Shown piece by piece: positions 1 to 64,000 of a DNA stretch of 64,000 nt. The DNA lies in the NCBI RefSeq assembly GCF_013626205.1, contig NZ_QHJE01000001.1, forward strand, positions 2,708,501-2,772,500. The letters run 5' to 3'. Below the pieces are notes generated by a model. The model was not told the origin of the DNA, searched no databases, and was given only the letters and a program-made list of their open reading frames with translations. The stretch is from Hyphomicrobium methylovorum (GTDB taxonomy: Bacteria; Pseudomonadota; Alphaproteobacteria; Rhizobiales; Hyphomicrobiaceae). The translations under genes were made by a program, and so were the position numbers. The first letter of the stretch is position 1. Each line of letters opens with the position of its first letter.

Positions 1-142
1 AAACATGACAATGGCATCGACGAAGTCTTGCACGTTCATGGAAAGGCTTCCGATGCGGGAGAGTTGTGGAGAGGACGGAGACAGCCCCATCGTGCCCCCG
101 CCCGGGCAAATAGGGAAACATTATGAATCATTCAAGCCTCGA

Positions 143-601
143 CTAGCGGCATCGGCGTGCGAACTCGCGGCCGAGATCCCGCGAGACTTCGCGTGCAAGC
201 ATACCAGCGCGCGCAATTTGCGCCGGAGTCAGTCCGGAATTGGCGCCGCTTTTAAGGGATGCCGGGCCGCGGTCAGCTTCGGCTTTGGCGTGGGCGAGTT
301 CGTCGCAGGAAAGCTCTGCACGCTTCTTGTTGAAGGCCATGAGGCGTACGCCGGACGCATATTCGTGCGGGCCAGCGGGATGTTTCACCCAGGCGCGCGA
401 TTTATCGGCCATGTAGGAATCGTAGACGATCTTACGCTGGCTGATGCAGACGTTGCTATCATCCACGCACTTGAGGCCGCGAGCCTGCTCTCCGAGCGCG
501 GCTTCGTTTCCCCCGCATCCCGCCATCACTGCGCCGGCACCGAGCGCAAAAAGAAAGACGGTCAATTTGGGAAGGTTCGAGGGAAAGCGCAGAATTTGCA
601 A
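143..601 (-). CDS. Hypothetical lipoprotein
   Basis: The product has a basic N-terminus, a hydrophobic stretch and the lipobox-like VMAGC followed by GGNE, so it is probably an exported lipoprotein. The C-terminal half is charged and predicted helical, with four cysteines (LKCVDDSNVC, LSC, RRC). I do not recognise the family. The open frame extends upstream to a GTG at 685, but that leader has no signal-peptide character; the TTG at 601 puts the hydrophobic segment near the N-terminus. The start is uncertain. It is convergent with nothing nearby and is divergent from the quinone oxidoreductase gene. Confidence 0.5.
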   Translation of the reverse strand: MQILRFPSNLPKLTVFLFALGAGAVMAGCGGNEAALGEQARGLKCVDDSNVCISQRKIVYDSYMADKSRAWVKHPAGPHEYASGVRLMAFNKKRAELSCDELAHAKAEADRGPASLKSGANSGLTPAQIARAGMLAREVSRDLGREFARRCR

Positions 602-747
602 AACGTGGGTCCATCCTTTTGTTTCAATGCGGGTAGAAAGGCAGAATGGCGGGCTCGTGGCAGACCGGTGAATGGAGCCCTGCACCTAGCGAGATTTGCT
701 GAGGCGCGGCATCAATCACACACTTGAACGAACTGGAGACTGAGACG

Positions 748-1716
748 ATGGCGTACGCGATTCGCGTTCATAACTATGGCGGCCCAGAAGAACTGCGTTA
801 TGAGGACGTCGATACCGGCGAGCCGGGTGTGGGCGAAGTTCTTGTTCGCCAGCATGCCGTTGGGGTCAATTTTATCGATATTTATCAGCGTTCGGGCCTC
901 TACAAGTTGCCGTCTCTGCCTGCGGTGCTCGGCTCGGAAGCAGCTGGAGAGGTCATAGGCACCGGCGCGGGCGTCGAGGCGTTCAAGATCGGGGATCGCG
1001 TGGCGTATGCGAGCGCGCCGGGGGCCTATGCTGCCGTTCGACGTGTGCCAGTGGATAAGCTCGTCAAGCTGCCTGACGCGATCGACTATGCGACTGCCGC
1101 CGCGATGATGCTGCAAGGTATGACGGCCCGTTATCTTCTGCGTGAGACGTATAACGTCGGTCCAGGGACAGTTCTTCTGTTTCATGCAGCTGCGGGCGGC
1201 GTTGGGTTGATCGCGTGCCAGTGGGCGCGTGCGCTTGGCGCAACCGTGATTGGGACCGTTAGCACCGACGCCAAAGCGGAGCTTGCGAAGGCCAACGGTG
1301 CAACGCATGCGATCAATGTGAAGCGAGAAGACTTCGTTGCGCGCGTCAAGGAGATCACGAACGGCGCTGGGTGCGATGTCGTCTATGACTCCGTCGGCAA
1401 GGACACATTTCCGCAGTCGCTGGATTGCCTAAAGCCGAAAGGCCTATGGGTTTCCTTCGGCAACTCCTCCGGGCCGGTGCCTCCATTCGAGCTAACGGCC
1501 CTGAAAGGCTCACTTTTTGCCACGCGTCCGTCGCTTTTTGCATATACGGAAAAACGAGAAGATCTCGAAGCGAACGCCGCTGAATTGTTCGAGATGGTGT
1601 CTTCGGGAAAGGTCCAGATCGCGGTCAATCATCGCTATCCGCTTAGCGAAGCTGCTGAGGCCCATCGGGCGCTCGCCAGCAGGGCGACGACAGGATCCAT
1701 CATTCTCGTGCCGTAA
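748..1716 (+). CDS. qor: NADPH:quinone oxidoreductase (zinc-independent MDR family)
   Basis: Medium-chain dehydrogenase/reductase of the QOR type, about 322 aa, expected to reduce quinones with NADPH in the cytoplasm. The GroES-like N-terminal half contains VGVNFIDIYQRSGLY, and the Rossmann half contains the AAAGGVG nucleotide-binding loop followed by QWARALGATVIGT. No structural-zinc cysteine cluster is visible, as expected for QOR. The ATG at 748 has GGAG about ten bases upstream and gives a normal N-terminus (MAYAIRVHNYGGPEEL); a TTG at 724 is open but less likely. The GST gene follows after eight bases, so the two probably form an operon for electrophile or quinone stress. Confidence 0.88.
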   Translation: MAYAIRVHNYGGPEELRYEDVDTGEPGVGEVLVRQHAVGVNFIDIYQRSGLYKLPSLPAVLGSEAAGEVIGTGAGVEAFKIGDRVAYASAPGAYAAVRRVPVDKLVKLPDAIDYATAAAMMLQGMTARYLLRETYNVGPGTVLLFHAAAGGVGLIACQWARALGATVIGTVSTDAKAELAKANGATHAINVKREDFVARVKEITNGAGCDVVYDSVGKDTFPQSLDCLKPKGLWVSFGNSSGPVPPFELTALKGSLFATRPSLFAYTEKREDLEANAAELFEMVSSGKVQIAVNHRYPLSEAAEAHRALASRATTGSIILVP

Positions 1717-1724
1717 GGAGCGAT

Positions 1725-2390
1725 ATGCCGGACGAAGGGCAAGACGAGCCGATCGCATTGTATTTTTGCCCGACGCCGAACGGGTATCAGATTTCGATCA
1801 TGCTCGAAGAGCTGCTTGCGCCGTACTGCGTGCTGTCTGCCGACGACGCAACGGGCGCGCAGCTCAACTCACATTTTGCTGCCCGGCTATCGGAGGAGAC
1901 ACTTCCGGCGATTGTCGATCCCGATGGGCCCGACGGTCAGCCGCTGGCGCTGTCGGAGTCTGGCGCGATCCTCCACTATCTGGCCCGCAAGTATGACGCG
2001 TTCTATCCGATGAACGAGCGCACGAAAGCAGATGTCGACCAATGGCTGTTCTGGCAAGTTGGGCGTTTCGGTCCGATGGCGATGGAGTGCGAGCATTTCC
2101 GGCATCGTGCGCCGGAGCGGATGTCCTATGTCATCGATCGCTACACCTCGGAGATTGCGCGTCTGTTTGGCGATTTGGAACGACGGCTTGAGACCCGAGA
2201 GTATCTGGCAGGCGCTTATTCGATTGCGGACATCGCGACGTTTCCCTGGGCGCGGATGTGGCGGCTCCTGGGGCAGGACAGCGGGAAGTTTCCAAACGTC
2301 GAGCGCTGGCTCGATCGCGTTGGCAAGCGGCCCGCGGTGATCAAGGGATTGGCGATCAAGGTGCCGGAAACGGCGCGCAGGCAAGCGTAA
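1725..2390 (+). CDS. Glutathione S-transferase (YghU/YfcG-like)
   Basis: A 221-aa cytosolic GST. The N-terminal thioredoxin-like domain carries the TPNGYQISIMLEEL signature of nu-class GSTs (disulfide-bond oxidoreductases such as YfcG and YghU), then LPAIVDPDG and SESGAILHYLA, which form the glutathione site (cis-Pro and the E-S-G-A turn). The C-terminal domain is all helical, with YSIADIATFPW near residue 175. The ATG at 1725 is preceded by AAGGAG at ideal spacing. It sits eight bases after qor. The substrate cannot be told from sequence. Confidence 0.85.
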   Translation: MPDEGQDEPIALYFCPTPNGYQISIMLEELLAPYCVLSADDATGAQLNSHFAARLSEETLPAIVDPDGPDGQPLALSESGAILHYLARKYDAFYPMNERTKADVDQWLFWQVGRFGPMAMECEHFRHRAPERMSYVIDRYTSEIARLFGDLERRLETREYLAGAYSIADIATFPWARMWRLLGQDSGKFPNVERWLDRVGKRPAVIKGLAIKVPETARRQA

Positions 2391-2456
2391 CGACGAGCGG
2401 AAAGGCGACGCTCATGCGCGAAGTTTGTTTTGAAGGCGCACGTGCGCGGCGGTCGC

Positions 2457-2717
2457 TTAATTTGGTCCAGCGAGACGAGACGGATCAACGGTGCGGCCCG
2501 TCACTCTTTGAAAGGCCATCGCGCCAAGCACCTTGTTCGATTGAACATGGCGCAGTGCATCCGGCATTTCGGTTTCGTCGGTTGCCTGAGCTGCCATCGC
2601 ATCGCTGCTCAAGTCTCTCAAGCCGAGGTAAGACGGCTGGAGGCTTTCCTGTGCGCAGCCGGTGAGCGCGATGAGGCTCGCAACCGCGAGCGACCGGCAA
2701 AAGAGCCTGCTCTGCAT
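2457..2717 (-). CDS. Small lipoprotein
   Basis: An 86-aa protein beginning MQSRLFCRSLAVASLIALTGC: a basic start, hydrophobic core and LTGC lipobox, which implies lipid modification and membrane anchoring. The mature part is short and polar (EMPDALRHVQSNKVLGAMAFQR). The frame is open further upstream to 2843, but the ATG at 2717 has GAGGGA just before it and restores a proper signal peptide. I do not recognise the family. It is convergent with the GST gene. Confidence 0.55.
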   Translation of the reverse strand: MQSRLFCRSLAVASLIALTGCAQESLQPSYLGLRDLSSDAMAAQATDETEMPDALRHVQSNKVLGAMAFQRVTGRTVDPSRLAGPN

Positions 2718-3130
2718 TTTCCCTCGTTCGCGCGCGAGACCGCGAACCCTCTTGCCCCCTGGCAAAGGACGCTTATGCGTCCACCCGATATAGTTACCGA
2801 GCCCAGACTGAACCGCTGCTGAATGCGTCGCAAATCCCGTCAATCGCGAGCGCCCCCGACAGCTGATTCAAAACATGGTTAGAGAAAGATGGCAACCGCC
2901 GTTAAGAATTCGTCGCGGCCTGATCTGTTTCGATCTTTTCGTTCTGTTTTGAGTCATTCGGTTGCAGGAAACGAACGAAGCTTATCGATGTTTTACACTG
3001 ATTTTGTTCCGTATTTTACGGATTCTCAGCCATGCACTGCGATGCTCGCGATCTGTCACGAAGCGTGATGGAGAAAAGTTGAGTCGATATTTGTGATCGG
3101 CGCACTTTGTGTAACTGGGAGAGAAGCAAG

Positions 3131-3403
3131 ATGTCGCGTTTGGATATGTCCGCGCGTGAAGTTGTAGAATTTGCTGCGCAAGGCGGACAGCACGATGCTC
3201 TGTTCGAAATGGGATTGAGTTGCTGCACAGGTCGCGATGGTTCGATCGATCTGGTGCAAGCTCATAAGTGGTTCAACATCTCGGCGATGCGTGGAAACGA
3301 TGATGCGAAGCGCTATCGTTTCGAGGTTGCCCAGGACATGAGCAAGGCCGAGATCATCCGCGCACAGCGGCTGGCCCGCGAGTGGCTTTCGACAGTTCAT
3401 TGA
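3131..3403 (+). CDS. Sel1-repeat-like small protein
   Basis: A 90-aa cytoplasmic protein with one or two Sel1-like (TPR-related) repeat units: QHDALFEMGLSCCTGRDG and then LVQAHKWFNISAMRGNDDAKRYR, the typical A-x-K-W-F/L-x-A-A pattern. Such repeats usually mediate protein contacts. The ATG at 3131 has a GGGAGAGAAG ribosome site. It stands alone, with about 290 bases of non-coding sequence upstream in which I see no other gene. Confidence 0.7.
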   Translation: MSRLDMSAREVVEFAAQGGQHDALFEMGLSCCTGRDGSIDLVQAHKWFNISAMRGNDDAKRYRFEVAQDMSKAEIIRAQRLAREWLSTVH

Positions 3404-3453
3404 CCTTTGCCCGCGCATGCAAATGCGCGTGCGGATGTTGGCGGTCTTTCACG

Positions 3454-4056
3454 TCAGCATTTGGAAAAGAACGACGAGAGACACTTCCACGACGTTTTTG
3501 CAGCGTCGCCGACTGCGGCGCCCGCATTTTGCAACGCCGTGCCGGCTGATTTCACCGCGCTGTTGTCGCTCGCGGACTTCGAGCCTTTTTCCACCATTTC
3601 CAGTACGGTCTTCGGCGGCTTGCCGGCGTTCGGTTCTTCGCCCGGCGCTGGTTCATCCGCGTGCTCATGTGACGGCGCGCCGTCGTGCTGGTGAGGCTCT
3701 GGCGCGGTTGCGACGTTGGCTGATGGTTGGTGAGCTGGCGGCGTGGCGGCTTCCTGAGCCGGCTCCTCATCGACGCCACCTAACCCCGCCGGAATCGGAA
3801 GCTCCTTGCGTTCGCCTTGGCAGGGCGCGCGCGTATTACGGTCGATGCTGCAACTCGAGTGCTGTCCTGCCTTTGCGAGCGCCGTAATGCAGTAGAGGTT
3901 GGTTGCTGTATCCAACTGTCCGTCGGATTGCGCATTGACGACGCAGGCATAGCTTGCGTCAGGGCCGGTGCATTTGACACAGACTTCCGTGGCTCCAGCC
4001 GAAGCGGCGGCGAGCGTGAGCAGCGGTGCTGCAAAGAGCCATGATTTGCGGTCCAC
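3454..4056 (-). CDS. Secreted Pro/Ala-rich protein with cysteine-rich N-domain
   Basis: A signal peptide follows a GTG at 4056 (DRKSWLFAAPLLTLAAASAGA), giving about 200 aa. The mature N-terminal part has paired cysteines (VCVKCTG, YACV, LYCI, SSCS, APCQG) and is followed by a low-complexity Pro/Ala/Glu/His linker and a C-terminal helix ending in WKCLSSFFSKC. It looks periplasmic and disulfide-bonded. I do not recognise a family. An upstream GTG at 4080 and an ATG at 4161 are also open; the chosen start gives the most normal signal peptide, although its ribosome site is weak. Confidence 0.5.
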   Translation of the reverse strand: MDRKSWLFAAPLLTLAAASAGATEVCVKCTGPDASYACVVNAQSDGQLDTATNLYCITALAKAGQHSSCSIDRNTRAPCQGERKELPIPAGLGGVDEEPAQEAATPPAHQPSANVATAPEPHQHDGAPSHEHADEPAPGEEPNAGKPPKTVLEMVEKGSKSASDNSAVKSAGTALQNAGAAVGDAAKTSWKCLSSFFSKC

Positions 4057-4203
4057 AGCCAACGTGAGCCCCCGTTCCACGATCGCGAAGTGTTTAGGGA
4101 ATACTAAGACGTCTTTGCGGCAACGATTAGGACGGGGATCCAGAATTGCTGCTGCTTGCATTGGCGCGATCTCGCCTCTATAGGGTGCCGAGCGAGTGCG
4201 CCT

Positions 4204-4296
4204 GGAGACGTGGCCGAGTGGCTGAAGGCAACGGTTTGCTAAATCGTCATACGCTTTAAAGGCGTATCGAGGGTTCGAATCCCTCCGTCTCCGCCA
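4204..4296 (+). tRNA. tRNA-Ser (GCT anticodon)
   Basis: The acceptor stem GGAGACG (4204-4210) pairs with CGTCTCC (4286-4292), followed by discriminator G and an encoded CCA (4294-4296). The D arm is TGGCCGAGTGGCTGAAGGC; the anticodon loop TTTGCTAAA has GCT at 4238-4240. A long variable arm (CATACGCTTTAAAGGCGTATC) marks it as class II serine tRNA, and GGTTCGAATCC is the T loop. Its 3' end is the left attachment site of the integrated element. Confidence 0.95.
4271..4296 (+). repeat. attL: tRNA-Ser 3' end
   Basis: Left copy of the attachment repeat. The last 14 bp (4283-4296) match 17705-17718 exactly, and GGGTTC (4271-4276) also matches with identical spacing. Confidence 0.85.
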
Positions 4297-4340
4297 TAAC
4301 TTATTGATTTCATTGTATTTTTGATGATTTTCTTTGACCG

Positions 4341-4399
4341 GTCATACGCCGAGTCATACTCTAGAATTTTGCTGTGCGTAGCCGTCCGTGCGTGTCCGC
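4341..4399. repeat. Left-end integrase arm-type repeats
   Basis: Two motifs just inside attL recur just inside attR. The first is GTCATAC-NN-CGAGTCATAC (4341-4359), 17 of 19 identical in direct orientation to 17542-17560. The second is a 19-bp sequence (4381-4399, GCCGTCCGTGCGTGTCCGC) that is exactly inverted at 17589-17607. By analogy with other tyrosine integrases these are likely arm or accessory-protein binding sites; that role is inference. Confidence 0.55.
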
Positions 4400-4483
4400 A
4401 CGTGTTCACGCTTCGATGCGTTTGCGTTGAACACGCGCGTTCGTCACCGCATCAACGCGAGTGATGTGGAGGAGTTCACATGC

Positions 4484-4756
4484 TCACGTCATCGACATTG
4501 CTAGATCGCTCTCGATCGAGCGCGCAATCGTTCGCACATCGGGCTCGCTCCAATCATTCGCGACAGCGCGCGCGAGCCAACGCACTTTCCAGGCAAGCGC
4601 ATCGGGCGTGTCGGCGTGCGAAGCGAGAATGTGATCTTCGAGAGAGCGCAGCACATCGTCCGCCACCGCTTCGGGGCCGCCAATCCGTTCGTCGTTCGCT
4701 TCATCAAGTGCGTCGAACGCAGTAATGAGCGCCGCGGTGACCGTTTTGATTTCCAT
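4484..4756 (-). CDS. Hypothetical acidic 90-aa protein
   Basis: A small acidic, helical protein (MEIKTVTAALITAFDALDEAN...). No recognised motif. The ATG at 4756 has a good ribosome site (GAGAGG, five bases upstream), which argues that it is real. It is the first gene inside the left end of the element and is divergent from the 327-aa gene at 4936, with a large perfect palindrome between them. Confidence 0.5.
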   Translation of the reverse strand: MEIKTVTAALITAFDALDEANDERIGGPEAVADDVLRSLEDHILASHADTPDALAWKVRWLARAVANDWSEPDVRTIARSIESDLAMSMT

Positions 4757-4855
4757 GATGCCTCTCTTGACGCCTACGTAGTCGATGCCTGCTGTATGTC
4801 ATGCGACGCACGAGCGTGGGAAAGAGCCTCGGTTTTTGCCTAATAAAATCCGCAC

Positions 4856-4890
4856 ACGGACATATCCGTTGATGCAACGGATATGTCCGT
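4856..4890. promoter_or_regulatory. 35-nt perfect palindrome (operator-like)
   Basis: The 16-bp arm ACGGACATATCCGTTG (4856-4871) is followed by the spacer ATG and its exact reverse complement (4875-4890). It lies in the divergent region between the genes starting at 4756 (-) and 4936 (+), about 45 bases before the latter. There is no T-run, so an operator is more likely than a terminator. Confidence 0.55.
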
Positions 4891-4935
4891 TGGCTGCGGA
4901 CCGTTGACCCTCCGAACCCAGGCGATAAGGTCATC

Positions 4936-5919
4936 ATGGCTCACAGCAGCGACAACGCCCGAAAATTTCTTGAGAGCCTCCATCGGCGCGACCTGGCAAT
5001 ACTGCTTGCACCCTGCGAAGTGTCGATCGACCTCCGACAGAGCGGATTCGACATCGCGCCAGTGGCGCTTGTTCGTGCGCCGACGCCGATTGACGAGGCT
5101 TTGAGAAGGCTGCCTGCCCACGATCGCAAACGCATCGCCGAAGCGGTGGCAAGCAGCGATCCAAGCCAAAGGGCGCCAGATGACATAAAGGTCGAGACCT
5201 TGGGAAACTCGGAAGCCGAGGGAATGGCGCGCCTCTTGGCCGATCTTATCATTCATCGCGAGATGATGATTTCGGTCGCTACGGGCGGCGATCGCATTCA
5301 GGAGGTCGACGATTACTATCGCGCTCGCGACGCCGGCATTCGACGAAGTCTCCCCGATGGCGTTCCCTATGAGAATCCACACGACAGCCTATGGGATTGG
5401 TACAATTATTGGCGCACTAATTTCGACACCTATCGGGGGCGGCGCGAGTACATTCGGAAAATGCTTTCCCCCGCGATCGAGGCGATATCGCAACGCTCTG
5501 TCGTGGCTGACGCGCATCGCGAGCCGACCGGCTGGGAAAGGGTCGACCGGGTGCTTGCCAAAGCACGGAAGCAACTTGAAACTGCGACCGCAGAGGAAGA
5601 TTGCCAAGCCATTGGTCTGCTCTGCCGCGAGGCCATCATATCGCTCGCGCAGGCCGTATTTGATCCTGCAATTCATGCCACATTGGATGGCGTCAAGCCG
5701 AGCATCACCGACGCAAACCGGATGTTGGAGGCGTATGTCCCGCACCAATTCCCCGGCGAAAGCAACAAAGAGGTCCGAGCGCACGCCAGAGCGTCTCTGG
5801 CGCTTGCTCTCAATCTGCAGCACCGTCGCACCGCCACGCCGCAATTGGCAGCGCTATGCGTGGAGGCAACCGCCTCCACCGTGGCAGTGGTGTTGATTAT
5901 CTCGGGTCGGAAAATTTAG
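4936..5919 (+). CDS. Uncharacterised 327-aa protein, possibly HEPN/abortive-infection-like
   Basis: An all-helical-looking cytoplasmic protein. A central aromatic segment (SLWDWYNYWRTNFDTYRGRREYIRKML, around residues 153-180) is followed by a C-terminal helical region with EEDCQAIGLLCREAIISLAQAVF and ARASLALALNLQHRR. This layout resembles the C-terminal domains of abortive-infection and HEPN-type proteins, but I see no clear RxxxxH ribonuclease motif, so the assignment is weak. The ATG at 4936 follows AAGG. It is a single gene with its own palindromic operator-like site, lying in an accessory element next to other possible defence genes. Confidence 0.5.
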   Translation: MAHSSDNARKFLESLHRRDLAILLAPCEVSIDLRQSGFDIAPVALVRAPTPIDEALRRLPAHDRKRIAEAVASSDPSQRAPDDIKVETLGNSEAEGMARLLADLIIHREMMISVATGGDRIQEVDDYYRARDAGIRRSLPDGVPYENPHDSLWDWYNYWRTNFDTYRGRREYIRKMLSPAIEAISQRSVVADAHREPTGWERVDRVLAKARKQLETATAEEDCQAIGLLCREAIISLAQAVFDPAIHATLDGVKPSITDANRMLEAYVPHQFPGESNKEVRAHARASLALALNLQHRRTATPQLAALCVEATASTVAVVLIISGRKI

Positions 5920-5931
5920 CCACAGGCGAAC

Positions 5932-6399
5932 TCATGCACCCGCAATGCGTGCCGCGATGGTTTCGACTTCCGGCGCCAACTTGCGCATAGCGGCTGGCTC
6001 GTCCGAATGGGCGATCCGGCGAGCCACGGCATCTGGATCACGATCGTCGACAACCTTCAAAGCAAACTCATCCGGCGACGTGCCAGCCGCGATTGCAGCG
6101 GCAAGGGTCCGATCATCCGCGCCCATCGCGGTCGCTAGGCGGCGCAGGCGCTCTTCGCGCGAGCCGGTCGGTGCGGGGAGCGGGCGAGCAATTTGGGACA
6201 CTGCGGGCCGTACAGGCGTAATGGGCGGTATGGATGCTACGGGCACGATAAGCGATGCGCTGGCCTCCAAATGCGCCACGCGGAGGCGGTGAGACTCGAG
6301 GTTTTTCTCAACGTACGGCCCGCCAAGGCCAGTGGCGATCTGCGATTCAGTTTCAGCCAGCAATTCGCGCGCGCGGGCGAGCGCTTTGGGATCGGTCAT
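5932..6399 (-). CDS. Hypothetical element protein, 155 aa
   Basis: The N-terminal half is helical (ALARARELLAETESQIATGLGG), followed by a Pro-rich linker and a C-terminal domain with GADDRTLAAAIAAGTSPDEFALKVVDD. Part of that last segment resembles ISDDETLAAAIVAATSKPGD in the neighbouring 148-aa protein (6620-7066), which suggests a shared short domain or duplication. Its start (ATG at 6399) overlaps the stop of the upstream gene by ATGA, so it is translationally coupled. Function unknown. Confidence 0.5.
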   Translation of the reverse strand: MTDPKALARARELLAETESQIATGLGGPYVEKNLESHRLRVAHLEASASLIVPVASIPPITPVRPAVSQIARPLPAPTGSREERLRRLATAMGADDRTLAAAIAAGTSPDEFALKVVDDRDPDAVARRIAHSDEPAAMRKLAPEVETIAARIAGA

Positions 6400-6623
6400 G
6401 TAATGCTCCTACGTGCGACGATGATTGCCGCACGGTCCTGTGCGGTGAGGCGTGCGACCTGATCGAGCGATAAGCCGGTGCAGACAGCCATGATGGTATC
6501 GGCGTCCGCGCCCTGAAGGCCCTCAAGTTCTTCGGCCCTGAGGTTTCTGGCCGAGACATATTCTGTTGCCGGAACGCCCTTCATGCCGCTGTCGATTGGA
6601 AATTCGAGTCGGACCATGCTCAT
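6396..6623 (-). CDS. Phage tail assembly chaperone-like small protein
   Basis: A 75-aa protein (MSMVRLEFPIDSGMKGV...). Its pattern, a beta N-terminus, then ARNLRAEELEGLQGADADTIMAVCTGLSLDQVARLTAQD, resembles the P2 gpE / Mu gp41 tail-assembly chaperone family, in which a Leu-rich helix is followed by a turn and L-x-x-x-D. The ATG at 6623 overlaps the previous stop (ATGA at 6620-6623) and its own stop overlaps the next start, so it is the middle of a tightly coupled three-gene operon. The family assignment is by eye only. Confidence 0.45.
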   Translation of the reverse strand: MSMVRLEFPIDSGMKGVPATEYVSARNLRAEELEGLQGADADTIMAVCTGLSLDQVARLTAQDRAAIIVARRSIT

Positions 6624-7066
6624 GCTGTGGCATTCTCCCAATAGGGTCGGCGATATGTAAGACGTGGCGCCGGCCCGTCTGCCGTGCAGCGGTCGCCGGG
6701 CTTGCTGGTCGCGGCAACAATGGCAGCGGCAAGGGTCTCGTCGTCGCTGATGAAATGCTGGCCCACTTCTTCAAGCTTCTCGCGCACGTCTGCGGGCAAA
6801 TTACTGAGCGGTGGGCATGGGACAAGCCGGTAGCCGAAAACGCCAAGGGCCGCTTCGATCGAGGCGAGGCTGGGGACATTCGGACGAAGCTTGCCGCCGC
6901 CCCTCCACGCCTTCACGGAGGAAGCCAGAATCCCGGAGCGGAATTCTAACTCCTGATACGAGACGCCATGGCGCTTCATGAGTTCGAATGCTAGGCGGGC
7001 GAGCGGATTCGCCTTGGCCGGAATCGTTACTCGGCTTGGCCGGACATAGGGAGCGGGCTTTGACAT
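6620..7066 (-). CDS. HTH-domain protein (XRE-like)
   Basis: A 148-aa protein with a central helix-turn-helix: LARLAFELMKRHGVSYQELEFRSGILASSVKAWRGG (about residues 23-58), followed by PSLASIEAALGVFGYRL, the usual tail of XRE/Cro-type domains. It is probably a DNA-binding regulator. The C-terminal part (ISDDETLAAAIVAAT) resembles a segment of the protein at 5932-6399. First gene of the ATGA-coupled operon 6620/6396/5932. Confidence 0.55.
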   Translation of the reverse strand: MSKPAPYVRPSRVTIPAKANPLARLAFELMKRHGVSYQELEFRSGILASSVKAWRGGGKLRPNVPSLASIEAALGVFGYRLVPCPPLSNLPADVREKLEEVGQHFISDDETLAAAIVAATSKPGDRCTADGPAPRLTYRRPYWENATA

Positions 7067-7240
7067 GCAAACATCATGGCGCGTTGGGTCGCCACTGACG
7101 GGACGGGTCGGGTGGCTCTGGCGGGTTGTGGCTTCGCGCTAAACATGGCTTGATCGCTTGGCGCTACGGACTAGTTGCCCCATCGTGAGCCCCCCCCCAA
7201 CGCGACCGCCTCGCTTTGCTGTCATCGAAAATGAGGAACT

Positions 7241-8665
7241 ATGCTCGCCAAACAGTTGGCCCACATTCTCAATGAACTGTGCGGCAAGAGTGATCTCTCG
7301 ACAGACGCGTTGGCGGACATGGATCAACGGTTTGAGGCGCTGCGCGGCTCGGGCCGCTTACCGAGCGGCCGGGAGAGTCGTGGCCAAAAGCTGTCGGATG
7401 AGCAGATTGTTGCGGGCGTGCTCGGGCTGGTCGCGGGGCGGCCAAGCTGGGCGGGCATGGTGTGCGCGAGCATCGCGCATCTAAAGCCTGTTGGTGGTAA
7501 GGCCGACGCATTTGGCGGCGCCGCTACCTTGACTGATGCATTGAGCAACCTGCTTGCCGACAAGGCAATGCGAGACAGTATCATCGGCGTGCGGCTTTCG
7601 GCGGCGGAGGCAGGAACTAACAGCCATGGGCTGGCAGTGATTACCTACGAACGAGACGGCGCACGGCACCAGCTTTCGTTCGTGCGCGATGAGGCCGTCT
7701 CCCTGCTTCAGCCCGGCGTGAGCTTCGATGCCGAATTACGGAACGCGCCGGTCAGCCGAGAACTTGTTTTCAACCGACGGTTCTTTGAACAACTGGCGCG
7801 AAGAATTGAAGATGCTCGCGCCCACCCATCACCCCCGATCGGCGACGGGTCGGAGTATGACAAAGAGGATGCCGAGAATGCGCGCCGTCAGCGCCTCGGC
7901 GTAACGTCATCGTCGCACTTTCTGAATATCGGCGTGGACAATCAGGTCACGTGGCCGCGCGAGGAAATGCTGGTCAACTTTGACCGATACAAGTTCGTGC
8001 TGATGCCGAAGACTAAGGAGCACGTGCAGTCCATCCATGTCGACCTGCACGCCAACAAGCTCAGCATGGAGGAAGCGATGACGGTGATAAACCGCTTCCT
8101 CAGTCTGCTCACATGGTGCGATGACCAATTCGCAATCGCGCAAGATGGTTGGTCGGGCAATCCGGTGCCCGTCGCCGTGCCAAAGCGAAATCTCGCCTTC
8201 ACCACCACGCATTATTGGGTGTTCGATCGCGATATTCCGGCATCGGAAGAAGCGCAGCGCGCGCTCGCGCTCTATCGCGAAGCGCGCAATGCCGAGCAAA
8301 ATTTCATGATCAGCTATGCGGTGCTCAGCTATTTCAAGGTGCTCGAAGTCCGATACCCCGAAGGAAAGGACATTCGCCCGTGGGTCGCTCGGACGTTCCC
8401 GCTCATTCGTGCCGAGGAAGATGAATCCAATCTGCGTCCATTTCTTGCCGCCTGTGGCAGCGAGACGGTTGAGGACTACTTATGGAAGGCGTGCCGTGTC
8501 GCAGTCGCCCACGTGCGCGAGAAACATCCCTCCGACCCGGATATTGCTGAGGAACTGACGCGATTGCATCACGCGGCCGACATCATGCGCCTGTTCGCCC
8601 GCTACTTCATCCGCCACGAGTTGGGCGTGTCGGACAGCCCGTTCCGCGAGGTCGAGCGCGACTAG
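7241..8665 (+). CDS. MauJ-like large helical protein
   Basis: A 474-aa cytoplasmic protein. The C-terminal half (INRFLSLLTWCDDQFAIAQDGW, then FTTTHYWVFDRDIPASEEAQRALALYREARNAEQNF and YAVLSYFKVLEVRY) resembles proteins annotated in databases as methylamine utilization protein MauJ, a name of unclear function given to many proteins in genomic islands. The helical C-terminus (VEDYLWKACRVAVAHVREKHPS) is HEPN-like in style: R-x-A-V-A-H is reminiscent of the R-x4-H motif but not identical. Placement in the element argues against a metabolic role. Confidence 0.5.
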   Translation: MLAKQLAHILNELCGKSDLSTDALADMDQRFEALRGSGRLPSGRESRGQKLSDEQIVAGVLGLVAGRPSWAGMVCASIAHLKPVGGKADAFGGAATLTDALSNLLADKAMRDSIIGVRLSAAEAGTNSHGLAVITYERDGARHQLSFVRDEAVSLLQPGVSFDAELRNAPVSRELVFNRRFFEQLARRIEDARAHPSPPIGDGSEYDKEDAENARRQRLGVTSSSHFLNIGVDNQVTWPREEMLVNFDRYKFVLMPKTKEHVQSIHVDLHANKLSMEEAMTVINRFLSLLTWCDDQFAIAQDGWSGNPVPVAVPKRNLAFTTTHYWVFDRDIPASEEAQRALALYREARNAEQNFMISYAVLSYFKVLEVRYPEGKDIRPWVARTFPLIRAEEDESNLRPFLAACGSETVEDYLWKACRVAVAHVREKHPSDPDIAEELTRLHHAADIMRLFARYFIRHELGVSDSPFREVERD

Positions 8666-8773
8666 CAGCGCGGCACGAGAGCGATTTTCTATTGTGGGTA
8701 TTCAGATACCCGTATGACGGCCGCGCTTTTCTGCGCGTTTACCTGTGGCTTCTGTTCGTCCGATCGAAACAAA

Positions 8774-8788
8774 GTTGCAAAATGCAAC
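8774..8788. promoter_or_regulatory. Palindrome GTTGC-AAAAT-GCAAC
   Basis: A 15-bp inverted repeat. The same palindrome with one loop base changed occurs at 15902-15916 within the same element, which suggests a common DNA-binding regulator. Confidence 0.4.
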
Positions 8789-8907
8789 TCATCTGCGGGG
8801 GTGTCGCCATTGCGCGTCGACCCGTGACCGTGTGCCGCCCTTGGGAGGACCCACGGTTTTTTACAGGTGTTGACGTGCCAACAAAGTCGCCAACGTGCGC
8901 CCTTGCA

Positions 8908-9483
8908 TTAGTTCTTGGCTGACCAGGCACGGAGCAGCCGGGAATAAACTGTTGGGAAATTCTCTGTCACCGCTCGATCCACAATCTCTAAGGCATCGAA
9001 GCGCGGCTCGATCTTCGCGCCATTCGTTATCCGTCCCAACACGATCAACGGTGTGCGAGTCTTGCCCTTGCGGCGCACGAGCGTGTCACCGATGCGGAAT
9101 GGCTTGCGCTGGGTGCCCTCCGCCCGCCGAAGCATGGCCCTGACCTTGGTGTGTGTGGGCGCCTCGCTGATGTCCCTGTAAGCAGGCACGAACAGCCGGC
9201 CGCCCTTGTGCTCATCAATGCCCTTCACATGTCGAGCGAAAAATTTATCCAGACTGCCAACCTGGGAATTGAGATTGCCGGGTGTCGCCGCGCGGATGCG
9301 CACGCCCCTGTCCAGCCAGGTGTTGCGACGATGGAATAGCGAATGGCCTGCGATCCACGCGGGCTTCGCTTTTTCTGCGACGAAGGTGAGGCTCTTAGCT
9401 GCCATCATGCGGTTCGCCTTCAACAGCGTGCGGAAGCGCGCCAGGTTGCGGCGGTCAAGGGTGAGGCTCAGTTCAGCGGGCAT
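8908..9483 (-). CDS. Phage tail-completion-like protein
   Basis: A 191-aa basic protein. The overall form (N-terminal MPAELSLTLDRRNLARFRTLL, a basic middle, and C-terminal ALEIVDRAVTENFPTVYSRLLRAW) is reminiscent of phage neck or tail-completion proteins; the D-x-A-V-x-E-N-F-P ending recurs in such families. The second ATG (9483) has AAAGGA at better spacing than the one at 9489. It overlaps the end of the zinc-finger gene by about eleven bases, so the two are coupled. The call is by eye. Confidence 0.45.
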   Translation of the reverse strand: MPAELSLTLDRRNLARFRTLLKANRMMAAKSLTFVAEKAKPAWIAGHSLFHRRNTWLDRGVRIRAATPGNLNSQVGSLDKFFARHVKGIDEHKGGRLFVPAYRDISEAPTHTKVRAMLRRAEGTQRKPFRIGDTLVRRKGKTRTPLIVLGRITNGAKIEPRFDALEIVDRAVTENFPTVYSRLLRAWSAKN

Positions 9484-9901
9484 AGACATTCCTTTGATTG
9501 GAAAGGCGACGGCACTCGACGCACGCCGCTGTTGATGACGTGTATCTGAGGCTCCCATGCCGATGGCGACAGTCGGGGCCGAGCCAGGTCGAGAGTCCGG
9601 CGGCAATCGCAGCGAGTCTGCGCGGATCGTTCGCGATGTTGGGGAGTGCCCGGCGTTCGGCCTCCGCTGCTTTTCGGCCGGCGATGGCAGCCTGCCGGGC
9701 TTCGCGCTGTGCGACGACGGCGGGGACGGCTGCACGGCGTCGGGCGGCGTCACGTGAATTGATCCGGCCGCAGTCGATGCAGGCGCCCGTCGAAACGAAG
9801 CGAAAGGCGTCCGGGTGGATCGGGCAATGTGGGCCATGCCATTGCTTCAGGCCGACCGCTTGGGCGGCGAGGCGAGCAGGGTGATTGGTGTGCGATGCCA
9901 T
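9473..9901 (-). CDS. Tandem zinc-ribbon protein
   Basis: The product contains two copies of one Cys/His motif: G-L-K-Q-W-H-G-P-H-C-x2-H, then TGACIDCGR, and G-L-S-T-W-L-G-P-D-C-x2-R-H, then TAACVECRR, separated by a basic Ala-rich helix. Each copy could bind one zinc (C-x2-H...C-x2-C). It is probably a nucleic-acid or protein binding factor of phage type. The ATG at 9901 is chosen; a TTG at 9979 would overlap the upstream stop. Coupled to the downstream tail-like gene. Confidence 0.5.
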   Translation of the reverse strand: MASHTNHPARLAAQAVGLKQWHGPHCPIHPDAFRFVSTGACIDCGRINSRDAARRRAAVPAVVAQREARQAAIAGRKAAEAERRALPNIANDPRRLAAIAAGLSTWLGPDCRHRHGSLRYTSSTAACVECRRLSNQRNVYAR

Positions 9902-9969
9902 GGTGGCATCATGAAAGATAGAAAGTTGAGCGATGGGATTGTTTCGGTGGCGTCGCGCTACGGTCGCCG

Positions 9970-10308
9970 TCAATCCCAAAGCCTTGGCGCCGTCGTCCGA
10001 TCCTTCGTCGGATCGCTCGGCGGCGGCGGATTTTTACAAGCAGCAACATGCTTGTCGAAATCGGCGATGATCCCCTCAATCATGACCGGCGGGAGATCGC
10101 CCATGTCGGCAGCACTCCCGCCAAGCTTTTTTGCGCTAACGCAAGCTGCTGGCTCGCCGTCACCCGTCCATAGTCTATCGCGATCCGGTTCGACCTTGCA
10201 CGCGTCCGCGATTTGCTGTGCCGGCAAGTTCCCAAGCTGATGCACTGCGGCGGCGCAGGAATCGATGGATGGCGTCGCGCTCGCCAACATGAGAATTAAA
10301 CCGATCAT
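9970..10308 (-). CDS. Small secreted protein, hypothetical
   Basis: A 112-aa protein with an N-terminal hydrophobic signal (MIGLILMLASATPSIDSCAAA) and four cysteines in the mature part (IADACKVE, PAACVSA, VAACKNP). The ATG at 10308 is preceded by GGAAGGGG, a strong ribosome site, although the frame is open to 10362. It is probably periplasmic, in the style of phage or element Rz-type or lysis accessory proteins, but no family is recognised. It lies upstream of the zinc-ribbon gene on the same strand. Confidence 0.5.
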   Translation of the reverse strand: MIGLILMLASATPSIDSCAAAVHQLGNLPAQQIADACKVEPDRDRLWTGDGEPAACVSAKKLGGSAADMGDLPPVMIEGIIADFDKHVAACKNPPPPSDPTKDRTTAPRLWD

Positions 10309-10578
10309 TGTGCCCCTTCCGAACGAACATCGCGACGGCCCTCCTGCTCGAATTGATGGCACAGCGCTAGGCCATTGCCACCGTCCGATGATCGATGTTC
10401 GTACCTATGCCGCTCGGCTCAATCGGCCGCATGAGTGTCGAAGGCCGCTGCCGGTCGATTAGAGGAAGCGCTCGCATCGATACAATCCACAACGATGTTC
10501 GCTGCCAGCGAACTTTTGTCGTTGATCGCAGCCCCCGAATCGCCCCATCACGGGTGCAGCCGAAGTAGCAGAACGACA

Positions 10579-10732
10579 AGTCGTCATTCGCTGAGGTCGG
10601 TGACCTTGCGGTGGGCGAAAGCTCACCAAATTAGGCCGCAGTACGCGGCCCCCGCGCGCCGACGACCGCGCGCGGAAAGGGTATCGAGTAGGGTAAAAGC
10701 GTCCCCCGTTCCGTTCCTGTTGCCCGACGACT
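10579..10732 (+). ncRNA. Candidate retron msr-msd RNA
   Basis: A hairpin-dense non-coding stretch upstream of the retron genes. Visible stems: AGGTC/GACCT (10594-10606); GGTGGGC-GAAA-GCTCACC (10610-10627, GNRA loop); GGCCGC/GCGGCC (10634-10650); CCGCGCGC/GCGCGCGG (10652-10675). The ends AGTCGTC (10579-10585) and GACGACT (10726-10732) are complementary and could be the a1/a2 stem. A length near 150 nt fits retron RNAs. A canonical branching-G context is not obvious, so the exact limits are uncertain. Confidence 0.45.
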
Positions 10733-10776
10733 GCATGCGCATCTAGCGCCTGTAGCGACAGGAGGATTGGCAATCG

Positions 10777-10944
10777 ATGCATACTCGCTCGAAAAGCTTC
10801 GGCAGGGGACGTAAGCGGTCTAATTGGCGGATGAAGTTCTGGCAATTGCTAGGACGGATGACGCTCAAACTTCTGATTGTTGTGCCGTATGTCGCAAAGT
10901 TTGTGGATGCGGTGATCGAGATCGCGAAGTGGTTCAAACATTAG
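10777..10944 (+). CDS. 55-aa basic, hydrophobic small protein upstream of the retron genes
   Basis: ATG at 10777 with AGGAGG eleven bases upstream; stop TAG at 10942-10944. The N-terminus is strongly basic (MHTRSKSFGRGRKRSNWRMK), followed by a hydrophobic helix (LLGRMTLKLLIVVPYVAKFVDAVIEIAKWF). It looks like a small membrane-active peptide. It lies between the candidate retron RNA and the XRE gene, so it could be a retron accessory or toxin-like component. The ribosome site overlaps a hairpin (CCTGT-AGCG-ACAGG, 10749-10762), which could limit its translation. Confidence 0.5.
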   Translation: MHTRSKSFGRGRKRSNWRMKFWQLLGRMTLKLLIVVPYVAKFVDAVIEIAKWFKH

Positions 10945-10986
10945 GCGCGCGCCCTACCGCTATCCCCCTTTCTTAAGGAGGCCACG

Positions 10987-11286
10987 ATGATCGGCGATGC
11001 CCTACGCTGTATCCGTAAATTTCATGATCTCAATCAGAGTGCCGCTGCGGAAAAGCTCGGCATATCCAAATCCTATCTCAGCGAAATCGAAAGCGAGACC
11101 AAGGAGCCGACGCTCCAATTGATCCAACGATATGCGGACGTCTTCAAACTGCCGGCATCATCGATCCTGTTTTTCGCCGAGAACTACGCGCAGCCGCAAC
11201 GCCGGGCCGGCGCGCAGAAGATTGTCGCGGGAAAGATTTTGGCGCTGATGCGATTTCTTGAGGCTCGGTCGGAGGAAGCGCCGTGA
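10987..11286 (+). CDS. XRE-family HTH protein, retron accessory
   Basis: A 99-aa protein with a complete XRE/Cro helix-turn-helix at residues 4-60 (LRCIRKFHDLNQSAAAEKLGISKSYLSEIESETKEPTLQLIQRYADVF) and a basic C-terminal tail. AAGGAGG lies seven bases before the ATG. Its stop overlaps the RT start by four bases (11283-11286), so it is translationally coupled to the reverse transcriptase. Retrons with a small HTH partner have been described (called type VI in the classification I recall); here the HTH protein could be regulator or effector. Confidence 0.8.
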   Translation: MIGDALRCIRKFHDLNQSAAAEKLGISKSYLSEIESETKEPTLQLIQRYADVFKLPASSILFFAENYAQPQRRAGAQKIVAGKILALMRFLEARSEEAP

Positions 11287-12176
11287 GCGCGAGAAAATAT
11301 CATGCCCTCCAACAGTCGTCGCTTCATCGTATGCCCACCCGGCGAAAGCTTGCCGAACTGCTTCTCGTCACCCCGGCGGAACTTCGGTTCCTCAGCACAT
11401 CTCAAAACCTGTACCGTCATTTTCCTGCGCCGAAAAAAGACGGCAGCTTCCGCATGATCGACGATCCATGCGCTCAGTTGAAGCGTGCGCAGAAGCGCAT
11501 CGCAAAACTGCTTGGCCGCATATCGCCGCCGGATGCCTTATTCTGTCCGGTGAAGGGGCGCTCATACGTGGGGAACGCCGCCGTGCACCGCGACGGTCGC
11601 GTAGTGCATTCTCTTGACGTGCAGAAGTATTTTCCGAGCACGACGCGCCGTCGCATATATTGGTTTTTCAATACAGTCATGGGATGCCCGGAGGATGTGG
11701 CGGGAACACTCGCCAATCTCGTGTGCTGCGACGGGCATCTCGCCACCGGAAGCCCGGCAAGCCCGATCCTGGCATATTATGCGCACATCGACGTGTGGGA
11801 GAAGGTGGCGTCGCTGGCTAAGGCCAATGGATGTGTACTGTCGATTTATATCGACGACATCACCCTGTCCGGGCCGCACGTGAGTAAGAAACTGGTCTGG
11901 GAGGTGAAGGAATGCATCCACCGGGCCGGCCTTCGGTATCATAAGGAAAAGCGCTCAATCGACCGGGCATGCGAGGTCACGGGCGTTATCATCGACCGCA
12001 CCGAACTTAAGGTTCCGAACCGTCAGCACAAAAAATTGCGTGAAGCGAAACGGGCCAGGGATCGCGATCGGAATTCGAAGGATAGCGCGAAGATCGTTGG
12101 CCGGCTGGCCGGTTTGCAAGGTCAGTTCGACCAGATCGCGAACGGTAATGTTAAGCGACCCGCCGACGTTGGATAA
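11283..12176 (+). CDS. Retron-type reverse transcriptase
   Basis: A 297-aa RT. All retron hallmarks are visible: N-terminal RKLAELLLVTPAELRFL; NAAVH at 98-102 (the NAxxH motif specific to retron RTs); motif A LDVQKYFPST at 111-120; GHLATGSPASPILA at 151-164; catalytic YIDD at 189-192; and VTG at 232-234 (region Y, which binds the msr stem-loop). Retron RTs make a branched RNA-DNA hybrid (msDNA) from an adjacent RNA and act in anti-phage defence with a partner protein. Its GTG start overlaps the XRE stop. Intact length and motifs suggest it is active. Confidence 0.93.
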   Translation: MSARKYHALQQSSLHRMPTRRKLAELLLVTPAELRFLSTSQNLYRHFPAPKKDGSFRMIDDPCAQLKRAQKRIAKLLGRISPPDALFCPVKGRSYVGNAAVHRDGRVVHSLDVQKYFPSTTRRRIYWFFNTVMGCPEDVAGTLANLVCCDGHLATGSPASPILAYYAHIDVWEKVASLAKANGCVLSIYIDDITLSGPHVSKKLVWEVKECIHRAGLRYHKEKRSIDRACEVTGVIIDRTELKVPNRQHKKLREAKRARDRDRNSKDSAKIVGRLAGLQGQFDQIANGNVKRPADVG

Positions 12177-12300
12177 GCAGCCGGCGTGATGCAGGTTTTG
12201 ATCAACGTCAATCTGCGTGCGACGTAAGTTGTCACCAGTTGTCCCTTGCGCGCGCCGTCAAGGGCTCGGTGAAATGCTAGCCAGCCGCGTTGTGTGGCGA

Positions 12301-12573
12301 TTTTCCAATTTTCCAATTTTCCGCAACTAGGCCGATAACGGGAAGCCACCCCCGAACAGGTTCATGCCGTAAAAAAGGGGGGGCTTACCGAAAATTGGAA
12401 AATTGGAATTTTGATACCTGAAATATCGAAACCCTAGGTTTTCCGCGCCTTTCGCGGCAACGCAATTTTCCACTGGCGCGTGGAATTTTGATGGAATTTT
12501 GCAGAAGAAACCCCGCCCGGAGCGCGGGCGGGGGATCAATTTTCCAACCGATTTTCCACTCGCCAGTGGAAAA
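12301..12573. repeat. Iteron-like field of TTTTCCA repeats (possible origin)
   Basis: About ten copies of TTTTCCA or its complement lie in 270 bp: tandem at 12301-12317; inverted tandem at 12391-12410; then near 12466, 12481, 12492, 12540, 12552 and 12567. Two form palindromes: TTCCAC/GTGGAA around 12467-12486 and TTTTCCACT-CGCC-AGTGGAAAA (12552-12573). The region is locally AT-rich and abuts the DUF3987-type replication-like gene, so an origin of replication for the excised element is a reasonable inference. Confidence 0.55.
12504..12533 (-). terminator. Terminator of the DUF3987-type gene
   Basis: Inverted repeat CCCCGCCCG (12511-12519) / CGGGCGGGG (12525-12533) with a 5-nt loop. Read on the minus strand it is followed by TTTCTTCT, about 45 bases after the stop of the 741-aa gene. 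Confidence 0.6.
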
Positions 12574-12576
12574 TTG

Positions 12577-14802
12577 CTAGCTGGCGAAATAGCGTTCGCT
12601 GACCCTTCCGCCCCGCCCCCCGGCTGGTGCAGTTTTCACCAGCCTGACCCGGCCCGCCGCCGTCATGTCGGCCAGCAACTCTTCGCGCATCCGCTTATCG
12701 ATGCCCTTCAGCCTATCGCCGATCCGGCTGGGCTGGATGCCGGCTGCGCTAGCACCCTTGATGACTCGTAGGATTTTCCCATAGGCCGCCGAACGATCAT
12801 TGTCGGCGATCCGGTCGGCGCTCTCACGGATAAGCGTTGCGGTCGAAAGGCGCGCCAGCCGATAGGCCCATTCCATGACGGGGCCAGTGATGACCGGCGC
12901 GCTAGGATTGCAACCAACCGCCACGACAAGCGCCAGCTTCAGAGCATGCTCGCGCACGCGGTTCAGGAACGGCATGGCTTCGGGACTGGCCGAGCTTTCG
13001 GCAGCGTCCAATCCAGCAATGTTGTCCGCGTCAATCTCCTCGGCTTCGGCGTCCAGCGGCACGGTGATGGCCTTGGGCGCGCGATCCGACAAGGTGGCCG
13101 CGAGATTGCCGCCCCTTTCCGCTAACGCTCGCACAGCGTCGACTAGCGCGGCTGGAACATCGTTGGGAGAAAGCCGAGGCTTGACGCGGGCAGGCTTCGG
13201 CCCAGTCACGTCAAGCAGGATGAGGCGCGCCAGCAAGCCATCCGATGCAGAAAGCGATGACAGCGATGACCAGAAGGATTCCGGCGTGCTAGTGCCGGAA
13301 ATCGAGAAGTTCGGTGCGAAAACCTTTGTCGCCGCCTCTCCCGCATATTCGGCGCCTGCAAAGAATGTCCCCGCCGCGCTGAACATTTCGAGCATGTCGT
13401 AGCGGATCATCGCGTTGTGCAAACCTGCCCGGCGGTCATGAATTTGTCCTATGAAACCGCCGAACTCGTCCATGAAGCATGCAACGGCTGGCTCGCGGGC
13501 GACAAGTTTGCGCAGAGCACTGGCGGACATGATCCGCGCTGGGCCGACGTAGCGATCGAGTCCCGCCGCCGCCGACAATGTCTTGATGCGACCGATGGCG
13601 TGGTCCTTGCCATGACCGGAAGGTGCAAGCGTGACGACGTAGTTATTGCTGCGCAGATTCGATGGAGTTGCAAACTTGCGCCCTGCGAGCGTGGCGACAA
13701 AGGTGAGCGCTGCGCCAAGCATGAGTGCGCGGTTTGGCCGGTCGCTGCTGGCCTCCATCCAATCCACGATTTCGCCGACAAGGCCGGGCGGCGAGCAGAG
13801 GTCGGCTAAGCTGTTCTCTACGCTCAGCGGTTCCGGTTCGGGCTCGTCCACTTCAACTGGTGCATTCATCCCGAGCCGCTCGCGCTTTAGGGCTGTGGCG
13901 AGAGCAAGCGCCTCGGGCGTTCCGGCCGTCTGCGCCCTCAGTTCGAGAGCGAGAATGGCTGCAGCCGGATCGAACCCGGCTTCACGCGCTTCTAACGTAG
14001 ATTTTGCCTTTTCGTGCAGCGCTATCGCCGTGTCGTCTGCCTCTTGCCAGCCGCCCGCGAATGGATCGGTGCCCGTTGCAGGCACGTACTGGCGGACAGG
14101 CGGACGGGCGAGGCGAGCGATTGTCTGGCCGGCGATCATGTCGGCGGATTCCTCCGTCAAAAGCGAATGAGCATCACGCAAGGCAGAAGCGAAGTCGGCG
14201 TCGGGTGGGAGAGCCGCGAAAACGGAATCGGCGTCACGCTCCGCCCGCCACTCCGCCATTTCGGCGCGTTCTTTGGCTTCGGCGGCTGCGCGCTCTTCAC
14301 CGCGTCCAAACCAAGCACGCTCAGCCCGCAAATAGCCGAAGGGTGCGGCAAGCATTTCGTCGGCGCGACCAACAGCACTGAGCGCATCGCGCACGGCGTC
14401 GACCATCTCGCCATCATTGGCGAAGGTAGCGCAACGATCGAGCACGAGACGCAACGCCTCCGCGCCATCATCGGCTTGGGCAACCGCATCGGCTGCGATA
14501 GTTGGCAACGCCTCGTTGGTGCCATTGTCGAAAGCATCACTGGCGGCGTCTAACGCGTGTCGCCACGCTCGTTGTTGGCTTGGCGTGTCGGCGGGCAACA
14601 GGCCGTCGGCATAGAGGGCCGACTCGATTTCCTCTAGGGCATCCGGCCGAGGCGTCCCCATCTGGCCGAGGGTGCGCCCGAGCACGACGACCTTGCGGAG
14701 CCGCCCCGGCGCTGGGTCATACGCGGCGACACGGGCGGCGGCGAGGCCACTCAAGGCGACTTCGCAAGTCTCGGAAACAATCATAAACAGAACTCGCTTC
14801 AC
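12577..14802 (-). CDS. DUF3987/YfjI-type ATPase (helicase/primase-like)
   Basis: A 741-aa protein. The first 330 residues are acidic and helical with no recognised fold; the ATPase core follows. Walker A is LAPSGHGKD (392-400) and the Walker B-like segment is ACFMDEFGG (441-449). A winged-helix-like C-terminus (AAGIQPSRIGDRLKGIDKRMREELLADMTAAGRVRLVKT) ends the protein. This matches the DUF3987/YfjI family found in satellites and integrative elements, usually thought to act in element replication. The GTG at 14802 is taken; an ATG at 14784 is an alternative. Iteron-like repeats lie directly downstream. Confidence 0.75.
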   Translation of the reverse strand: MKRVLFMIVSETCEVALSGLAAARVAAYDPAPGRLRKVVVLGRTLGQMGTPRPDALEEIESALYADGLLPADTPSQQRAWRHALDAASDAFDNGTNEALPTIAADAVAQADDGAEALRLVLDRCATFANDGEMVDAVRDALSAVGRADEMLAAPFGYLRAERAWFGRGEERAAAEAKERAEMAEWRAERDADSVFAALPPDADFASALRDAHSLLTEESADMIAGQTIARLARPPVRQYVPATGTDPFAGGWQEADDTAIALHEKAKSTLEAREAGFDPAAAILALELRAQTAGTPEALALATALKRERLGMNAPVEVDEPEPEPLSVENSLADLCSPPGLVGEIVDWMEASSDRPNRALMLGAALTFVATLAGRKFATPSNLRSNNYVVTLAPSGHGKDHAIGRIKTLSAAAGLDRYVGPARIMSASALRKLVAREPAVACFMDEFGGFIGQIHDRRAGLHNAMIRYDMLEMFSAAGTFFAGAEYAGEAATKVFAPNFSISGTSTPESFWSSLSSLSASDGLLARLILLDVTGPKPARVKPRLSPNDVPAALVDAVRALAERGGNLAATLSDRAPKAITVPLDAEAEEIDADNIAGLDAAESSASPEAMPFLNRVREHALKLALVVAVGCNPSAPVITGPVMEWAYRLARLSTATLIRESADRIADNDRSAAYGKILRVIKGASAAGIQPSRIGDRLKGIDKRMREELLADMTAAGRVRLVKTAPAGGRGGRVSERYFAS

Positions 14803-14846
14803 AGGCTGTCGGGCGCTGCAACGCCCGGTTTAGGTTAGAGATTAAA

Positions 14847-14873
14847 GGCGGCCGGGCTCATCCCTCGGCCGCC
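14847..14873. other. GC-rich hairpin between element genes
   Basis: GGCGGCCG / CGGCCGCC with an 11-nt loop, followed by GCATTTTT on the plus strand. It lies between the 220-aa gene and the DUF3987-type gene, both on the minus strand. It may be an attenuator or terminator, but the T-run is on the wrong strand for these genes. Confidence 0.35.
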
Positions 14874-14989
14874 GCATTTTTATGAGCGTCCGCGATTTCA
14901 AAGATGCGGGCGGCGAACCGACGGGCCATCGCAGCTGATAGGTCCGGCCGTCGCGGCAAACGGCTGACACATGGCGGCGAGCACCGCGC

Positions 14990-15652
14990 TCACAGTGGGT
15001 GGCCTTCAAGACCGACCAACTTGATTGCATTGGCGAAGCGCGTGGGCATCTCGCCGGGCAATTCGTGCTCTTCGCGGATCGTGTCGACGACTTCGCGCTG
15101 CATGCGATCCTTGGCCTTCACCACCAGCCCGTTGGCGTCGTGCGTCATGTCGGAGCCGAACCGGCGGCCGGTGGGGTCGAACCACGCGGCCACGGTTTCA
15201 GTGATCGCGGGGACAACCCGGCCGGGTTTTCGCCTGACCCTCATTTCCGCATCGTCGACGCCAGCCGCTCGGGCGCGTTCGCGGTGCGCTTCCAGCTTAT
15301 CGATTTTGGCCTTCATCTTCACGCTATCGGCCACAATCTCGCGGACCAAGAGCTCATATTGCTTGACTTCTTTTTCGGCCGCGATTTTTTCGCCGGCTGC
15401 CGCCTTCTTCGCCGCCTCTTCGTCCAGCCGTGCGGCTACGCCCTGCCAGTGAGTGACCACTCCAGCCGCGATATCGACATCGCGGGCAAGCGCTGCGTCG
15501 GTCGCGTCCCATTCTTTGATGGCGCTGAAATCGCCTGGATCGGCTGGAGCTAGCCGATGTGCGTCGAGGCTCGCAACAGCAAGTGCATGATGACTAACGG
15601 CGGTATCCAGCGCTTTGTGGGCTTTGTCCTCGTGGGATGCAAAAATGCTCAT
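14990..15652 (-). CDS. Coiled-coil element protein, 220 aa
   Basis: Residues 60-140 form a long charged helix with heptad character (HWQGVAARLDEEAAKKAAAGEKIAAEKEVKQYELLVREI...), followed by a basic segment (RVRRKPGRVV) and a helical C-terminus. It is probably a cytoplasmic structural or DNA-transaction accessory protein. No family recognised. Its start overlaps the stop of the HTH gene upstream (ATGA, 15649-15652). Confidence 0.55.
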   Translation of the reverse strand: MSIFASHEDKAHKALDTAVSHHALAVASLDAHRLAPADPGDFSAIKEWDATDAALARDVDIAAGVVTHWQGVAARLDEEAAKKAAAGEKIAAEKEVKQYELLVREIVADSVKMKAKIDKLEAHRERARAAGVDDAEMRVRRKPGRVVPAITETVAAWFDPTGRRFGSDMTHDANGLVVKAKDRMQREVVDTIREEHELPGEMPTRFANAIKLVGLEGHPL

Positions 15653-15819
15653 GCGCGCGCCCCCTGCATCAACGTTTCAGCCGCGATGATGGCGGCGGGG
15701 CTGAAGATGGTGCGGCGGGGGCTGATACGCTCGCCAGCCGGTAGCATTCCCGCGCGTTCCCAATTATAGATCGTGACGCGATCGACGCCGATGTGTCGCG
15801 CAAGTTGACTTCTGTTCAC
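15649..15819 (-). CDS. MerR/AlpA-like excisionase-type HTH
   Basis: A 56-aa protein that is essentially one helix-turn-helix: VNRSQLARHIGVDRVTIYNWERAGMLP, followed by FSPAAIIAAETLM. The size and the N-W-E-R-A-G-M-L-P turn suit MerR-like or AlpA-type regulators and excisionases of integrative elements. The GTG at 15819 has AAGGGA at good spacing; the longer frame to 15873 lacks one. It precedes and is coupled to the 220-aa gene. A palindrome 80 bases upstream may be its operator. Confidence 0.6.
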   Translation of the reverse strand: MNRSQLARHIGVDRVTIYNWERAGMLPAGERISPRRTIFSPAAIIAAETLMQGARA

Positions 15820-15898
15820 TCCGAGTCCCTTCGTTGAAGTGGATGACGGGGAGCAAGATAGCCGCTTCAACAAACGCTAGAGGGCGGTTTGGGTGGCG

Positions 15899-15919
15899 TC
15901 GGTTGCAAAACGCAACCGA
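15899..15919. promoter_or_regulatory. Palindrome TCGGTTGC-AAAAC-GCAACCGA
   Basis: An 8-bp arm inverted repeat located upstream of the HTH gene that starts at 15819. Its core GTTGC-AAAAN-GCAAC is shared with 8774-8788. Operator-like. Confidence 0.45.
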
Positions 15920-16072
15920 TTAAGGACGGCGGCGGATGCTGACGGACAAGCCGCACGATCTTTTTTTGGCGGGATCGCACTGACGAGCCGCGCTCCAGCC
16001 ATTCGCACCATTGATCGACGCAGTTGGAGCCAAGTCGCCGACCGAGTCGCGACTCGGCAACGACCAAGCCGC

Positions 16073-16252
16073 TCACCGCCCGCGCGTGCTGCACACCTTG
16101 AATGCCCGCTTGATCGCATCCGGCATGTCGTCGCCACGCTTGGCGCGCGCGAAGTCGGCCTTCGTCCATTCGGGGTTGTCTTCATCGACGACAGGCTCAT
16201 CGAAATCAGGCGCGTCTTGAGGATTTTTGTCCTTGTCCATCTCTTTGTCCAT
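16073..16252 (-). CDS. BrnA-like antitoxin, orphan
   Basis: A 59-aa acidic protein: an Asp-rich N-terminus, then DNPEWTKADFARAKRGDDMPDAIKRAF, which resembles the BrnA antitoxin signature (N-P-E-W-T-x-x-D-F-A-R-A). BrnA proteins are DNA-binding antitoxins of BrnT ribonucleases; no BrnT gene is seen next to it. The ATG at 16252 is ten bases downstream of the integrase stop on the same strand, so it is probably co-transcribed. The ribosome site is weak. The short C-terminus suggests that the usual ribbon-helix-helix domain is missing. Confidence 0.55.
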   Translation of the reverse strand: MDKEMDKDKNPQDAPDFDEPVVDEDNPEWTKADFARAKRGDDMPDAIKRAFKVCSTRGR

Positions 16253-16261
16253 CGCCGCACT

Positions 16262-17503
16262 CTAACCCGCCGCCTGGAATGGCACCACGTTGGCACTGGC
16301 GCCTTCCGTCAGATATTTTGCCCAAGCCTCCATTAGCGCGCGACGACGCTCGATCGCTGTCCCGCGCCGGTAAGCGCGCTCGGCTTTGTTTTCGATCGTA
16401 TGAGCCAACGCCTGTTCAACAAGTTCGCGTGGAAAATTAGTGGCGTCGCCAGCCCAGTCGCGGAACGTCGACCTCCAGCCGTGTACGGTGATGTCGCCAT
16501 GATCCATTCGGCGTAAGAGCATCGTCATCGCCATGTTCGATCGCGCCGCGCCGCCAACGGCAAAAATGAGATCATTGGATTTCGGCTTCTCCGGCTTGAG
16601 CGCTTCCAACAATGAGATAGCCGCGTGACACAAGGGCGCGACGTGCTCAAATCCGGCTTTCATGCGCGCAGCCGGCACAGTCCAAATCTTCTCCTCGAAA
16701 TTGATTTCGCCCCACATAGCACCAAGTGCTTCGCCCGAGCGTGCCGCCGTCAAGATCACGAATTCAAGACACCGTGCCGCGAGTGCAGGGCGCTTCCGTA
16801 GCTCGACCATGAAGGCAGTCGCCTCTTTGTATGGGAGAGCGGCATGATGGCCCCGCGCCAGCTTCGGCTGCTTCGGCAATAGGAGCGCGAGATGCCCCCG
16901 CCATGCGGCCGGATTCATCGCGTCCCGCGGCCGCAGACCGCGCGCCTTGGCGGCGTCCAGAATTTTTTCGATACGACCGCGCACGCGGCTGGCGGTTTCC
17001 GCCTTCGCCAGCCAAACCGGCTGAAGCACGGCGAGCACATCGTCTGTGCCGATGTCGGCGATCGGCATGTTCTTGAGCGGGGCCGCGTGGTCGCGCAGGG
17101 AGCTATGCCATTGCTGCCGATGGACTTCGTTGCGCCAGCCGCCTTCGACGCTCTTGATATAATCCTCGGCGAACTTGCCAAAGGTCACGACTTCCGCCGA
17201 AGTCTCAGGCTCCTTAGCCGTCGCCCGATCGGCGATGGGATCACGGCCCTCCAATAGTTTCTGCCGAGCATCGGCGGCAAGATCGCGTGCCCGCGCTAGG
17301 GATACGTCGGGATATGTACCGAACCCCATTTCGCGCCGCTTGCTGCCGGAGCGGATGACGAAGAACCACGTCAGACTTCCTGTCTTTCGAATCCGCAGAT
17401 GCAGCCCACCGCCGTCCGCGAGCACCTTGTCCTTAGCCTTTGGGTCCCTTGCCTTCTTTTCAGCCGACTTGATGCCTGCATCGGTCAGTTTGTTGAGAGC
17501 CAT
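16262..17503 (-). CDS. int: P4-type tyrosine integrase
   Basis: A 413-aa recombinase. N-terminal DUF4102-like arm-binding domain (LADGGGLHLRIRKTGSLTWFF and GFGTYPDVSLARARDLA), core-binding domain, then the catalytic domain with Arg255 (LTAARSGEAL), His341-x-x-Arg344 (HGWRSTFRDW), His368 (LAHTIENKAERAY) and nucleophile Tyr378. All catalytic residues are present, so it is probably active. It should integrate and excise the element at tRNA-Ser. It is transcribed away from attR into the element; the ATG at 17503 lies about 190 bp from attR, a spacing that leaves room for arm sites. Confidence 0.93.
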   Translation of the reverse strand: MALNKLTDAGIKSAEKKARDPKAKDKVLADGGGLHLRIRKTGSLTWFFVIRSGSKRREMGFGTYPDVSLARARDLAADARQKLLEGRDPIADRATAKEPETSAEVVTFGKFAEDYIKSVEGGWRNEVHRQQWHSSLRDHAAPLKNMPIADIGTDDVLAVLQPVWLAKAETASRVRGRIEKILDAAKARGLRPRDAMNPAAWRGHLALLLPKQPKLARGHHAALPYKEATAFMVELRKRPALAARCLEFVILTAARSGEALGAMWGEINFEEKIWTVPAARMKAGFEHVAPLCHAAISLLEALKPEKPKSNDLIFAVGGAARSNMAMTMLLRRMDHGDITVHGWRSTFRDWAGDATNFPRELVEQALAHTIENKAERAYRRGTAIERRRALMEAWAKYLTEGASANVVPFQAAG

Positions 17504-17541
17504 GTCGCGTCACCTCCGTCACGCGCCATAACCAATTCGCG

Positions 17542-17607
17542 GTCATACTTCGAGTCATACTTTTTATCGTGGTTTTCGCCGGATAGCGGCGGACACGCAC
17601 GGACGGC
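17542..17607. repeat. Right-end integrase arm-type repeats
   Basis: GTCATAC-NN-CGAGTCATAC (17542-17560) is a direct near-copy of 4341-4359, and the 19-bp sequence at 17589-17607 is the exact reverse complement of 4381-4399. Both lie between the integrase start and attR. Confidence 0.55.
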
Positions 17608-17692
17608 ATACCCGGAATAATTCCGTGTATTAATTTGTTATTCAATGATTTAAGAATTTTAAGAGCGCCGCATATCAAGCCCTTGGAAAGCT

Positions 17693-17718
17693 GGGTTCTA
17701 CGGACTCCGTCTCCGCCA
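17693..17718 (+). repeat. attR: partial tRNA-Ser 3' end
   Basis: CTCCGTCTCCGCCA at 17705-17718 is identical to the tRNA end, with GGGTTC at 17693-17698 in register. The six bases between differ, so only the crossover core and part of the T arm are kept. Confidence 0.85.
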
Positions 17719-17748
17719 ATTTGGCGCCCCGAACCATCTCACCCCGCC

Positions 17749-17964
17749 ATGTTGCTGCATCTGGGTGAGGTTCTCGCCGACGTGGCGTATCTTGAGCATG
17801 GGGACAGGACAAGGACAGCCCTAGCGAAGCTCTTTGGAATTACCAGGCAAGCTCTGTCGCTTCTTGCGCAACACTCAGAGACCGTACCGCGCCTGCAGGT
17901 TCGGCCAGAACTCGGCCGACGATCCAACCGTCTTTTCGAGCGCCACGAGAAGAGGGCGGCATAA
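17749..17964 (+). CDS. Possible small HTH protein, 71 aa
   Basis: An open frame starting MLLHLGEVLADVAYLEHGD with a helix-turn-helix-like stretch TRTALAKLFGITRQALSLL. It begins about 30 bases right of attR. There is no clear ribosome site, and a frame on the other strand is also open, so it may be spurious. Confidence 0.25.
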   Translation: MLLHLGEVLADVAYLEHGDRTRTALAKLFGITRQALSLLAQHSETVPRLQVRPELGRRSNRLFERHEKRAA

Positions 17965-18032
17965 AGAGGCTTGGATTATTCCGCGGTGGCACTAAATTGC
18001 GCTGCAGGACTCGTTCTCGGGGGCATAAAACA

Positions 18033-18131
18033 ATGATCGGCTTGGAATTCTTCTATGCGATTGCGGCACCTGCAGTCGTGATTGCCTTGGGCTTCGTCGC
18101 CGTACTTCTTGGTGGCCGCGCAAATTCCTAA
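18033..18131 (+). CDS. 32-aa single-span membrane peptide
   Basis: ATG at 18033, TAA at 18129-18131. The peptide is one hydrophobic helix (LEFFYAIAAPAVVIALGFVAVLLGG) with a short tail. A GGGGG stretch lies about ten bases upstream. Small membrane peptides of this kind can be real, but no family is recognised. Confidence 0.35.
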   Translation: MIGLEFFYAIAAPAVVIALGFVAVLLGGRANS

Positions 18132-18187
18132 AGATGCATCGCGGTGAGGTTTCGCGGGCAGCTACCGTGGGATTGTTTTAGCTAGCT

Positions 18188-18931
18188 TTAGGCTTGATCC
18201 GTTTGCATCGCGGTTGATCGCGACACAACGTCGGCAACCACTGATAGATCTAGTTTCGCGTAGCCAGCTATTTCCTGCGATTCCCTAACGACCGCTTCCG
18301 GCCAGCGTTCGGTAAAATCGGCGAATATGCTTGTGCCCGACTCTTGTTCGTTCAACCAATTCGCTTCTCGCGGCACGCATACCATCGGCCATCTGTTGCG
18401 GTGAGCATAAACGGCGAACCGCAAGTCGACGTATCGTTCCGATCCGGCCAGGAATGGGCGGCTCGGCATCTGGAAGCCTTTCAGAAGGACTGTTCCAGTG
18501 CCGAGTTGGTTGACGACGCGATAGCGATTCAACGCACTTTGAAAGTGAAATACGCGCCGGGCGGATGCAGAGCCATCGAAGAGGTCAGCGTAGATTACTC
18601 CATGTACCCCGACGATCACGTCGGAAAGGCCCAGCACGCAACGGTGTCGCCGTAGTTCGCTCACGTAATTGACGGGATACAATATGTCATCGTCAACGAG
18701 AACAACCTCATCTTGCGGATCGACATCGAAGCAAAATTTGCCCACGTCGATGAAGTTCTGGACGGGAATTGCAGCGTCAATATTCGGGTACTTCTCTAGC
18801 CATGCTGGAAAGCGGTCATACTCGTTGAAGCAGATGTTGAGTTGATCAACCTGTCGAGCGATTGAAGCAGCGGCAGCTTCAATCGTCGACGCCCTAGCCG
18901 GGTATGTAGCCATGCATGCGACGGTTTTCAT
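18188..18931 (-). CDS. Glycosyltransferase-like protein (GT2-type fold)
   Basis: A 247-aa protein starting MKTVACMATYPARASTIEAAAASIARQVDQLNICFNEYD, the opening of a GT-A nucleotide-sugar fold. The DxD-like metal site is VLVDDDILYP (around residues 78-87), and RVVNQLGTGTVLLKGF resembles the acceptor-loop region. It probably transfers a sugar to a surface polysaccharide or protein. Its ATG overlaps the stop of the upstream glycosyltransferase gene by four bases, so they form an operon. Confidence 0.6.
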   Translation of the reverse strand: MKTVACMATYPARASTIEAAAASIARQVDQLNICFNEYDRFPAWLEKYPNIDAAIPVQNFIDVGKFCFDVDPQDEVVLVDDDILYPVNYVSELRRHRCVLGLSDVIVGVHGVIYADLFDGSASARRVFHFQSALNRYRVVNQLGTGTVLLKGFQMPSRPFLAGSERYVDLRFAVYAHRNRWPMVCVPREANWLNEQESGTSIFADFTERWPEAVVRESQEIAGYAKLDLSVVADVVSRSTAMQTDQA

Positions 18932-20526
18932 TGATTGATCTCAAGACTATCGAGTCCAGCCTCGGTCCGATAAATGTCGTGCGCCTTAAGGACGCCATGT
19001 ACCTTTTCGTCGGAGATTAGTCGCATGCCCAGAATGCGTTGGCGCGCGGCGATATCTGAATACTCTCGTCTCGACGTTGATAGAAATCCGTCCTTTTCGG
19101 CTTTCATATTCGCCAGTTTCGTCAAGGAGGAGTCTGACCACAATCCGAAGATCAGTGGTTCTGAGAGGGTGATCAATTTTTCGCTGCCAAAGCGGCTGCG
19201 CAAGTTCTCATAGAATTCGGTATCTGCTCCAATGTGCGAGCGACGGAATGGCGCTCCCTGGATCGAGGAGCGTCGGAACATGCAGGATACACTACAGAAG
19301 CGGAGCAACTTGCCATCGAAGAAGAAATTGAGCGTGCCATCCTCCGAAACCCGGATCCAATGTCCGTAGACCGCGACGGCGTCGCTTTGCGCAATGCGAG
19401 TTACCTGCCGATGGAGTCGATCTGGTAGGGACACGTCATCGGAATCTTGGAATGTCACGAACTCCCCTCTCGCGCGCTGCAATAGGAGATTTCTGATGTT
19501 GTAGGTTCCCTGATTTTTCTTTGATCGAAAGATTCGCACGCGACTGTCGCGCTGGGCGAGGTCAAGGAGTTTGGCGAGTGTTGCGTCACTAGAGCTATCG
19601 TCGCAAATCAGCAGTTCGACGTTACGGTGGGATTGGCGCAAGATGGATGCCGCTGCGTAATCGACCGTCGCTTCGCAATTGTATGCAGACATGATGACGG
19701 AGACGAGCGGCGCAGGCTCGGCGTGCTGGATCTCGTCAAATCTGACCGACTCGAGAACGTTGTGGGCTTTCAGATCGAGACTTTGAATAGAAGCTACGCC
19801 AAACGAGTTTAGGAACCGGTTCAAATAGATGCAGTACAGCGCAGAATATCTTTGTGGGGATGCCGCAAAATAATTGCATATCACAGCGTAAGTTTCAGGA
19901 TTTTTTTTGCAATTCTCTTCGTGCTGCGCTGCCGTAAGACCTTCGAAGTATAAGGTAGGGTTGGCGTAATAACTGGATTCAGGCGTTCCCTCATAAAGTC
20001 TCACTACCGTCGACATTTCTTGACCGTTTGGTATTGCACCCCCGAGCAGGAGGTGGAGTAGCTCGGGGTCTTTCGTCAGCCGGATTGCATTGAGGACGTG
20101 AGGGTATAATTGGCGCTTCAAGTCTTGAGATACAAAGTGGCATTGCATGCAAAGGTATTTGATCAGCGAGCAATAGGTTGAGACCATCTCTACGCCTCGC
20201 ATCGAGGAGGCAGCTTGCAGTAAGTGCGGGAATTCTTTTTCTTGCTCGATCTTTCCCGTGTTGTGGCTCAACTTAAGAAGGTTTTTGTATCGCTGATCTT
20301 GCAGCGGCTGTGCTTTTTCATCCGCGGTGAATGCAGTTATCTTGGTTGCGACCGTGTCGCCAGATCTCTGCTTTTCCGCTTCTATGTGAAATTGGTGGGT
20401 GTTGGACCCATCAATTCCTTCCGATCGTTCGATGGGCTCGTCGAGCCTTGCGCGACTGAGTTGCAAAATTTCCCCCCGATAAATCCGTATAGTGAGAGAA
20501 ATAGACTCGCCTAGAGGAAGGCGCAT
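18928..20526 (-). CDS. Family 2 glycosyltransferase with long N-terminal extension
   Basis: A 532-aa protein. The first 275 residues are helical with no recognised fold. A standard GT2 domain follows: VSVIMSAYNCEATVDYAAASILRQSHRNVELLICDDSSSD, then GTYNIRNLLLQRARGEFVTFQDSDDVSLPDRL with the catalytic D-S-D-D. The C-terminus ends TEAGLDSLEINQ. It probably acts at the cytoplasmic face in surface polysaccharide or O-antigen assembly. Coupled to the downstream 247-aa glycosyltransferase. No polymerase or flippase is nearby. Confidence 0.75.
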   Translation of the reverse strand: MRLPLGESISLTIRIYRGEILQLSRARLDEPIERSEGIDGSNTHQFHIEAEKQRSGDTVATKITAFTADEKAQPLQDQRYKNLLKLSHNTGKIEQEKEFPHLLQAASSMRGVEMVSTYCSLIKYLCMQCHFVSQDLKRQLYPHVLNAIRLTKDPELLHLLLGGAIPNGQEMSTVVRLYEGTPESSYYANPTLYFEGLTAAQHEENCKKNPETYAVICNYFAASPQRYSALYCIYLNRFLNSFGVASIQSLDLKAHNVLESVRFDEIQHAEPAPLVSVIMSAYNCEATVDYAAASILRQSHRNVELLICDDSSSDATLAKLLDLAQRDSRVRIFRSKKNQGTYNIRNLLLQRARGEFVTFQDSDDVSLPDRLHRQVTRIAQSDAVAVYGHWIRVSEDGTLNFFFDGKLLRFCSVSCMFRRSSIQGAPFRRSHIGADTEFYENLRSRFGSEKLITLSEPLIFGLWSDSSLTKLANMKAEKDGFLSTSRREYSDIAARQRILGMRLISDEKVHGVLKAHDIYRTEAGLDSLEINQ

Positions 20527-20889
20527 AACCTCAATGCCTCAATGAGAACGATCAGCGTGCGGAAGGCAAGCGTTATCGTCCGTGAACGCTGGTTTTCCTA
20601 AAACAAGGAGAGATAGCGCTGAATGGTGTTCACGTGAGTTGGCGGTTTTCTGATACTGCTCACAAAGAAATGCGACGAATGCAAATTAGCAGTCAGCGTA
20701 ATGACGGATTTATTCCGAAGCGTTCCAGCAGGGCGCCGCCGCCGCTGCGGAAGTGCTGCTTTATGAGATCGTCGCCAAATACGCGAGCATCTGGTCGGGC
20801 TGTGCAAACGGCAACTATTGTAGAATTTTGATAGGCTCGGCTGGACCGACGATAGTCGCTGATGAAACGCAGCAGATTTTAAATCGAGC
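20527..20889. other. Intergenic region, 363 bp
   Basis: Between the start of the glycosyltransferase operon and the folD 3' end. I see no convincing gene, RNA or strong terminator; short open frames here lack ribosome sites. Confidence 0.5.
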
Positions 20890-21777
20890 TTAGAGATCCG
20901 CGAGTGCGAAGTCGGCGTTTGCGACGTTTGCTGATCGCATGGCGGAGCTGATCGTGTTTACGAGAAGCATCGTTACGGTCATCGGGCCGACGCCGCCCGG
21001 CACCGGAGTAATCATCGACGCGCGTTTGCTGACTGCTTCGAAATCGCAGTCTCCCACCAACTGCCCATTCGGCAGGCGATTGATTCCAACGTCGATCACA
21101 ACTGCTCCCGATTTTACCATCGGGCCGGTAATGAGATTTGGACAGCCCGCGGCGACGATCAGGATGTCGGCGAGTATCGTGAACTGTGCCAGGTCTCGCG
21201 TCTTTGCGTGACAGACCGATACGGTCGCCTCGCGCTGCATCAACATTAGCGCCATCGGTTTGCCGACGATATTGCTGGCGCCGACCACCACCGCGTTGCG
21301 GCCAGCTATTTCGACACCCGAATTGTCGAGAAGCAGCATGACGCCGTATGGCGTGCATGGTGGGAAGACAGTGCTGCCGACGACCAATCCGCCGACGTTG
21401 TAGAGATGAAAGCCGTCAATGTCCTTTTCCTGATCGATCGCGCCGAGCACTGCTTTGAGATCAAAATGTTTCGGCAGCGGCAGTTGCACGAGGATGCCGT
21501 GAATTCGCGGGTCTGCGCTGAGTTCGCGGATCTTGTCGATAACGACGTCTTGCGTGTCCGAATGTGAAAAGAGAAATTTGTGCGACTGGATGCCGACGTC
21601 AGCGCAAGCTTGAATTTTTTTCCGGACGTAGACCGCAGATGCGGGGTCTTCGCCGACCATGAAGACCGCCAATCCGGGCGTTATTCCGGATGAGCGCTTC
21701 AGAAGCTCGACACGGGACCGACAATTGTGCCGGACGTTGGCTGCTATCGATTTCCCGTCGATTATCTTCGCAGTCAT
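20890..21777 (-). CDS. folD: Bifunctional methylene-THF dehydrogenase / methenyl-THF cyclohydrolase
   Basis: A 295-aa FolD. Catalytic Y50-x3-K54 (SAVYVRKK) is present, as are LVQLPLP, DIDGFH, the Rossmann signature VVGASNIVGKPMA and PVPGGVGPMT. It oxidises methylene-THF to methenyl-THF with NADP and hydrolyses it to 10-formyl-THF in the cytoplasm. In this window it links the methylene-THF released by N-methylglutamate dehydrogenase and DMM to FchA and FtfL downstream. Transcribed alone. Confidence 0.93.
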   Translation of the reverse strand: MTAKIIDGKSIAANVRHNCRSRVELLKRSSGITPGLAVFMVGEDPASAVYVRKKIQACADVGIQSHKFLFSHSDTQDVVIDKIRELSADPRIHGILVQLPLPKHFDLKAVLGAIDQEKDIDGFHLYNVGGLVVGSTVFPPCTPYGVMLLLDNSGVEIAGRNAVVVGASNIVGKPMALMLMQREATVSVCHAKTRDLAQFTILADILIVAAGCPNLITGPMVKSGAVVIDVGINRLPNGQLVGDCDFEAVSKRASMITPVPGGVGPMTVTMLLVNTISSAMRSANVANADFALADL

Positions 21778-22012
21778 ATGCGCTCACTCAATTGGTCGGT
21801 TCTTTGCGGACCTTCAACTCGGCAATCTTGGCTATTCGCCGTCGACGTATTGCTAATTCATCGAACGATCTGGTTTTGCGTAACACGAAAAAATTATTCT
21901 TACAAGGAAACGATGCAGTTTGGCGAGTGGCATTCAAGTTGGCTCTTCATTTTTTTCGGATAACGGCTGAAAGTGCCGCCGGGCGAATTCGGGCCGGTGA
22001 AGCACGCACAGC

Positions 22013-22471
22013 ATGAACCTTCCATATCTCAGCAGTACGCAACGCGAGCGCATCGCGCATATCGGTGACAGCTATTTGAGGCTGACGGGGCGCCCGCTTG
22101 TTGTGACGGATGGCGATCTTGTCGAGGCGCTTTGGTCGGCTCCGTTTGCCGTCGTCGCGCACGGTACGGAGGCCGATCCTGTTTTCTATTTCGGCAATCA
22201 GGTTGCCCTGCAACTCTTTGAGATGGATTTCGGCGACTTCACGCAGTTGCCATCTCGAATGTCTGCCGAGCCGTTGCTACAGGCGGAGCGCGCTCGGTTG
22301 CTCGCCCGGGTTACGCAGAGCGGTATCATTGAGGACTATGCCGGGGTGCGGATCGCGGCATCCGGAAAGCGATTTCGCATTTCGGATGCGTCTGTTTGGA
22401 ATTTAACAGATGCAGCGGGGATTGCTGTAGGCCAGGCTGCAGCGTTCAATGTGCCAGCCGGGCAACTCTGA
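22013..22471 (+). CDS. MEKHLA-domain protein
   Basis: A 152-aa, PAS-like single-domain protein: NLPYLSSTQRERIAHIGDSYLRLTGRPLV, then DPVFYFGNQVALQLFEMDFGDFTQLPSRMSAEPLLQAERARLLARV and DYAGVRIAASGKRFRI. This is the MEKHLA pattern seen in stand-alone bacterial proteins, thought to be sensory. Eighteen bases separate it from the cytochrome gene, so they are probably co-transcribed. The role in C1 metabolism is unknown, but the domain turns up near folate genes in methylotrophs here. Confidence 0.75.
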   Translation: MNLPYLSSTQRERIAHIGDSYLRLTGRPLVVTDGDLVEALWSAPFAVVAHGTEADPVFYFGNQVALQLFEMDFGDFTQLPSRMSAEPLLQAERARLLARVTQSGIIEDYAGVRIAASGKRFRISDASVWNLTDAAGIAVGQAAAFNVPAGQL

Positions 22472-22489
22472 ACTGGCGGAGAGACACCG

Positions 22490-23353
22490 ATGGGTTTCCG
22501 GATACTTTGGAGTTTCGTTTTCTGGGTATTCGTGGCGAACACGGGTGTAGCCGCCGAGCGAGCTCTGAGCTTGTCGATCGGCGATCAGAAACAGCGATTC
22601 ACGGCGGCCGAACTTTTCGCGCGATCCGATACGGCGACGCTGATTGTCCCGAACGATGTCTCGTACAATCGCGAGATGACGTATCGCGCAGTGCCGCTGC
22701 TTGGATTGATCGGTTCGGCGCTCAAGACTGTCAGCGTAGATACAATCGAAGCGCGTGCGACCGACGGGTTCGTGTCGCATATTCCGAGTGCATTGGTTCT
22801 GAAGGGTGCCGATGGCGGGGCGGTGGCATGGATTGCGGTGGAAGATCCGCAGGCGCCGTGGCCGAACTTACCAAACCAGAAAAAGAGCGCTGGGCCGTTC
22901 TATCTCGTTTGGGAGAACCCGGAGCGTTCCAACGTCGGGCGAGAGCAATGGCCGTATGCACTTGCGAGTTTGTCCGACGCCGAAGATCCGATAAAGCGTT
23001 GGCCGCAATTGTCCGTCGATGAGGCGCTGCCTGAAACGTCGCCCGAGGTGCGGGGTCGCGCAGCGTTCATAACGAACTGTCTGCCGTGTCACCGTTTATA
23101 CGGTGCGGGTCTGGGCGACATAGGGCCCGATCTCGGTAAGCCGATGAACGTGACGCAATACATGACCGAAGCGGGACTTCGCGCACTCATTCGCGACCCC
23201 AAATCCGTGCGAACGTGGCCGAGGCAGCAGATGATCGGCTTCGATAAAGCGACGCTTTCCGATGCGGATCTCAGTGGGCTCATCAGTTATCTTACCTACT
23301 TGGGAAAGCATAAACCTGCTGCAGATGCTGCGCTTCCGGCCTCTGCACAATGA
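22490..23353 (+). CDS. Periplasmic c-type cytochrome with N-terminal oxidoreductase-like domain
   Basis: A 287-aa exported protein with signal peptide MGFRILWSFVFWVFVANTGV. Residues 25-165 resemble the substrate domain of molybdopterin oxidoreductases without obvious cofactor ligands (YNREMTYRAVPLLGLIG, GFVSHIPSALVL, GPFYLVWENP). The C-terminal class I cytochrome has C197-x2-C200-H201 (NCLPCHRLYG) and a distal Met in RQQMIGF. It probably carries electrons in the periplasm. GGAGAGA precedes the ATG; it follows the MEKHLA gene. Confidence 0.75.
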   Translation: MGFRILWSFVFWVFVANTGVAAERALSLSIGDQKQRFTAAELFARSDTATLIVPNDVSYNREMTYRAVPLLGLIGSALKTVSVDTIEARATDGFVSHIPSALVLKGADGGAVAWIAVEDPQAPWPNLPNQKKSAGPFYLVWENPERSNVGREQWPYALASLSDAEDPIKRWPQLSVDEALPETSPEVRGRAAFITNCLPCHRLYGAGLGDIGPDLGKPMNVTQYMTEAGLRALIRDPKSVRTWPRQQMIGFDKATLSDADLSGLISYLTYLGKHKPAADAALPASAQ

Positions 23354-23468
23354 TAAACGATCGTGTTTGGGCGTATTGAATCGGCCAGGCGCTCAATTTT
23401 GCCATGGTTGAGGCAAAGCTTTCGCATAACGTATTTGCGCCTCAGGGGAGGCTTCGGGGGGAAATCGC

Positions 23469-25415
23469 GTGTTTTGTATCCGCCGGCTCGTTGCTGCATT
23501 TGCATTTTTGCTGATCTCGGGCGCAATTTTGGTTTCTGCGCCGGATGCGCGAGCGGAAAGCCAAGCTGCTAGCTGCGAAAGCGATGTGGGGCTTTCGGTT
23601 TTGACATCGCCGATTGCGCCCTGGAAGGGTGCGCCTCTGCGCGTGATCTTCTCGACGGAAAAGCCGATCGACGGTGAACTGACGCTTGTTGCGCCAGACG
23701 GCGCCGTTCAAGCAAAGTCACGTGAGAAGCATGGTGGCCCGCCATACTTCTATTTTGCAGAAGTTGCTGCGCCGGTTGCGGGCAAGTGGCACGCCAAGTT
23801 TTCTCGTGAAGGCGCGTCGGCAGATTGCAGCACGATTTCCCGCGATATTTCCGTTCTCGCTGCGAAGGCCGCGCCGCCGCGTGCGACTGGAGGAAGCGTT
23901 TGGCCGTTGCGCGATTCATGGAACCGTGGGACTGAGAATCTTTATTCCGCGTGGATCGAGAAGCTGTTCGATGCGCCGCTCGATGAGGCGCCCTCGTGGC
24001 CAGCATTGCACGAGGTGCTGCGCGATAAATCACGCAACGCGCTGTTCAACCATCTTGGCCTTGGCGAAGATGAGAAGAAGCTCGTGATCCGGCCAGACTG
24101 CGCCGATCTTCCTTATTTCTTGCGCGTGTATTTCGCCTTCAAGATGGGACTGCCGTTTGGCTACTCGAAATGCACGCGCGGTGGGGGCGGCTCGGCGCCG
24201 AAGTGTACACAGTGGTGGAGCATTCAAAAGGAGGAACCGCCTCCTGCGCCACGCGAACAGAAAACGGCGTCGAACGATCCATTCGGAATTTTTTCTGCGC
24301 CAGCTCCCAAACCTCAAAGTCCAGCGGCTTCCGCCAAGCAGCAGGGGCTTGTGCCAGGGTTTGGATTCTATCTGCGAAGCACACTCGCCAATTCTGTTCA
24401 CTCCGGAAACGGGCGTACGGCGGCGACTGATGACAACACCGATTATTATCCCGTGCCGTTAACGGCAGAGACGCTGCGTCCGGGGACGGTCTATGCTGAC
24501 CCTTACGGGCATCTTCTGGTGCTCACCAAGCGGGTATCGCAAACGGGTGATGCTGCGGGTGTTTTCCTTGCCGTTGACGGACAGCCGGACGGCACGGTTG
24601 CGCGCAAGCGCTTCTGGCGCGGCAATTTCCTTTTTGCGCAAGATCCTGCTTTAGGCGGCGCTGGGTTCAAGAGATTTCGCCCGGTCGTTGCCGAGAAGAA
24701 TCGGGGCATGCGGCGGTTGACCAATGCCGAGATCACCAAGAATCCGCAGTACGGCGACTTCTCGCTCGAGCAATCGAAGATCAGCGTCGAAGATTTTTAC
24801 GATCGTATGGATGATGTGATGTCGCCTGCGCCGCTTGATCCTTCGCGCGCGATAGGGGAGGCGATCACGGCGCTCGACGAGCAGGTGAAAGCCCGGGTGA
24901 CGTCGGTCGAGAACGGGCGCAAATATCAGAGCGGCGGCGGCGCTGAAGTCGCAATACCAGATGGCGCTTCGATTTTTGAAACGACCGGTGCGTGGGAAGA
25001 TTTTGCGACGCCGTCGCGCGACTTGCGTCTGCTGATTGCGATCGACGTGGTGCGCGGATTCCCGGATCGTGTTGCACGACGTCCGGAGCGGTATGCGATG
25101 CCTGCAGGCAAGAGCGCCACTGACGTCAAGACGGAACTGGAGAGCAGTCTTGCGTCAGAGCTTGCCGCGCGCAAAGTTTCGTATACGCGCAGCGATGGGT
25201 CTTCCTGGACGTTGGCGCTGAAGGACGTTGCGGATCGGACCGCGGACCTTGAGATGGCGTACAACGTCAATGATTGCGTTGAGCTCCGTTGGGGTGCCGC
25301 TGAGAAGAGCGATGAAGCGTCGACGTGCAAGCGGCGCGCGTCCGCTGCGCAGCGTAAGAAGATGGCGGAGTATCGCGCGTGGTTCCACGATCGGCGGCGG
25401 CCTCCGCGCCCTTAG
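23469..25415 (+). CDS. Large secreted protein with putative cysteine-peptidase-like core
   Basis: A 648-aa protein with a signal peptide (residues 1-29, ending DARAE). A beta-rich domain (40-130) is followed by a region with RPDCADLPYFLRVYFAFKMGLPFGYSKC (Cys211) and, much later, DPYGHLLVLTKRV (His348). A Cys-Asp and a later G-H-L pair on this layout recall NlpC/P60-like and papain-like amidases with an insert, so a cell-wall or peptide-processing role is possible. The C-terminal 200 residues are unrecognised. GTG start with a GGGGGAAA ribosome site. Confidence 0.5.
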   Translation: MFCIRRLVAAFAFLLISGAILVSAPDARAESQAASCESDVGLSVLTSPIAPWKGAPLRVIFSTEKPIDGELTLVAPDGAVQAKSREKHGGPPYFYFAEVAAPVAGKWHAKFSREGASADCSTISRDISVLAAKAAPPRATGGSVWPLRDSWNRGTENLYSAWIEKLFDAPLDEAPSWPALHEVLRDKSRNALFNHLGLGEDEKKLVIRPDCADLPYFLRVYFAFKMGLPFGYSKCTRGGGGSAPKCTQWWSIQKEEPPPAPREQKTASNDPFGIFSAPAPKPQSPAASAKQQGLVPGFGFYLRSTLANSVHSGNGRTAATDDNTDYYPVPLTAETLRPGTVYADPYGHLLVLTKRVSQTGDAAGVFLAVDGQPDGTVARKRFWRGNFLFAQDPALGGAGFKRFRPVVAEKNRGMRRLTNAEITKNPQYGDFSLEQSKISVEDFYDRMDDVMSPAPLDPSRAIGEAITALDEQVKARVTSVENGRKYQSGGGAEVAIPDGASIFETTGAWEDFATPSRDLRLLIAIDVVRGFPDRVARRPERYAMPAGKSATDVKTELESSLASELAARKVSYTRSDGSSWTLALKDVADRTADLEMAYNVNDCVELRWGAAEKSDEASTCKRRASAAQRKKMAEYRAWFHDRRRPPRP

Positions 25416-25464
25416 ACGTCAGTTAACTCGCAGTGGGCTCGCTCTAGCGTATGAACGGCGCTTC

Positions 25465-26397
25465 TCAACAGGTCGCTGACGATGCCCGAAGTCCGATCAT
25501 GTGGCAGATTCCATAAACGAGATCGGCGCGATTGAGCGTGAAAAAGTGGACGTGCTGCACGCCGCGATCGACCAAATCGAGCACTTGCTCGGCACTGTGA
25601 GCGGCGGCTGCCACGTGACGTGTTTCGCCATCGTCAATGTCCTGGAGGCGCCGAGTCAACCAGTGCGGGATGTGCACGCGGCATCTTGCGGCGACCTGGG
25701 CGACTTGCTGCAAATTGTGTATCGGCAGAATGCCGGGCGTTATCGGAATCTGGATTCCGGCTGCACGAACACGGTCGAGGAAGCGAAAATAGACGTCGTT
25801 GTCGAAGAAGTATTGAGTGATGGCGTGGGTCGCGCCGTCATCGATCTTCCGCTTCAGATTATCAATGTCATGTTCCATTGACGGCGAGTCGGGATGCTTT
25901 TCCGGATAGGCCGCTACCGAGATGTCGAATGGCGCGACCTTACTGACCGCGCGAACCAGCTCGGTTGAATTTGCATAGCCGTCGGGCTGGAGGCTGGTGA
26001 CGGCTGCATCTCCGCGCAAGGCTACGATGTGGCGAACGCCGATGCTCCAGTACCACTTCAGGAGCTTGTCGAGTTCTTCGCGTGTCGCGGAAACGCAGGT
26101 GAGGTGAGCCGCGACTTTTAATTTTGTTTCCTGAAGAATTCGCGCCGTCGTTTCGCGTGTTCTCGCCCGCGTCTCTTCACCCGAACCATAGGTAACCGCA
26201 ACATCCACGGGGCTCAAAGGTTCAAGGCGCTTGATTGCGCTCCAGAGCTTTCGCTCCATCGTTTCCGTGCGCGGCGGATAGAATTCGAACGAGACCTTCA
26301 CATGCTCGTTTCCGAGTAGACGCGGCTTGCGGACTTTTGTTATCTCCTGGTTTCGTTTTGAAGCGTGGTTCGATATTTTATCGCTTACCAAGTTCAT
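25465..26397 (-). CDS. metF: Methylenetetrahydrofolate reductase
   Basis: A 310-aa MetF of the FAD-dependent TIM-barrel type, reducing methylene-THF to methyl-THF for methionine synthesis or methyl transfer. Motifs: VSFEFYPPRTETMERKLW, PVDVAVTYGSG, AAHLTCV, IVALRGD, AAYPEKHPDSPS, ITQYFFDNDVYFRFLDRV and ITPGILPI. The N-terminal extension of about 30 residues is unusual but follows a good ATG. It is transcribed towards the secreted-protein gene and lies downstream of folC on the same strand. Confidence 0.9.
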   Translation of the reverse strand: MNLVSDKISNHASKRNQEITKVRKPRLLGNEHVKVSFEFYPPRTETMERKLWSAIKRLEPLSPVDVAVTYGSGEETRARTRETTARILQETKLKVAAHLTCVSATREELDKLLKWYWSIGVRHIVALRGDAAVTSLQPDGYANSTELVRAVSKVAPFDISVAAYPEKHPDSPSMEHDIDNLKRKIDDGATHAITQYFFDNDVYFRFLDRVRAAGIQIPITPGILPIHNLQQVAQVAARCRVHIPHWLTRRLQDIDDGETRHVAAAAHSAEQVLDLVDRGVQHVHFFTLNRADLVYGICHMIGLRASSATC

Positions 26398-26455
26398 TTT
26401 TGCCGATGTCCGGTTGAGAATTTCACGTGCTCACCTTGCGGAACTGCCGCGATTT

Positions 26456-27793
26456 TCAGCTCCGATGAAGTTTTAGAACGTGGCCCGCCAAATATAGCGA
26501 ACCGCAAATCAGTACGCGTCCGGGACGCGCAAATGCTGCCTGCGATTGCATCAGTGCCTGTTGGATGCCGCTGGTCGTCGTTGCGTTGAACCCCGCCGCT
26601 TTGGCGATTTCGGTCAAGGTATTCTGTGGGAATGCGCTTGGTTCGCCGGGTATCGGAACGGTGAAGACGCGATCGACCAAGCCTTTGAAAGGCGCGATGA
26701 CGGAGTTGGCGTCTTTTGTCTCGATCATTCCCCAGACGAGATGGATCGGTTCTGGGCCCATCATCTGCGGAAGAGCACGCGCGATTGCTTCGGCTCCGGC
26801 AGCGTTGTGCCCGCCGTCCAACCAGATCTCGGTTCCCGGAGCCACGAACTCATGGAGCCCACCGATCGGCAGACGTTCCATTCGCGCGGGCCAGCGTGCG
26901 CCCAACAGGCCCTTTTGCAGTCCTTCGATCGTCAGGTCTTCGCCGAAGGCAACCTCGGCTGTGGCGATTGCTGATGCAGCGTTGTCGTACTGGTGGCGGC
27001 CGAGTAGCGCGGGCAATGGCAAATCAAACGTGTTCTGAGCGCCTTGATAGATCAAGCGACTGTTGCGTTCCGAAGCGTCGAAATCCTGGCCGAAAATTCT
27101 AAGCGGGACGCCGAGAAGGGCCGCTCTCGACTTGATGACATCGAGCGGCTCCTTCTGCTGGCGGCCGACCACGCAGGTCACGCCCGGCTTTAGAATGCCG
27201 GCTTTCTCTCTGGCGATGGAGGTTAGTGAATCGCCAAGATAAGAAACGTGGTCGATCGAAATCGGTGTAATGGCGGTTACGAGCGGTCGATCCACTACGT
27301 TTGTGGCATCGAGTCGTCCGCCCATGCCCGTCTCCAGAAGCAGGAGATCCGCAGGCGTTTCGGAGAACGCGACGAGCGCGGCGGCCGTCGTGATTTCGAA
27401 GAGCGTAATCAACCGGCCGTCGTTGGCTTCTTCGACACGCGCGAGGCAGCGCATGAGTCGCTCTTCGCTGATCGGAGCGCCGCTCGCGCCTTTCGCGAGG
27501 ACGATGCGTTCGTGGAAATCGACGAGATGGGGCGACGTGTACACGTGGACACGCTTGCCCATTGCTTCAGCGATGGCGCGCATGAAGGCAATATTCGAGC
27601 CCTTGCCATTCGTCCCGGCAACGTGGACGACGGGCGGGAGTCGGCGCTCTGGGTGACCCAGAGCGCCTAAGAGCCTGTGAAGTCGATCGAGGGACATGTC
27701 GATCGACTTCGGGTGCAGGCTCTTCAACCGCTCGAGAATGTTCGAGCTGGGAAATTCGGCAATTTCTGCCGATTTAGATGTTCGTGAGAACAT
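26456..27793 (-). CDS. folC: Folylpolyglutamate synthase / dihydrofolate synthase
   Basis: A 445-aa FolC. The P-loop VVHVAGTNGKGSNIAFMRAIAEA is followed by YTSPHLVDFHERI, TLFEITTAAALVAFSE, LLETGMGGRLDATNVV, the HVSYLGDSLTSIAREKAGILK segment and EIWLDGGHNAAGAEAIARAL. It adds glutamate to folates, which retains them in the cell and suits THF-dependent C1 enzymes. The ATG at 27793 lies 20 bases inside the end of fchA, so translation is coupled; the frame is open upstream to 27856. Confidence 0.92.
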   Translation of the reverse strand: MFSRTSKSAEIAEFPSSNILERLKSLHPKSIDMSLDRLHRLLGALGHPERRLPPVVHVAGTNGKGSNIAFMRAIAEAMGKRVHVYTSPHLVDFHERIVLAKGASGAPISEERLMRCLARVEEANDGRLITLFEITTAAALVAFSETPADLLLLETGMGGRLDATNVVDRPLVTAITPISIDHVSYLGDSLTSIAREKAGILKPGVTCVVGRQQKEPLDVIKSRAALLGVPLRIFGQDFDASERNSRLIYQGAQNTFDLPLPALLGRHQYDNAASAIATAEVAFGEDLTIEGLQKGLLGARWPARMERLPIGGLHEFVAPGTEIWLDGGHNAAGAEAIARALPQMMGPEPIHLVWGMIETKDANSVIAPFKGLVDRVFTVPIPGEPSAFPQNTLTEIAKAAGFNATTTSGIQQALMQSQAAFARPGRVLICGSLYLAGHVLKLHRS

Positions 27794-28397
27794 ATTTGTA
27801 CACGTTGTGTGTGAGTTTCCGGCCTTCCTCGAGGATCGCGCTGGTCTGCGAGGCAATCTGCGACTTGAATTCGTCGTCCTTGATCGACGGCATGTTGATC
27901 TGAACGTTCATGAGGCCGCCTTCAAGACCAGCCATCGCCTGTTGCGACGAGACACCGAGATCGCTCAAGGCATTGGCGTTCGATTTGCCAATGATCTTGT
28001 GCGAGAGGGTGAGAACGTCACGGCATTCGCACGCGATCGACAGGGGAGACTGAACCGCTTCCTTGTAGGCCGATTGAATGGCCTCGCTGCGCGCCTTCTT
28101 TTCCTCGTCGGTTGCCTTCGGCAGCCTGAATGCCGCCATGACGCCGTTGAACGCTTCGGTATCGAGATCGACGCGCTTGCGCAGGCTAACGGACAGCGCT
28201 TGTGCCTTTTCGAGCGTGTCTTTCAGCAAGGCTTGATGCTGCTCAAGGTCCTTGCGACCGACGCTCAGGCGACACACCATGGCAACGAGTTCAGCGCCGA
28301 GGGCTCCCGAAAGAGCGGCAACGCTGCCGCCGCCGGGCGCCGGCGCGTCGGAGCCCAAAACTCCGCAGAAATCTTCTACCGATAACTTCATAAGCAT
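27774..28397 (-). CDS. fchA: Methenyltetrahydrofolate cyclohydrolase
   Basis: A 207-aa protein of the cyclodeaminase/cyclohydrolase family (FchA, as in methylotroph THF pathways). It opens MLMKLSVEDFCGVLGSDAPAPGGGSVAALSGALGAELVAMV; the D-x-P-A-P-G-G-G-S segment is the family signature. It interconverts methenyl-THF and formyl-THF. The ATG at 28397 has GGGAG seven bases upstream; other in-frame ATGs lie at 28403 and 28415. The TetR-type palindrome is about 100 bases upstream. First gene of the fchA-folC pair, directly downstream of ftfL on the same strand. Confidence 0.9.
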   Translation of the reverse strand: MLMKLSVEDFCGVLGSDAPAPGGGSVAALSGALGAELVAMVCRLSVGRKDLEQHQALLKDTLEKAQALSVSLRKRVDLDTEAFNGVMAAFRLPKATDEEKKARSEAIQSAYKEAVQSPLSIACECRDVLTLSHKIIGKSNANALSDLGVSSQQAMAGLEGGLMNVQINMPSIKDDEFKSQIASQTSAILEEGRKLTHNVYKYVLTNI

Positions 28398-28499
28398 GGA
28401 CATCTCCCAGGACATTCCTTTGTGTTTCGCTGCTGGTTGGTATCGGCATGTTCTGTGGTGCTCGGAGGAGGAAGCATACAAAACACGCCGATACCCATC

Positions 28500-28515
28500 A
28501 ATCAATCGATTGATT
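28500..28515. promoter_or_regulatory. Putative TetR operator upstream of fchA
   Basis: Perfect 16-bp palindrome AATCAATCGATTGATT, identical to 33235-33250; the identity extends to 20 bp when read in opposite orientation. It lies between the ftfL stop and the fchA start. Confidence 0.7.
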
Positions 28516-28524
28516 TATTGAGCT

Positions 28525-30201
28525 CTAGAACAAACCTTCGATTTGCCCCTGAGCATTGAGACGGATTGAATCTGCGGATGGAACTCTCGGTAGACCGGGC
28601 ATGGTCATGATGTCGCCCGTCACCGCAACGATGAATTCCGCTCCTGCAGAGAGACGCAGTTCACGAATCGGAACCACGTGGCCTGTCGGTGCGCCGCGCT
28701 TGTTCGGATCGGTCGAGAAGGAATACTGCGTCTTTGCCATGCAGATCGGGAAGTGCCCGAATCCGTTGTCCTGCAGCTCCTTGAAACGGGCTTCGACCGC
28801 CGCATCGCATGCGATGTCACTTGCGCGGTAGATTTCCGTTGCGATCTTCTTCACCTTGTCGCGGAGTGGCAACTCATCGTCATACAGCGTCTTGAAGTCA
28901 GCGGTATTCGATTCAAGGATCGCGCTGACCTGCTGTGCAAGTGCTTCGGTGCCTTTTCCACCTTCAGCCCAATGCGTGCACAGCACGGCTTTCACGCCAA
29001 CGCTTTCCGCGGCATTCATGACTTCGCGAATTTCCGCTTCCGTATCCGTGACGAAGTTGTTGATCGCGGTGACGACCGGAACGCCAAACTTGCGCAGGTT
29101 TTCGATGTGGCGCTTCAGGTTTTCGCAACCCTTGGCGACGGCGGCCGTGTTCTCCTTCTTGAGGTCGTCCTTCGCGACGCCACCGTGCATCTTGAGTGCA
29201 CGAACGGTCGATACGAGAACGACGGCGGACGGCGTAATGCCAGCCTTGCGGCACTTGATGTCGAAGAATTTTTCGGCACCCAGGTCCGCGCCGAAGCCGG
29301 CTTCCGTCACAACGACATCAGCAAGCTTCAGCGCGGTTTTCGTCGCCAGGACGGAGTTGCAACCATGCGCGATGTTGGCAAACGGGCCGCCATGAATGAA
29401 GGCGGGATTGTTTTCCAGCGTCTGCACCAGGTTCGGCATCATTGCGTCCTTCAGCAGGACGGTCATTGCGCCTTCAGCCTTTATATCCTTCGCGCGGATG
29501 ATGGCCTTGTCGCGCGTGTAGCCGATCACGATGTTGCCGAGGCGGCGCTCGAGGTCTTCGAGGTTCATCGCGAGGCAGAGGATGGCCATGACTTCCGACG
29601 CGACGGTGATGTCGAATCCGTCTTCGCGCGGATAGCCGTTCGCGACACCGCCGAGCGAATTGACGATGTTGCGGAGTGAGCGATCGTTCATATCGATCAC
29701 ACGCTTCCACGCGACGCGGCGGCTGTCGATGCCGAGTTTGTTGCCCCAATAGATGTGGTTATCGATCAACGCCGAGAGAAGGTTGTGCGCCGACGTGATG
29801 GCGTGGAAGTCGCCGGTGAAGTGAAGGTTGATGTCTTCCATTGGAACGACCTGGGCGTAGCCGCCGCCAGCCGCGCCGCCCTTCATGCCGAAGCAAGGCC
29901 CAAGAGAGGGTTCGCGAAGGCAGCATATTGCCTTTGCGCCAATGCGATTGAGGCCGTCTGTGAGGCCGACCGTGGTCGTTGTTTTGCCTTCGCCTGCGGG
30001 TGTCGGGCTGATGGCGGTTACAAGAACGAGCTTGCCGTCGGGGCGCGAATTCAGTTCGTCGCCGAAGCCGACCTTTGCCTTGTGTGGGCCGTAGCGGAAC
30101 AGATTGCTTTCCGCGATGCCAATTTTTGCGGCGACTTGTTCAATCGGTTGTAGTTTCGCAGCGCGTGCCACTTCGATATCGCTGCCAATCGTCTTAGTCA
30201 T
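28525..30201 (-). CDS. ftfL: Formate-tetrahydrofolate ligase
   Basis: A 558-aa FtfL/Fhs: ATP-dependent formation of 10-formyl-THF from formate, or the reverse for formate production. The P-loop TPAGEGKTT is at about 67-75. Other family segments: [76 protein letters not shown] and [19 protein letters not shown]. Full length and intact. With FolD and FchA it completes the methylene-THF to formate route. The permease lies 208 bases upstream, and fchA has its own operator, so ftfL may have its own promoter. Confidence 0.95.
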
Positions 30202-30383
30202 TTTCTCTAAATCCCTGAGGGTGGATCTCTACCGAGAAGTTGGGTTTCTGGGTTTCGAGTCGGTCCGCTGACACACAGCGCCGCCCTCTCGCCCGGTGGG
30301 GCGAACGTCTTTTTTCAGTAGTCTCTGTTATGCCAACGCGCGCGTTCGCAATGGACGCTGGGTCTTACTGGGCGGTGAAGGGG

Positions 30384-30400
30384 GCCGGGACGAACCCGGC
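30384..30400. terminator. Hairpin after the permease gene
   Basis: GCCGGG-ACGAA-CCCGGC lies just past the stop of the permease (30409). Neither strand has a long T-run, so it may only stabilise or weakly terminate transcripts. Confidence 0.3.
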
Positions 30401-30408
30401 GCCCAATT

Positions 30409-32031
30409 TTAAATGAAGTTACCGCTCCAGAAGATGAAGTAACCGAGTGCCATCGAGGTCACGCCACCGGCAAGTGCCACGTAGGGCAGGATGCCAGCGC
30501 GAGTCGGTGTGAGTTCGGTTTTGCCGGGAGGAATAAGATCGCTGAGCATGTGGTCAGGGAACTTACCCTTGTCGACAATGTAGTGTCGGTACCAGAAGAC
30601 TGGAGTCGAGATGAACGCAGCGGCCAGGCCGAGGAACAGAATGTGGTTGCCCCAGATGTTGGCACCGGCGCCGATCAAGAACGCGTTGACGTAGGCAAGA
30701 CAGACTCCCGCAATCAAGAGGACCTTGGGCGTCCGATAGGGACGGTCGGAATCCGGATTGTCGAGACGATGGATCCAGCCCGCATTCAGGTTCAGGTAGT
30801 GGAACAGCACGTAGTTGACTGCCGAAACCGCCAGCACGAACAGGTAATCCGACATCAGAAGCAGGATTGCGTTGAACGCGAGGTCAGCCCACATGGCGCG
30901 TGTTGGCACGCCGTTTTCGTTGAGCTGGTCCAGGAACTTCGGCATCCATCCGTCGTGTCCGCCCTGGTAGAGCGTGCGCGATGATCCTGCCATCGCAGTC
31001 ATGATGCCGAGGAACAACGTGAACGTCAGCATGACGACGAGGATTTTAGCCCCGACTTCACCGGCGCCGACCATGCTGGCGAGGGCAACACCTACGCCTT
31101 CACCTGACGCGATGCCGGGAGACAGCATGTATTCGGTTCCGAGCACGCCCTGGAAGACGAAGGGAACGAGTGAGTAAAGAGCGACGCAGAGGATGCCCGA
31201 CCAGATGATAGCGCGTGCGCCATCTCTTCTCGGCTCCTTCATTTCGCTCATGTAGCAGACGGCGTTTTCTGCCGCGTATGCCGCCCATGCTGCAAGGAAA
31301 AGACCGCCGATGAGCAGGCGCCATCCTTCGAGGTTCCATTCGCCATTGATCGGGACGAACGGCACGAAGTTATTGATGTGCACTTGTCCAGTGAACAAGG
31401 GAATGAGCGTGACGAACAGAAGCGGAATGATGCCTCCGAGCGTCAGAACGATATTCACCTTCGCCGTTCTCGCGATGCCGCTGTGTTGAATGCTCCACAC
31501 GGCCACCATCAGAATCGTACCGACGATGAACTGTGCGTTGATGCGGATCGTCAGACCTTCCTTGAGGAACCCGAGATCGATGAGCGTGAGCTGCCAGGTG
31601 TTTAATGCATGATCCGGCGGCAGGAAGATCGACAGCAAATATCCCGATCCAAGCCCCGAACCAATTGCGAGAATTGGACTCCACGCCAACCAGTTCGACC
31701 AGATGGACATTGGGGCGATGATACGGCTGTGCCGGACCCAGGCGGTTGCACCGTATACGGCGGTGCCACCCGATTTGTTCGGATGCATGCCCGCAATCTC
31801 CGCGTAAGTGAAGATTGCTATGAACCCGATCATGACTGAGATGAACCAGACCAACGGCGAGATCGTGCCCGTGACGGCCGATATTCCACCGAGGCTGAAC
31901 ATTACAAGTGCCGGTGAACCCGCGGCGATGAAGACGACCTGCCACCAATTGACATCCCGTCTCATCGCGTGAGTGCCAGCATGACCTGCGCGCAATGTTT
32001 GATCCCCTTGCGTCGCTTCATACTGCTGCAT
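30409..32031 (-). CDS. APC-superfamily amino acid/amine permease
   Basis: A 540-aa membrane protein with about 12 hydrophobic segments. N-terminal RRDVNWWQVVFIAAGSPALVMFSLGGISAVTG, then IFTYAEIAGMHPNKSGGTAVYGATAW (the APC hallmark, helix 2-3) and AGSSRTLYQGGHDGWMPKFLDQLNENGVPTRAMW. It is closely similar in layout to the permease at 38559. Context between formiminotransferase and ftfL suggests import of glutamate, a methylated amine or a formylated amide; the substrate is inference. GGAGG precedes the ATG. Confidence 0.8.
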   Translation of the reverse strand: MQQYEATQGDQTLRAGHAGTHAMRRDVNWWQVVFIAAGSPALVMFSLGGISAVTGTISPLVWFISVMIGFIAIFTYAEIAGMHPNKSGGTAVYGATAWVRHSRIIAPMSIWSNWLAWSPILAIGSGLGSGYLLSIFLPPDHALNTWQLTLIDLGFLKEGLTIRINAQFIVGTILMVAVWSIQHSGIARTAKVNIVLTLGGIIPLLFVTLIPLFTGQVHINNFVPFVPINGEWNLEGWRLLIGGLFLAAWAAYAAENAVCYMSEMKEPRRDGARAIIWSGILCVALYSLVPFVFQGVLGTEYMLSPGIASGEGVGVALASMVGAGEVGAKILVVMLTFTLFLGIMTAMAGSSRTLYQGGHDGWMPKFLDQLNENGVPTRAMWADLAFNAILLLMSDYLFVLAVSAVNYVLFHYLNLNAGWIHRLDNPDSDRPYRTPKVLLIAGVCLAYVNAFLIGAGANIWGNHILFLGLAAAFISTPVFWYRHYIVDKGKFPDHMLSDLIPPGKTELTPTRAGILPYVALAGGVTSMALGYFIFWSGNFI

Positions 32032-32057
32032 TATCGATCCTCCCAGATCGCGTTATG

Positions 32058-32128
32058 GAGATCAAAACCGGACCGCCTATTTTATTCTTGGCGTGATCGC
32101 TTTTGCGATTTGAGCCGGTTTTGATCTC
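32058..32128. other. Long inverted repeat between ftcD-like gene and permease
   Basis: Exact 14-bp arms (32058-32071 and 32115-32128, GAGATCAAAACCGG and its complement) enclose 43 nt that contain an inner hairpin ATCGC-TTTT-GCGAT (32096-32109). It lies in the 126-bp gap between the two genes on the minus strand and may control read-through or mRNA stability. Confidence 0.5.
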
Positions 32129-32157
32129 GTTCTTATTCTCCTAGTCGTGCAGCGTGA

Positions 32158-33099
32158 TTAACCCTGTAGATCGAGCAAGTGGTTTTCGAGGATCTGGCTC
32201 TTGTAGTCCCACGGGCCGTTGATGCCTTCGAGCTGCAAGTACCATTCGGCCGTTTGCACCAGAACTTCAGCTGCGATGGTGCCGCAGACCTGTCCTGCTA
32301 GTACGTTCACGCCGTATCTCGCTGCTTCTGCCTTGAGCAGATTGTAGATCCGGTGCAATGGCGTCTGCAGAGGATTGCTGACTTCGATCGAAACGATCAC
32401 GCACTGCTTGCCTGTCCGGCGATGGACGTTCGGCAGGCCAATCGTGCCTTGAATGTTGGTGAAGCCACCGGTCTTTCCACGTACGTAGCTCGCCAGTTTC
32501 TTTGCGATCGCCAAGTCTGTGGTGTCGAGAACGACGTTGAAGTAGGCGTCGTGCTGTTCTGCTGCACCAACGATGGTTGCGCCGGCAGTCGGGTGCAACT
32601 TAGCAGGTCCGATGTCAGGAGCGCGGCTCGGGTCGATGAGAACGGCGTCCCGCAGGCCTTCGTAGTTGCCCTTACGGATGACCGTCAGGCCTTCGCGATC
32701 GGGGCGGCGTGCGTTCTTGCCGGTGAAGTAAATCGGAACGCCGTGGCGCTTGAACAGCTCCTGGCCGATTTCTTCAGCGAGCTGGACGCATTCTTCGATG
32801 CTGACGTCTTTGGCAGGATAAATTTCGAGCGTGTCGACGGCACCGATACGTGGATGGCGACCGTGCTGCTTCTCCATATCGATCAGCTCGTATGCCTTGG
32901 CGGACGCGGAGAGAAGCGCTTCCTTGATAGCTTCCGGCGTTCCGAGCAATTCGGCGGGGAGACGGTCGAAGTCGGCGTCCGGTTCATAGCCGATCAGCTT
33001 CAGGCCCGGCTTGTCTCTGAATTCGCCGATGATCGCGTCAATAACTTCCTTGCGAGTCCCGTCGCTGAAGTTGGGATCCGAAAGCATGTACTTGGCCAT
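32158..33099 (-). CDS. ftcD: Glutamate formiminotransferase (FtcD-type, N-terminal domain only)
   Basis: A 313-aa protein homologous to the formiminotransferase domain of FTCD: MAKYMLSDPNFSDGTRKEVIDAI, then HGRHPRIGAVDTLEIYPA, RRPDREGLTVIRKGNYEGL, LHPTAGATIVGA and FNVVLDTTDLAIAKKLASYVRG. It transfers formimino or formyl groups between glutamate and THF. The cyclodeaminase half is absent; FchA, encoded nearby, is its structural relative. No histidine-degradation gene is near, so a C1 role is likely. AGGAG precedes the ATG, and a palindromic TetR site lies 136 bases upstream. Confidence 0.85.
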   Translation of the reverse strand: MAKYMLSDPNFSDGTRKEVIDAIIGEFRDKPGLKLIGYEPDADFDRLPAELLGTPEAIKEALLSASAKAYELIDMEKQHGRHPRIGAVDTLEIYPAKDVSIEECVQLAEEIGQELFKRHGVPIYFTGKNARRPDREGLTVIRKGNYEGLRDAVLIDPSRAPDIGPAKLHPTAGATIVGAAEQHDAYFNVVLDTTDLAIAKKLASYVRGKTGGFTNIQGTIGLPNVHRRTGKQCVIVSIEVSNPLQTPLHRIYNLLKAEAARYGVNVLAGQVCGTIAAEVLVQTAEWYLQLEGINGPWDYKSQILENHLLDLQG

Positions 33100-33188
33100 A
33101 GATGAGTTCTCCTAGAATTCCATTTGTCCCGCGTTCTCATTCGAGCGGGATCTACGTTCTTTCCATCGCGCGCCGGGTTCGAAGGCGT

Positions 33189-33206
33189 TTCCATCGCTCG
33201 ATGGAA
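33189..33206. promoter_or_regulatory. Palindrome TTCCATCG-CT-CGATGGAA
   Basis: A perfect 18-bp inverted repeat about 90 bases upstream of the formiminotransferase gene, between it and the TetR site. A second TTCCATCG half-site is near 33160. It may be a second regulator site or part of a leader hairpin. Confidence 0.4.
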
Positions 33207-33234
33207 GTGGCAGCCTGACACAACGTTTCTAATA

Positions 33235-33250
33235 AATCAATCGATTGATT
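33235..33250. promoter_or_regulatory. Putative TetR operator upstream of formiminotransferase gene
   Basis: Perfect palindrome AATCAATCGATTGATT, the same as at 28500-28515. It lies in the divergent region between the formiminotransferase gene and the TetR gene. Confidence 0.7.
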
Positions 33251-33445
33251 AGTTAGTTGTCGCACCTATTTTTTGCTGCAGTGCGGCGCAATTTTTTTGA
33301 CATATCCTGCGCGGGAGTGCTTGCAAGTGTATGAGCAGGAATAGATTCTCGGCTTGAAGGCGCAGTCGTTGCCTTCACGATACGGGCGGCCTATCGTGCT
33401 CGCGATTTGGAGATGCTTCGTTTTCCTGTGCTCCTTCATCGGTCG

Positions 33446-33455
33446 ATCAATTGAT
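33446..33455. promoter_or_regulatory. Related half-site palindrome ATCAATTGAT
   Basis: Uses the same ATCAAT/ATTGAT half-sites with different spacing, about 250 bases upstream of the TetR start. A possible autoregulation site; weak. Confidence 0.3.
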
Positions 33456-33695
33456 TGCCGGTTCTGGGATTTTGGGTCCGAACGAGCATCTATAATATCC
33501 AACCAGAGCGAGATCGGATTTTATCCGCGCGTTGTGGGGCTTCTTTTGAGTGGCTACTTGATCGGTTGAAGTGCCGCTCGCGATATTGAAGAACGCAATG
33601 CTCAGAATTGGCGATGGGCAGTCTCGATAGGTTTGGTGAGACGGCGAAGTTTGCCTAGATCTGCGAAGCTCGCTGAAAAGCGAACGGGAATAAAC

Positions 33696-34415
33696 GTGGC
33701 AACAACACGCGAGCGAACAAAAAAGTCAGCCGAACCTAAACTCGGACGGAGAAGCGCTGCAGCATCGGGACCTGGTCCGGAGGAGTTGGCGCGGATTGCG
33801 CTAGATCTTTTCGCAGAGCGCCACTTCTCATCCGTATCGATCCGTGACATCGGGCGTGCCGCCAAAGTCAACAGCTCGATGATTTACTATCACTATCGGG
33901 ACAAGGAAGATCTGTTCCGCGCCGCGATCGAAACGGCGATCGCCGAAGCGTTCCAGCTGTTCTCAGACCATTGCAGCAGCGCGGCGCACGAAGATGCCGT
34001 CGATGCGATCGACAACTGGCTGGACGTTCACGTTACGCTGCATAAGCAGCTGCGCAGCGTCATCAAAATCAGCATGGACTGCAAAGGTGTCATCGGCGTT
34101 CACGACGAGCCTATCAAGCGGTTCTACCGGTATGAGAACAAGATGCTTGAGGGCATCATTCGCGAAGGTATCGAGAAGGGTCTCTTCCGGAAGGTCGATC
34201 CTCCGGTCGTCGCGGCGATGATTTCGACAATGCTCGATGGCACGATGGCGCGTTCTTTCTTTTTGAAAGATTTCGACATGGTGAGAACGGTGGACGAGTT
34301 CAAACGGGCGATACGTTTGCACCTTGGCTACAAAGAGTCAGACCGGAAGGCCTCAGCGAACACTCGCAAGGTCACGGCTTCACAGAAGCAGCGAAAGGCA
34401 TTGGGGGCGGAGTGA
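33696..34415 (+). CDS. TetR-family transcriptional regulator
   Basis: A 239-aa regulator. The HTH is at about residues 30-72 (ARIALDLFAERHFSSVSIRDIGRAAKVNSSMIYYHYRDKEDLFRAAI), followed by a helical ligand-binding domain. The GTG at 33696 has GGGAA upstream; a TTG at 33633 is an open alternative. Its stop overlaps the next gene, a glutamine amidotransferase, by GTGA, so the two are coupled. Repeated palindromes in front of ftcD and fchA are the natural candidates for its operators, making it the likely switch for this folate C1 block. Confidence 0.85.
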   Translation: MATTRERTKKSAEPKLGRRSAAASGPGPEELARIALDLFAERHFSSVSIRDIGRAAKVNSSMIYYHYRDKEDLFRAAIETAIAEAFQLFSDHCSSAAHEDAVDAIDNWLDVHVTLHKQLRSVIKISMDCKGVIGVHDEPIKRFYRYENKMLEGIIREGIEKGLFRKVDPPVVAAMISTMLDGTMARSFFLKDFDMVRTVDEFKRAIRLHLGYKESDRKASANTRKVTASQKQRKALGAE

Positions 34416-35113
34416 CGAAGCCAGTTCTTGTTCTACAAAACGATGCGCATGAAGGCGCAGGGTTGCTTGCGTCGCTGATGGCCGAGCGCGGAATCGAGTC
34501 GACGACGGTGCTTGGGTTTGAGGCCGATTTCAGCGGACTCAAATCGGATGCGTTCAGCGGGCTCGTAATTCTTGGCGGCGCCCAGAGCGCATATGAAACG
34601 GAGACTTATCCGTTTCTGCGTTCGGAGATGGATCTCTGTCACGCGTTTCTGGCTGAGGGAAAGCCGATTGCAGGTTTCTGTCTTGGCGCGCAGATCCTCG
34701 CGTATGCGCTCGGCGGCGAAGTGCTGTCGGGAAAGCAGAAAGAGATCGGCTGGTACGATCTGAAGCTCTCGAATGGTGCTGATAGCGATCCATTGCTCAA
34801 TGGGCATCCAGAGACTTTGTTGGCGTACCACTTCCATGGTGATGTCATCAGGCCGCCGAGCGAGGCTGTGACTCTTGCTTCATCGGCGCTTACTGAGTGT
34901 CAGCTCTTTCGTTATGGAAAGAGCGCTTACGGATTTCAGTATCACGCCGAGGCCGATATGGCGTTGATCGAGGCGATGTGCCGGAATAACGAGTCTTACA
35001 TGGCTTCGAACGGCTTCAGCGCGGACGCAATTATTGAGCAGAGCACTTCGCGATCTGTGGCGTTCGAGCAAGCGAACCGTGCGGTTCTCAATAAATGGTT
35101 GGACCTATTGTAA
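34412..35113 (+). CDS. Class I glutamine amidotransferase-like protein
   Basis: A 233-aa GATase1 domain protein. Nucleophile Cys90 in IAGFCLGAQILA, and His178/Glu180 in YGFQYHAEAD, complete the triad. It resembles stand-alone GMP-synthase-like amidotransferases and gamma-glutamyl hydrolase-like enzymes. Because methylamine is carried as gamma-glutamylmethylamide here, hydrolysis or transfer of a gamma-glutamyl amide is a plausible job, but this is inference. GTG start overlaps the TetR stop; a strong terminator follows. Confidence 0.8.
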   Translation: MTKPVLVLQNDAHEGAGLLASLMAERGIESTTVLGFEADFSGLKSDAFSGLVILGGAQSAYETETYPFLRSEMDLCHAFLAEGKPIAGFCLGAQILAYALGGEVLSGKQKEIGWYDLKLSNGADSDPLLNGHPETLLAYHFHGDVIRPPSEAVTLASSALTECQLFRYGKSAYGFQYHAEADMALIEAMCRNNESYMASNGFSADAIIEQSTSRSVAFEQANRAVLNKWLDLL

Positions 35114-35163
35114 TCAGGTCTGCTTGTTCGGTGGCCCGGGTGGCGTGATGGCGCCTTCAATAT

Positions 35164-35198
35164 AAAGGCGGCCGAGCCCCGGGCTTTGGCCGCCTTTT
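35164..35198 (+). terminator. Rho-independent terminator
   Basis: AAAGGCGGCC (35164-35173) pairs with GGCCGCCTTTT (35188-35198), ending in a T-run, 50 bases after the amidotransferase stop. Confidence 0.85.
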
Positions 35199-35359
35199 CG
35201 ATGGGGCATACGGCACTCTTGAGTTCCGCGATTGCCGCAGATAGCGTTTCGTGACCGGCATGTGGTTCCGGCGTGGCTTCTCAAAGCTCATACTGGCCAA
35301 CGAGCCGGGTCTTCGTTATCGATGGCCGCGCTCGACGGGAAGCGGAGAACAGATCTTTT

Positions 35360-36640
35360 ATGGCCAGACGTATAGGCAGTCCGCTCGCATCAGCGCTGTC
35401 GCTGGCGATGCCCCGGCTGAAATTCGAAACAAAAAAAGAAGCGAGAATTGGCTTCCTCGCGCCGCTTTCGGGCAAACTGAAGTCGTGGGCTGAACCTGGC
35501 TATCATGGCTGCCTCATGTGGCGCGACCGCGTGAACGCGACCGGCGGTATAAAGGTTCGCGATCGGCAATATCTGGTGGACATTCTTCCGTTTGACACCG
35601 GCTTTCGGCCAGAGCGGGCGCTCGAAGGCGCGCGGAAGCTCGTGCTCGAAGACGGCGTTAATCTGATCGTCATGGTTGGCGGTGATGACTTTTCCAATCA
35701 GGTCCGCGATTTCGTCAGCGAACGAAAAACGTTAGTGACGACGCTGCTTCCGAGTGACCTTTCGCCGGATGCACGCACGCTGATCGCGCCTTGTGAGGTC
35801 CATCCGATCTACAACGTAACCGGCGTCGATTGGCTGAAGCGGAATGATCCGGGTTTGCGAACGGCTGCGATGTGTACGCAGGACGATGCGCACGGGCGGC
35901 CGTCAATCGCTACGTATCGTGCGGCGTTCGAAGCGGCGGGGATTGAACTTGTTGCAGAGCGTTTGTTTCCGATCGAGACGACGGAATTCTCCGGAATCGT
36001 TCAGGATCTGATGTCTCGTCAGCCGGATATTCTGTGCTGGGATACAGCGTATGAGCCGTTCGTGCATGCGCTTACGGTCGAAGCTTTCCGGCACGGGTTT
36101 AAAGGCCGTCTGCTATCGTGCACGTGCGATAATTATGCGGAGCTGATTGCGAAGACGAGCCCCGAGTTCATGGAGAACTTCATTTTTCAGTTTCCGGATT
36201 TCGATGATCCGCGGCTGAACGAGGCGCAGATCAATTTCAGCGAACCGAACGAGTTTTATCAGGAGTTTTGTTCGCGATACTCGGGCACGTGGAGCGCGGT
36301 CTCGTGGGAATATTTTTCAATTCTTGAGATCTGGAAAGCTGCTGTCGAGCGTGCACGCACATTCGATACCGCAACGGTGCTTGCGGCGATGAAAGTTGGC
36401 GGTGCCGGTAAGCACGTGTTTGGTGATGCGACGTGGTGGGGCCGAGAGCTCTTTGGCATCGATAACGCGCTTGTCGGATATTGGCCTGTCGTCAGGATTG
36501 AAAACGGGAAAGCTCGGATCGTCGAATTCGGGTCGATCCTCGATTGGTGGGCGATGAATAGCACGCTGCTGATTAAGCACATGCGCGAGATGGGGCTCAT
36601 GTGGGATCAGCGCCAAACAAAGTTGGCTACAAGTCGCTGA
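35360..36640 (+). CDS. ABC-type branched-chain amino acid/amide-binding protein
   Basis: A 426-aa type I periplasmic-binding-fold protein (Peripla_BP_6): ARIGFLAPLSGKLKSWAEPGYHGCLMWRDRVNATGGI, PFDTGFRPERALEGARKLV, VNLIVMVGGDDFS and YFSILEIWKAAVERA. Related proteins bind branched-chain amino acids, urea or short amides (LivJ, UrtA, AmiC). The N-terminus (MARRIGSPLASALSLAMPRLKF) is only a weak export signal, so a cytoplasmic sensor role like AmiC is possible. No ABC permease or ATPase genes adjoin it. The frame is open upstream to 35273; the ATG at 35360 is preferred. Confidence 0.75.
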   Translation: MARRIGSPLASALSLAMPRLKFETKKEARIGFLAPLSGKLKSWAEPGYHGCLMWRDRVNATGGIKVRDRQYLVDILPFDTGFRPERALEGARKLVLEDGVNLIVMVGGDDFSNQVRDFVSERKTLVTTLLPSDLSPDARTLIAPCEVHPIYNVTGVDWLKRNDPGLRTAAMCTQDDAHGRPSIATYRAAFEAAGIELVAERLFPIETTEFSGIVQDLMSRQPDILCWDTAYEPFVHALTVEAFRHGFKGRLLSCTCDNYAELIAKTSPEFMENFIFQFPDFDDPRLNEAQINFSEPNEFYQEFCSRYSGTWSAVSWEYFSILEIWKAAVERARTFDTATVLAAMKVGGAGKHVFGDATWWGRELFGIDNALVGYWPVVRIENGKARIVEFGSILDWWAMNSTLLIKHMREMGLMWDQRQTKLATSR

Positions 36641-36648
36641 CGCGATTG

Positions 36649-37413
36649 CTACGGCTGGTAGATCAGATCTTCCTGATTGCTGGCGACGAGCAGCTTCATG
36701 AATTCGACTGCGCCTTCGATGTCGCGGCATTCGAGTGCTTCGTAGAGCGATCGGAATTTCTTTTGAATTTCGCGAATTCGAACCGGGGACAGCGTTTGGA
36801 TGCGTGTTGCGCACCATTGGGGCTGCTTTCGCACTTCGCAGATAATTCGGTACATCGTGATCAGTAGGCGGTTGTGAGTGCCTTCGGCGATCTGCATCAG
36901 GAACAGCTTCTCAAGGTGAGCAAACTGCTCGCCATCGGCCACGATGGTTTCGATTTCTTCGAGCAAGCGGCGAAGGTTTGTCAGGTCGCGCACTGACATA
37001 TATAGCGTAGCCAAGCGAGCGATCTCGGGTTCGAGCAGAGAGCAGACGACGCTCATCTCGAAGGGTGAAGATACCTCAACGATGGATTGTACGTCGATGC
37101 CGTCGGAAGCGCTGCTTCTGGAGTTTGCGTCTGACTCGGACGGGCGATACGTGACGAACGTTCCGCTGTTCGCACGGCGCTTAACGACGTCGTAATGCTC
37201 CAGGAAATCGATCGCTTGTCGGATTGTCGTTCGCGTGATGTCCAGTTCGTCAGCCAAAATTCGTTCGGCGTCGAGCCGGCTTCCGAAGGAATAACGGCCC
37301 GACTGAATCAGCATGAAAATCTTGCCGGCCGCTTCTTTCACGCGCTCTTTCACGAATGGCTGATTGGTCGTGTCGTTCAGCCAGGGGGCGGCCCTAACGA
37401 TCAATTCGTTCAT
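36649..37413 (-). CDS. GntR-family (FadR/FCD) transcriptional regulator
   Basis: A 254-aa regulator. Winged HTH at about residues 22-90 (VKERVKEAAGKIFMLIQSGRYSFGSRLDAERILADELDITRTTIRQAIDFLEHYDVVKRRANSGTF) and a C-terminal FCD-like helical effector domain (EPEIARLATLYMS... LEKLFLMQIAEGTHNRLL). FCD regulators usually sense carboxylic or amino acids. GGGAGGA precedes the ATG, which overlaps the stop of the upstream gene by four bases. Divergent from the DMM cluster, which it may control. Confidence 0.85.
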   Translation of the reverse strand: MNELIVRAAPWLNDTTNQPFVKERVKEAAGKIFMLIQSGRYSFGSRLDAERILADELDITRTTIRQAIDFLEHYDVVKRRANSGTFVTYRPSESDANSRSSASDGIDVQSIVEVSSPFEMSVVCSLLEPEIARLATLYMSVRDLTNLRRLLEEIETIVADGEQFAHLEKLFLMQIAEGTHNRLLITMYRIICEVRKQPQWCATRIQTLSPVRIREIQKKFRSLYEALECRDIEGAVEFMKLLVASNQEDLIYQP

Positions 37414-38024
37414 GCGAAGTCCTCCCTGTTCGTGGGCAGAGTTTCGTAGAGTCCTGTTTGCTGCATTGGCGGCAATCGGTGAAGTCCGGCCGTCAGATAC
37501 GCTGCGTCAACAAGCGGACGGATTTCTGGCGGTGTGCGTCGTGCTTCATCGCTCCAGCGATCTCCAAGAAAGTTGAGTTCGCACGGCGAGCCGCATGCGT
37601 CTTCGTTCGTCATCATGCGTTTGCAAATTTCGATTTCAGCGCAGTTGGGACCGAACGCGGATTCGAGCGCCGCAACGCTGTCATCCGGCATCGTGGACCT
37701 TTTTGCTTCCGGTGCTTTGGTCAAGCGCTGTGCGATGGTTTTGGTGATGGCGGCAGCGCCTCGGCAAAGTGCGAACAGTTTGGCGCGGCGCAGACGTGTG
37801 AAGACTTCGCCATGACGCGCGGCAAGCATCAGATGAAATGCGGTGCCTGTTGCGGCAAGCGAAATGTCGAGTTCTGCAATCCAGTCTTCGGATTTGTTCC
37901 ATTGATGCGCGGCCGTTTCTATCAAGCCAACAGCGCCGTCAATATCGCCCGTCATCCAAGCGCCGAGTGCGGCGTTGCTATAACCGGCTGCGCGACGCGG
38001 ATCGCTATCGGTAAAGCCCGTCAT
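37410..38024 (-). CDS. TPR-like protein, possibly frameshifted at the 5' end
   Basis: A 204-aa protein with helical repeats (RRAAGYSNAALGAWMTGDIDGAVGLIETAAHQWNKS) of TPR style and several cysteines (ALCRGAA, CKRMMTNEDACGSPC). Coding-like sequence continues in the same frame for about 45 residues upstream of the ATG at 38024 (for example KNRWLVCTLSAHAAS) without any ATG, GTG or TTG. A frame with its own start and reading MRLAVTNDRPIG overlaps there, so a frameshift or a misplaced start is likely. Its stop overlaps the GntR start. Confidence 0.5.
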   Translation of the reverse strand: MTGFTDSDPRRAAGYSNAALGAWMTGDIDGAVGLIETAAHQWNKSEDWIAELDISLAATGTAFHLMLAARHGEVFTRLRRAKLFALCRGAAAITKTIAQRLTKAPEAKRSTMPDDSVAALESAFGPNCAEIEICKRMMTNEDACGSPCELNFLGDRWSDEARRTPPEIRPLVDAAYLTAGLHRLPPMQQTGLYETLPTNREDFA

Positions 38025-38558
38025 GTAGTCAGCGGATTTGCGCCAGAGGAATGCTTCCGTTGTTGGTTCGCACGCGCGGCTCGCCGCGTGCGCCGACAGG
38101 GTGCAGACGAGCCATCGGTTCTTATGGTCGGACGTGGCGATGACGCTTCTCCGATTCTTGTTTTTGACGTTCGTCCTATGGGCCGATCGTTTGTGACGGC
38201 CAGCCGCATTGCAAAATAATCAGACAATGCCTCCGGACAATCGTCAACCAAAAAACACCAAAATCCCACTGACTTTAAAAACGATCGAAAAATCAGTTAT
38301 CGATGCAGATTGTCGAAAAAGCCCCAATTTTGTGCACTGCGAAGACGATTGTTGTGCAATTGGATTTTATCCAGCGGAATGAATTTTTCGCTTGCGTCGA
38401 ACTGTCATCGACGAAATACTGCCATATCGGCTATTTTGGTGAATTCTGGTTGTGAATGGTTTGTGATTGTTCATTCAAATCCTAGTTTCTGAAAATTAGA
38501 GCCGACGACCCCGGTCGAGGGTCACAAAAATAAAAATGAACTTGGGCGGAGAGAAACA
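38025..38558. other. Regulatory gap before the DMM cluster, 534 bp
   Basis: It holds the 5' side of the TPR-like gene (left part) and an AT-rich stretch around 38270-38520. It should contain the divergent promoters of the TPR-GntR operon and the DMM permease. I could not pick out a convincing operator. Confidence 0.4.
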
Positions 38559-40319
38559 ATGGCGGTCGAAACGCGGGCAATGCCCGGACAGGTGCCGGGA
38601 GAACTCGTTAGAGCAATTGATTGGAGAGGGGCGTTTTGGGTTGCGAGCGGTGTCCCTGCGCTCGTTCTGTTTTCCATCGGCGGTATTGCAGGCACGACGG
38701 GAAAGCTCGCCTTTCTCGTTTGGGCCGTGTCGATGTTTATGGGTTTCCTGCAGTCATTCACGTATGCGGAAATCGCCGGTCTATTTCCGAATAAGTCGGG
38801 TGGCGCGTCGATCTATGGCGCAGCGGCGTGGGTACGATATTCAAAGCTGATTGCGCCGCTTTCGGTCTGGTGCAACTGGCTCGCTTGGACGCCGGTTCTT
38901 TCTCTCGGCTGTTCGATTGCGGCGGCTTACATCTTAAACGCAATTGGACCGATTCCGGCGGCGGACTCGCCTGAGGTTCTGGCATGGGTTCAAGCCAACG
39001 CTTCAACGCTCGCTGCTGACAGTCCGCGCATTGCCGAATGGCTTGCGGCAAACGCCGGGCATAGCGCAGACGACGCGGTAAAAGCTCTGCTTGCGCAGGA
39101 TGGCATCACCTCATTGACGCCTGCATTCCGGAACTGGACACTCTTCACGCACGCTCTCGGTCCGGTCACGATTTCTCTGAACCTGGTGTTCTTCATCGGC
39201 GCCGCGCTGATGCTTCTGACATTCGCGATTCAGCATCGGGGCATTCTCGGTACGGCGAACGTGCAGAAGTACATTGCGCTGCTCGTGATTGTGCCGATGC
39301 TCATTGTCGGCATTGTTCCCATTCTCACGGGACAGATTCATGCGAGCAACTATTCGCCGCTCGTGCCGCTCAATATGACGGAATGGAATGTTGGCGGGTG
39401 GACGCTGGTGCTTGGCGGTATGTTCATTGCCGCGTGGTCAACGTACGCGTTCGAAACGGCGATCTGCTATACGAGCGAGTTCAAAGATCCGAAGACGGAT
39501 ACGTTTAAGGCCATCTTCTATTCTGGTCTCTTGTGTCTGCTGCTCTATACGCTTGTGCCGTTCACGTTCCAGGGCGTTCTTGGTCTTGAAGGCATGCTGG
39601 CGCCGTCGATCGTTGATGGTTCCGGTGTTGCGAATGCGATGGCCTCGATGGTTGGCGGCTCGGGGTTCATCGTCAACATCATGGTGATGCTGATGATCCT
39701 GGCGCTCATGCTTTCGATCAACACGGCGATGGCGGGTTCGTCGCGGACGCTCTATCAGGGCTCCGTCGACGGGTGGCTTCCGCGGTATCTGACGCATGCG
39801 AACGAGCATGGCGCGCCGACGCGTGCGATGTGGACCGATCTTATTTTCAACCTCGGTCTGCTTGCTATTGCGGCGGCGGATGCGACCAGCTTCTTCTTCA
39901 TTCTGGCCGTTTCCAACTGCTGCTACATCATCTTCAATTTCCTCAATCTCAACTCGGGCTGGATACACCGGATCGACAACGGCCACATTCCGCGGCCGTG
40001 GCGCGCGCCGAACATCTTGCTCGCCATTGGCACGCTGTTCGCGTTCGTCAACGCAGCGTTCATGGGCGCGGGCGCGAAGGTGTGGAATCCGGTGGCGCTG
40101 CAGTCCGGCGCGATCGCTGCAGCTCTGATCATTCCTGTCTTCCTGTTCCGTCACTATGTGCAGGATCGCGGTCAGTTCCCCGACCATATGCTGGAAGACT
40201 TGAAACTGACTCCGGGCCAAATGCAGGAGCGCAAGGCGGGCATCCTGCCGTACCTGACGCTGATTGCAGGTGTGGTTGTCGTGTTGGTTGCGAACTGGTT
40301 CTTCACGCTTCCTGCGTGA
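38559..40319 (+). CDS. APC-superfamily permease of the DMM cluster
   Basis: A 586-aa membrane protein of about 12 segments, closely related in layout to the permease at 30409: IDWRGAFWVASGVPALVLFSIGGIAGTTG, SFTYAEIAGLFPNKSGGASIYGAAAW and AGSSRTLYQGSVDGWLPRYLTHANEHGAPTRAMW. It has an extra loop of about 60 residues (ANASTLAADSPRIAEWL...) between helices 4 and 5. It precedes dmmA by 160 bases on the same strand, so uptake of dimethylamine or a related amine is likely. GGAGAG precedes the ATG. Confidence 0.8.
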   Translation: MAVETRAMPGQVPGELVRAIDWRGAFWVASGVPALVLFSIGGIAGTTGKLAFLVWAVSMFMGFLQSFTYAEIAGLFPNKSGGASIYGAAAWVRYSKLIAPLSVWCNWLAWTPVLSLGCSIAAAYILNAIGPIPAADSPEVLAWVQANASTLAADSPRIAEWLAANAGHSADDAVKALLAQDGITSLTPAFRNWTLFTHALGPVTISLNLVFFIGAALMLLTFAIQHRGILGTANVQKYIALLVIVPMLIVGIVPILTGQIHASNYSPLVPLNMTEWNVGGWTLVLGGMFIAAWSTYAFETAICYTSEFKDPKTDTFKAIFYSGLLCLLLYTLVPFTFQGVLGLEGMLAPSIVDGSGVANAMASMVGGSGFIVNIMVMLMILALMLSINTAMAGSSRTLYQGSVDGWLPRYLTHANEHGAPTRAMWTDLIFNLGLLAIAAADATSFFFILAVSNCCYIIFNFLNLNSGWIHRIDNGHIPRPWRAPNILLAIGTLFAFVNAAFMGAGAKVWNPVALQSGAIAAALIIPVFLFRHYVQDRGQFPDHMLEDLKLTPGQMQERKAGILPYLTLIAGVVVVLVANWFFTLPA

Positions 40320-40478
40320 TCGGACCCGAGATAAAGGCGGCGGCAATTCGTGAGATTGCCGCGCCGAAGAGGTCAGGGCGACTACCTCCCATCGCCCTGA
40401 CCAGATACCAAGGCGAATGCAGTCGCCGCAGAGCAATTGATGCGGCGGCTGTGCTTCACTCCAAACTGGTAAACAACG

Positions 40479-41084
40479 ATGCTCGAATCTGAAATCAAAA
40501 GCCGGCCAAAGTATCCAGGTCTCAAACCGGACCTGCAGGCCAAACAGAACCTGATGGTGGCTGACGCCGGAGGTTCGGAGGCGATTGCCGATCTCGCAAA
40601 GAAAGTCGATCAGGAGTTTCTGTCCCGCACCACGGTGATCCTTTGCAGAGCCGGCGGCAATGGAACGGATCCACTCGAGCGCTTGAAGTCGCTCGGCATT
40701 ACTGACATCGCGGTTTTTCCGACGATTGAAACGGTTATATCGCGACTGGATGGCGTTCTCGATAAGGCGCTGATGAGTACGCGGCTCTATGTGGCTGGAA
40801 CCGAGCCGTTGATCGGCTTGGTCGAGAAGACCGCAATGGCGCACGGCGTGGGGCACTCTTCGATTTACAAAGAACATCGCGGATCGCTGAAGCGGCGCGT
40901 TCAATGCGTTCATTGCAAGGGCATAACGGAGAACGTGACGACCAATCCCGTCATCTGCGCTCATTGTGGTTACAGCCTGTTGGTGCGCGATCACTATTCG
41001 CGGCGTCACGCGGCGTTCCAAGGCGTTCGCATCGATGCCGATGCCCCCGGCAATATTCCAGAAGAAAAGGCGGACTATCTATGA
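40479..41084 (+). CDS. dmmA: Dimethylamine monooxygenase subunit DmmA-like
   Basis: A 201-aa protein. The N-terminal part resembles a small nucleotide-binding-like domain; the C-terminal part has a rubredoxin/zinc-ribbon motif, RRVQCVHCKGITENVTTNPVICAHCGYSLLVRDHYSRRHAAFQGV (Cys pairs CxxC and CxxC), the mark of the DmmA C-terminal family. With DmmB and DmmC it should oxidise dimethylamine to methylamine plus formaldehyde. Its stop overlaps the dmmB start by ATGA. The ribosome site before 40479 is weak. Confidence 0.8.
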   Translation: MLESEIKSRPKYPGLKPDLQAKQNLMVADAGGSEAIADLAKKVDQEFLSRTTVILCRAGGNGTDPLERLKSLGITDIAVFPTIETVISRLDGVLDKALMSTRLYVAGTEPLIGLVEKTAMAHGVGHSSIYKEHRGSLKRRVQCVHCKGITENVTTNPVICAHCGYSLLVRDHYSRRHAAFQGVRIDADAPGNIPEEKADYL

Positions 41085-42043
41085 CGGCTCGGAATTCGCG
41101 ACTTGTGCGTGTCGATGACGTGACCCCGGTTGCGGCACGTGTAAAGCGGCTTCGGTTCAGCGATGTCGATGGCGGTGCGTTGCCGATCTTCTCCGCTGGT
41201 GCGCACGTCATCGTAACGATGCGTCACGGCGATCGCGTGTATCGCAATGCCTATTCGTTGATGAGTTCGCCGCTCGATCAAAGTCATTATGCGATCAGCG
41301 TACTCCATGTTCCGGAGTCGCGTGGCGGGTCGTCCTTCGTTCACGAGCGCATCGCAAAGGGTGCGACGCTCGAAATCGGCGATCCCGTCAATCTGTTTCC
41401 GATCGCGCATACTGCGCGCAAACATATCCTGATTGCAGGGGGCATCGGCATCACGCCCTTCATGGCAATGCTGGCGCAGTTCCGCCACGATAAGGCGAAC
41501 TACGAACTGCATTACGCCGTGCGCTCCGCTGAGGAAGGCGCTTATTTCGGTGCATTCGAGCAAGAAGGCGCACCGGGCGTTCATCTCTACAGGTCGGATC
41601 GCGGTCACCGCATTCCGCTGCATGAGATTCTGGAGAATCAGCGCTTAGGAACGCACATTTATGTCTGCGGGCCGCAGCGGATGATCGATTGGACGACGCA
41701 GAGCGCGCGCGCTGCCGGGTGGCCGGACGAGAACGTGCACTACGAACATTTCGATGCGCCGCCCGCGGGCAATCCCTTCGTTGTCAAGCTTGCGAAGTCC
41801 GGCCGCGAAATCCGGGTCGGTGAGCATCAGAGCATTCTCGAGGCTTTGGAGCAGGCAGGAGTCGATGCGCCGTATCTCTGCAGGGGCGGTGCGTGCGGTC
41901 AGTGCATTACGCGAGTGCTCGGCGTCGAGGGAAGCCTTCGACACAACGATCACTATCTGACCGAAGATGAGAGGGCTTGCGGAAATCAGATCGCGACGTG
42001 CGTGTCGCGGATCGAGGGAACGTCGCTGACACTCGATCTTTAG
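41081..42043 (+). CDS. dmmB: DmmB: FNR/2Fe-2S reductase of dimethylamine monooxygenase
   Basis: A 320-aa phthalate-dioxygenase-reductase type protein. Flavin-binding domain with RVYRNAYSLMSSPLDQSHY, NAD-binding domain with ILIAGGIGITPFMAMLAQF and VCGPQRMIDW, and a C-terminal plant-type ferredoxin domain with PYLCRGGACGQC and IATC (four cluster cysteines). It passes electrons from NAD(P)H to the heme subunit. The ATG at 41081 overlaps the dmmA stop; the frame is open further upstream but inside dmmA. Confidence 0.88.
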   Translation: MTARNSRLVRVDDVTPVAARVKRLRFSDVDGGALPIFSAGAHVIVTMRHGDRVYRNAYSLMSSPLDQSHYAISVLHVPESRGGSSFVHERIAKGATLEIGDPVNLFPIAHTARKHILIAGGIGITPFMAMLAQFRHDKANYELHYAVRSAEEGAYFGAFEQEGAPGVHLYRSDRGHRIPLHEILENQRLGTHIYVCGPQRMIDWTTQSARAAGWPDENVHYEHFDAPPAGNPFVVKLAKSGREIRVGEHQSILEALEQAGVDAPYLCRGGACGQCITRVLGVEGSLRHNDHYLTEDERACGNQIATCVSRIEGTSLTLDL

Positions 42044-42076
42044 TTTCGGTTCTCGCTTCGGCGAAAGGAGATGCAA

Positions 42077-43123
42077 ATGAACACGTATTTCAGAGATGAA
42101 ACGTTTCGCGATGATTACACATTTGCGAACAGCCCGGAGGGCGTGAAGCGCTTTCCCTTCCCGTTCTGGGAAGACAAGTACATGTATTCGGTGAACATCG
42201 AACCGCATACGGCTGGGCCGAAGGGTTCAGTTTACGAATTCCCGATCGATATCGACGAGCACTACGTTTCGGACATGCGCGACCGCGCGATCGTGCTCAA
42301 GGAAGATCCGACGCGTGTGCAGGCGCTGCCGCATATGATGCCGGCGCAGTGGGATTTGCTTGAACTGCTGATGACATCGCTCGCGCGCGACTATCCGCAG
42401 TACTTCACGCTGCATCGGGATGGTGCGCACTGGCACTGGATCAACCGGCCGCTGCAGATCGAGAATAAGTTTACGTTCGGCGATGTTTCATCGCTTCCGT
42501 ATGAGCCGATGGAATACATCACGCGGCAGTGCCAGGGTGACTTTACACTTCAGGACCAGCGCGAAAACAATCTTTGGATGGATGCGGGTATCGCAACATC
42601 GCAGGCCGATTGGTCCATCGATTTCGATGTCGGCATGAATTTCATGGAATGGCATGGGCCTGTGCCGCTGGCACATCAAGCTGGCGTTTTTGATCGCGCG
42701 CTGAAGTTTCTGATGAACTTGCAGCAGGGCCAGCCTGTGCGGCGCCTGAACTGGACGATGACCATCAATCCGCGATTGGATACGAGCCCCGAGAACTATG
42801 ACAAGTGGGGTATCGATCGGACGACTGTGACGGACGAGAACGTTGGCGACAAGGTTCATTTGCGTGTCGAGCTGCAGGCGCTGTGGCGTCTTCCTCGCTC
42901 GAACGCCATCGCGTTTTCTATCCGCGCGTATCTCTTGAAGATGCGAGAGCTGGTTACGCAGCCGGATTGGGCACGGCGTTTCCCTCGCGTCATCAGAAGC
43001 ATCCCGCCGGAGCTCGTCGAATACAAAGGTCTCGGCACTTATCGCGAAACCACTTTGCGGTGGCTCGATCAATTCGATGATGGCAAGCCGACGCCGCAAG
43101 GATTTCTCTTCAATCACAAATAG
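42077..43123 (+). CDS. dmmC: DmmC: heme-dependent oxidative N-demethylase alpha-like subunit
   Basis: A 348-aa protein of the HODM alpha-subunit family (formerly DUF3445), a heme-binding PAS-fold enzyme that demethylates dimethylamine. Visible family stretches: RFPFPFWEDKYMYSVNIEPH, IDEHYVSDMRDRAIVLKEDP, LMTSLARDYPQYFTLHRDGAHWHWINRPL and RVELQALWRLPRSNAIAFSIRAYLLKM. AAAGGAG lies seven bases before the ATG at 42077; an ATG at 42071 is too close to it. Part of the dmmABCD operon. Confidence 0.85.
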   Translation: MNTYFRDETFRDDYTFANSPEGVKRFPFPFWEDKYMYSVNIEPHTAGPKGSVYEFPIDIDEHYVSDMRDRAIVLKEDPTRVQALPHMMPAQWDLLELLMTSLARDYPQYFTLHRDGAHWHWINRPLQIENKFTFGDVSSLPYEPMEYITRQCQGDFTLQDQRENNLWMDAGIATSQADWSIDFDVGMNFMEWHGPVPLAHQAGVFDRALKFLMNLQQGQPVRRLNWTMTINPRLDTSPENYDKWGIDRTTVTDENVGDKVHLRVELQALWRLPRSNAIAFSIRAYLLKMRELVTQPDWARRFPRVIRSIPPELVEYKGLGTYRETTLRWLDQFDDGKPTPQGFLFNHK

Positions 43124-43185
43124 AGGCGGCAAACCCGCCCGGCTTTTAACCTGGACAACTCAGAAAAACGGAAAAGGAAACGCGC

Positions 43186-44304
43186 ATGACCAACTCGCGT
43201 CAATCGGCAATCAACGATCGCCATCGAGCTCTTGGCTCAGACTTGTCTTCCGCTTGGAACGACATGCCAATTCCCCAAAACTATTCGACGTGCCCCTACG
43301 AGGAAACGGCGGCGGTGCGGTATCGCGCTGGACTCATCGATGTTACAGCGCTTCGCTTTCTCGATGTATCGGGTCCTGACGCGACGGCATTTCTGAATCA
43401 CATCCTGACGACGGATGTGTCGAAGGCAAAGGCTGGCGATTCCCATATCAGCAACATCGTCAACAGCGATGGCGCGTTGATCGACGACGTTCTTATTTAT
43501 GTCGATGGGCCGAACGCATACCGCGTTTCACATGGTGGCGGCGCATTTGAAGAAGCGGCGCTCGAAGCCAAGGGCAAGTTCAACGTCGAAATCAAGCGCG
43601 ATGACGATGTGCACGTGCTGTCGTTGCAGGGACCTGCTGCGCTGGAAGTGCTTAATGCCCACACGCCGATGGATCTCAGCAAGCTCGGCTACTTCAAGCA
43701 TCAGAAATCGACGCTGTTTGGCAAAGACGTCTCGCTTGCACGCGGCGGATATTCGGCTGAGCGCGGCTATGAAGTCTTTTGCTCTGCGAAAGACGCGCCC
43801 TTTATCTGGGATGAGATCCTGAAGGCCGGCAAAGACAAGGGCGTTGTTCCGGTGTCCTGGTCCTGCCTCGATATCGTCCGCGTGGAAGGCGGCTTGCTGT
43901 TCTTCCCCTATGACATGTCACACGGCGATACGACGCCGTGGGAAGTTCGCGCCGATTGGACAGTTGATCTCGAGAAGCCTGACTTCATCGGCAAGCAGGC
44001 GCTTGCTGCGAAAAAGGGCAAGGAGCGCTCGTTCATCACTGGGCTCGAAGTCGATCATTCTGATGCGGTTGCGCCGGGATCGAAAATCACGGCGAACGGC
44101 AAAGAAGTTGGCGTTGTCACCAGCACGGTGTTCAGCCAGCATCTGATGAAGTCTCTGGCCATGGCGCAGATCGAGCCGAAGTATACGAAGCTTGGGACAG
44201 AACTCGTTATCCATGACGGCAAAGATCTGAATGCTGTTGTCGTTCAGATGCCGTTCTACGATCCCAAGCGTCTTAGAACTCACCCGGTTTCCGAGCGTTC
44301 GTGA
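43186..44304 (+). CDS. dmmD: DmmD: T-protein (GcvT)-like aminomethyltransferase-fold subunit
   Basis: A 372-aa GcvT-fold protein. YEETAAVRYRAGLIDVTALRFLDVSGPDATAFLNHILTTD is the THF-binding domain opening, with the G-x-I-D motif and conserved Asp; later RGGYSAERGYEVFCSAKD and PCLDIVRVEGGLLFF-like SWSCLDIVRVEGGLLFFPYDMS. It probably captures the formaldehyde of DMM as methylene-THF, by analogy with the T-protein domain of MgdC and sarcosine oxidase. AAAAGGAAA precedes the ATG. Last gene of the cluster; a terminator follows. Confidence 0.8.
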   Translation: MTNSRQSAINDRHRALGSDLSSAWNDMPIPQNYSTCPYEETAAVRYRAGLIDVTALRFLDVSGPDATAFLNHILTTDVSKAKAGDSHISNIVNSDGALIDDVLIYVDGPNAYRVSHGGGAFEEAALEAKGKFNVEIKRDDDVHVLSLQGPAALEVLNAHTPMDLSKLGYFKHQKSTLFGKDVSLARGGYSAERGYEVFCSAKDAPFIWDEILKAGKDKGVVPVSWSCLDIVRVEGGLLFFPYDMSHGDTTPWEVRADWTVDLEKPDFIGKQALAAKKGKERSFITGLEVDHSDAVAPGSKITANGKEVGVVTSTVFSQHLMKSLAMAQIEPKYTKLGTELVIHDGKDLNAVVVQMPFYDPKRLRTHPVSERS

Positions 44305-44321
44305 CATCCCGGACGCCAACT

Positions 44322-44355
44322 TGGCTGGGGGTTCCAACCTCCAGCCATTTTTCCT
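44322..44355 (+). terminator. Terminator after dmmD
   Basis: GGCTGGGGGTT pairs with AACCTCCAGCC (one G-U) and ends ATTTTT, just downstream of the dmmD stop. Confidence 0.75.
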
Positions 44356-44444
44356 GCGAAGCGATGTGTATTTCGGATGACGAGCGTCTCTTTAATGCGG
44401 CGAGACGCAAGCCAAGAAGGAACGAGACCTAGAAAGGAATTGAA

Positions 44445-44906
44445 GTGAAAAAGACTGCTTCTCTTTACACACGTGTTGGTGGTGAAGAAGGGCTCAGGAA
44501 GCTCATCGAGACATTCTACGATATTATCGAATTCGAGCCGGAAGGCCGGGCTCTGAAAATGCTACATCTGCGCGGACATGGCGTCGCTCATTCGCGGATC
44601 GAGCAGTTCAAATTTTTATCGGATTTTCTTGGTGGGCCGAAATTGTATCGCGAGCAGCACGGGCATTCCGACGTTCGCCAGATGCATGTTCATGTCGTGA
44701 TTGACCGGCAAGCTCACGACGATTGGCTGAACTGTATGACGATCGCGATCGATCGCGTCGGGTTGGACCAGGAGGTCGGTGCGCAGCTTATGCAGCACTT
44801 CCGCGTCGTGGCCGCAAAGCTGCAGAATGTATTCGAGACGGATGAAAACGGTGACCTGCCGACGTCCGCGCTTGCGCAGGCTCAATCATCTGCAGGTCAC
44901 CATTGA
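44445..44906 (+). CDS. Group II truncated hemoglobin
   Basis: A 153-aa 2/2 hemoglobin: YTRVGGEEGLRKLIETFYDIIE, HLRGHGVAHSRIEQFKFLSDFLGGPKLYREQHG, then QMHVHVVIDRQAHDDWLNCMTIAIDRV. The proximal His is in the M-H-V-H-V segment, as in group II (trHbO/HbP). It binds oxygen or NO and may supply or protect the oxygen-dependent heme DMM encoded upstream. GTG start after AAGGAATTGAA. It follows the dmmD terminator, so it is a separate transcript or depends on read-through. Confidence 0.85.
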   Translation: MKKTASLYTRVGGEEGLRKLIETFYDIIEFEPEGRALKMLHLRGHGVAHSRIEQFKFLSDFLGGPKLYREQHGHSDVRQMHVHVVIDRQAHDDWLNCMTIAIDRVGLDQEVGAQLMQHFRVVAAKLQNVFETDENGDLPTSALAQAQSSAGHH

Positions 44907-44930
44907 GGCGATTACCAACTGGCGCTGGTT

Positions 44931-45491
44931 CTATATTTCGCCCTTGAGACCTTTTTCAAAGTACTTGTGAACGATCTTGTCCTGGTTCTCCAGGAGCCAA
45001 TCGATCGATGGTTGGAAGGTCATGGCCTTGTGAATGGCCAGCGTGGTCGCCTTGCGATGAATGTCGAATAGAATCTTGTGGTCGAGATCCTTGATCGTCG
45101 ACACGACCGGGTTGAGCCACACGGAAACGATGATGCCCAGTTCGTCGGCTTTATCGCGCGGGATATCTCCGTTGCGCACAGCGTCGAGAACGCCCATTGC
45201 CGTGGCGTACTGAACCGTTCCCATCAGGATGTTGGTGTAGCGTTCGTCGGTGACGGTGACCTTGCTTACGCAAATGGTCGGTGGACGCACCATGACGTCC
45301 GTATTCATCAGTGCGAGTACCCGGCTGTGGCCGACTGTCTGATCGCCGAGGAGATTTGCGAACGCAGTTCCGAACGGTCCATCGAGTTCGCCGATTGCGA
45401 CTTCAGGCTCTGCCGCCGTTCCCGGAGGTCCGCCGGCGACAAGTGCTTCACCAACGCGAATGCCGATACGCTTGCTTTGATTGGTCGTCAT
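44931..45491 (-). CDS. Fae-family homologue, divergent active site
   Basis: A 186-aa member of the formaldehyde-activating enzyme family: RIGIRVGEALVAGG, DGPFGTAFANLL, SRVLALMNTDVMVRPPTICVSKVTVTD and QYATAMGVLDAVRNGDIPRDKADELGIIVSVWL. Canonical Fae (condensing formaldehyde with H4MPT) carries a catalytic His in G-N-E-V-A-H-I-D; here the region reads EPEVAIGELDG, so the His is missing. It may bind a pterin or formaldehyde without the classic activity. AAGGGAA precedes the ATG. Downstream of the mgd operon and cupin gene. Confidence 0.75.
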   Translation of the reverse strand: MTTNQSKRIGIRVGEALVAGGPPGTAAEPEVAIGELDGPFGTAFANLLGDQTVGHSRVLALMNTDVMVRPPTICVSKVTVTDERYTNILMGTVQYATAMGVLDAVRNGDIPRDKADELGIIVSVWLNPVVSTIKDLDHKILFDIHRKATTLAIHKAMTFQPSIDWLLENQDKIVHKYFEKGLKGEI

Positions 45492-45590
45492 CGTATTCCC
45501 TTATGCAACTGGAGAGATACGCGAACGGCAGTTTTGCCGTTCGCAGGCTCAGTCCATGAACCAGAGTCCGACCAAGGCAGGTCAGAGGGT

Positions 45591-45947
45591 TCAGGCTAAG
45601 CGAATGGCGAAATGTTTGCGCACCGGCTCGGTAATGACCCAGGTGCCTGTAAAGCCAGCCTCAACAGCGAACGCGTCGCCGGGATTGAATTCAATTGGCT
45701 GGCCGCCATCTGGAGTGATTGTAATGCGTCCGGAGATGAGATGCACGAATTCATACTTGTCGTATGTCGTGTGATAGGTGCCGGGCATTGCTTCCCAGAT
45801 ACCCGAAATCATCGAGCCGTCGGCTGCCTTGTGCAGAATCCAGGTTTTCATCGACGGCGTGCCGCTGACGACCTTCCAACCAGGCAGATCAGTTGTGATC
45901 GGATCTGGGCCTGACTCAGGGAGTTTGGTGATGAGTTGTGCGCTCAC
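45591..45947 (-). CDS. Cupin-domain protein
   Basis: A 118-aa Cupin_3-type protein: a beta barrel with SGIWEAMPGTYHTTYDKYEFVHLISGRITITPDGGQPIEFNPGDAFAVEAGFTGTW. The likely metal site is T-Y-H-T-x4-E, as in ureidoglycine-type and small-molecule-binding cupins. The GTG at 45947 has AAAGGA upstream; the frame is open to 46016 inside mgdD. It lies directly after mgdD and probably belongs to the NMG dehydrogenase operon. Its function there is unknown. Confidence 0.7.
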   Translation of the reverse strand: MSAQLITKLPESGPDPITTDLPGWKVVSGTPSMKTWILHKAADGSMISGIWEAMPGTYHTTYDKYEFVHLISGRITITPDGGQPIEFNPGDAFAVEAGFTGTWVITEPVRKHFAIRLA

Positions 45948-45976
45948 GTTGTTTTCCTTTTTTTGGGCGATGATGT

Positions 45977-46549
45977 TTAGACGAATTCGGCTGCCGACGA
46001 TTCTAGCCAATGCCAAAGACTGTCGGCAAAGCTGCGGAAGACGGCAATCTCATAGGTCGGCTTATCATCCATCTGCCATAGGATGATTCCGATATGACTG
46101 GCATGCGTGATGGCTACCCCATTGCGGGGGAATTCACGTGGATGCAGGTCAATTGGAACGCCTTTTGCCAGCACTTCGCGTGCGCGTGGCCCCGAGATCT
46201 GGACGACGGCGCGTGCGTCGGACTGATCGACGATAGCGGCCAGTCCAGCGAGTAGCGGCTTTAACTCAAGCTCGATATCGCGGTTCTCGCCACGTTCGGC
46301 GACGGCGGTCCATTGGTCCGGGCCTGTCCAAACGAATGCGATGTCCTTGCCCGTCACGCGCTGTGGCGTGTTGGTAAGTTCAGCGCCGTAGTGCTCGCGA
46401 ATTACCGCGCGAACCTGATCCACCTTGCCTTTGCTGGCCGTGATGCTGGCCATCGTTAGCGTTTCGTGAGGACGGATCACCAGTCCTGCTGCAGCGATGG
46501 GCGTTGCGTGCGTGAAGGCGGAGCGTGCCGCCAATGTTGGGCTAGCCAC
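45977..46549 (-). CDS. mgdD: N-methylglutamate dehydrogenase subunit D (SoxG-like)
   Basis: A 190-aa sarcosine-oxidase gamma-subunit-like protein: FVWTGPDQWTAVAERGENRDIELELKPLLAGLAAIVDQSDARAVVQISGPRAREVLAKGVPIDLHPREFPRNGVAITHASHIGIILWQMDD. It has the T-protein-like fold used for THF binding at the interface with MgdC. GTG start at 46549 overlaps the mgdC stop by eight bases. Confidence 0.88.
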   Translation of the reverse strand: MASPTLAARSAFTHATPIAAAGLVIRPHETLTMASITASKGKVDQVRAVIREHYGAELTNTPQRVTGKDIAFVWTGPDQWTAVAERGENRDIELELKPLLAGLAAIVDQSDARAVVQISGPRAREVLAKGVPIDLHPREFPRNGVAITHASHIGIILWQMDDKPTYEIAVFRSFADSLWHWLESSAAEFV

Positions 46550-49520
46550 GGACTTTTACTCCCTCAGGATCAACGAAGACCGGTGAAACGACTTCGACGA
46601 GCGTGTCTTCTCCGCGGAGCGGATCGTAAGCGCGGACGATCTCTCCGATGCGGTTCGGACCGCGCCGCAGGAAACCAAGGCCGACCCAATGACCGAGCGT
46701 CGGTGAATATGCGACCGAACTCATATGGCCATCGTCATTCTCCGGAGACGGAGACGCGTCTTTGGCGAGGAAGTGCGCGCCAGATCGCAGCCGCCGTGAG
46801 CGATCGACCGGACGGAAACCGATCAGCGCCGGACGATTGGGATCCGTAAGACCAGGCCGTCCATTGAGTACGCGGCCGACAAAGTCTTTCTTGGTCGAAA
46901 CCATTCCGCCGAGCCCGACGTCGTTCGGCGTGGTGATGCCGTTGAGTTCGGGGCCGCTGATGTGGCCCTTCTCGATGCGCATTACGCCAAGAGACTCGGT
47001 GCCATATGGGCAGACGCCGAATTCCTTACCGGCTTCCATCATCCGGCGAAGGAGAGCATCGCCGTAGCGAGAGGGTACGCCGATTTCGAAAGCGCGTTCG
47101 CCAGAGAAGGAGAGGCGGTAGAGGCGCGCCTTGATCCCACCGCACACCGTGATGTGCCCGACTTTGAGATAGGGGAAGCCTTCATCCGAAATATCGAACT
47201 CAGGATCGACGATCTTGCGAAGCAGGTCGCGCGATTTCGGTCCGGCGACGGCGTACTGCGCCCATTGCTCGGTGGCCGAGATCATCTGCACGTCGAGTTC
47301 CGGCCAGAGCCACTGGTGACAGAATTCCATGTGCTGGAATGCTTTCACCGCGTTGGCGGTCGTCGTTGTGATGAAGAAGTGGTTTTCATCGAAACGGGCG
47401 ACGGTGCCGTCATCCAAGAAGATGCCGTCTTCGCGCAGCATGCCGCCGTAACGCGCCTTGCCCACCGGCAGCTTGCGCATGGCGTTCATGTAGATCTTGT
47501 CGAGAAATTCGGCTGCGTCTGCACCCTGGACGTCGATCTTGCCGAGGGTCGACACGTCGCAAATTCCGACGGAATTACGAACCGTGTTGACCTCGCGCTT
47601 GACCGTATCGAGCCAATCGTTCTCGCCCGCACGCGGGTAGTAACTCGGACGAAGCCAGAGACCTGTCTCGACGACGCGGCCGTTCTGTTCCTTGGTCCAG
47701 GCGTAAGACGGTGGCAAGCGCGTCGGCTTGAAGTCCTTGCCGCGATGATGACCCGCAAGGGCGCCTAACGCGACCGGTGTATAGGGCGGCCGTGCCAGCG
47801 TCATGCCGGTGTCGGGAATGGACTTGTTCGTAAGGTGGGCCATGATCGCGAGCGCGTTGACGTTCGCGGTCTTGCCCTGGTCCGTTGCCATGCCGAGCGT
47901 TGTGTAACGCTTGAGATGCTCGACGGAGCGGAACCCTTCGCGCTCTGCCAGCTCGACGTCGGAAGCCGTGACGTCGTTCTGTTGATCGACGAATGCTTTG
48001 CCGCGATATCCTTCAACGCGCCAAAGCGGTGAGATTGCAGTGCCTTCGTCTTCAGCCCGAGGAGCTGGTGCGAGCGGTTCGGAACCTCCGCTCGCACCGG
48101 CCGCGGCGGAACCAGCCGCGGTACCGGCCGCGAGAACGGTTTGCAAGCCGAATTGGCCTGCAGCCGCACCCGCGACCGATATGCCGGGAGGAAACGAGCC
48201 CGGAACGAATGCGGCAAGGTCGTTATTCCAAGCAGGCTTGCCGCCAAGATGCGTGGTGAGTTGGATGTTGGGATTGTAACCGCCGGACATCGCGACGAGA
48301 TCGCAAGCGATCTTGCGTTCCTGTCCGTCGCGCGTGCGGACGACAACGCCTTCCACGCGCTGTCCACCCTTTGCGTCAAGAACGACGCCGGAGATCAACT
48401 CTATGCCCGCGGTCTTAGCAATGTTGCGGACCCATTCGGTCGGTTGCGGGCGAGAGTCGACAATTGCCGCGACTTTCACGCCAGCACGCGCAAGGTCGGC
48501 CGCAGTGGTTGCAGCGTAATCGTTATTCGTGAAGACGACGGCGCTTTCGCCCGGTGCAACAGCGAAGCGGTTGACGTATGCGCGGACGGCGCTTGCCAGC
48601 ATGACGCCGGGCAGATCGTTGCCGCCGAAAACGATTGGGCGTTCGATCGAGCCCGCAGCGAGCACGGCTTTCTTCGCCACGATATGCCAGAGGCGCTGAC
48701 GCGGCTGGCCCATGGGCGGAGTTGCGACGTGATCGTTCACGCGTTCGACGGCGCCGTAGGTTCCGCCATCGTAGATGCCGAACACGGTCGTGCGGCGCAT
48801 AATGCGCACGTCCGGCATCTGCGAAAGTTCAGCGAGCGCCGATGCAACCCACTTTGCTGGTGGCATACCGTCGATCGGTGCGGAGTCATTCAGAGCGCTG
48901 CCGCCGAGTGCGAAACTCTCATCAGCGATGATGACACGCGCGCCGGTGCGTCCGGCGCTGAGTGCTGCCGCAAGACCGGCGGGGCCTCCGCCGATGATCA
49001 GGACATCGCAAAACGTGTTGGCTTTTTCATACGTGTCCGGGTCAGCATCTTTGGATGCGCGCCCGAGACCTGCGGCGCGACGGATGGCGGGCTCATAGAG
49101 CTTTTCCCACAACGCTGCGGGCCACATGAACGTCTTGTAGTAGAAGCCTGCAACGAAGACCGGCGACAGGATCGAGTTGACCGCCATCAGGTCAAGTTTC
49201 AGAGACGGCCAGCGGTTTTGGCTCGCGGCGGTCAAGTCATCGTAGAGCTCGATGGTCGTCGCCTTGGTGTTGGCTTCGCGCCGCGGACCCGTGCGCAATT
49301 CGACGAGCGCGTTCGGCTCTTCGGAGCCTGCGGTCAGGATGCCGCGCGGACGATGATACTTGAACGAGCGGCCAGTCAGACGAACGCCGTTGGCGAGAAG
49401 TGCGGAGGCCAGCGTGTCGCCAGCGTAACCCGAATACGTGTGGCCATCGAACGTGAAAGAGATTTCGCGGCGTCTGTCGATTTGGCCGCCGGAGGCGAGG
49501 CGGAAGGGCTGTGTTGACAT
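46542..49520 (-). CDS. mgdC: N-methylglutamate dehydrogenase subunit C (SoxA-like)
   Basis: A 992-aa alpha subunit. Order: N-terminal ferredoxin-like domain (ISFTFDGHTYSGYAGDTLASALLANGV), an NAD/FAD domain with GGGPAGLAAALSAG (177-190), the RFAVAPGESAVVFTNNDYAA region, then a C-terminal GcvT-like THF domain (SVGICDVSTLGKIDVQGADAAEFLDKIY and GIRLKAR-type end). It oxidises N-methylglutamate and hands the C1 unit to THF as methylene-THF. mgdB stop and mgdC start overlap as TGATG; mgdD follows. All four mgd genes form one operon. Confidence 0.93.
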   Translation of the reverse strand: MSTQPFRLASGGQIDRRREISFTFDGHTYSGYAGDTLASALLANGVRLTGRSFKYHRPRGILTAGSEEPNALVELRTGPRREANTKATTIELYDDLTAASQNRWPSLKLDLMAVNSILSPVFVAGFYYKTFMWPAALWEKLYEPAIRRAAGLGRASKDADPDTYEKANTFCDVLIIGGGPAGLAAALSAGRTGARVIIADESFALGGSALNDSAPIDGMPPAKWVASALAELSQMPDVRIMRRTTVFGIYDGGTYGAVERVNDHVATPPMGQPRQRLWHIVAKKAVLAAGSIERPIVFGGNDLPGVMLASAVRAYVNRFAVAPGESAVVFTNNDYAATTAADLARAGVKVAAIVDSRPQPTEWVRNIAKTAGIELISGVVLDAKGGQRVEGVVVRTRDGQERKIACDLVAMSGGYNPNIQLTTHLGGKPAWNNDLAAFVPGSFPPGISVAGAAAGQFGLQTVLAAGTAAGSAAAGASGGSEPLAPAPRAEDEGTAISPLWRVEGYRGKAFVDQQNDVTASDVELAEREGFRSVEHLKRYTTLGMATDQGKTANVNALAIMAHLTNKSIPDTGMTLARPPYTPVALGALAGHHRGKDFKPTRLPPSYAWTKEQNGRVVETGLWLRPSYYPRAGENDWLDTVKREVNTVRNSVGICDVSTLGKIDVQGADAAEFLDKIYMNAMRKLPVGKARYGGMLREDGIFLDDGTVARFDENHFFITTTTANAVKAFQHMEFCHQWLWPELDVQMISATEQWAQYAVAGPKSRDLLRKIVDPEFDISDEGFPYLKVGHITVCGGIKARLYRLSFSGERAFEIGVPSRYGDALLRRMMEAGKEFGVCPYGTESLGVMRIEKGHISGPELNGITTPNDVGLGGMVSTKKDFVGRVLNGRPGLTDPNRPALIGFRPVDRSRRLRSGAHFLAKDASPSPENDDGHMSSVAYSPTLGHWVGLGFLRRGPNRIGEIVRAYDPLRGEDTLVEVVSPVFVDPEGVKVRG

Positions 49521-49816
49521 CAGACACTCTCCTTCGCTGCGGAATTGCGCCTCAGGGCGACATCCCGCGCTAGTTCGACGGACGAGATTTCGTGGGTGGA
49601 AACGTTACGCGATACGACGAGCCAGGCATGGCAACCAGCCGCGTGATACCAAAGCTCCTCATGCGGGCCTGGTGCGTTTTTCCGATCGTAGACGAACTTG
49701 ACGAAATCCGTCATCGCCGACGGCGTTGATGCATCCGGACGGGTGACTGTCGCGTCGCCGTTGTAGACGAACTCGTCGACCCCGCGAGCACCGCAATGTG
49801 GACAGTTGATGCGCAT
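49520..49816 (-). CDS. mgdB: N-methylglutamate dehydrogenase subunit B (SoxD-like)
   Basis: A 98-aa delta-subunit-like protein. MRINCPHCGARGVDEFVYNGDA has the Cys-x2-Cys of sarcosine oxidase delta; later HEELWYHAAGCHAWLVVSRNV holds the matching C-H. It probably binds a structural zinc in the heterotetramer. It starts 27 bases after the mgdA stop. Confidence 0.88.
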   Translation of the reverse strand: MRINCPHCGARGVDEFVYNGDATVTRPDASTPSAMTDFVKFVYDRKNAPGPHEELWYHAAGCHAWLVVSRNVSTHEISSVELARDVALRRNSAAKESV

Positions 49817-49843
49817 GTTTCGAATCCTTCGAGTCGAATTATC

Positions 49844-51103
49844 TCAATGAAGCTGCGGGTGCGGGCCCATGCCTTTTTCGTCGATCGCGTGGCCGGTGAC
49901 GAAGCGATCGAGGCGATAGGGAACGGCGACGGGATGAGGTTCGTCGCGCGCGATCAGATGCGCGAAGCAAAGACCTGATGCCGGAGTTGCCTTGAAGCCG
50001 CCGTAGCACCAGCCGCCATTGAAGTAGAGGCCTTCGAGCGGAGTGCGATCGATGATTGGGCTGCCGTCCATCGACATATCCATGATGCCGCCCCAACTGC
50101 GCAGCAGGCGGACGCGTCCGATACGCGGCATCAACGCCATGCCGCCCTCGCACACGTCTTCGACGACCGGGAGGTTTCCGCGCTGGGCGTAGCTGTTGTA
50201 GCCGTCAAGGTCACCGCCGAATACGAGGCCGCCCTTGTCGGATTGGCTGATGTAGAAGTGGCCCGCGCCGAACGTCACGACGCCGTCGATGAATGGCTTG
50301 ATCGATTCCGTAACGAACGCCTGCAGGACGTGGCTCTCGATCGGCAACGTGAGACCCGCCATCGCAGCGACGCGCGATGAGTTGCCAGCGACCGCCATAG
50401 CGACTTTCTTTGCGCCGATGAATCCGCGGGACGTTTCAACGCCGACGATGCGGTCACCCTCGCGACGGAAGCCTTTGACTTCGCAATTCTGAATGATGTC
50501 GACACCGCGCCGGTCGGCAGCTCGCGCATAGCCCCAGGCCACTGCGTCGTGCCGCACGGTTCCGCCGCGCTTTTGCAGAAGGCCGCCCTGAACTGGGAAG
50601 CGTGCGTTATCGAAATCGAGGAAGGGAACCATCTTGCGGACCGCTTCGCGATCAAGCAACTCGGCGTCGACGCCGTGGATGCGCATCGCGTTGCCGCGCC
50701 GGGCAAACGCATCGCGTTGGCCGTCGGAGTGATAAAGGTTCAGCACGCCGCGCTGACTGACCATCGCGTTATAGTTGATGTCCTGCTCCAGGCCTTCCCA
50801 GAGCTTCATCGACTGTTCGTAGAACGGGATGTTGCCCGGCAGCATGTAGTTCGAGCGGACGATCGTCGTGTTGCGGCCAACGTTGCCGCCGCCGATCCAG
50901 CCCTTCTCGACAACCGCGACGCGGTTCACGCCATGGTTCTTCGCAAGATAGTAGGCCGTTGCGAGACCATGGCCGCCACCGCCGATGATGACGACGTCAT
51001 AAGACGATTGCGGTTCGGCATCTCGCCAAGCGGGTCCCCAACCGGTGTGACCGCGAAGGGATTCGCGGAGTACGGAAAATATCGAATATCGATCGGCTGA
51101 CAT
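49844..51103 (-). CDS. mgdA: N-methylglutamate dehydrogenase subunit A (SoxB-like)
   Basis: A 419-aa beta-subunit-like FAD oxidoreductase (DAO family). Near residues 30-50 is the dinucleotide fold VVIIGGGGHGLATAYYLAKNHG; later GWIGGGNVGRNTTIVRSNYMLP, GLTLPIESHVLQAFVTESIKP, FYISQSDKGGLVFGGDLDGYNSY and GLYFNGGWCYGGFKATPASGLCFAHLIA. It binds FAD covalently or tightly and dehydrogenates N-methylglutamate. The ATG at 51103 has GAGGAG upstream; a TTG at 51109 is an alternative. Divergent from the LysR gene. Confidence 0.93.
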   Translation of the reverse strand: MSADRYSIFSVLRESLRGHTGWGPAWRDAEPQSSYDVVIIGGGGHGLATAYYLAKNHGVNRVAVVEKGWIGGGNVGRNTTIVRSNYMLPGNIPFYEQSMKLWEGLEQDINYNAMVSQRGVLNLYHSDGQRDAFARRGNAMRIHGVDAELLDREAVRKMVPFLDFDNARFPVQGGLLQKRGGTVRHDAVAWGYARAADRRGVDIIQNCEVKGFRREGDRIVGVETSRGFIGAKKVAMAVAGNSSRVAAMAGLTLPIESHVLQAFVTESIKPFIDGVVTFGAGHFYISQSDKGGLVFGGDLDGYNSYAQRGNLPVVEDVCEGGMALMPRIGRVRLLRSWGGIMDMSMDGSPIIDRTPLEGLYFNGGWCYGGFKATPASGLCFAHLIARDEPHPVAVPYRLDRFVTGHAIDEKGMGPHPQLH

Positions 51104-51129
51104 GTCCAATCAGGCTCCTCGGCTAATCG

Positions 51130-51144
51130 TTGGCATATTGCCAA
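51130..51144. promoter_or_regulatory. Palindrome TTGGCA-TAT-TGCCAA in the mgdA-LysR gap
   Basis: A perfect 15-bp inverted repeat (T-N11-A form) between the divergent mgdA and LysR starts. It is the primary LysR-binding candidate. Confidence 0.6.
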
Positions 51145-51162
51145 TTGACTGGATTGTGGTCT

Positions 51163-51181
51163 CTATAAGTATGATTTATAG
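51163..51181. promoter_or_regulatory. Palindrome CTATAA-N7-TTATAG
   Basis: A second inverted repeat 18 bases further on, right before the LysR start. Two sites in this spacing match the regulatory-plus-activation layout of LysR promoters. Confidence 0.5.
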
Positions 51182-51188
51182 TGTGGAA

Positions 51189-52130
51189 ATGTCCGACCGG
51201 AGCCACAGTCTTCCTTTCGATCTGAGATCGCTCGAAATCTTCCTTGCCGTTTGCGAGGCGGGCGGTATGGCGGCGGCTGCTCGTGAGCTTCGGCTGACGC
51301 AGCCGGCTATCTCCCTCGCCGTTTCTGAACTCGAACGGAAAATCGGGACCGAGCTGTTCGATCGAACGGTTCGGCCGCTGGCGCTGACGCGGGCGGGTGG
51401 TCTGATGAGGCAGCGGGCGAGTGCGCTGATCGCCGACGCACGCCAGATTGCGCCGATGCTGCAGGAGACGGAGCATGGCCGCGTTCCTCTCATTCGTGTC
51501 GGGCTGGTCGATTCCCTCGGTCGTTCGCTGACGGTTGCGATATCGCAGCATCTCAAAGCGAAGGCGGAAGAAGTTTCGTTGCTGTCGGGACTCACCGCGA
51601 CGCATGCGAGCGAGCTTCTGACCCGGCGTCTCGATTTGTTTCTTGGGGTCGATGATCTTGAGGAATCGCCCGGGCTCGAGCGGTGGGAAATTGTGCGCGA
51701 GCCTTATGTGTTGCTGATTAACGGGCGGAATACGCATGTTCGCACGCTTAGCGATCTGAAGAAGCTTGCTGCTTGCGTGCCGCTGATCCGATTTAGCGGG
51801 CGTTCGCAGACGGGCGTCGAGATCGAGCGTCATTTGCGTCGTCTCGGTATCGAGCCGGCGCGTTCGTTTGAATTCGATAGCCCCTATGCCGTCGCGGCAA
51901 TGGTTTCGGCGGGTGATGGGTTCGCAATCACGACGCCGCTCTGCATCGCGGAGGCCAAGCTTTCCAACAAGAATCTCGTCACCGAAAAGCTGCCTGGGCC
52001 GCAGATCTCGCGCAAACTCACGCTCGTTGCACGCTACCGCGAACTTGGCCACATCCCGCGCGAACTCGCGGGTGTCGTGAAGGGCGTGCTACAGGCGGCG
52101 AACATTGAGGGGTTAGTCTTCGAAGGGTGA
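51189..52130 (+). CDS. LysR-family regulator of the mgd operon
   Basis: A 313-aa regulator. Winged HTH at residues 8-65 (FDLRSLEIFLAVCEAGGMAAAARELRLTQPAISLAVSELERKIGTELFDR) and a periplasmic-binding-like effector domain (PLIRVGLVDSLGRSLTVAIS, LDLFLGVDDLEESPG). Divergent from mgdA with two palindromes between, so it likely regulates mgdABCD and itself, perhaps sensing N-methylglutamate. The ATG at 51189 is preceded by TGGAA; the frame opens upstream to 51102 but would overlap the operator and mgdA. Confidence 0.88.
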   Translation: MSDRSHSLPFDLRSLEIFLAVCEAGGMAAAARELRLTQPAISLAVSELERKIGTELFDRTVRPLALTRAGGLMRQRASALIADARQIAPMLQETEHGRVPLIRVGLVDSLGRSLTVAISQHLKAKAEEVSLLSGLTATHASELLTRRLDLFLGVDDLEESPGLERWEIVREPYVLLINGRNTHVRTLSDLKKLAACVPLIRFSGRSQTGVEIERHLRRLGIEPARSFEFDSPYAVAAMVSAGDGFAITTPLCIAEAKLSNKNLVTEKLPGPQISRKLTLVARYRELGHIPRELAGVVKGVLQAANIEGLVFEG

Positions 52131-52157
52131 CGGCCTGTAGGCGACAGCTTTCGCCGG

Positions 52158-52451
52158 TCAACCCTTTGCGCGCATATCCTGTTTCCAGACTTCGTAGCGC
52201 ATTCTTGCGATTTGATACGCGTCCGGCAGCGACATGGCCCAGACGAAGATGCCGCCTGAAATCCGGCCGATGAAGGAATGCTCCGGCGTCGTCGTGATCC
52301 AGGTATATCCGCCGATCAGCAGTGCGAACAAAGCGAAGCCCAATCCGCGATAGGGCTTTCCGGCGATGACGTGTCCGGCGCCGGGTAGAACTGCGGCGAC
52401 CAGGAGAACGAGATAGGGATTGAGCGGTGCTCTTTTTTTGGGCGCGGCCAT
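52158..52451 (-). CDS. Small membrane protein, 97 aa
   Basis: Three hydrophobic segments (NPYLVLLVAAVLPGAGHVIAG, GLGFALFALLIGGYTWI, ISGGIFVWAMSLPDAYQIA). The P-G-A-G-H-x-x-x-G pattern near the N-terminus recalls short DUF-type membrane proteins. Its ATG overlaps the previous stop (TAATG). Function unknown. Confidence 0.6.
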   Translation of the reverse strand: MAAPKKRAPLNPYLVLLVAAVLPGAGHVIAGKPYRGLGFALFALLIGGYTWITTTPEHSFIGRISGGIFVWAMSLPDAYQIARMRYEVWKQDMRAKG

Positions 52452-53128
52452 TATGTGCGTACCTGATCTGCAGTTGCCGCGGCTTCGCTCAGCGCATCGA
52501 GATGCGCGAGCATCTGATTGAAGTCCTCAGCGCTGACAGTGTTGTTGTCAAAGATTGATTGTCTGAGAATGAGGTGCTCACCGCGGCGTCCTTCGGCAGC
52601 CTGCCAGATGACACGCAAGCCTTTTTCCGTCACGGCGATCTCTTTGATCTTGGGATCGAGGAGGATTTTCCGGATCGCATCCTCCATGCGCAGAAGCAGC
52701 GTTTGAGCTGCCTCGCCACTGCCGCGGACAAGAACCTCGTCGGGGAAGTTCGGCGGATTGTCGAGCCGATGCGGAAACGTGGAGGAGAGCGAGTAGAACT
52801 CTGTGCCGGCCGGACGGACGAGGGCAGCGAAAGCGGGTCGGCCTTTGCGCGGCTCGATGCGCGTTACCGAAAGCCACAACTGCGGCAAGCGCCGGATCGT
52901 CATTGTGTCGAGAATGAAGATGGCGCGGATGAATTTTCCGAGCCGGCGGCCCTCAAGAATTGGATAGCCGTCCTCACCAAAACTGACGCTGCCGAGATCG
53001 AGCAAGCCGACGCAACTGTCGAACAGCCCGGTGCGCAGCGCGCGCTGACGCGCATGATCGCGGCGAGCCTTTACGGTTACGACGCAAACCCCGACGATGG
53101 CGATGAGAAGAAGCAATTCCGAAGGCAA
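52451..53128 (-). CDS. Membrane-anchored hypothetical protein
   Basis: An N-terminal membrane helix (ELLLLIAIVGVCVVTVKARRDHARQ) is followed by a mixed soluble domain of about 190 residues (TMTIRRLPQLWLSVTRIEPRKGRPAFAALVRPAGTEFYSLSS...) and a helical C-terminus. It is probably an inner-membrane protein facing the cytoplasm. The start is uncertain: a TTG at 53128 is the most reasonable, as longer frames run through a terminator and the permease gene. Coupled to the 97-aa membrane protein. Confidence 0.5.
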   Translation of the reverse strand: MPSELLLLIAIVGVCVVTVKARRDHARQRALRTGLFDSCVGLLDLGSVSFGEDGYPILEGRRLGKFIRAIFILDTMTIRRLPQLWLSVTRIEPRKGRPAFAALVRPAGTEFYSLSSTFPHRLDNPPNFPDEVLVRGSGEAAQTLLLRMEDAIRKILLDPKIKEIAVTEKGLRVIWQAAEGRRGEHLILRQSIFDNNTVSAEDFNQMLAHLDALSEAAATADQVRT

Positions 53129-53188
53129 TGGCTGTCTCGTAATTGTTTGAAATCCAGACGTCGCACGTTCTGGCGAGGTCACAAAATA

Positions 53189-53219
53189 AAAACGGCAGGG
53201 TTGTTCGCCCTGCCGTTTT
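53189..53219. terminator. Strong bidirectional-looking terminator
   Basis: Perfect 12-bp arms AAAACGGCAGGG (53189-53200) and CCCTGCCGTTTT (53208-53219) directly after the permease stop (53230). It has A/T runs on both sides, so it works in either direction. Confidence 0.85.
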
Positions 53220-53229
53220 GTCTTCCGCG

Positions 53230-54615
53230 TCAGTAGCCCACGGGACGTGGCCACTGCATGCTGAACTGATCGCCACGGCGAACGTAGCGGTAGCGATGGA
53301 AGTGGAACCAGATCGAGGCGATGGCAAAGAAGAGCATCATTGCCACGAGCTGCGTGCCGTAACCCAGGAACACCGCGAAGTAGGTGACTGAGCACAGTGT
53401 CAGCAGCACGATTGCCGGTATCGGATGCATAGGATGAATGTAGCCGCGCTTAATGACGTCGAGCGGCCACTTCTTCCGGAACATGATGACCTGGAAGGAC
53501 ATGTAGGTGTAGCCCAGAAGGCCGGAGAGGATCGAGAACGTGATCACCTGATCCAGCGGCGCGAAGTATGCGAAGATAAGAGCCACAGGAACAAGGAACA
53601 CGATCGAACGGAACGGCGTGCGATTCTTGGGATGCACCGCTCCGAACCATGTCGGCAGGTAACGGTCGCGGCCCATGGAGAACCAAGCGCGCGAGGCGTC
53701 GTTAATGCAACCGTTGGCGGATGCCATCGTGGAGAACATCGTGCCCACGAACAGCAGAACCATCAGCGGCTGAGAGCCGGTTAGACGTGCGGCATCGAAG
53801 AGAGGCGTAACAGCCTGTCCAAGATACTCCCACGGCATCAAGCCGGTGCAGACGTACCATGTCATCGTGGCAGCCAGCAGCAGCGTGATCATGCCGGCCA
53901 TCGTGCCGAGCGGCAACGAGCGGGCCGGTGAGCGCACTTCTTCGGCGGCCTGACAGGTTCCCTCGATGCCGAGGTAGTACCAGAGGCCGAAGTGGAGCGC
54001 GGCGACGACACCGATGAAGCCGTATGGCAGCCCCGTCAGTAGCTCGCTGTGCCTGAGCATGTCATTCGACCACGGCTTCGAGAAGCTGAAGAGAATGATG
54101 ATGGCGACGAAGGCAGTCGCGGTCAGGATCAGGTTGAACGTCAACGTCGTGTAGACGCCGCGATAGTTCAACCAAGCGAGGAACATGATGGTGAGAACGA
54201 TGAATGGCTTGTCGTGTACGTTCTCAAAGCCGGCCATGCTGCCGACAGTTTGCACCAGGTAGCCGAGCGTAATGGCGTTCGCGGCCTCGAGCATTGTGTA
54301 GGCAAAGACGAGATAGAGTCCGACATTGAATGCCATGACGGGCCCGACGATGTGTTTCGCCTGCGCGTACTGACCGCCTGCGGCGGCGACCGTGGAGGTG
54401 ACCTCCGAGTCAATCATGGCGACGCAGGTGTAAAGCAAGCCGGCGAACCAGCATGCGATGAGAGCGGCGAAAGCTCCGCCTTTGCCGACGGCGAAGTTCC
54501 AACCCATGTACTCGCCGACGAGAACGATTCCGACGCCGAGAGCCCAGATGTGCGCTGGACCGAGGACGCGCAGGAGAGAAATTTTTTCTCCCTGAACAGC
54601 TGTTGCTTGGCTCAC
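53230..54615 (-). CDS. APC-superfamily permease of the NMG region
   Basis: A 461-aa, ~12-segment membrane protein: LGPAHIWALGVGIVLVGEYMGWNFAVGKGGAFAALIACWF (helices 1-2 with the G-E-Y-M-G-W-N-F motif of ethanolamine-type permeases), SEVTSTVAAAGGQYAQAKHIVG, GIEGTCQAAEEVRSPARSLP and ASANGCINDASRAWFSMGRDRYLP. The ethanolamine/choline-type branch of the family suggests an amine substrate, probably methylamine or N-methylated amino acid. It starts at 54615, overlapping the small membrane gene upstream (ATGA), as the last gene of a four-gene operon. Confidence 0.85.
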   Translation of the reverse strand: MSQATAVQGEKISLLRVLGPAHIWALGVGIVLVGEYMGWNFAVGKGGAFAALIACWFAGLLYTCVAMIDSEVTSTVAAAGGQYAQAKHIVGPVMAFNVGLYLVFAYTMLEAANAITLGYLVQTVGSMAGFENVHDKPFIVLTIMFLAWLNYRGVYTTLTFNLILTATAFVAIIILFSFSKPWSNDMLRHSELLTGLPYGFIGVVAALHFGLWYYLGIEGTCQAAEEVRSPARSLPLGTMAGMITLLLAATMTWYVCTGLMPWEYLGQAVTPLFDAARLTGSQPLMVLLFVGTMFSTMASANGCINDASRAWFSMGRDRYLPTWFGAVHPKNRTPFRSIVFLVPVALIFAYFAPLDQVITFSILSGLLGYTYMSFQVIMFRKKWPLDVIKRGYIHPMHPIPAIVLLTLCSVTYFAVFLGYGTQLVAMMLFFAIASIWFHFHRYRYVRRGDQFSMQWPRPVGY

Positions 54616-54797
54616 TGGTTGCCCCCTTGGTGAGTCGGCTCGGCGACGAGTTTGTCGTCGATCTCACCTTCTTTCGACGACGTCAGCACGTCTTCGGAGT
54701 AGGCGCGATTGGTTTTGATGAGATCGATCAGCATATAGAGACCCAGAATCGCTGAAATGACCCAGGCCGCAGTTTCGAGGAGATGAAAGCTATTCAT
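54612..54797 (-). CDS. Small membrane protein, 61 aa (permease partner)
   Basis: A single N-terminal transmembrane helix (HLLETAAWVISAILGLYMLIDLI) with a polar acidic tail (SSKEGEIDDKLVAEPTHQGG). The ATG at 54797 lies eight bases inside the upstream gene, and its end overlaps the permease start by ATGA. Coupling implies a stable subunit or regulator of the permease. No family recognised. Confidence 0.6.
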   Translation of the reverse strand: MNSFHLLETAAWVISAILGLYMLIDLIKTNRAYSEDVLTSSKEGEIDDKLVAEPTHQGGNQ

Positions 54798-55194
54798 TTC
54801 GGGCCCCATTCTTTTGTCCAAAGCGCTCGGCAATCACGTCCCGGTATTCGATCTTTGAGAAGCGAAACAGCAGGAGGAAATAGCCCATGACGACGATGGC
54901 AGTGATGGCGAGTTCGACCGGATTGAAGGAATAGTCGTAGCGGGAGGTGATGATGGGTGCTGCCGTCTCCGGCGTCATGCCGAGCTTCACCCACTGTTCG
55001 GTCTGGACCGCGTTCTGGCCGAGGCCTTCCCACGTCGTCGGGTCAGCAACTTTGAGTTCTGTTTTTCCGCCGCCCGCCAAGCCGAGGTACAGCGGCACGA
55101 AGAGTGCGACGAGCACGAGGGCCAGGAGGAACAGACTGTCGAAAAATTGGCCAAAAGCTGATTGTTTTGGCGGTTCATATCGCGTTTGAGACAT
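54790..55194 (-). CDS. Two-span membrane protein, 134 aa (permease partner)
   Basis: Two membrane helices (FDSLFLLALVLVALFVPLYLGLAG near the N-terminus and VELAITAIVVMGYFLLLFRF near the C-terminus) enclose a periplasmic-side domain (KTELKVADPTTWEGLGQNAVQTEQWVKLGMTPETAAPIITSRYDYSF). GGAGAG precedes the ATG. Second gene of the permease operon. I do not recognise the family. Confidence 0.65.
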   Translation of the reverse strand: MSQTRYEPPKQSAFGQFFDSLFLLALVLVALFVPLYLGLAGGGKTELKVADPTTWEGLGQNAVQTEQWVKLGMTPETAAPIITSRYDYSFNPVELAITAIVVMGYFLLLFRFSKIEYRDVIAERFGQKNGARNE

Positions 55195-55208
55195 TGGTTC
55201 TCTCCGTT

Positions 55209-55502
55209 CTATGTCGGACGCTTCTTAGCGGCATCGAGATAGTGGAGATCGAGGCCGTAGATCTCGGCGCGATCTTCGCTCAGATGAGCGACCATCACGA
55301 GAACCGAAGCAGTATTGAACAAGAGAACCAACCCGCCAGCGATCGCGAGTGCCCAAACGACTTCAGGGTTGGGTGCGAGCGGAATGACGGCGAAGAAGAC
55401 AAACGTATAAAGGCACCAGAGCAGAATCAGAGCGGCCAAGGACCAAAACCTGTCCCCCGCAAACTTTCTCGATATTCGAGAATCCAATTGACGTTGTGAC
55501 AT
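55209..55502 (-). CDS. Two-span membrane protein, 97 aa (permease partner)
   Basis: A basic N-terminus (MSQRQLDSRISRKFAGDRFW), then two helices (SLAALILLWCLYTFVFFAVI and VVWALAIAGGLVLLFNTASVLVMVAHL) and a short cytoplasmic tail ending YLDAAKKRPT. First gene of the four-gene permease operon, 14 bases before the next. No family recognised. Confidence 0.65.
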   Translation of the reverse strand: MSQRQLDSRISRKFAGDRFWSLAALILLWCLYTFVFFAVIPLAPNPEVVWALAIAGGLVLLFNTASVLVMVAHLSEDRAEIYGLDLHYLDAAKKRPT

Positions 55503-55844
55503 TTCTCATCCCTTTGTTTTTTTAGTTTGTTTATTCCGTGCGACAGCTTTCCTGGATGTTTATTGCGCGCCGTTTTTTATTTTTGACGATTCCGAATTGA
55601 TTTGGGTCGGACCGCGAAATTATAGCGGAATTATCCCTATCGGCTCGCTCCCGCAGTTATTCAGAAATACGTCACGCTCTTCTCCAAGTCAACAAATTTG
55701 CCTGAAGAGAAACATGATGTAAGCCGGTAAATTGTGCGTTTGGAAGCGGCAATGCGCTGTCTATCTATCAGCCGACCGTGCTATGAGGTTTGTTTTAGCG
55801 AGAGAAAATTTCTATTCGGGGGACGCGTTTGATCTCGTTTGTGC

Positions 55845-55854
55845 ATTGCGCAAT
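55845..55854. promoter_or_regulatory. Palindrome ATTGCGCAAT
   Basis: A 10-bp palindrome in the divergent region between the permease operon and the XRE-cupin gene. Its core TTGCGCAA recurs at 56707-56714 upstream of mgsA. Confidence 0.45.
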
Positions 55855-56031
55855 TTATGTTGCTTTGCACGACTAAGTTTTGGAGGGAGCAAGTTTCTGG
55901 GGTTGTCGAGTGCTGAAGTCGCCCACGCACGTGGTTTCGGCGTTGACGCGCGAGGCAATGCAGGCAATGCGGAGTTCGCGAAGTTGGTGACGCTCCGTGC
56001 CGTGCTGGCAAAGAAAATTGGGAATGAAAAA

Positions 56032-56679
56032 ATGGCTGAAAAAGCAAAGGTCCAGACGCGCGCGTCGCAACGGTCACTGACGACTGGATCGGGGGCTCCG
56101 GAGGCGGGGCCGCGGACGCTCGAAAGTGCAATCGGAGCGCAGGTTCGGGACTTCCGGAAGGCAGCAGGTCTTACCGTTTCGGAGCTTGGTGCGGCCGCGG
56201 AAATTTCGACCGCCATGGTCTCGAAAATCGAGAACGGACAGATTTCAGCCTCGCTCTCGGTCCTGCAGCAGCTCGCCTCGGCGTTGAATCTGCCGCTGAG
56301 CATGTTGCTTGCGTCTTATGAAGGTCGTCGGGGCTGTTCGTTCGTCAAGCGGGGCAAGGGACTCAGCATCAAGCGCCGGGGGACGAAGGTTGGCCACGAG
56401 TATCAACAGCTCGGGCAGTCGATCAGCGGTTCCATCGCGTTCGAGCCGTATCTCATCACGCTAAGCAAAGATGCCGAGCCCTATACGCAGTTTCGTCACG
56501 AGGGACTTGAGCTCATCTACATGCTGACGGGCGAAGTCACCTACTTGCACGGGGAAGATAGCTACCGCCTCGAGCCCGGCGATTGCCTGCTTTTTGACTC
56601 GGCGGAATTCCACGGTCCGGAAAGTTTGATCAAGCTGCCGGCGACTTACCTCTCGATTATCGTCTACCAGCGCCGCTGA
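56032..56679 (+). CDS. XRE-cupin transcriptional regulator
   Basis: A 215-aa regulator. XRE helix-turn-helix at about residues 30-85 (IGAQVRDFRKAAGLTVSELGAAAEISTAMVSKIENGQISASLSVLQQLASALNLPLSMLL), then a cupin-type effector domain (HEGLELIYMLTGEVTYLHGEDSYRLEPGDCLLFDSAEFHGPE). Related regulators control amine and amino-acid use. The ATG at 56032 has GGGAA upstream; the frame is open to 55732 but without signal. It lies between the permease operon and mgsABC and shares a palindromic motif with both upstream regions, so it probably controls them. Confidence 0.85.
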   Translation: MAEKAKVQTRASQRSLTTGSGAPEAGPRTLESAIGAQVRDFRKAAGLTVSELGAAAEISTAMVSKIENGQISASLSVLQQLASALNLPLSMLLASYEGRRGCSFVKRGKGLSIKRRGTKVGHEYQQLGQSISGSIAFEPYLITLSKDAEPYTQFRHEGLELIYMLTGEVTYLHGEDSYRLEPGDCLLFDSAEFHGPESLIKLPATYLSIIVYQRR

Positions 56680-56680
56680 C

Positions 56681-56699
56681 GCGTAAAAAAATTTTACGC
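56681..56699. terminator. Terminator-like hairpin after the XRE-cupin gene
   Basis: GCGTAAAA-AAA-TTTTACGC, immediately after the stop; AT-rich arms make it weak, and it may also be an operator. Confidence 0.45.
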
Positions 56700-56706
56700 T
56701 CAGTAT

Positions 56707-56830
56707 TTGCGCAATTCGCTGCTTCGCACCATTTTCAATATTGCTTTGCAATATTCGCGGCTGCCTCTTGGCGGTAAGTCTATTTAAAAACTTGCGCGAC
56801 TTGCGTGATTCAATAATTCGCATTTGCGAA
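56707..56830. promoter_or_regulatory. Cluster of TTGCG/CGCAA inverted repeats upstream of mgsA
   Basis: TTGCGCAA (56707-56714), AATATTGC-TTT-GCAATATT (56737-56755) and TTCGC-ATTT-GCGAA (56817-56830). Further half-sites lie around 56790-56800 and 56891-56899. Probably the binding region of the XRE-cupin regulator. Confidence 0.5.
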
Positions 56831-56937
56831 ATAAATTTTGGGCGCGCTGCATGATTTGCGGCGTGCCGAGGGGCGCGAACGTGCGTCCAAATTCGCAAAA
56901 TCGGTGTTGAGCCATAAGAAAATTAGTTTCCTAATGA

Positions 56938-56966
56938 TTGACACCTTTTTGGCCCTGAGCTAGGTT
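56938..56966 (+). promoter_or_regulatory. Probable sigma-70 promoter of mgsABC
   Basis: TTGACA (56938-56943), a 17-bp spacer and TAGGTT (56961-56966), 37 bases before the mgsA ATG. An ATTAG-TTTC-CTAAT repeat (56922-56935) lies directly upstream of the -35 box. Confidence 0.5.
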
Positions 56967-57003
56967 GCTTGCATCTAGAAGCAACCGGCGGACGAGCGCG
57001 AAA

Positions 57004-57900
57004 ATGTGTGGAATCGTGGGTTTATTTATTAAGGACAAGGCGCTGGAGCCGCAGCTCGGCGCGTTGACCAATCAGATGTTGGCTACCATGTGCGAGCGCG
57101 GTCCGGACTCGGCCGGCTTCGCAGTCTTTGGTGCCCCGGCGAACGGCAAGGCGAAGCTGACTTTGCAGTCCGCCAATGCCGATGCTGATTTCAAAGGACT
57201 GGACGCAACCGTATCCAAGGCGATCGGTGCTCCAGTCGATCTCAAAATCAAATCTTCGCACGCAGTGCTCACTGTGCCGGAAGACAAGGTGGAAGAGGCA
57301 CGCGCTGCCGTGCGCGCTGCGCATCCTTCGATCTCGGTCATGGCCAGCGGCACGTCTATCGAGATCTACAAAGAGGTCGGCTATCCGACCGAGGTTTCGA
57401 AGCGTTTTGAATTGTCGAAGATGACGGGTTCGCATGCCATCGGTCATACCCGCATGGCGACGGAGTCGGCGGTGACGACGCTTGGTTCGCATCCGTTTTC
57501 GACCGGCCTCGATCAGTGCCTGGTCCATAACGGCTCGTTGTCGAACCACAACAACCTGCGTCGCGAATTGCGCCGCTCGGGAATGACCTTCGAAACGGAA
57601 AACGATTCCGAGGTTGCGGCCGCTTATCTTACGGCGCGCATGAACGAAGGCATGAACCTCGGCGAAGCGCTCACGAAGAGCCTCGACGATCTGGATGGGT
57701 TTTTCACGTTCGTTGTCGGAACGAAGAATGGTTTCGGTGTGCTTCGCGATCCGATCGCGTGCAAGCCGGCGGTGATGGCAGAGACGGACCAGTACGTTGC
57801 ATTCGGCAGCGAATACCGTGCGCTGGTCAATCTTCCGAACATCGACAAGGCGAAGGTGTGGGAGCCGGAACCGGCAACCGTTTATTTCTGGGAACGCTAA
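57004..57900 (+). CDS. mgsA: N-methylglutamate synthase subunit A (glutamine amidotransferase type II)
   Basis: A 298-aa Ntn-type amidotransferase. Catalytic Cys2 (MCGIVGLFIKDKALEPQLG), then CERGPDSAGFAVF, HTRMATESAVTTLGSHPFS and CLVHNGSLSNHNNLRREL. It is homologous to the amidotransferase part of glutamate synthase and works with MgsB and MgsC to convert gamma-glutamylmethylamide and glutamate into N-methylglutamate. The ATG at 57004 puts Cys at position 2, as required; the longer open frame from 56965 would block the catalytic N-terminus. Confidence 0.93.
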   Translation: MCGIVGLFIKDKALEPQLGALTNQMLATMCERGPDSAGFAVFGAPANGKAKLTLQSANADADFKGLDATVSKAIGAPVDLKIKSSHAVLTVPEDKVEEARAAVRAAHPSISVMASGTSIEIYKEVGYPTEVSKRFELSKMTGSHAIGHTRMATESAVTTLGSHPFSTGLDQCLVHNGSLSNHNNLRRELRRSGMTFETENDSEVAAAYLTARMNEGMNLGEALTKSLDDLDGFFTFVVGTKNGFGVLRDPIACKPAVMAETDQYVAFGSEYRALVNLPNIDKAKVWEPEPATVYFWER

Positions 57901-57927
57901 GACAAATCACATCTGGGATCTCAATCC

Positions 57928-58614
57928 ATGCGCAAGATTGATCTCGCGAAGACGACTCTTCGCGAACTAAACGAAGATCTGCATCGGCAGTCGGAAGGCG
58001 CCAACGAGACGGACTGGGAGATTGTCAACTCTCAGGGCTTTCACGCCGTCGCTGTCGGCGTCGATGCGCCGATCAACATCAACATCCGGGGCAGTGTCGG
58101 TTACTACTGCGCCGGTATGAATAAGCAGGCGTCTATCACGGTGCATGGTTCGGCTGGTCCGGGCGTTGCTGAAAACATGATGTCGGGCAACATCCGCATC
58201 ACGGGCGACGCCAGCCAGTATGCTGGAGCCACCGGCCATGGCGGATTGCTCGTCATCGAAGGGAACGCAGCGTCGCGCTGTGGTGTTTCGATGAAGGGTA
58301 TCGACATCGTCGTTCGCGGCAACATCGGCCATCTTTCAGCGTTCATGGCGCAGAGCGGACACCTTGTCGTGCTTGGCGATGCTGGCGACGCACTCGGTGA
58401 CTCGATCTACGAAGCCAAGCTCTTCGTGCGCGGCACGGTGAAGAGCCTCGGTGCCGATTGCATCGAAAAAGAAATGCGGCCGGAGCATCTCAAGACGCTC
58501 GATCAACTGCTTGCGAAGGCAGGGATCACGGACGTCAAGTCGAGCGAGTTCAAGCGTTATGGCTCGGCACGCAAGCTCTACAACTTCAACATCGACAATG
58601 CGGATGCTTACTGA
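57928..58614 (+). CDS. mgsB: N-methylglutamate synthase subunit B (GXGXG domain)
   Basis: A 228-aa right-handed beta-helix protein homologous to the C-terminal GXGXG domain of glutamate synthase: INIRGSVGYYCAGMNKQASITVHGSAGPGVAENMMSGNIRITGDASQYAGATGHGGLLVIEGNAASRCG. Structural subunit between MgsA and MgsC. It starts 27 bases after mgsA; its stop overlaps the mgsC start by one base (TGATG). Confidence 0.92.
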   Translation: MRKIDLAKTTLRELNEDLHRQSEGANETDWEIVNSQGFHAVAVGVDAPININIRGSVGYYCAGMNKQASITVHGSAGPGVAENMMSGNIRITGDASQYAGATGHGGLLVIEGNAASRCGVSMKGIDIVVRGNIGHLSAFMAQSGHLVVLGDAGDALGDSIYEAKLFVRGTVKSLGADCIEKEMRPEHLKTLDQLLAKAGITDVKSSEFKRYGSARKLYNFNIDNADAY

Positions 58615-59948
58615 TGTCATATCATAACCCGCCGACCACGCCTCGGAAACCGGCGTCATTCGACGACTATACGATGTCGGAAATCCGCCGTGCCGCGCAA
58701 ACCGGCATCTACGACATCCGTGGCGGCGGCGCGAAGCGCCGTGTGCCCCATTTCGATGATCTGCTGTTTCTCGGCGCATCGATCTCGCGTTATCCGCTCG
58801 AAGGGTACCGCGAACGCTGCACCTCAAACGTTACGCTTGGAACCCGCTTCGCAAAGAAGCCGATCGAACTGAAGATTCCGATCACGATCGCAGGCATGAG
58901 CTTCGGCGCATTGTCGGCCCACGCGAAGGAAGCTCTCGGTCGCGGCGCGTCCTTGGCCGGTACCTCGACGACCACGGGCGATGGCGGCATGACGCCAGAA
59001 GAACGCGGTCAGTCGCAGACGCTCGTCTATCAGTATCTGCCGTCTCGTTATGGTATGAACCCTGATGACCTGCGCAAGGCCGACGCGATCGAAGTCGTTG
59101 TCGGTCAGGGTGCGAAGCCCGGCGGCGGCGGTATGCTTCTCGGCCAGAAGATTTCGGATCGCGTCGCGCAGATGCGCAACCTTCCGAAGGGCATCGATCA
59201 ACGTTCGGCTTGCCGGCATCCGGATTGGACGGGGCCCGACGATCTTGAAATCAAGATCCACGAGCTTCGCGAAATTACGGATTGGCAGAAGCCGATTTAT
59301 CTGAAGATCGGTGGCACGCGGCCCTACTATGATACCGCGCTCGCCGTTAAGGCAGGTGCAGACGTTGTTGTTCTCGACGGCATGCAGGGCGGCACCGCTG
59401 CCACGCAGGAAGTCTTCATCGAGAACGTCGGCCTCCCGACGCTTGCTTGCATCCGTCCTGCGGTTCAGGCTCTCCAGGATCTCGGTATGCATCGCAAGGT
59501 GCAGCTCATCGTGTCTGGCGGTATCCGGAACGGTGGCGACGTTGCGAAAGCGCTTGCTCTCGGTGCGGACGCCGTATCGATCGGTATCGCAGCACTGGCA
59601 GCCCTTGGTGATAACGATCCGGCCTGGGAAAGCGAATACCAAGCCCTTGGCACCACCGCGGGCGCTTACGACGACTGGCATGAAGGACGAGATCCCGCTG
59701 GCATCACGACGCAGAATCCGGAGCTCATGGCTCGGTTCGACCCCGTGAAAGGTGGACGGCGTCTCGCTAATTTCTTGAAGGTGATGAATCTCGAAGTGCA
59801 GACCATTGCTCGGGCGTGTGGACATAACAGCGTGCATAATCTCGAGCCAGAAGACCTCGTGGCACTTACCGTCGAAGCGGCGGCAATGGCGCGGGTTCCC
59901 ATCGCAGGCACCACTTGGATTCCAGGACAAGGACAGGGCGGTCTCTAA
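58614..59948 (+). CDS. mgsC: N-methylglutamate synthase subunit C (FMN-binding glutamate-synthase domain)
   Basis: A 444-aa TIM-barrel protein related to the glutamate synthase central/FMN domain: ITIAGMSFGALSAHAKEALGRGASLAGTSTTTGDGGMTPEERG, GQGAKPGGGGMLLGQKISDRVA, IYLKIGGTRPYYDTALAVKAGADVVVLDGMQGGTAATQEVFIENVGLP, and SGGIRNGGDVAKALALGADAVSIGIAALAALG. It binds FMN and catalyses transfer of the methylamine moiety. The ATG at 58614 overlaps the mgsB stop. Confidence 0.93.
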   Translation: MSYHNPPTTPRKPASFDDYTMSEIRRAAQTGIYDIRGGGAKRRVPHFDDLLFLGASISRYPLEGYRERCTSNVTLGTRFAKKPIELKIPITIAGMSFGALSAHAKEALGRGASLAGTSTTTGDGGMTPEERGQSQTLVYQYLPSRYGMNPDDLRKADAIEVVVGQGAKPGGGGMLLGQKISDRVAQMRNLPKGIDQRSACRHPDWTGPDDLEIKIHELREITDWQKPIYLKIGGTRPYYDTALAVKAGADVVVLDGMQGGTAATQEVFIENVGLPTLACIRPAVQALQDLGMHRKVQLIVSGGIRNGGDVAKALALGADAVSIGIAALAALGDNDPAWESEYQALGTTAGAYDDWHEGRDPAGITTQNPELMARFDPVKGGRRLANFLKVMNLEVQTIARACGHNSVHNLEPEDLVALTVEAAAMARVPIAGTTWIPGQGQGGL

Positions 59949-60001
59949 CCGCCCTTACCTTTAAGTCCGCAAAACAAAAGATATCACTAGGGAAAACGCA
60001 T

Positions 60002-61351
60002 ATGCTTGCACAGCAGGACCAACAGAAGGGGTCTCCAAAAGAGACCGCGCAAAATCTGACGGAACTCGCGAAAGAACGCGGCGTCAAATACTTCATGATC
60101 TCTTTCACCGATCTCTTCGGCAGCCAGCGCGCGAAGCTGGTTCCGACGTCGGCGATTGCAGACATGCAGAAAGACGGCGCGGGTTTCGCTGGCTTCGCAA
60201 CGTGGCTCGATCTTACTCCGGCGCATCCGGATATGTTCGGTTTGCCCGACCCGTCGTCTTTCATGCAGCTTCCGTGGCGGAAGGATATCGCCTGGGTCGC
60301 TGCAGACTGCATGATGGATGAAAAGCCGCTCGATCAGGCACCTCGTGTCGTTCTCAAGAAGGTCATGGCGGACGCTCAGAAAGAGGGCCTCTACGTCAAG
60401 ACTGGCGTTGAGTGCGAGTTCTTCCTGACCAAGCCGTGCGGCACGGTCTTGGCGGACGAAGCCGATAATGCGACCAAGCCTTGCTACGACCAGCAGGCCA
60501 TGATGCGTCGTTACGATGTGATCGCCGAGATCTGCGATTACATGCAGGAGCTCAACTGGGGCGCCTATCAGAACGACCACGAAGACGCGAACGGCCAGTG
60601 GGAAATGAACTGGGGCTTCGACGATTGCGTCATCACGGCCGACCGTCACGCCTTCTTCAAATTTATGACGCGCGCGATTGCCGAGAAACACGGGTTGCGC
60701 GCAACGTTTATGCCCAAGCCTTTCATCGGTAAAACGGGTTCGGGCTGCCACGCGCACATTTCAGTCTGGGACAAGACGGGTAAGAAAAACGTCTTCCTCG
60801 ACATGAATGACGATATGGGAATGAACGCGGAAGGCTACACCTTCCTCGGCGGAATTATGAAGCATGCCGAAGCTCTTTCGGCGATCACCAATCCGACGGT
60901 GAACTCCTACAAGCGCATCAATGCTCCGCGTACCGCATCCGGCTCCACGTGGGCGCCGAATTCGGTCACCTGGACCGGCAACAACCGCACGCACATGGTT
61001 CGGGTTCCCGGCAAGGGCCGCTTCGAACTTCGGCTTCCGGATGGTGCTGCCAATCCGTATCTGATGCAGGCCGTTATCGTTGCGGCGGGGCTCAGCGGCT
61101 TCCGGACGAAAGCTAACCCCGGCAAGCGTTGCGATCTCGACATGTATCAGGACGGGCATCTGGTCAAAGACGCGCCGAAGCTGCCGCTCAACCTCCTCGA
61201 CGCGCTTAGGAATCTCGAGAAGGATACAGAGTTGCAAAAGCTGCTCGGCGAGGACTTCTGCCGCTCGTACGTCAAGCTGAAGATGAGCGAATGGAACTCG
61301 TACTGCTCGCACTTGTCGAAGTGGGAGTTGGACAACACGCTGGACATCTGA
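60002..61351 (+). CDS. gmaS: Gamma-glutamylmethylamide synthetase
   Basis: A 449-aa glutamine-synthetase-family ligase that joins methylamine to glutamate with ATP. GS fold motifs: YFMISFTDLFGSQRAKLVP, GVECEFFL, NDHEDANGQWEMNWGF, KPFIGKTGSGCHAHIS, NSYKRINAPRTASGSTWAPN and GRFELRLPDGAANPYLMQA. Position directly after mgsABC marks it as GmaS rather than GlnA. The ATG at 60002 has AGGGAAAA upstream; the frame opens at 59915 inside mgsC. First enzyme of the methylamine route. Confidence 0.93.
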   Translation: MLAQQDQQKGSPKETAQNLTELAKERGVKYFMISFTDLFGSQRAKLVPTSAIADMQKDGAGFAGFATWLDLTPAHPDMFGLPDPSSFMQLPWRKDIAWVAADCMMDEKPLDQAPRVVLKKVMADAQKEGLYVKTGVECEFFLTKPCGTVLADEADNATKPCYDQQAMMRRYDVIAEICDYMQELNWGAYQNDHEDANGQWEMNWGFDDCVITADRHAFFKFMTRAIAEKHGLRATFMPKPFIGKTGSGCHAHISVWDKTGKKNVFLDMNDDMGMNAEGYTFLGGIMKHAEALSAITNPTVNSYKRINAPRTASGSTWAPNSVTWTGNNRTHMVRVPGKGRFELRLPDGAANPYLMQAVIVAAGLSGFRTKANPGKRCDLDMYQDGHLVKDAPKLPLNLLDALRNLEKDTELQKLLGEDFCRSYVKLKMSEWNSYCSHLSKWELDNTLDI

Positions 61352-61361
61352 GTAGCATGTC

Positions 61362-61412
61362 ACGGCACGCGAGCCATTAGGTGCGGAAAACGCATCGCGG
61401 TTCGCGTGCCGT
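61362..61412. other. Long hairpin after gmaS
   Basis: 14-bp arms with one G-U (61362-61375 and 61399-61412) enclose a loop of 23 nt. No T-run follows. It may protect the 3' end of the mgs-gmaS mRNA or terminate it weakly. Confidence 0.45.
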
Positions 61413-61638
61413 TACTGATTCAAGCCGGACGCCGACGACTGGCGTTTGGAAACCGTCTCGGTGACTGCCGCGGATGGATCGGTGTCCTCCTATCGGTCTA
61501 CGGCGTCATGAGGTTGAGCGCGTGGCCGCGAATAGCGACCGCACGCTCTTCGTCGTTTGGTGCAGGCCTTCTCTCAGATTTTTGGCGTGGTCAGGGGCGT
61601 ATCGAGCGGCTGCATGGAAGCCGCCGCTCTTCCGGGAT

Positions 61639-61953
61639 TTATTCCACGGTCACTTCGCTGATTTGAATCACCGGCGAGAGGTCGGTGTAATTCTTGATGT
61701 CGGCCATGATTTCTGCGGCGTGCGGACCAAAGCCCGCTTGAAACGCTGCGACTGACTCACAATAGATGTGGCACATTCCGATGAAGGGTGCCGGTGCTCC
61801 CGGAGCGCCGCCTGCGATGCCTTTGTCGACCGTATAGCGTTTGCAGTTTGCGCCCATCTTCGTCTGCACCATCGGCATATGCTTGTCGCGATAGTACTCG
61901 TGGTCAAAACGTGCGCCGGGGGTATTCGGGTAGAATACACTGACTTTGATCAT
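61639..61953 (-). CDS. EthD-domain small protein
   Basis: A 104-aa ferredoxin-like (dimeric alpha/beta barrel) protein: MIKVSVFYPNTPGARFDHEYYRDKHMPMVQTKMG, the EthD signature. Members help in diverse catabolic reactions, often as lyase-like or protective partners. GGAGGAGA precedes the ATG. Transcribed opposite to gmaS; no clear partner nearby. Confidence 0.75.
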   Translation of the reverse strand: MIKVSVFYPNTPGARFDHEYYRDKHMPMVQTKMGANCKRYTVDKGIAGGAPGAPAPFIGMCHIYCESVAAFQAGFGPHAAEIMADIKNYTDLSPVIQISEVTVE

Positions 61954-62020
61954 CGGTCCGTCTCCTCCATTGATCTGGAGGGGTGATTAAACCGTCCCGC
62001 ATGTCAGGCAAATAGGCCCA

Positions 62021-62254
62021 TCAGCCGCGGTGATATTCCGCGACTACGTCTGCGGCCACGTTTGGTGAGGGCAGGGGCATGGTCGCATTCCGAATGCTGT
62101 CAGTGAATGCAGCAAGGAACATCGTGGAGATCACGCCGCTTTGGAACATTGCGTCCACGCGCGCGGCTTCAGCCATCATCTCGGCGATCTCCTCATCGGA
62201 CTCAATGTGAGCTTCCGTTGCAGCAATCTGCCGGTCCAAGAGCATCGTGGGCAT
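62021..62254 (-). CDS. Small acidic hypothetical protein
   Basis: A 77-aa helical, acidic protein (IAATEAHIESDEEIAEMMAEAARVDAMFQSGVISTMFLAAF). The ATG at 62254 follows AGAAAG; an upstream ATG at 62326 is also open. No family recognised. It follows the EthD gene region on the same strand. Confidence 0.45.
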   Translation of the reverse strand: MPTMLLDRQIAATEAHIESDEEIAEMMAEAARVDAMFQSGVISTMFLAAFTDSIRNATMPLPSPNVAADVVAEYHRG

Positions 62255-62438
62255 GACGCGTAACTTTCTTCCGTAACCGTCGCAACTGCGACTTCCATTT
62301 CGTTCGAGGAAGATACCTAGAAGCACCCTCTACTGCGTTAATGGCCGGTCACGGGTTGGAGGTGTGCTTAACAGTCCGTGAAGGGAGTAGTTACGATGCA
62401 AACGATCCGGGATTTGTCGTGCTGTTTAAGGGCTTCGT

Positions 62439-63446
62439 TCAGTTTCTAGGCGATTGGGCATGGTAACGGATGAACGTGTCGGAGGGCCGTTCGCCAAACA
62501 TCGATTTGTAGTCCTGGGCGAAGCGGCCGAAGTGCAAAAAGCCCCAGAGGCATGCGGCTTCGGTAACGGATGAAGCTGTCTTCAGCGTTCGGCGAGCTCC
62601 GCTGAGGCGGACGGCGCGCAAGAAGACTGCCGGGGCAATGCCGAGAACCTCATGGAAGCAGTATTGCAGTGTCCGGCGGCTGACATCCAGGCCGCGGCAG
62701 AGTTCGGCGACGGTTAGCGGTTTCTCGACGTTCTGCACCGTCAGATCCACGGCGTCGCGGACGATCTGCCAGCGCCGCGATGGGCGGATCTGCAATTCGT
62801 CCACGCCGTTCTGGTCCATCAGCGCGTAGGAGAGATTTGATATCAGCGCGCTGCGGACGGCGTCGACGACATTGCTGCTGCTTGCGATTTCGGGTGATGC
62901 GTGGAAAAGCTCGAACGCATTCGCGAGCACCAGACGCAAGGCGCCAAGACGTTCGAGCGGCGCGCGACGGAGGTGAGGGTAGTTAAGACATCGCAAAATG
63001 GCGTCCTGATCCTCGCCAGAAAAGGCGGCGGTGATCGTCGCCTTGGTCAGGACGAGACCCGACATCACGAGGCCTCCGGGCGTATGGAATTCGAAGCCGT
63101 CGCTTCCGGAAAAGACGTGCAGGCTCCGGCCGTCGCAATGTGTACCGCAGAAGGTGGCCAGGCCCGACAGCCTCAGCGGCAGGCCGACGGCATAAACGTC
63201 GGATGGTAATGCTCCGAGCTGGTAGAGCGAGCTGCCGGTTTCTTCCCTGAAGAGGTGAAATCCGCCGAAGACGATTTCCTGGATGGAGCCCGAGAAAACG
63301 CCTGCCGACGTTTGGGCGTAGGTTTGGTTCCAGCCTTTCAGGAAGGCTGCCTGTTCGTCGATGTCGTGGGTTTTGGCAAAGTTGATGACGGCGGGTGCGC
63401 TCGGGGGAGCGGGATCTGGCGCAACAGCTTTGCCGCCTTCGATCAT
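62439..63446 (-). CDS. AraC-family transcriptional regulator
   Basis: A 335-aa regulator. The N-terminal ligand-sensing domain (FAKTHDIDEQAAFLKGWNQTYAQTSAGVFSGSIQEIVFGGFHLFREETGSSLYQLGALPSDVYAVGLPL) is of the AraC-like ligand-binding type seen in amine-responsive regulators such as EutR. The C-terminal double HTH is complete (LTVAELCRGLDVSRRTLQYCFHEVLGIAPAVFLRAVRLSGARRTLK and FGRFAQDYKSMFGERPSDTF). Start taken at the ATG at 63446. Divergent from the ethanolamine-type permease, which it probably controls. Confidence 0.8.
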   Translation of the reverse strand: MIEGGKAVAPDPAPPSAPAVINFAKTHDIDEQAAFLKGWNQTYAQTSAGVFSGSIQEIVFGGFHLFREETGSSLYQLGALPSDVYAVGLPLRLSGLATFCGTHCDGRSLHVFSGSDGFEFHTPGGLVMSGLVLTKATITAAFSGEDQDAILRCLNYPHLRRAPLERLGALRLVLANAFELFHASPEIASSSNVVDAVRSALISNLSYALMDQNGVDELQIRPSRRWQIVRDAVDLTVQNVEKPLTVAELCRGLDVSRRTLQYCFHEVLGIAPAVFLRAVRLSGARRTLKTASSVTEAACLWGFLHFGRFAQDYKSMFGERPSDTFIRYHAQSPRN

Positions 63447-63734
63447 TTTATACCGGGCATTGGGGCATGGAAGGAGCTTTCCCCTGTGCTCCAATTGTAC
63501 CCCAGCGGACGGCCTCGCATAAGCCCCCGACACGCAAAAACCTTACCGACCGGCGCCCTTCGAAAGTCGAATTCTGCCGAAATCGGATAGTCATCGCGTC
63601 GCATCAGGCGTAGCTGTTGCTTAGGATCGGCTCCCGACACGCACTCATCGCGTCGCAATAACGGCGCCAGGGCCGGTTTCCCGAACACGAGATTTCATTT
63701 GTTCGGGGGGATTGATGACGAGCGGAGAAAACAC

Positions 63735-64000
63735 ATGGACCCTACCTCCACTGGCGGTATCGAATACGAAAAGGTCGATAAAGACTATTTTGAGAATCGT
63801 CAGCTCAAGCGCGGTGCAGCCGGGTGGCTGCTGCTCGTAGGGCTTGGTGTCGCTTACGTTGTTTCGGGTGACTACGCCGGGTGGAACTTCGGTCTGAAGC
63901 AGGGTGGTTGGGGCGGACTGTTTATCGCCTCCATCCTCATGGCCACCATGTACACCTGCATGTGCTTTGCCCTTGCCGAACTCGCGACGATCGCGCCGAC
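63735..64000 (+). CDS. Ethanolamine-type APC permease (cut by window end)
   Basis: An N-terminal fragment of 88 residues: polar start, then GAAGWLLLVGLGVAYVVSGDYAGWNFGLKQGGWGGLFIASILMATMYTCMCFALAELATIAP. The G-D-Y-A-G-W-N-F motif matches ethanolamine permeases and the permease at 53230. GGAG lies seven bases upstream of the ATG. The gene continues past 64000. Confidence 0.8.
   Translation, partial: MDPTSTGGIEYEKVDKDYFENRQLKRGAAGWLLLVGLGVAYVVSGDYAGWNFGLKQGGWGGLFIASILMATMYTCMCFALAELATIAP

Follow-up and report, generated by a model that had tools for sequence, protein, structure and literature searches.

A type VI retron in Hyphomicrobium methylovorum and the small peptide, structured RNA and probable operator of its family

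The stretch of DNA analysed here (the window, 64,000 nucleotides from Hyphomicrobium methylovorum) holds a locus which, on comparison with model families and with relatives, is a real, intact and ordinary member of retron type VI. Type VI is reportedly a retron class in the classification of Mestre et al. 2020, and the window locus, belonging to a type that is known and little studied, is a good setting for defining the family, which gains a defined RNA, a likely operator and a shared peptide. The comparison gives the order of the unit as operator and promoter, RNA (a1, msr, msd and a2), a hairpin, and then the genes for the peptide, the XRE protein and the RT (Table 1). The reading that we prefer, to which we give an even chance, is that of an auto-regulated abortive-infection retron in which the peptide would be the effector.

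Table 1. Window coordinates of the parts of the type VI retron and of its apparent carrier
Feature	Position	Strand	Basis or remark
Apparent integrative element, 13.4 kb, between 14-bp repeats CTCCGTCTCCGCCA	4283..17718	.	right end tentative
Palindrome GTTCGCTGCCAGCGAAC, predicted XRE operator	10497..10513	+	14/14 defined bases; kept in relatives
Promoter-like site TTGATC, 18 nt, CATCAC; weak	10522..10551	+	adjoins operator
a1 arm CAGAACG	10569..10575	+	pairs with 10712-10719, one bulged base; family test
msr hairpin 1, GAGGUC/GACCUU	10593..10607	+	covariation
msr hairpin 2, GGUGGGC/GCUCACC	10610..10627	+	covariation
msd region: G+C-rich hairpins 10634-10650 and 10652-10675, then conserved tail	10628..10711	+	folding; predicted extent
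a2 arm CGTTCCTG	10712..10719	+	duplex with a1, family test
Leader hairpin, core outer stem CCUGUUGC/GCGACAGG	10716..10762	+	cognate-arm pairing test
55-aa peptide, charge +11, hydrophobic C-terminal half; proposed effector	10777..10944	+	ORF, family comparison
XRE/Cro-type HTH protein, HTH_VI, 99 aa	10987..11286	+	PADLOC HTH_VI 1.1e-31, Pfam HTH_3 4.1e-11
Retron RT, RT_VI, 297 aa, GTG start	11283..12176	+	PADLOC, motifs, tree

NAxxH, YxDD and VTG motifs mark retron RTs, and the set that the original prediction had read in this RT was confirmed, with NAAVH at 98, YIDD at 189 and VTG at 232, as were the 4-nt overlap of the XRE and RT genes and the 55-aa ORF upstream of the XRE gene. When compared with the PADLOC models, the RT matched RT_VI at 8e-87 (289 bits), the next type following at 4e-41 (139 bits), and the XRE protein matched HTH_VI with 107 bits. 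These scores, with the RT motifs, place the locus in retron type VI as the PADLOC models define it and bear out the claim that a retron of the small-HTH type is present and intact; its RT_VI and HTH_VI matches lie far above those to other types. The best of 12 solved-chain matches to the RT were the retron RTs Ec67 (2e-17) and Ec86 (1e-14), none of the 12 being close to the window RT (best 67 bits). What fell was the further claim of a candidate new defence system, which we rejected on the PADLOC type VI match and because type VI is already described in passages of PMC8541194. In those passages (PMC8541194, 2021) the RT of a type VI retron is accompanied by small auxiliary proteins and a DNA-binding protein, and in phage type VI retrons the HTH gene overlaps the RT gene. 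Since a small auxiliary protein is thereby already given to type VI, the 55-aa peptide is not the extra component, foreign to described types, for which it had been taken; a candidate was found at all 40 loci where one could be sought. The original prediction also began the locus too late, at 10579: the palindrome is found at 10497, and a relative from the same genus (L058; loci are numbered with the prefix L) shares homologous DNA, 79% identical, over window positions 10452-11990, from just before the operator into the RT. No ORF of at least 80 aa started within 250 nt after the window RT on the RT strand.

Relatives were gathered by RT_VI searches, in which 8 of 385 genomes of the class (E 1e-50), 12 of 397 of the order (1e-50), 13 of 398 of the phylum (1e-60) and 6 of 103 of the family (1e-55) had a match, the window's own genome being included in each count. 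The 59 relatives comprise 36 genome loci, the only two RT relatives confirmed in genome_contigs, and 21 phage or plasmid loci picked among 44 phage and 180 plasmid records with an RT_VI match; none was confirmed in viral_contigs, where the search patterns were drawn from one sequence. Two copies of the window locus (L003, L004) were dropped before counting. Near copies were kept in the counts for L036/L037 and, for peptide and operator, L039/L040; L040, the near copy of L039, was removed from the RNA, permutation and promoter tests.

An HTH gene lies upstream of the RT in 44 of the 60 loci (59 relatives and the window) and is missing from 16. In a tree of 54 of the 60 RTs, which leaves out six of at least 420 aa, all from loci without HTH, 41 HTH-bearing RTs form one clade with support of 100/100, and the window RT pairs with L058 and then with L060. 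Two of the checks proposed with the original prediction came out in its favour: the RT falls among retrons of one type, and the layout of RNA, small ORF, XRE gene and RT gene is conserved. L049, L050 and L052, with a weaker HTH match, stand outside the clade together with the 10 kept loci without HTH; they have no palindrome of at least 11 matching bases and carry a longer, unlike ORF at the peptide position. These three RTs, which are accompanied by an XRE-like gene, possibly represent another retron kind.

Some loci hold further genes behind the RT. A TIR-domain gene, perhaps a second effector, lies 19 nt after the RT in L036 (L036:2893-3858) and L037 (L037:2893-3858) and 79 nt after it in L032 (L032:2968-3927); Pfam confirmed the domain in L032 and L036, and L032 and the L036/L037 pair sit on separate branches of the RT tree. 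Another type VI RT is followed after 38 nt by an ORF with a nucleotidyltransferase fold (L045:2454-2774; NTP_transf_2, 4e-12), and one on a Scytonema plasmid is followed after 16 nt by a 254-aa gene (L034:2902-3666) with no Pfam match at E 0.01.

Upstream of the peptide gene, window positions 10564-10780 fold 3.2 SD below the mean of dinucleotide shuffles, with 0 of 200 shuffles as low, and this fold, together with covarying helices, bears out the hairpin-rich region of the original prediction as a real RNA. We aligned 30 upstream regions of HTH loci, leaving out 13 of the 44 (L006, L008, L025, L029, L036, L037, L038, L041, L043, L048, L049, L050 and L052). The consensus reads as a purine-rich a1 stretch, UCGUCAUUCnCUG, hairpin 1, CGCGG, hairpin 2 and CUACC. 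Over 13 msr pairs, 91.7% of cells were standard pairs compared with 66.2 in shuffles, 117 cells were changed on both sides compared with 35.2, and the covariation score was 0.75 compared with 0.27 in shuffles and 0.14-0.22 in slid versions, the structure having been drawn from the same sequences that were scored. The number of msr pairs with a double change, 10 of the 13 tested, was not above shuffles (mean 9.6). Comparison supports a retron RNA at this place, with covariation in the two msr hairpins.

A model of this RNA, R1, scored 49.4 bits on the window at 10564-10639, the window being one of the model's sequences. Among 14 left-out HTH loci, namely the 13 outside the alignment and L040, it found the msr at the expected place in seven (L006, L025, L029, L036, L037, L038 and L040), a count in which L036 and L037 are near copies of each other and L040 is one of L039; the model missed L008, L041, L043, L048, L049, L050 and L052. 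At E < 0.1 it found none of the 16 loci without HTH, with one match at 0.88 in L010. Swapped-arm tests in narrow settings support the a1/a2 stem: cognate arms outdid swapped ones in five such settings, with 0, 4, 10, 127 and 192 of 20000 permutations reaching the observed value, and the test over wide windows was not significant (4030/20000). Across the family the msd region, in the interval between a1 and a2, is variable and forms hairpins on folding, and the consensus of its conserved tail is AGGGUAAACCGU. A literature search covering titles and the openings of abstracts met no operator or RNA of type VI retrons.

The exact pattern of the palindrome before this RNA has a single match in the 3.44-Mb genome, at the retron locus. 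Its family consensus, GTTCGCTnnnAGCGAAC, was matched at 11 or more of 14 bases in 31 of 43 loci, compared with 1.9% of 860 shuffles and one of 43 stretches downstream of the RT; the consensus was derived from the same loci that were scored, L043 was not counted because its record is too short, and the variant in L060 was set by hand. In 30 of the 31 loci the palindrome lies 488-560 nt before the XRE start, and in L034 at 616. Within 14 nt downstream of the operator, 18 of 35 loci have the start of a TTGAC word, compared with 1.7% of shuffles. In 11 of 35, where 3.0 were expected, the 46 nt that follow hold a second half-site, which in seven of the 11 is 14-15 nt after the operator; both tests were run without L008, L025, L029, L040, L041, L043, L049, L050 and L052. 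The conserved palindrome beside a -35 box is probably the XRE operator. In the P2-like phage copies L025 and L029 the msr is kept and the palindrome is absent. When the recognition helix is located by eye, these two have PKEKIVELE at the place of SKSYLSEIE in the window; the absence of the palindrome together with a changed helix, in two related phages, is the strongest indication that XRE and palindrome belong together. Since in loci with a TTGAC box the second site at 14-15 nt falls behind that box, repression is likelier than activation, and the XRE protein may nevertheless act at the operator as an activator. An Enterococcus copy (L041) has the same half-sites in the opposite arrangement (AGCGAATTTAATTCGCT), some 545 nt ahead of its XRE gene. 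Within the msd region half-sites were not enriched (9 of 30 loci compared with 8.2 expected), so that direct capture of XRE by msDNA is without support, and we rejected for now the idea of an msDNA carrying XRE sites.

The promoter-like site of the window scored 7/12, on a par with controls (mean 6.6), as would be expected if this were a silent copy with RT, XRE and peptide intact and a promoter too weak to serve them. We hold this to be very improbable: the three ORFs are open, the RNA helices and operator are intact, and L058, at 79% DNA identity, has a peptide 91% identical to that of the window, with a pS of 0.14 and a pN of 0.04.

Ahead of the XRE gene, 40 of the 41 clade loci carry an ORF of 47-67 aa whose product is hydrophobic and positively charged; the 41st, L043, is in a record that begins too near, so that the peptide could be sought in 40. 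In these the ORF ends 26-66 nt before the XRE start, and in its product a hydrophobic stretch comes after a basic one. A peptide profile, trained on the same family, matched at E < 0.05 in 33 of the 41 clade loci and scored 0.2-1.7 in L006, L024, L036, L037 and L041; the peptides of these five and of L007 and L038 were assigned by place, size and make-up, and start codons were picked by rule. Since ORFs of at least 30 aa are common there (67 ended in the searched place in 44 loci), the seven peptides assigned by place are weaker evidence. A chance ORF was rejected as an explanation given the 33 profile matches at one place and a pN below pS in 9/9 chosen family pairs, which share members; the substitution pattern indicates that the peptide changes fast, but as a protein. 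The window peptide had no match in the Pfam, NCBIfam, PADLOC and PHROGs models. No enzyme-like effector gene occurs in the shared unit of the type VI loci compared, and by gene content the unit offers no effector candidate other than the peptide and the XRE protein itself.

The make-up of the peptide leaves room for a different division of labour. Family medians are 54 residues, a charge of +8 and a best 19-residue hydropathy of 1.5 (the window peptide has 1.92 and +11), and a mean hydropathy of at least 1.6 over 19 residues is reached in 19 of 40 peptides only, so the peptide might bind a surface or nucleic acid. On this view the XRE protein could serve as sensor or effector, much as DNA-binding partners do in other types of retron, and the peptide would be an accessory, either tethering the complex to the membrane or using its basic half to bind msDNA. 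The basic character of the stretch before the hydrophobic part (median charge +6) and the mild hydropathy of about half of the family fit such roles. We regard this as possible and somewhat unlikely, since an operator beside the promoter and the phages with an altered helix point to XRE as a regulator, and a candidate peptide gene in 40 of 40 testable loci is much for an accessory.

In the preferred reading, with the peptide as effector, the RT would make branched, 2'-5'-linked msDNA from the retron RNA, and the XRE protein would bind the palindrome beside the -35 box and repress its own transcript. RT, msDNA and XRE would jointly restrain the peptide. If a phage were to bind or damage the msDNA, or to titrate XRE, the peptide would be made or freed and would then act on the membrane and halt the cell, amounting to abortive infection. 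Comparison backs the operator, the RNA and the peptide of this scheme; the msDNA, the toxicity, the trigger and the defence we infer.

The leader hairpin raises the prospect of a closer coupling between these parts. In the minimum-energy fold of the window it spans 10710-10766, its 3' foot overlapping the Shine-Dalgarno sequence AGGAGG (10760-10765) and its 5' foot overlapping a2. Across the family its arms covary: they pair better with their own partners than with those of other loci (0/20000 permutations), and 19 of 30 cognate pairs rank in the top three, by which test the leader hairpin is real. Single-sequence folding has a2 reaching the 5' arm of the hairpin in 19 of 30 loci and at least three Shine-Dalgarno bases paired in 25 of 30. 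Under a stricter control, the probability that the Shine-Dalgarno sequence is paired is 0.97 in the window compared with 0.61 in the control, and for the family 0.70 compared with 0.62 in shuffles, lying above the control in 20 of 30 loci; this weakens the case for its closure as a family trait, which seems little above chance. That the hairpin is used as a switch is a conjecture. It belongs to a wider view, which we consider unlikely, of type VI retrons as peptide-armed switches in which RNA, XRE operator and leader hairpin form one circuit: a2 would also reach an arm able to close the ribosome site of the peptide gene, so that RNA folding or reverse transcription would set translation of the peptide and XRE would set its transcription. 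Other retron types have been described as holding their toxin in a protein complex, and were the switch view true, a toxin would be gated by RNA and promoter control and not only by such a complex.

The retron is likely to lie inside an integrative element, as had been claimed. A tRNA-Ser gene occupies 4204-4296, and its 3' end (4283-4296) is repeated exactly, over 14 bp, at 17705-17718; this repeat is modest by itself (BLAST E 0.11 in the window). A tyrosine integrase is encoded on the minus strand at 16262-17503, with the right repeat 200 nt outside its start, and a phage-type primase lies between the ends. A scan of nine other element and peptide proteins gave a weak minor tail protein match for that at 8908-9837 and no match to a major capsid family; a small HTH gene (15652-15873) weakly matched the terminase small subunit, excisionase and MerR-like families. 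On these grounds the carrier would appear to be a satellite or a small integrative element, with the type VI retron apparently as its cargo. Two near-repeats of the tRNA-Ser end or flank (17513-17532, 20 nt at 90%; 17540-17561, 22 nt at 91%) adjoin the integrase start and are perhaps integrase arm sites or another end of the element, and it is because of them that the right end is tentative. The element also encodes a 474-aa protein (7241-8665) with a C-terminal MauJ domain (PF17419, 1.3e-24) and a 327-aa protein (4936-5919) for which PADLOC, Pfam, NCBIfam and PHROGs gave nothing above cut-off. Immediately to the right of the element, at 18188-20526, DNA of lower G+C (0.51-0.54) holds two ORFs that look glycosyltransferase-like by eye.

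Such a setting also bears on what the retron is for. It could serve mobile elements as a regulatory module or as one of maintenance (addiction), with defence against phage not its main task; the peptide would then kill cells that lose the element. The window copy is in an apparent element, relatives are found on phages and plasmids, and toxin-antitoxin genes lie within 2 kb in 4 of 15 plasmid stretches (L031, L039, L040 and L044). Other retron types serve in anti-phage defence, however, and we judge addiction quite improbable as the main role.

Should the peptide prove to be the effector, type VI would offer a retron that stops the cell by a single short peptide. With a shared peptide, a structured RNA and a likely control site, the mode of action of type VI becomes testable, and the compact unit, of about 1.7 kb, is clonable and can be cut into parts.

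Compared with type VI retrons at large, the window locus has the same RT type, the same overlap of XRE/HTH and RT genes and a small auxiliary gene upstream, and we found no difference that sets it apart; what we describe for the type VI family are the predicted operator, the covariation in the RNA and the leader hairpin. The retroelements of Shewanella phage MuM16-1 (L027), P2-like ST147-VIM1phi7.1 (L029) and P2_2H1 (L025), which are named in passages of PMC8541194, have the same order of small ORF, XRE and RT. The msr model fits L025 and L029 and has L027 among its members; unlike the window, L025 and L029 have no palindrome and an altered recognition helix. The MuM16-1 record gives gene p31, a name that PMC8541194 uses as well, a length of 284 aa and places it on the opposite strand; it has no annotation for the 48-aa ORF (L027:1489-1635). 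As in Retron-Eco4 (Ec48, type IV), the window peptide would act through the membrane. The effector of Retron-Eco4 is larger, with two transmembrane segments, and its RT is of a different type. Hok, TisB and Ldr are among the peptides of type I toxin-antitoxin systems, with which the window locus shares a short hydrophobic peptide behind a structured leader; control would here rest on the XRE protein and the retron RNA.
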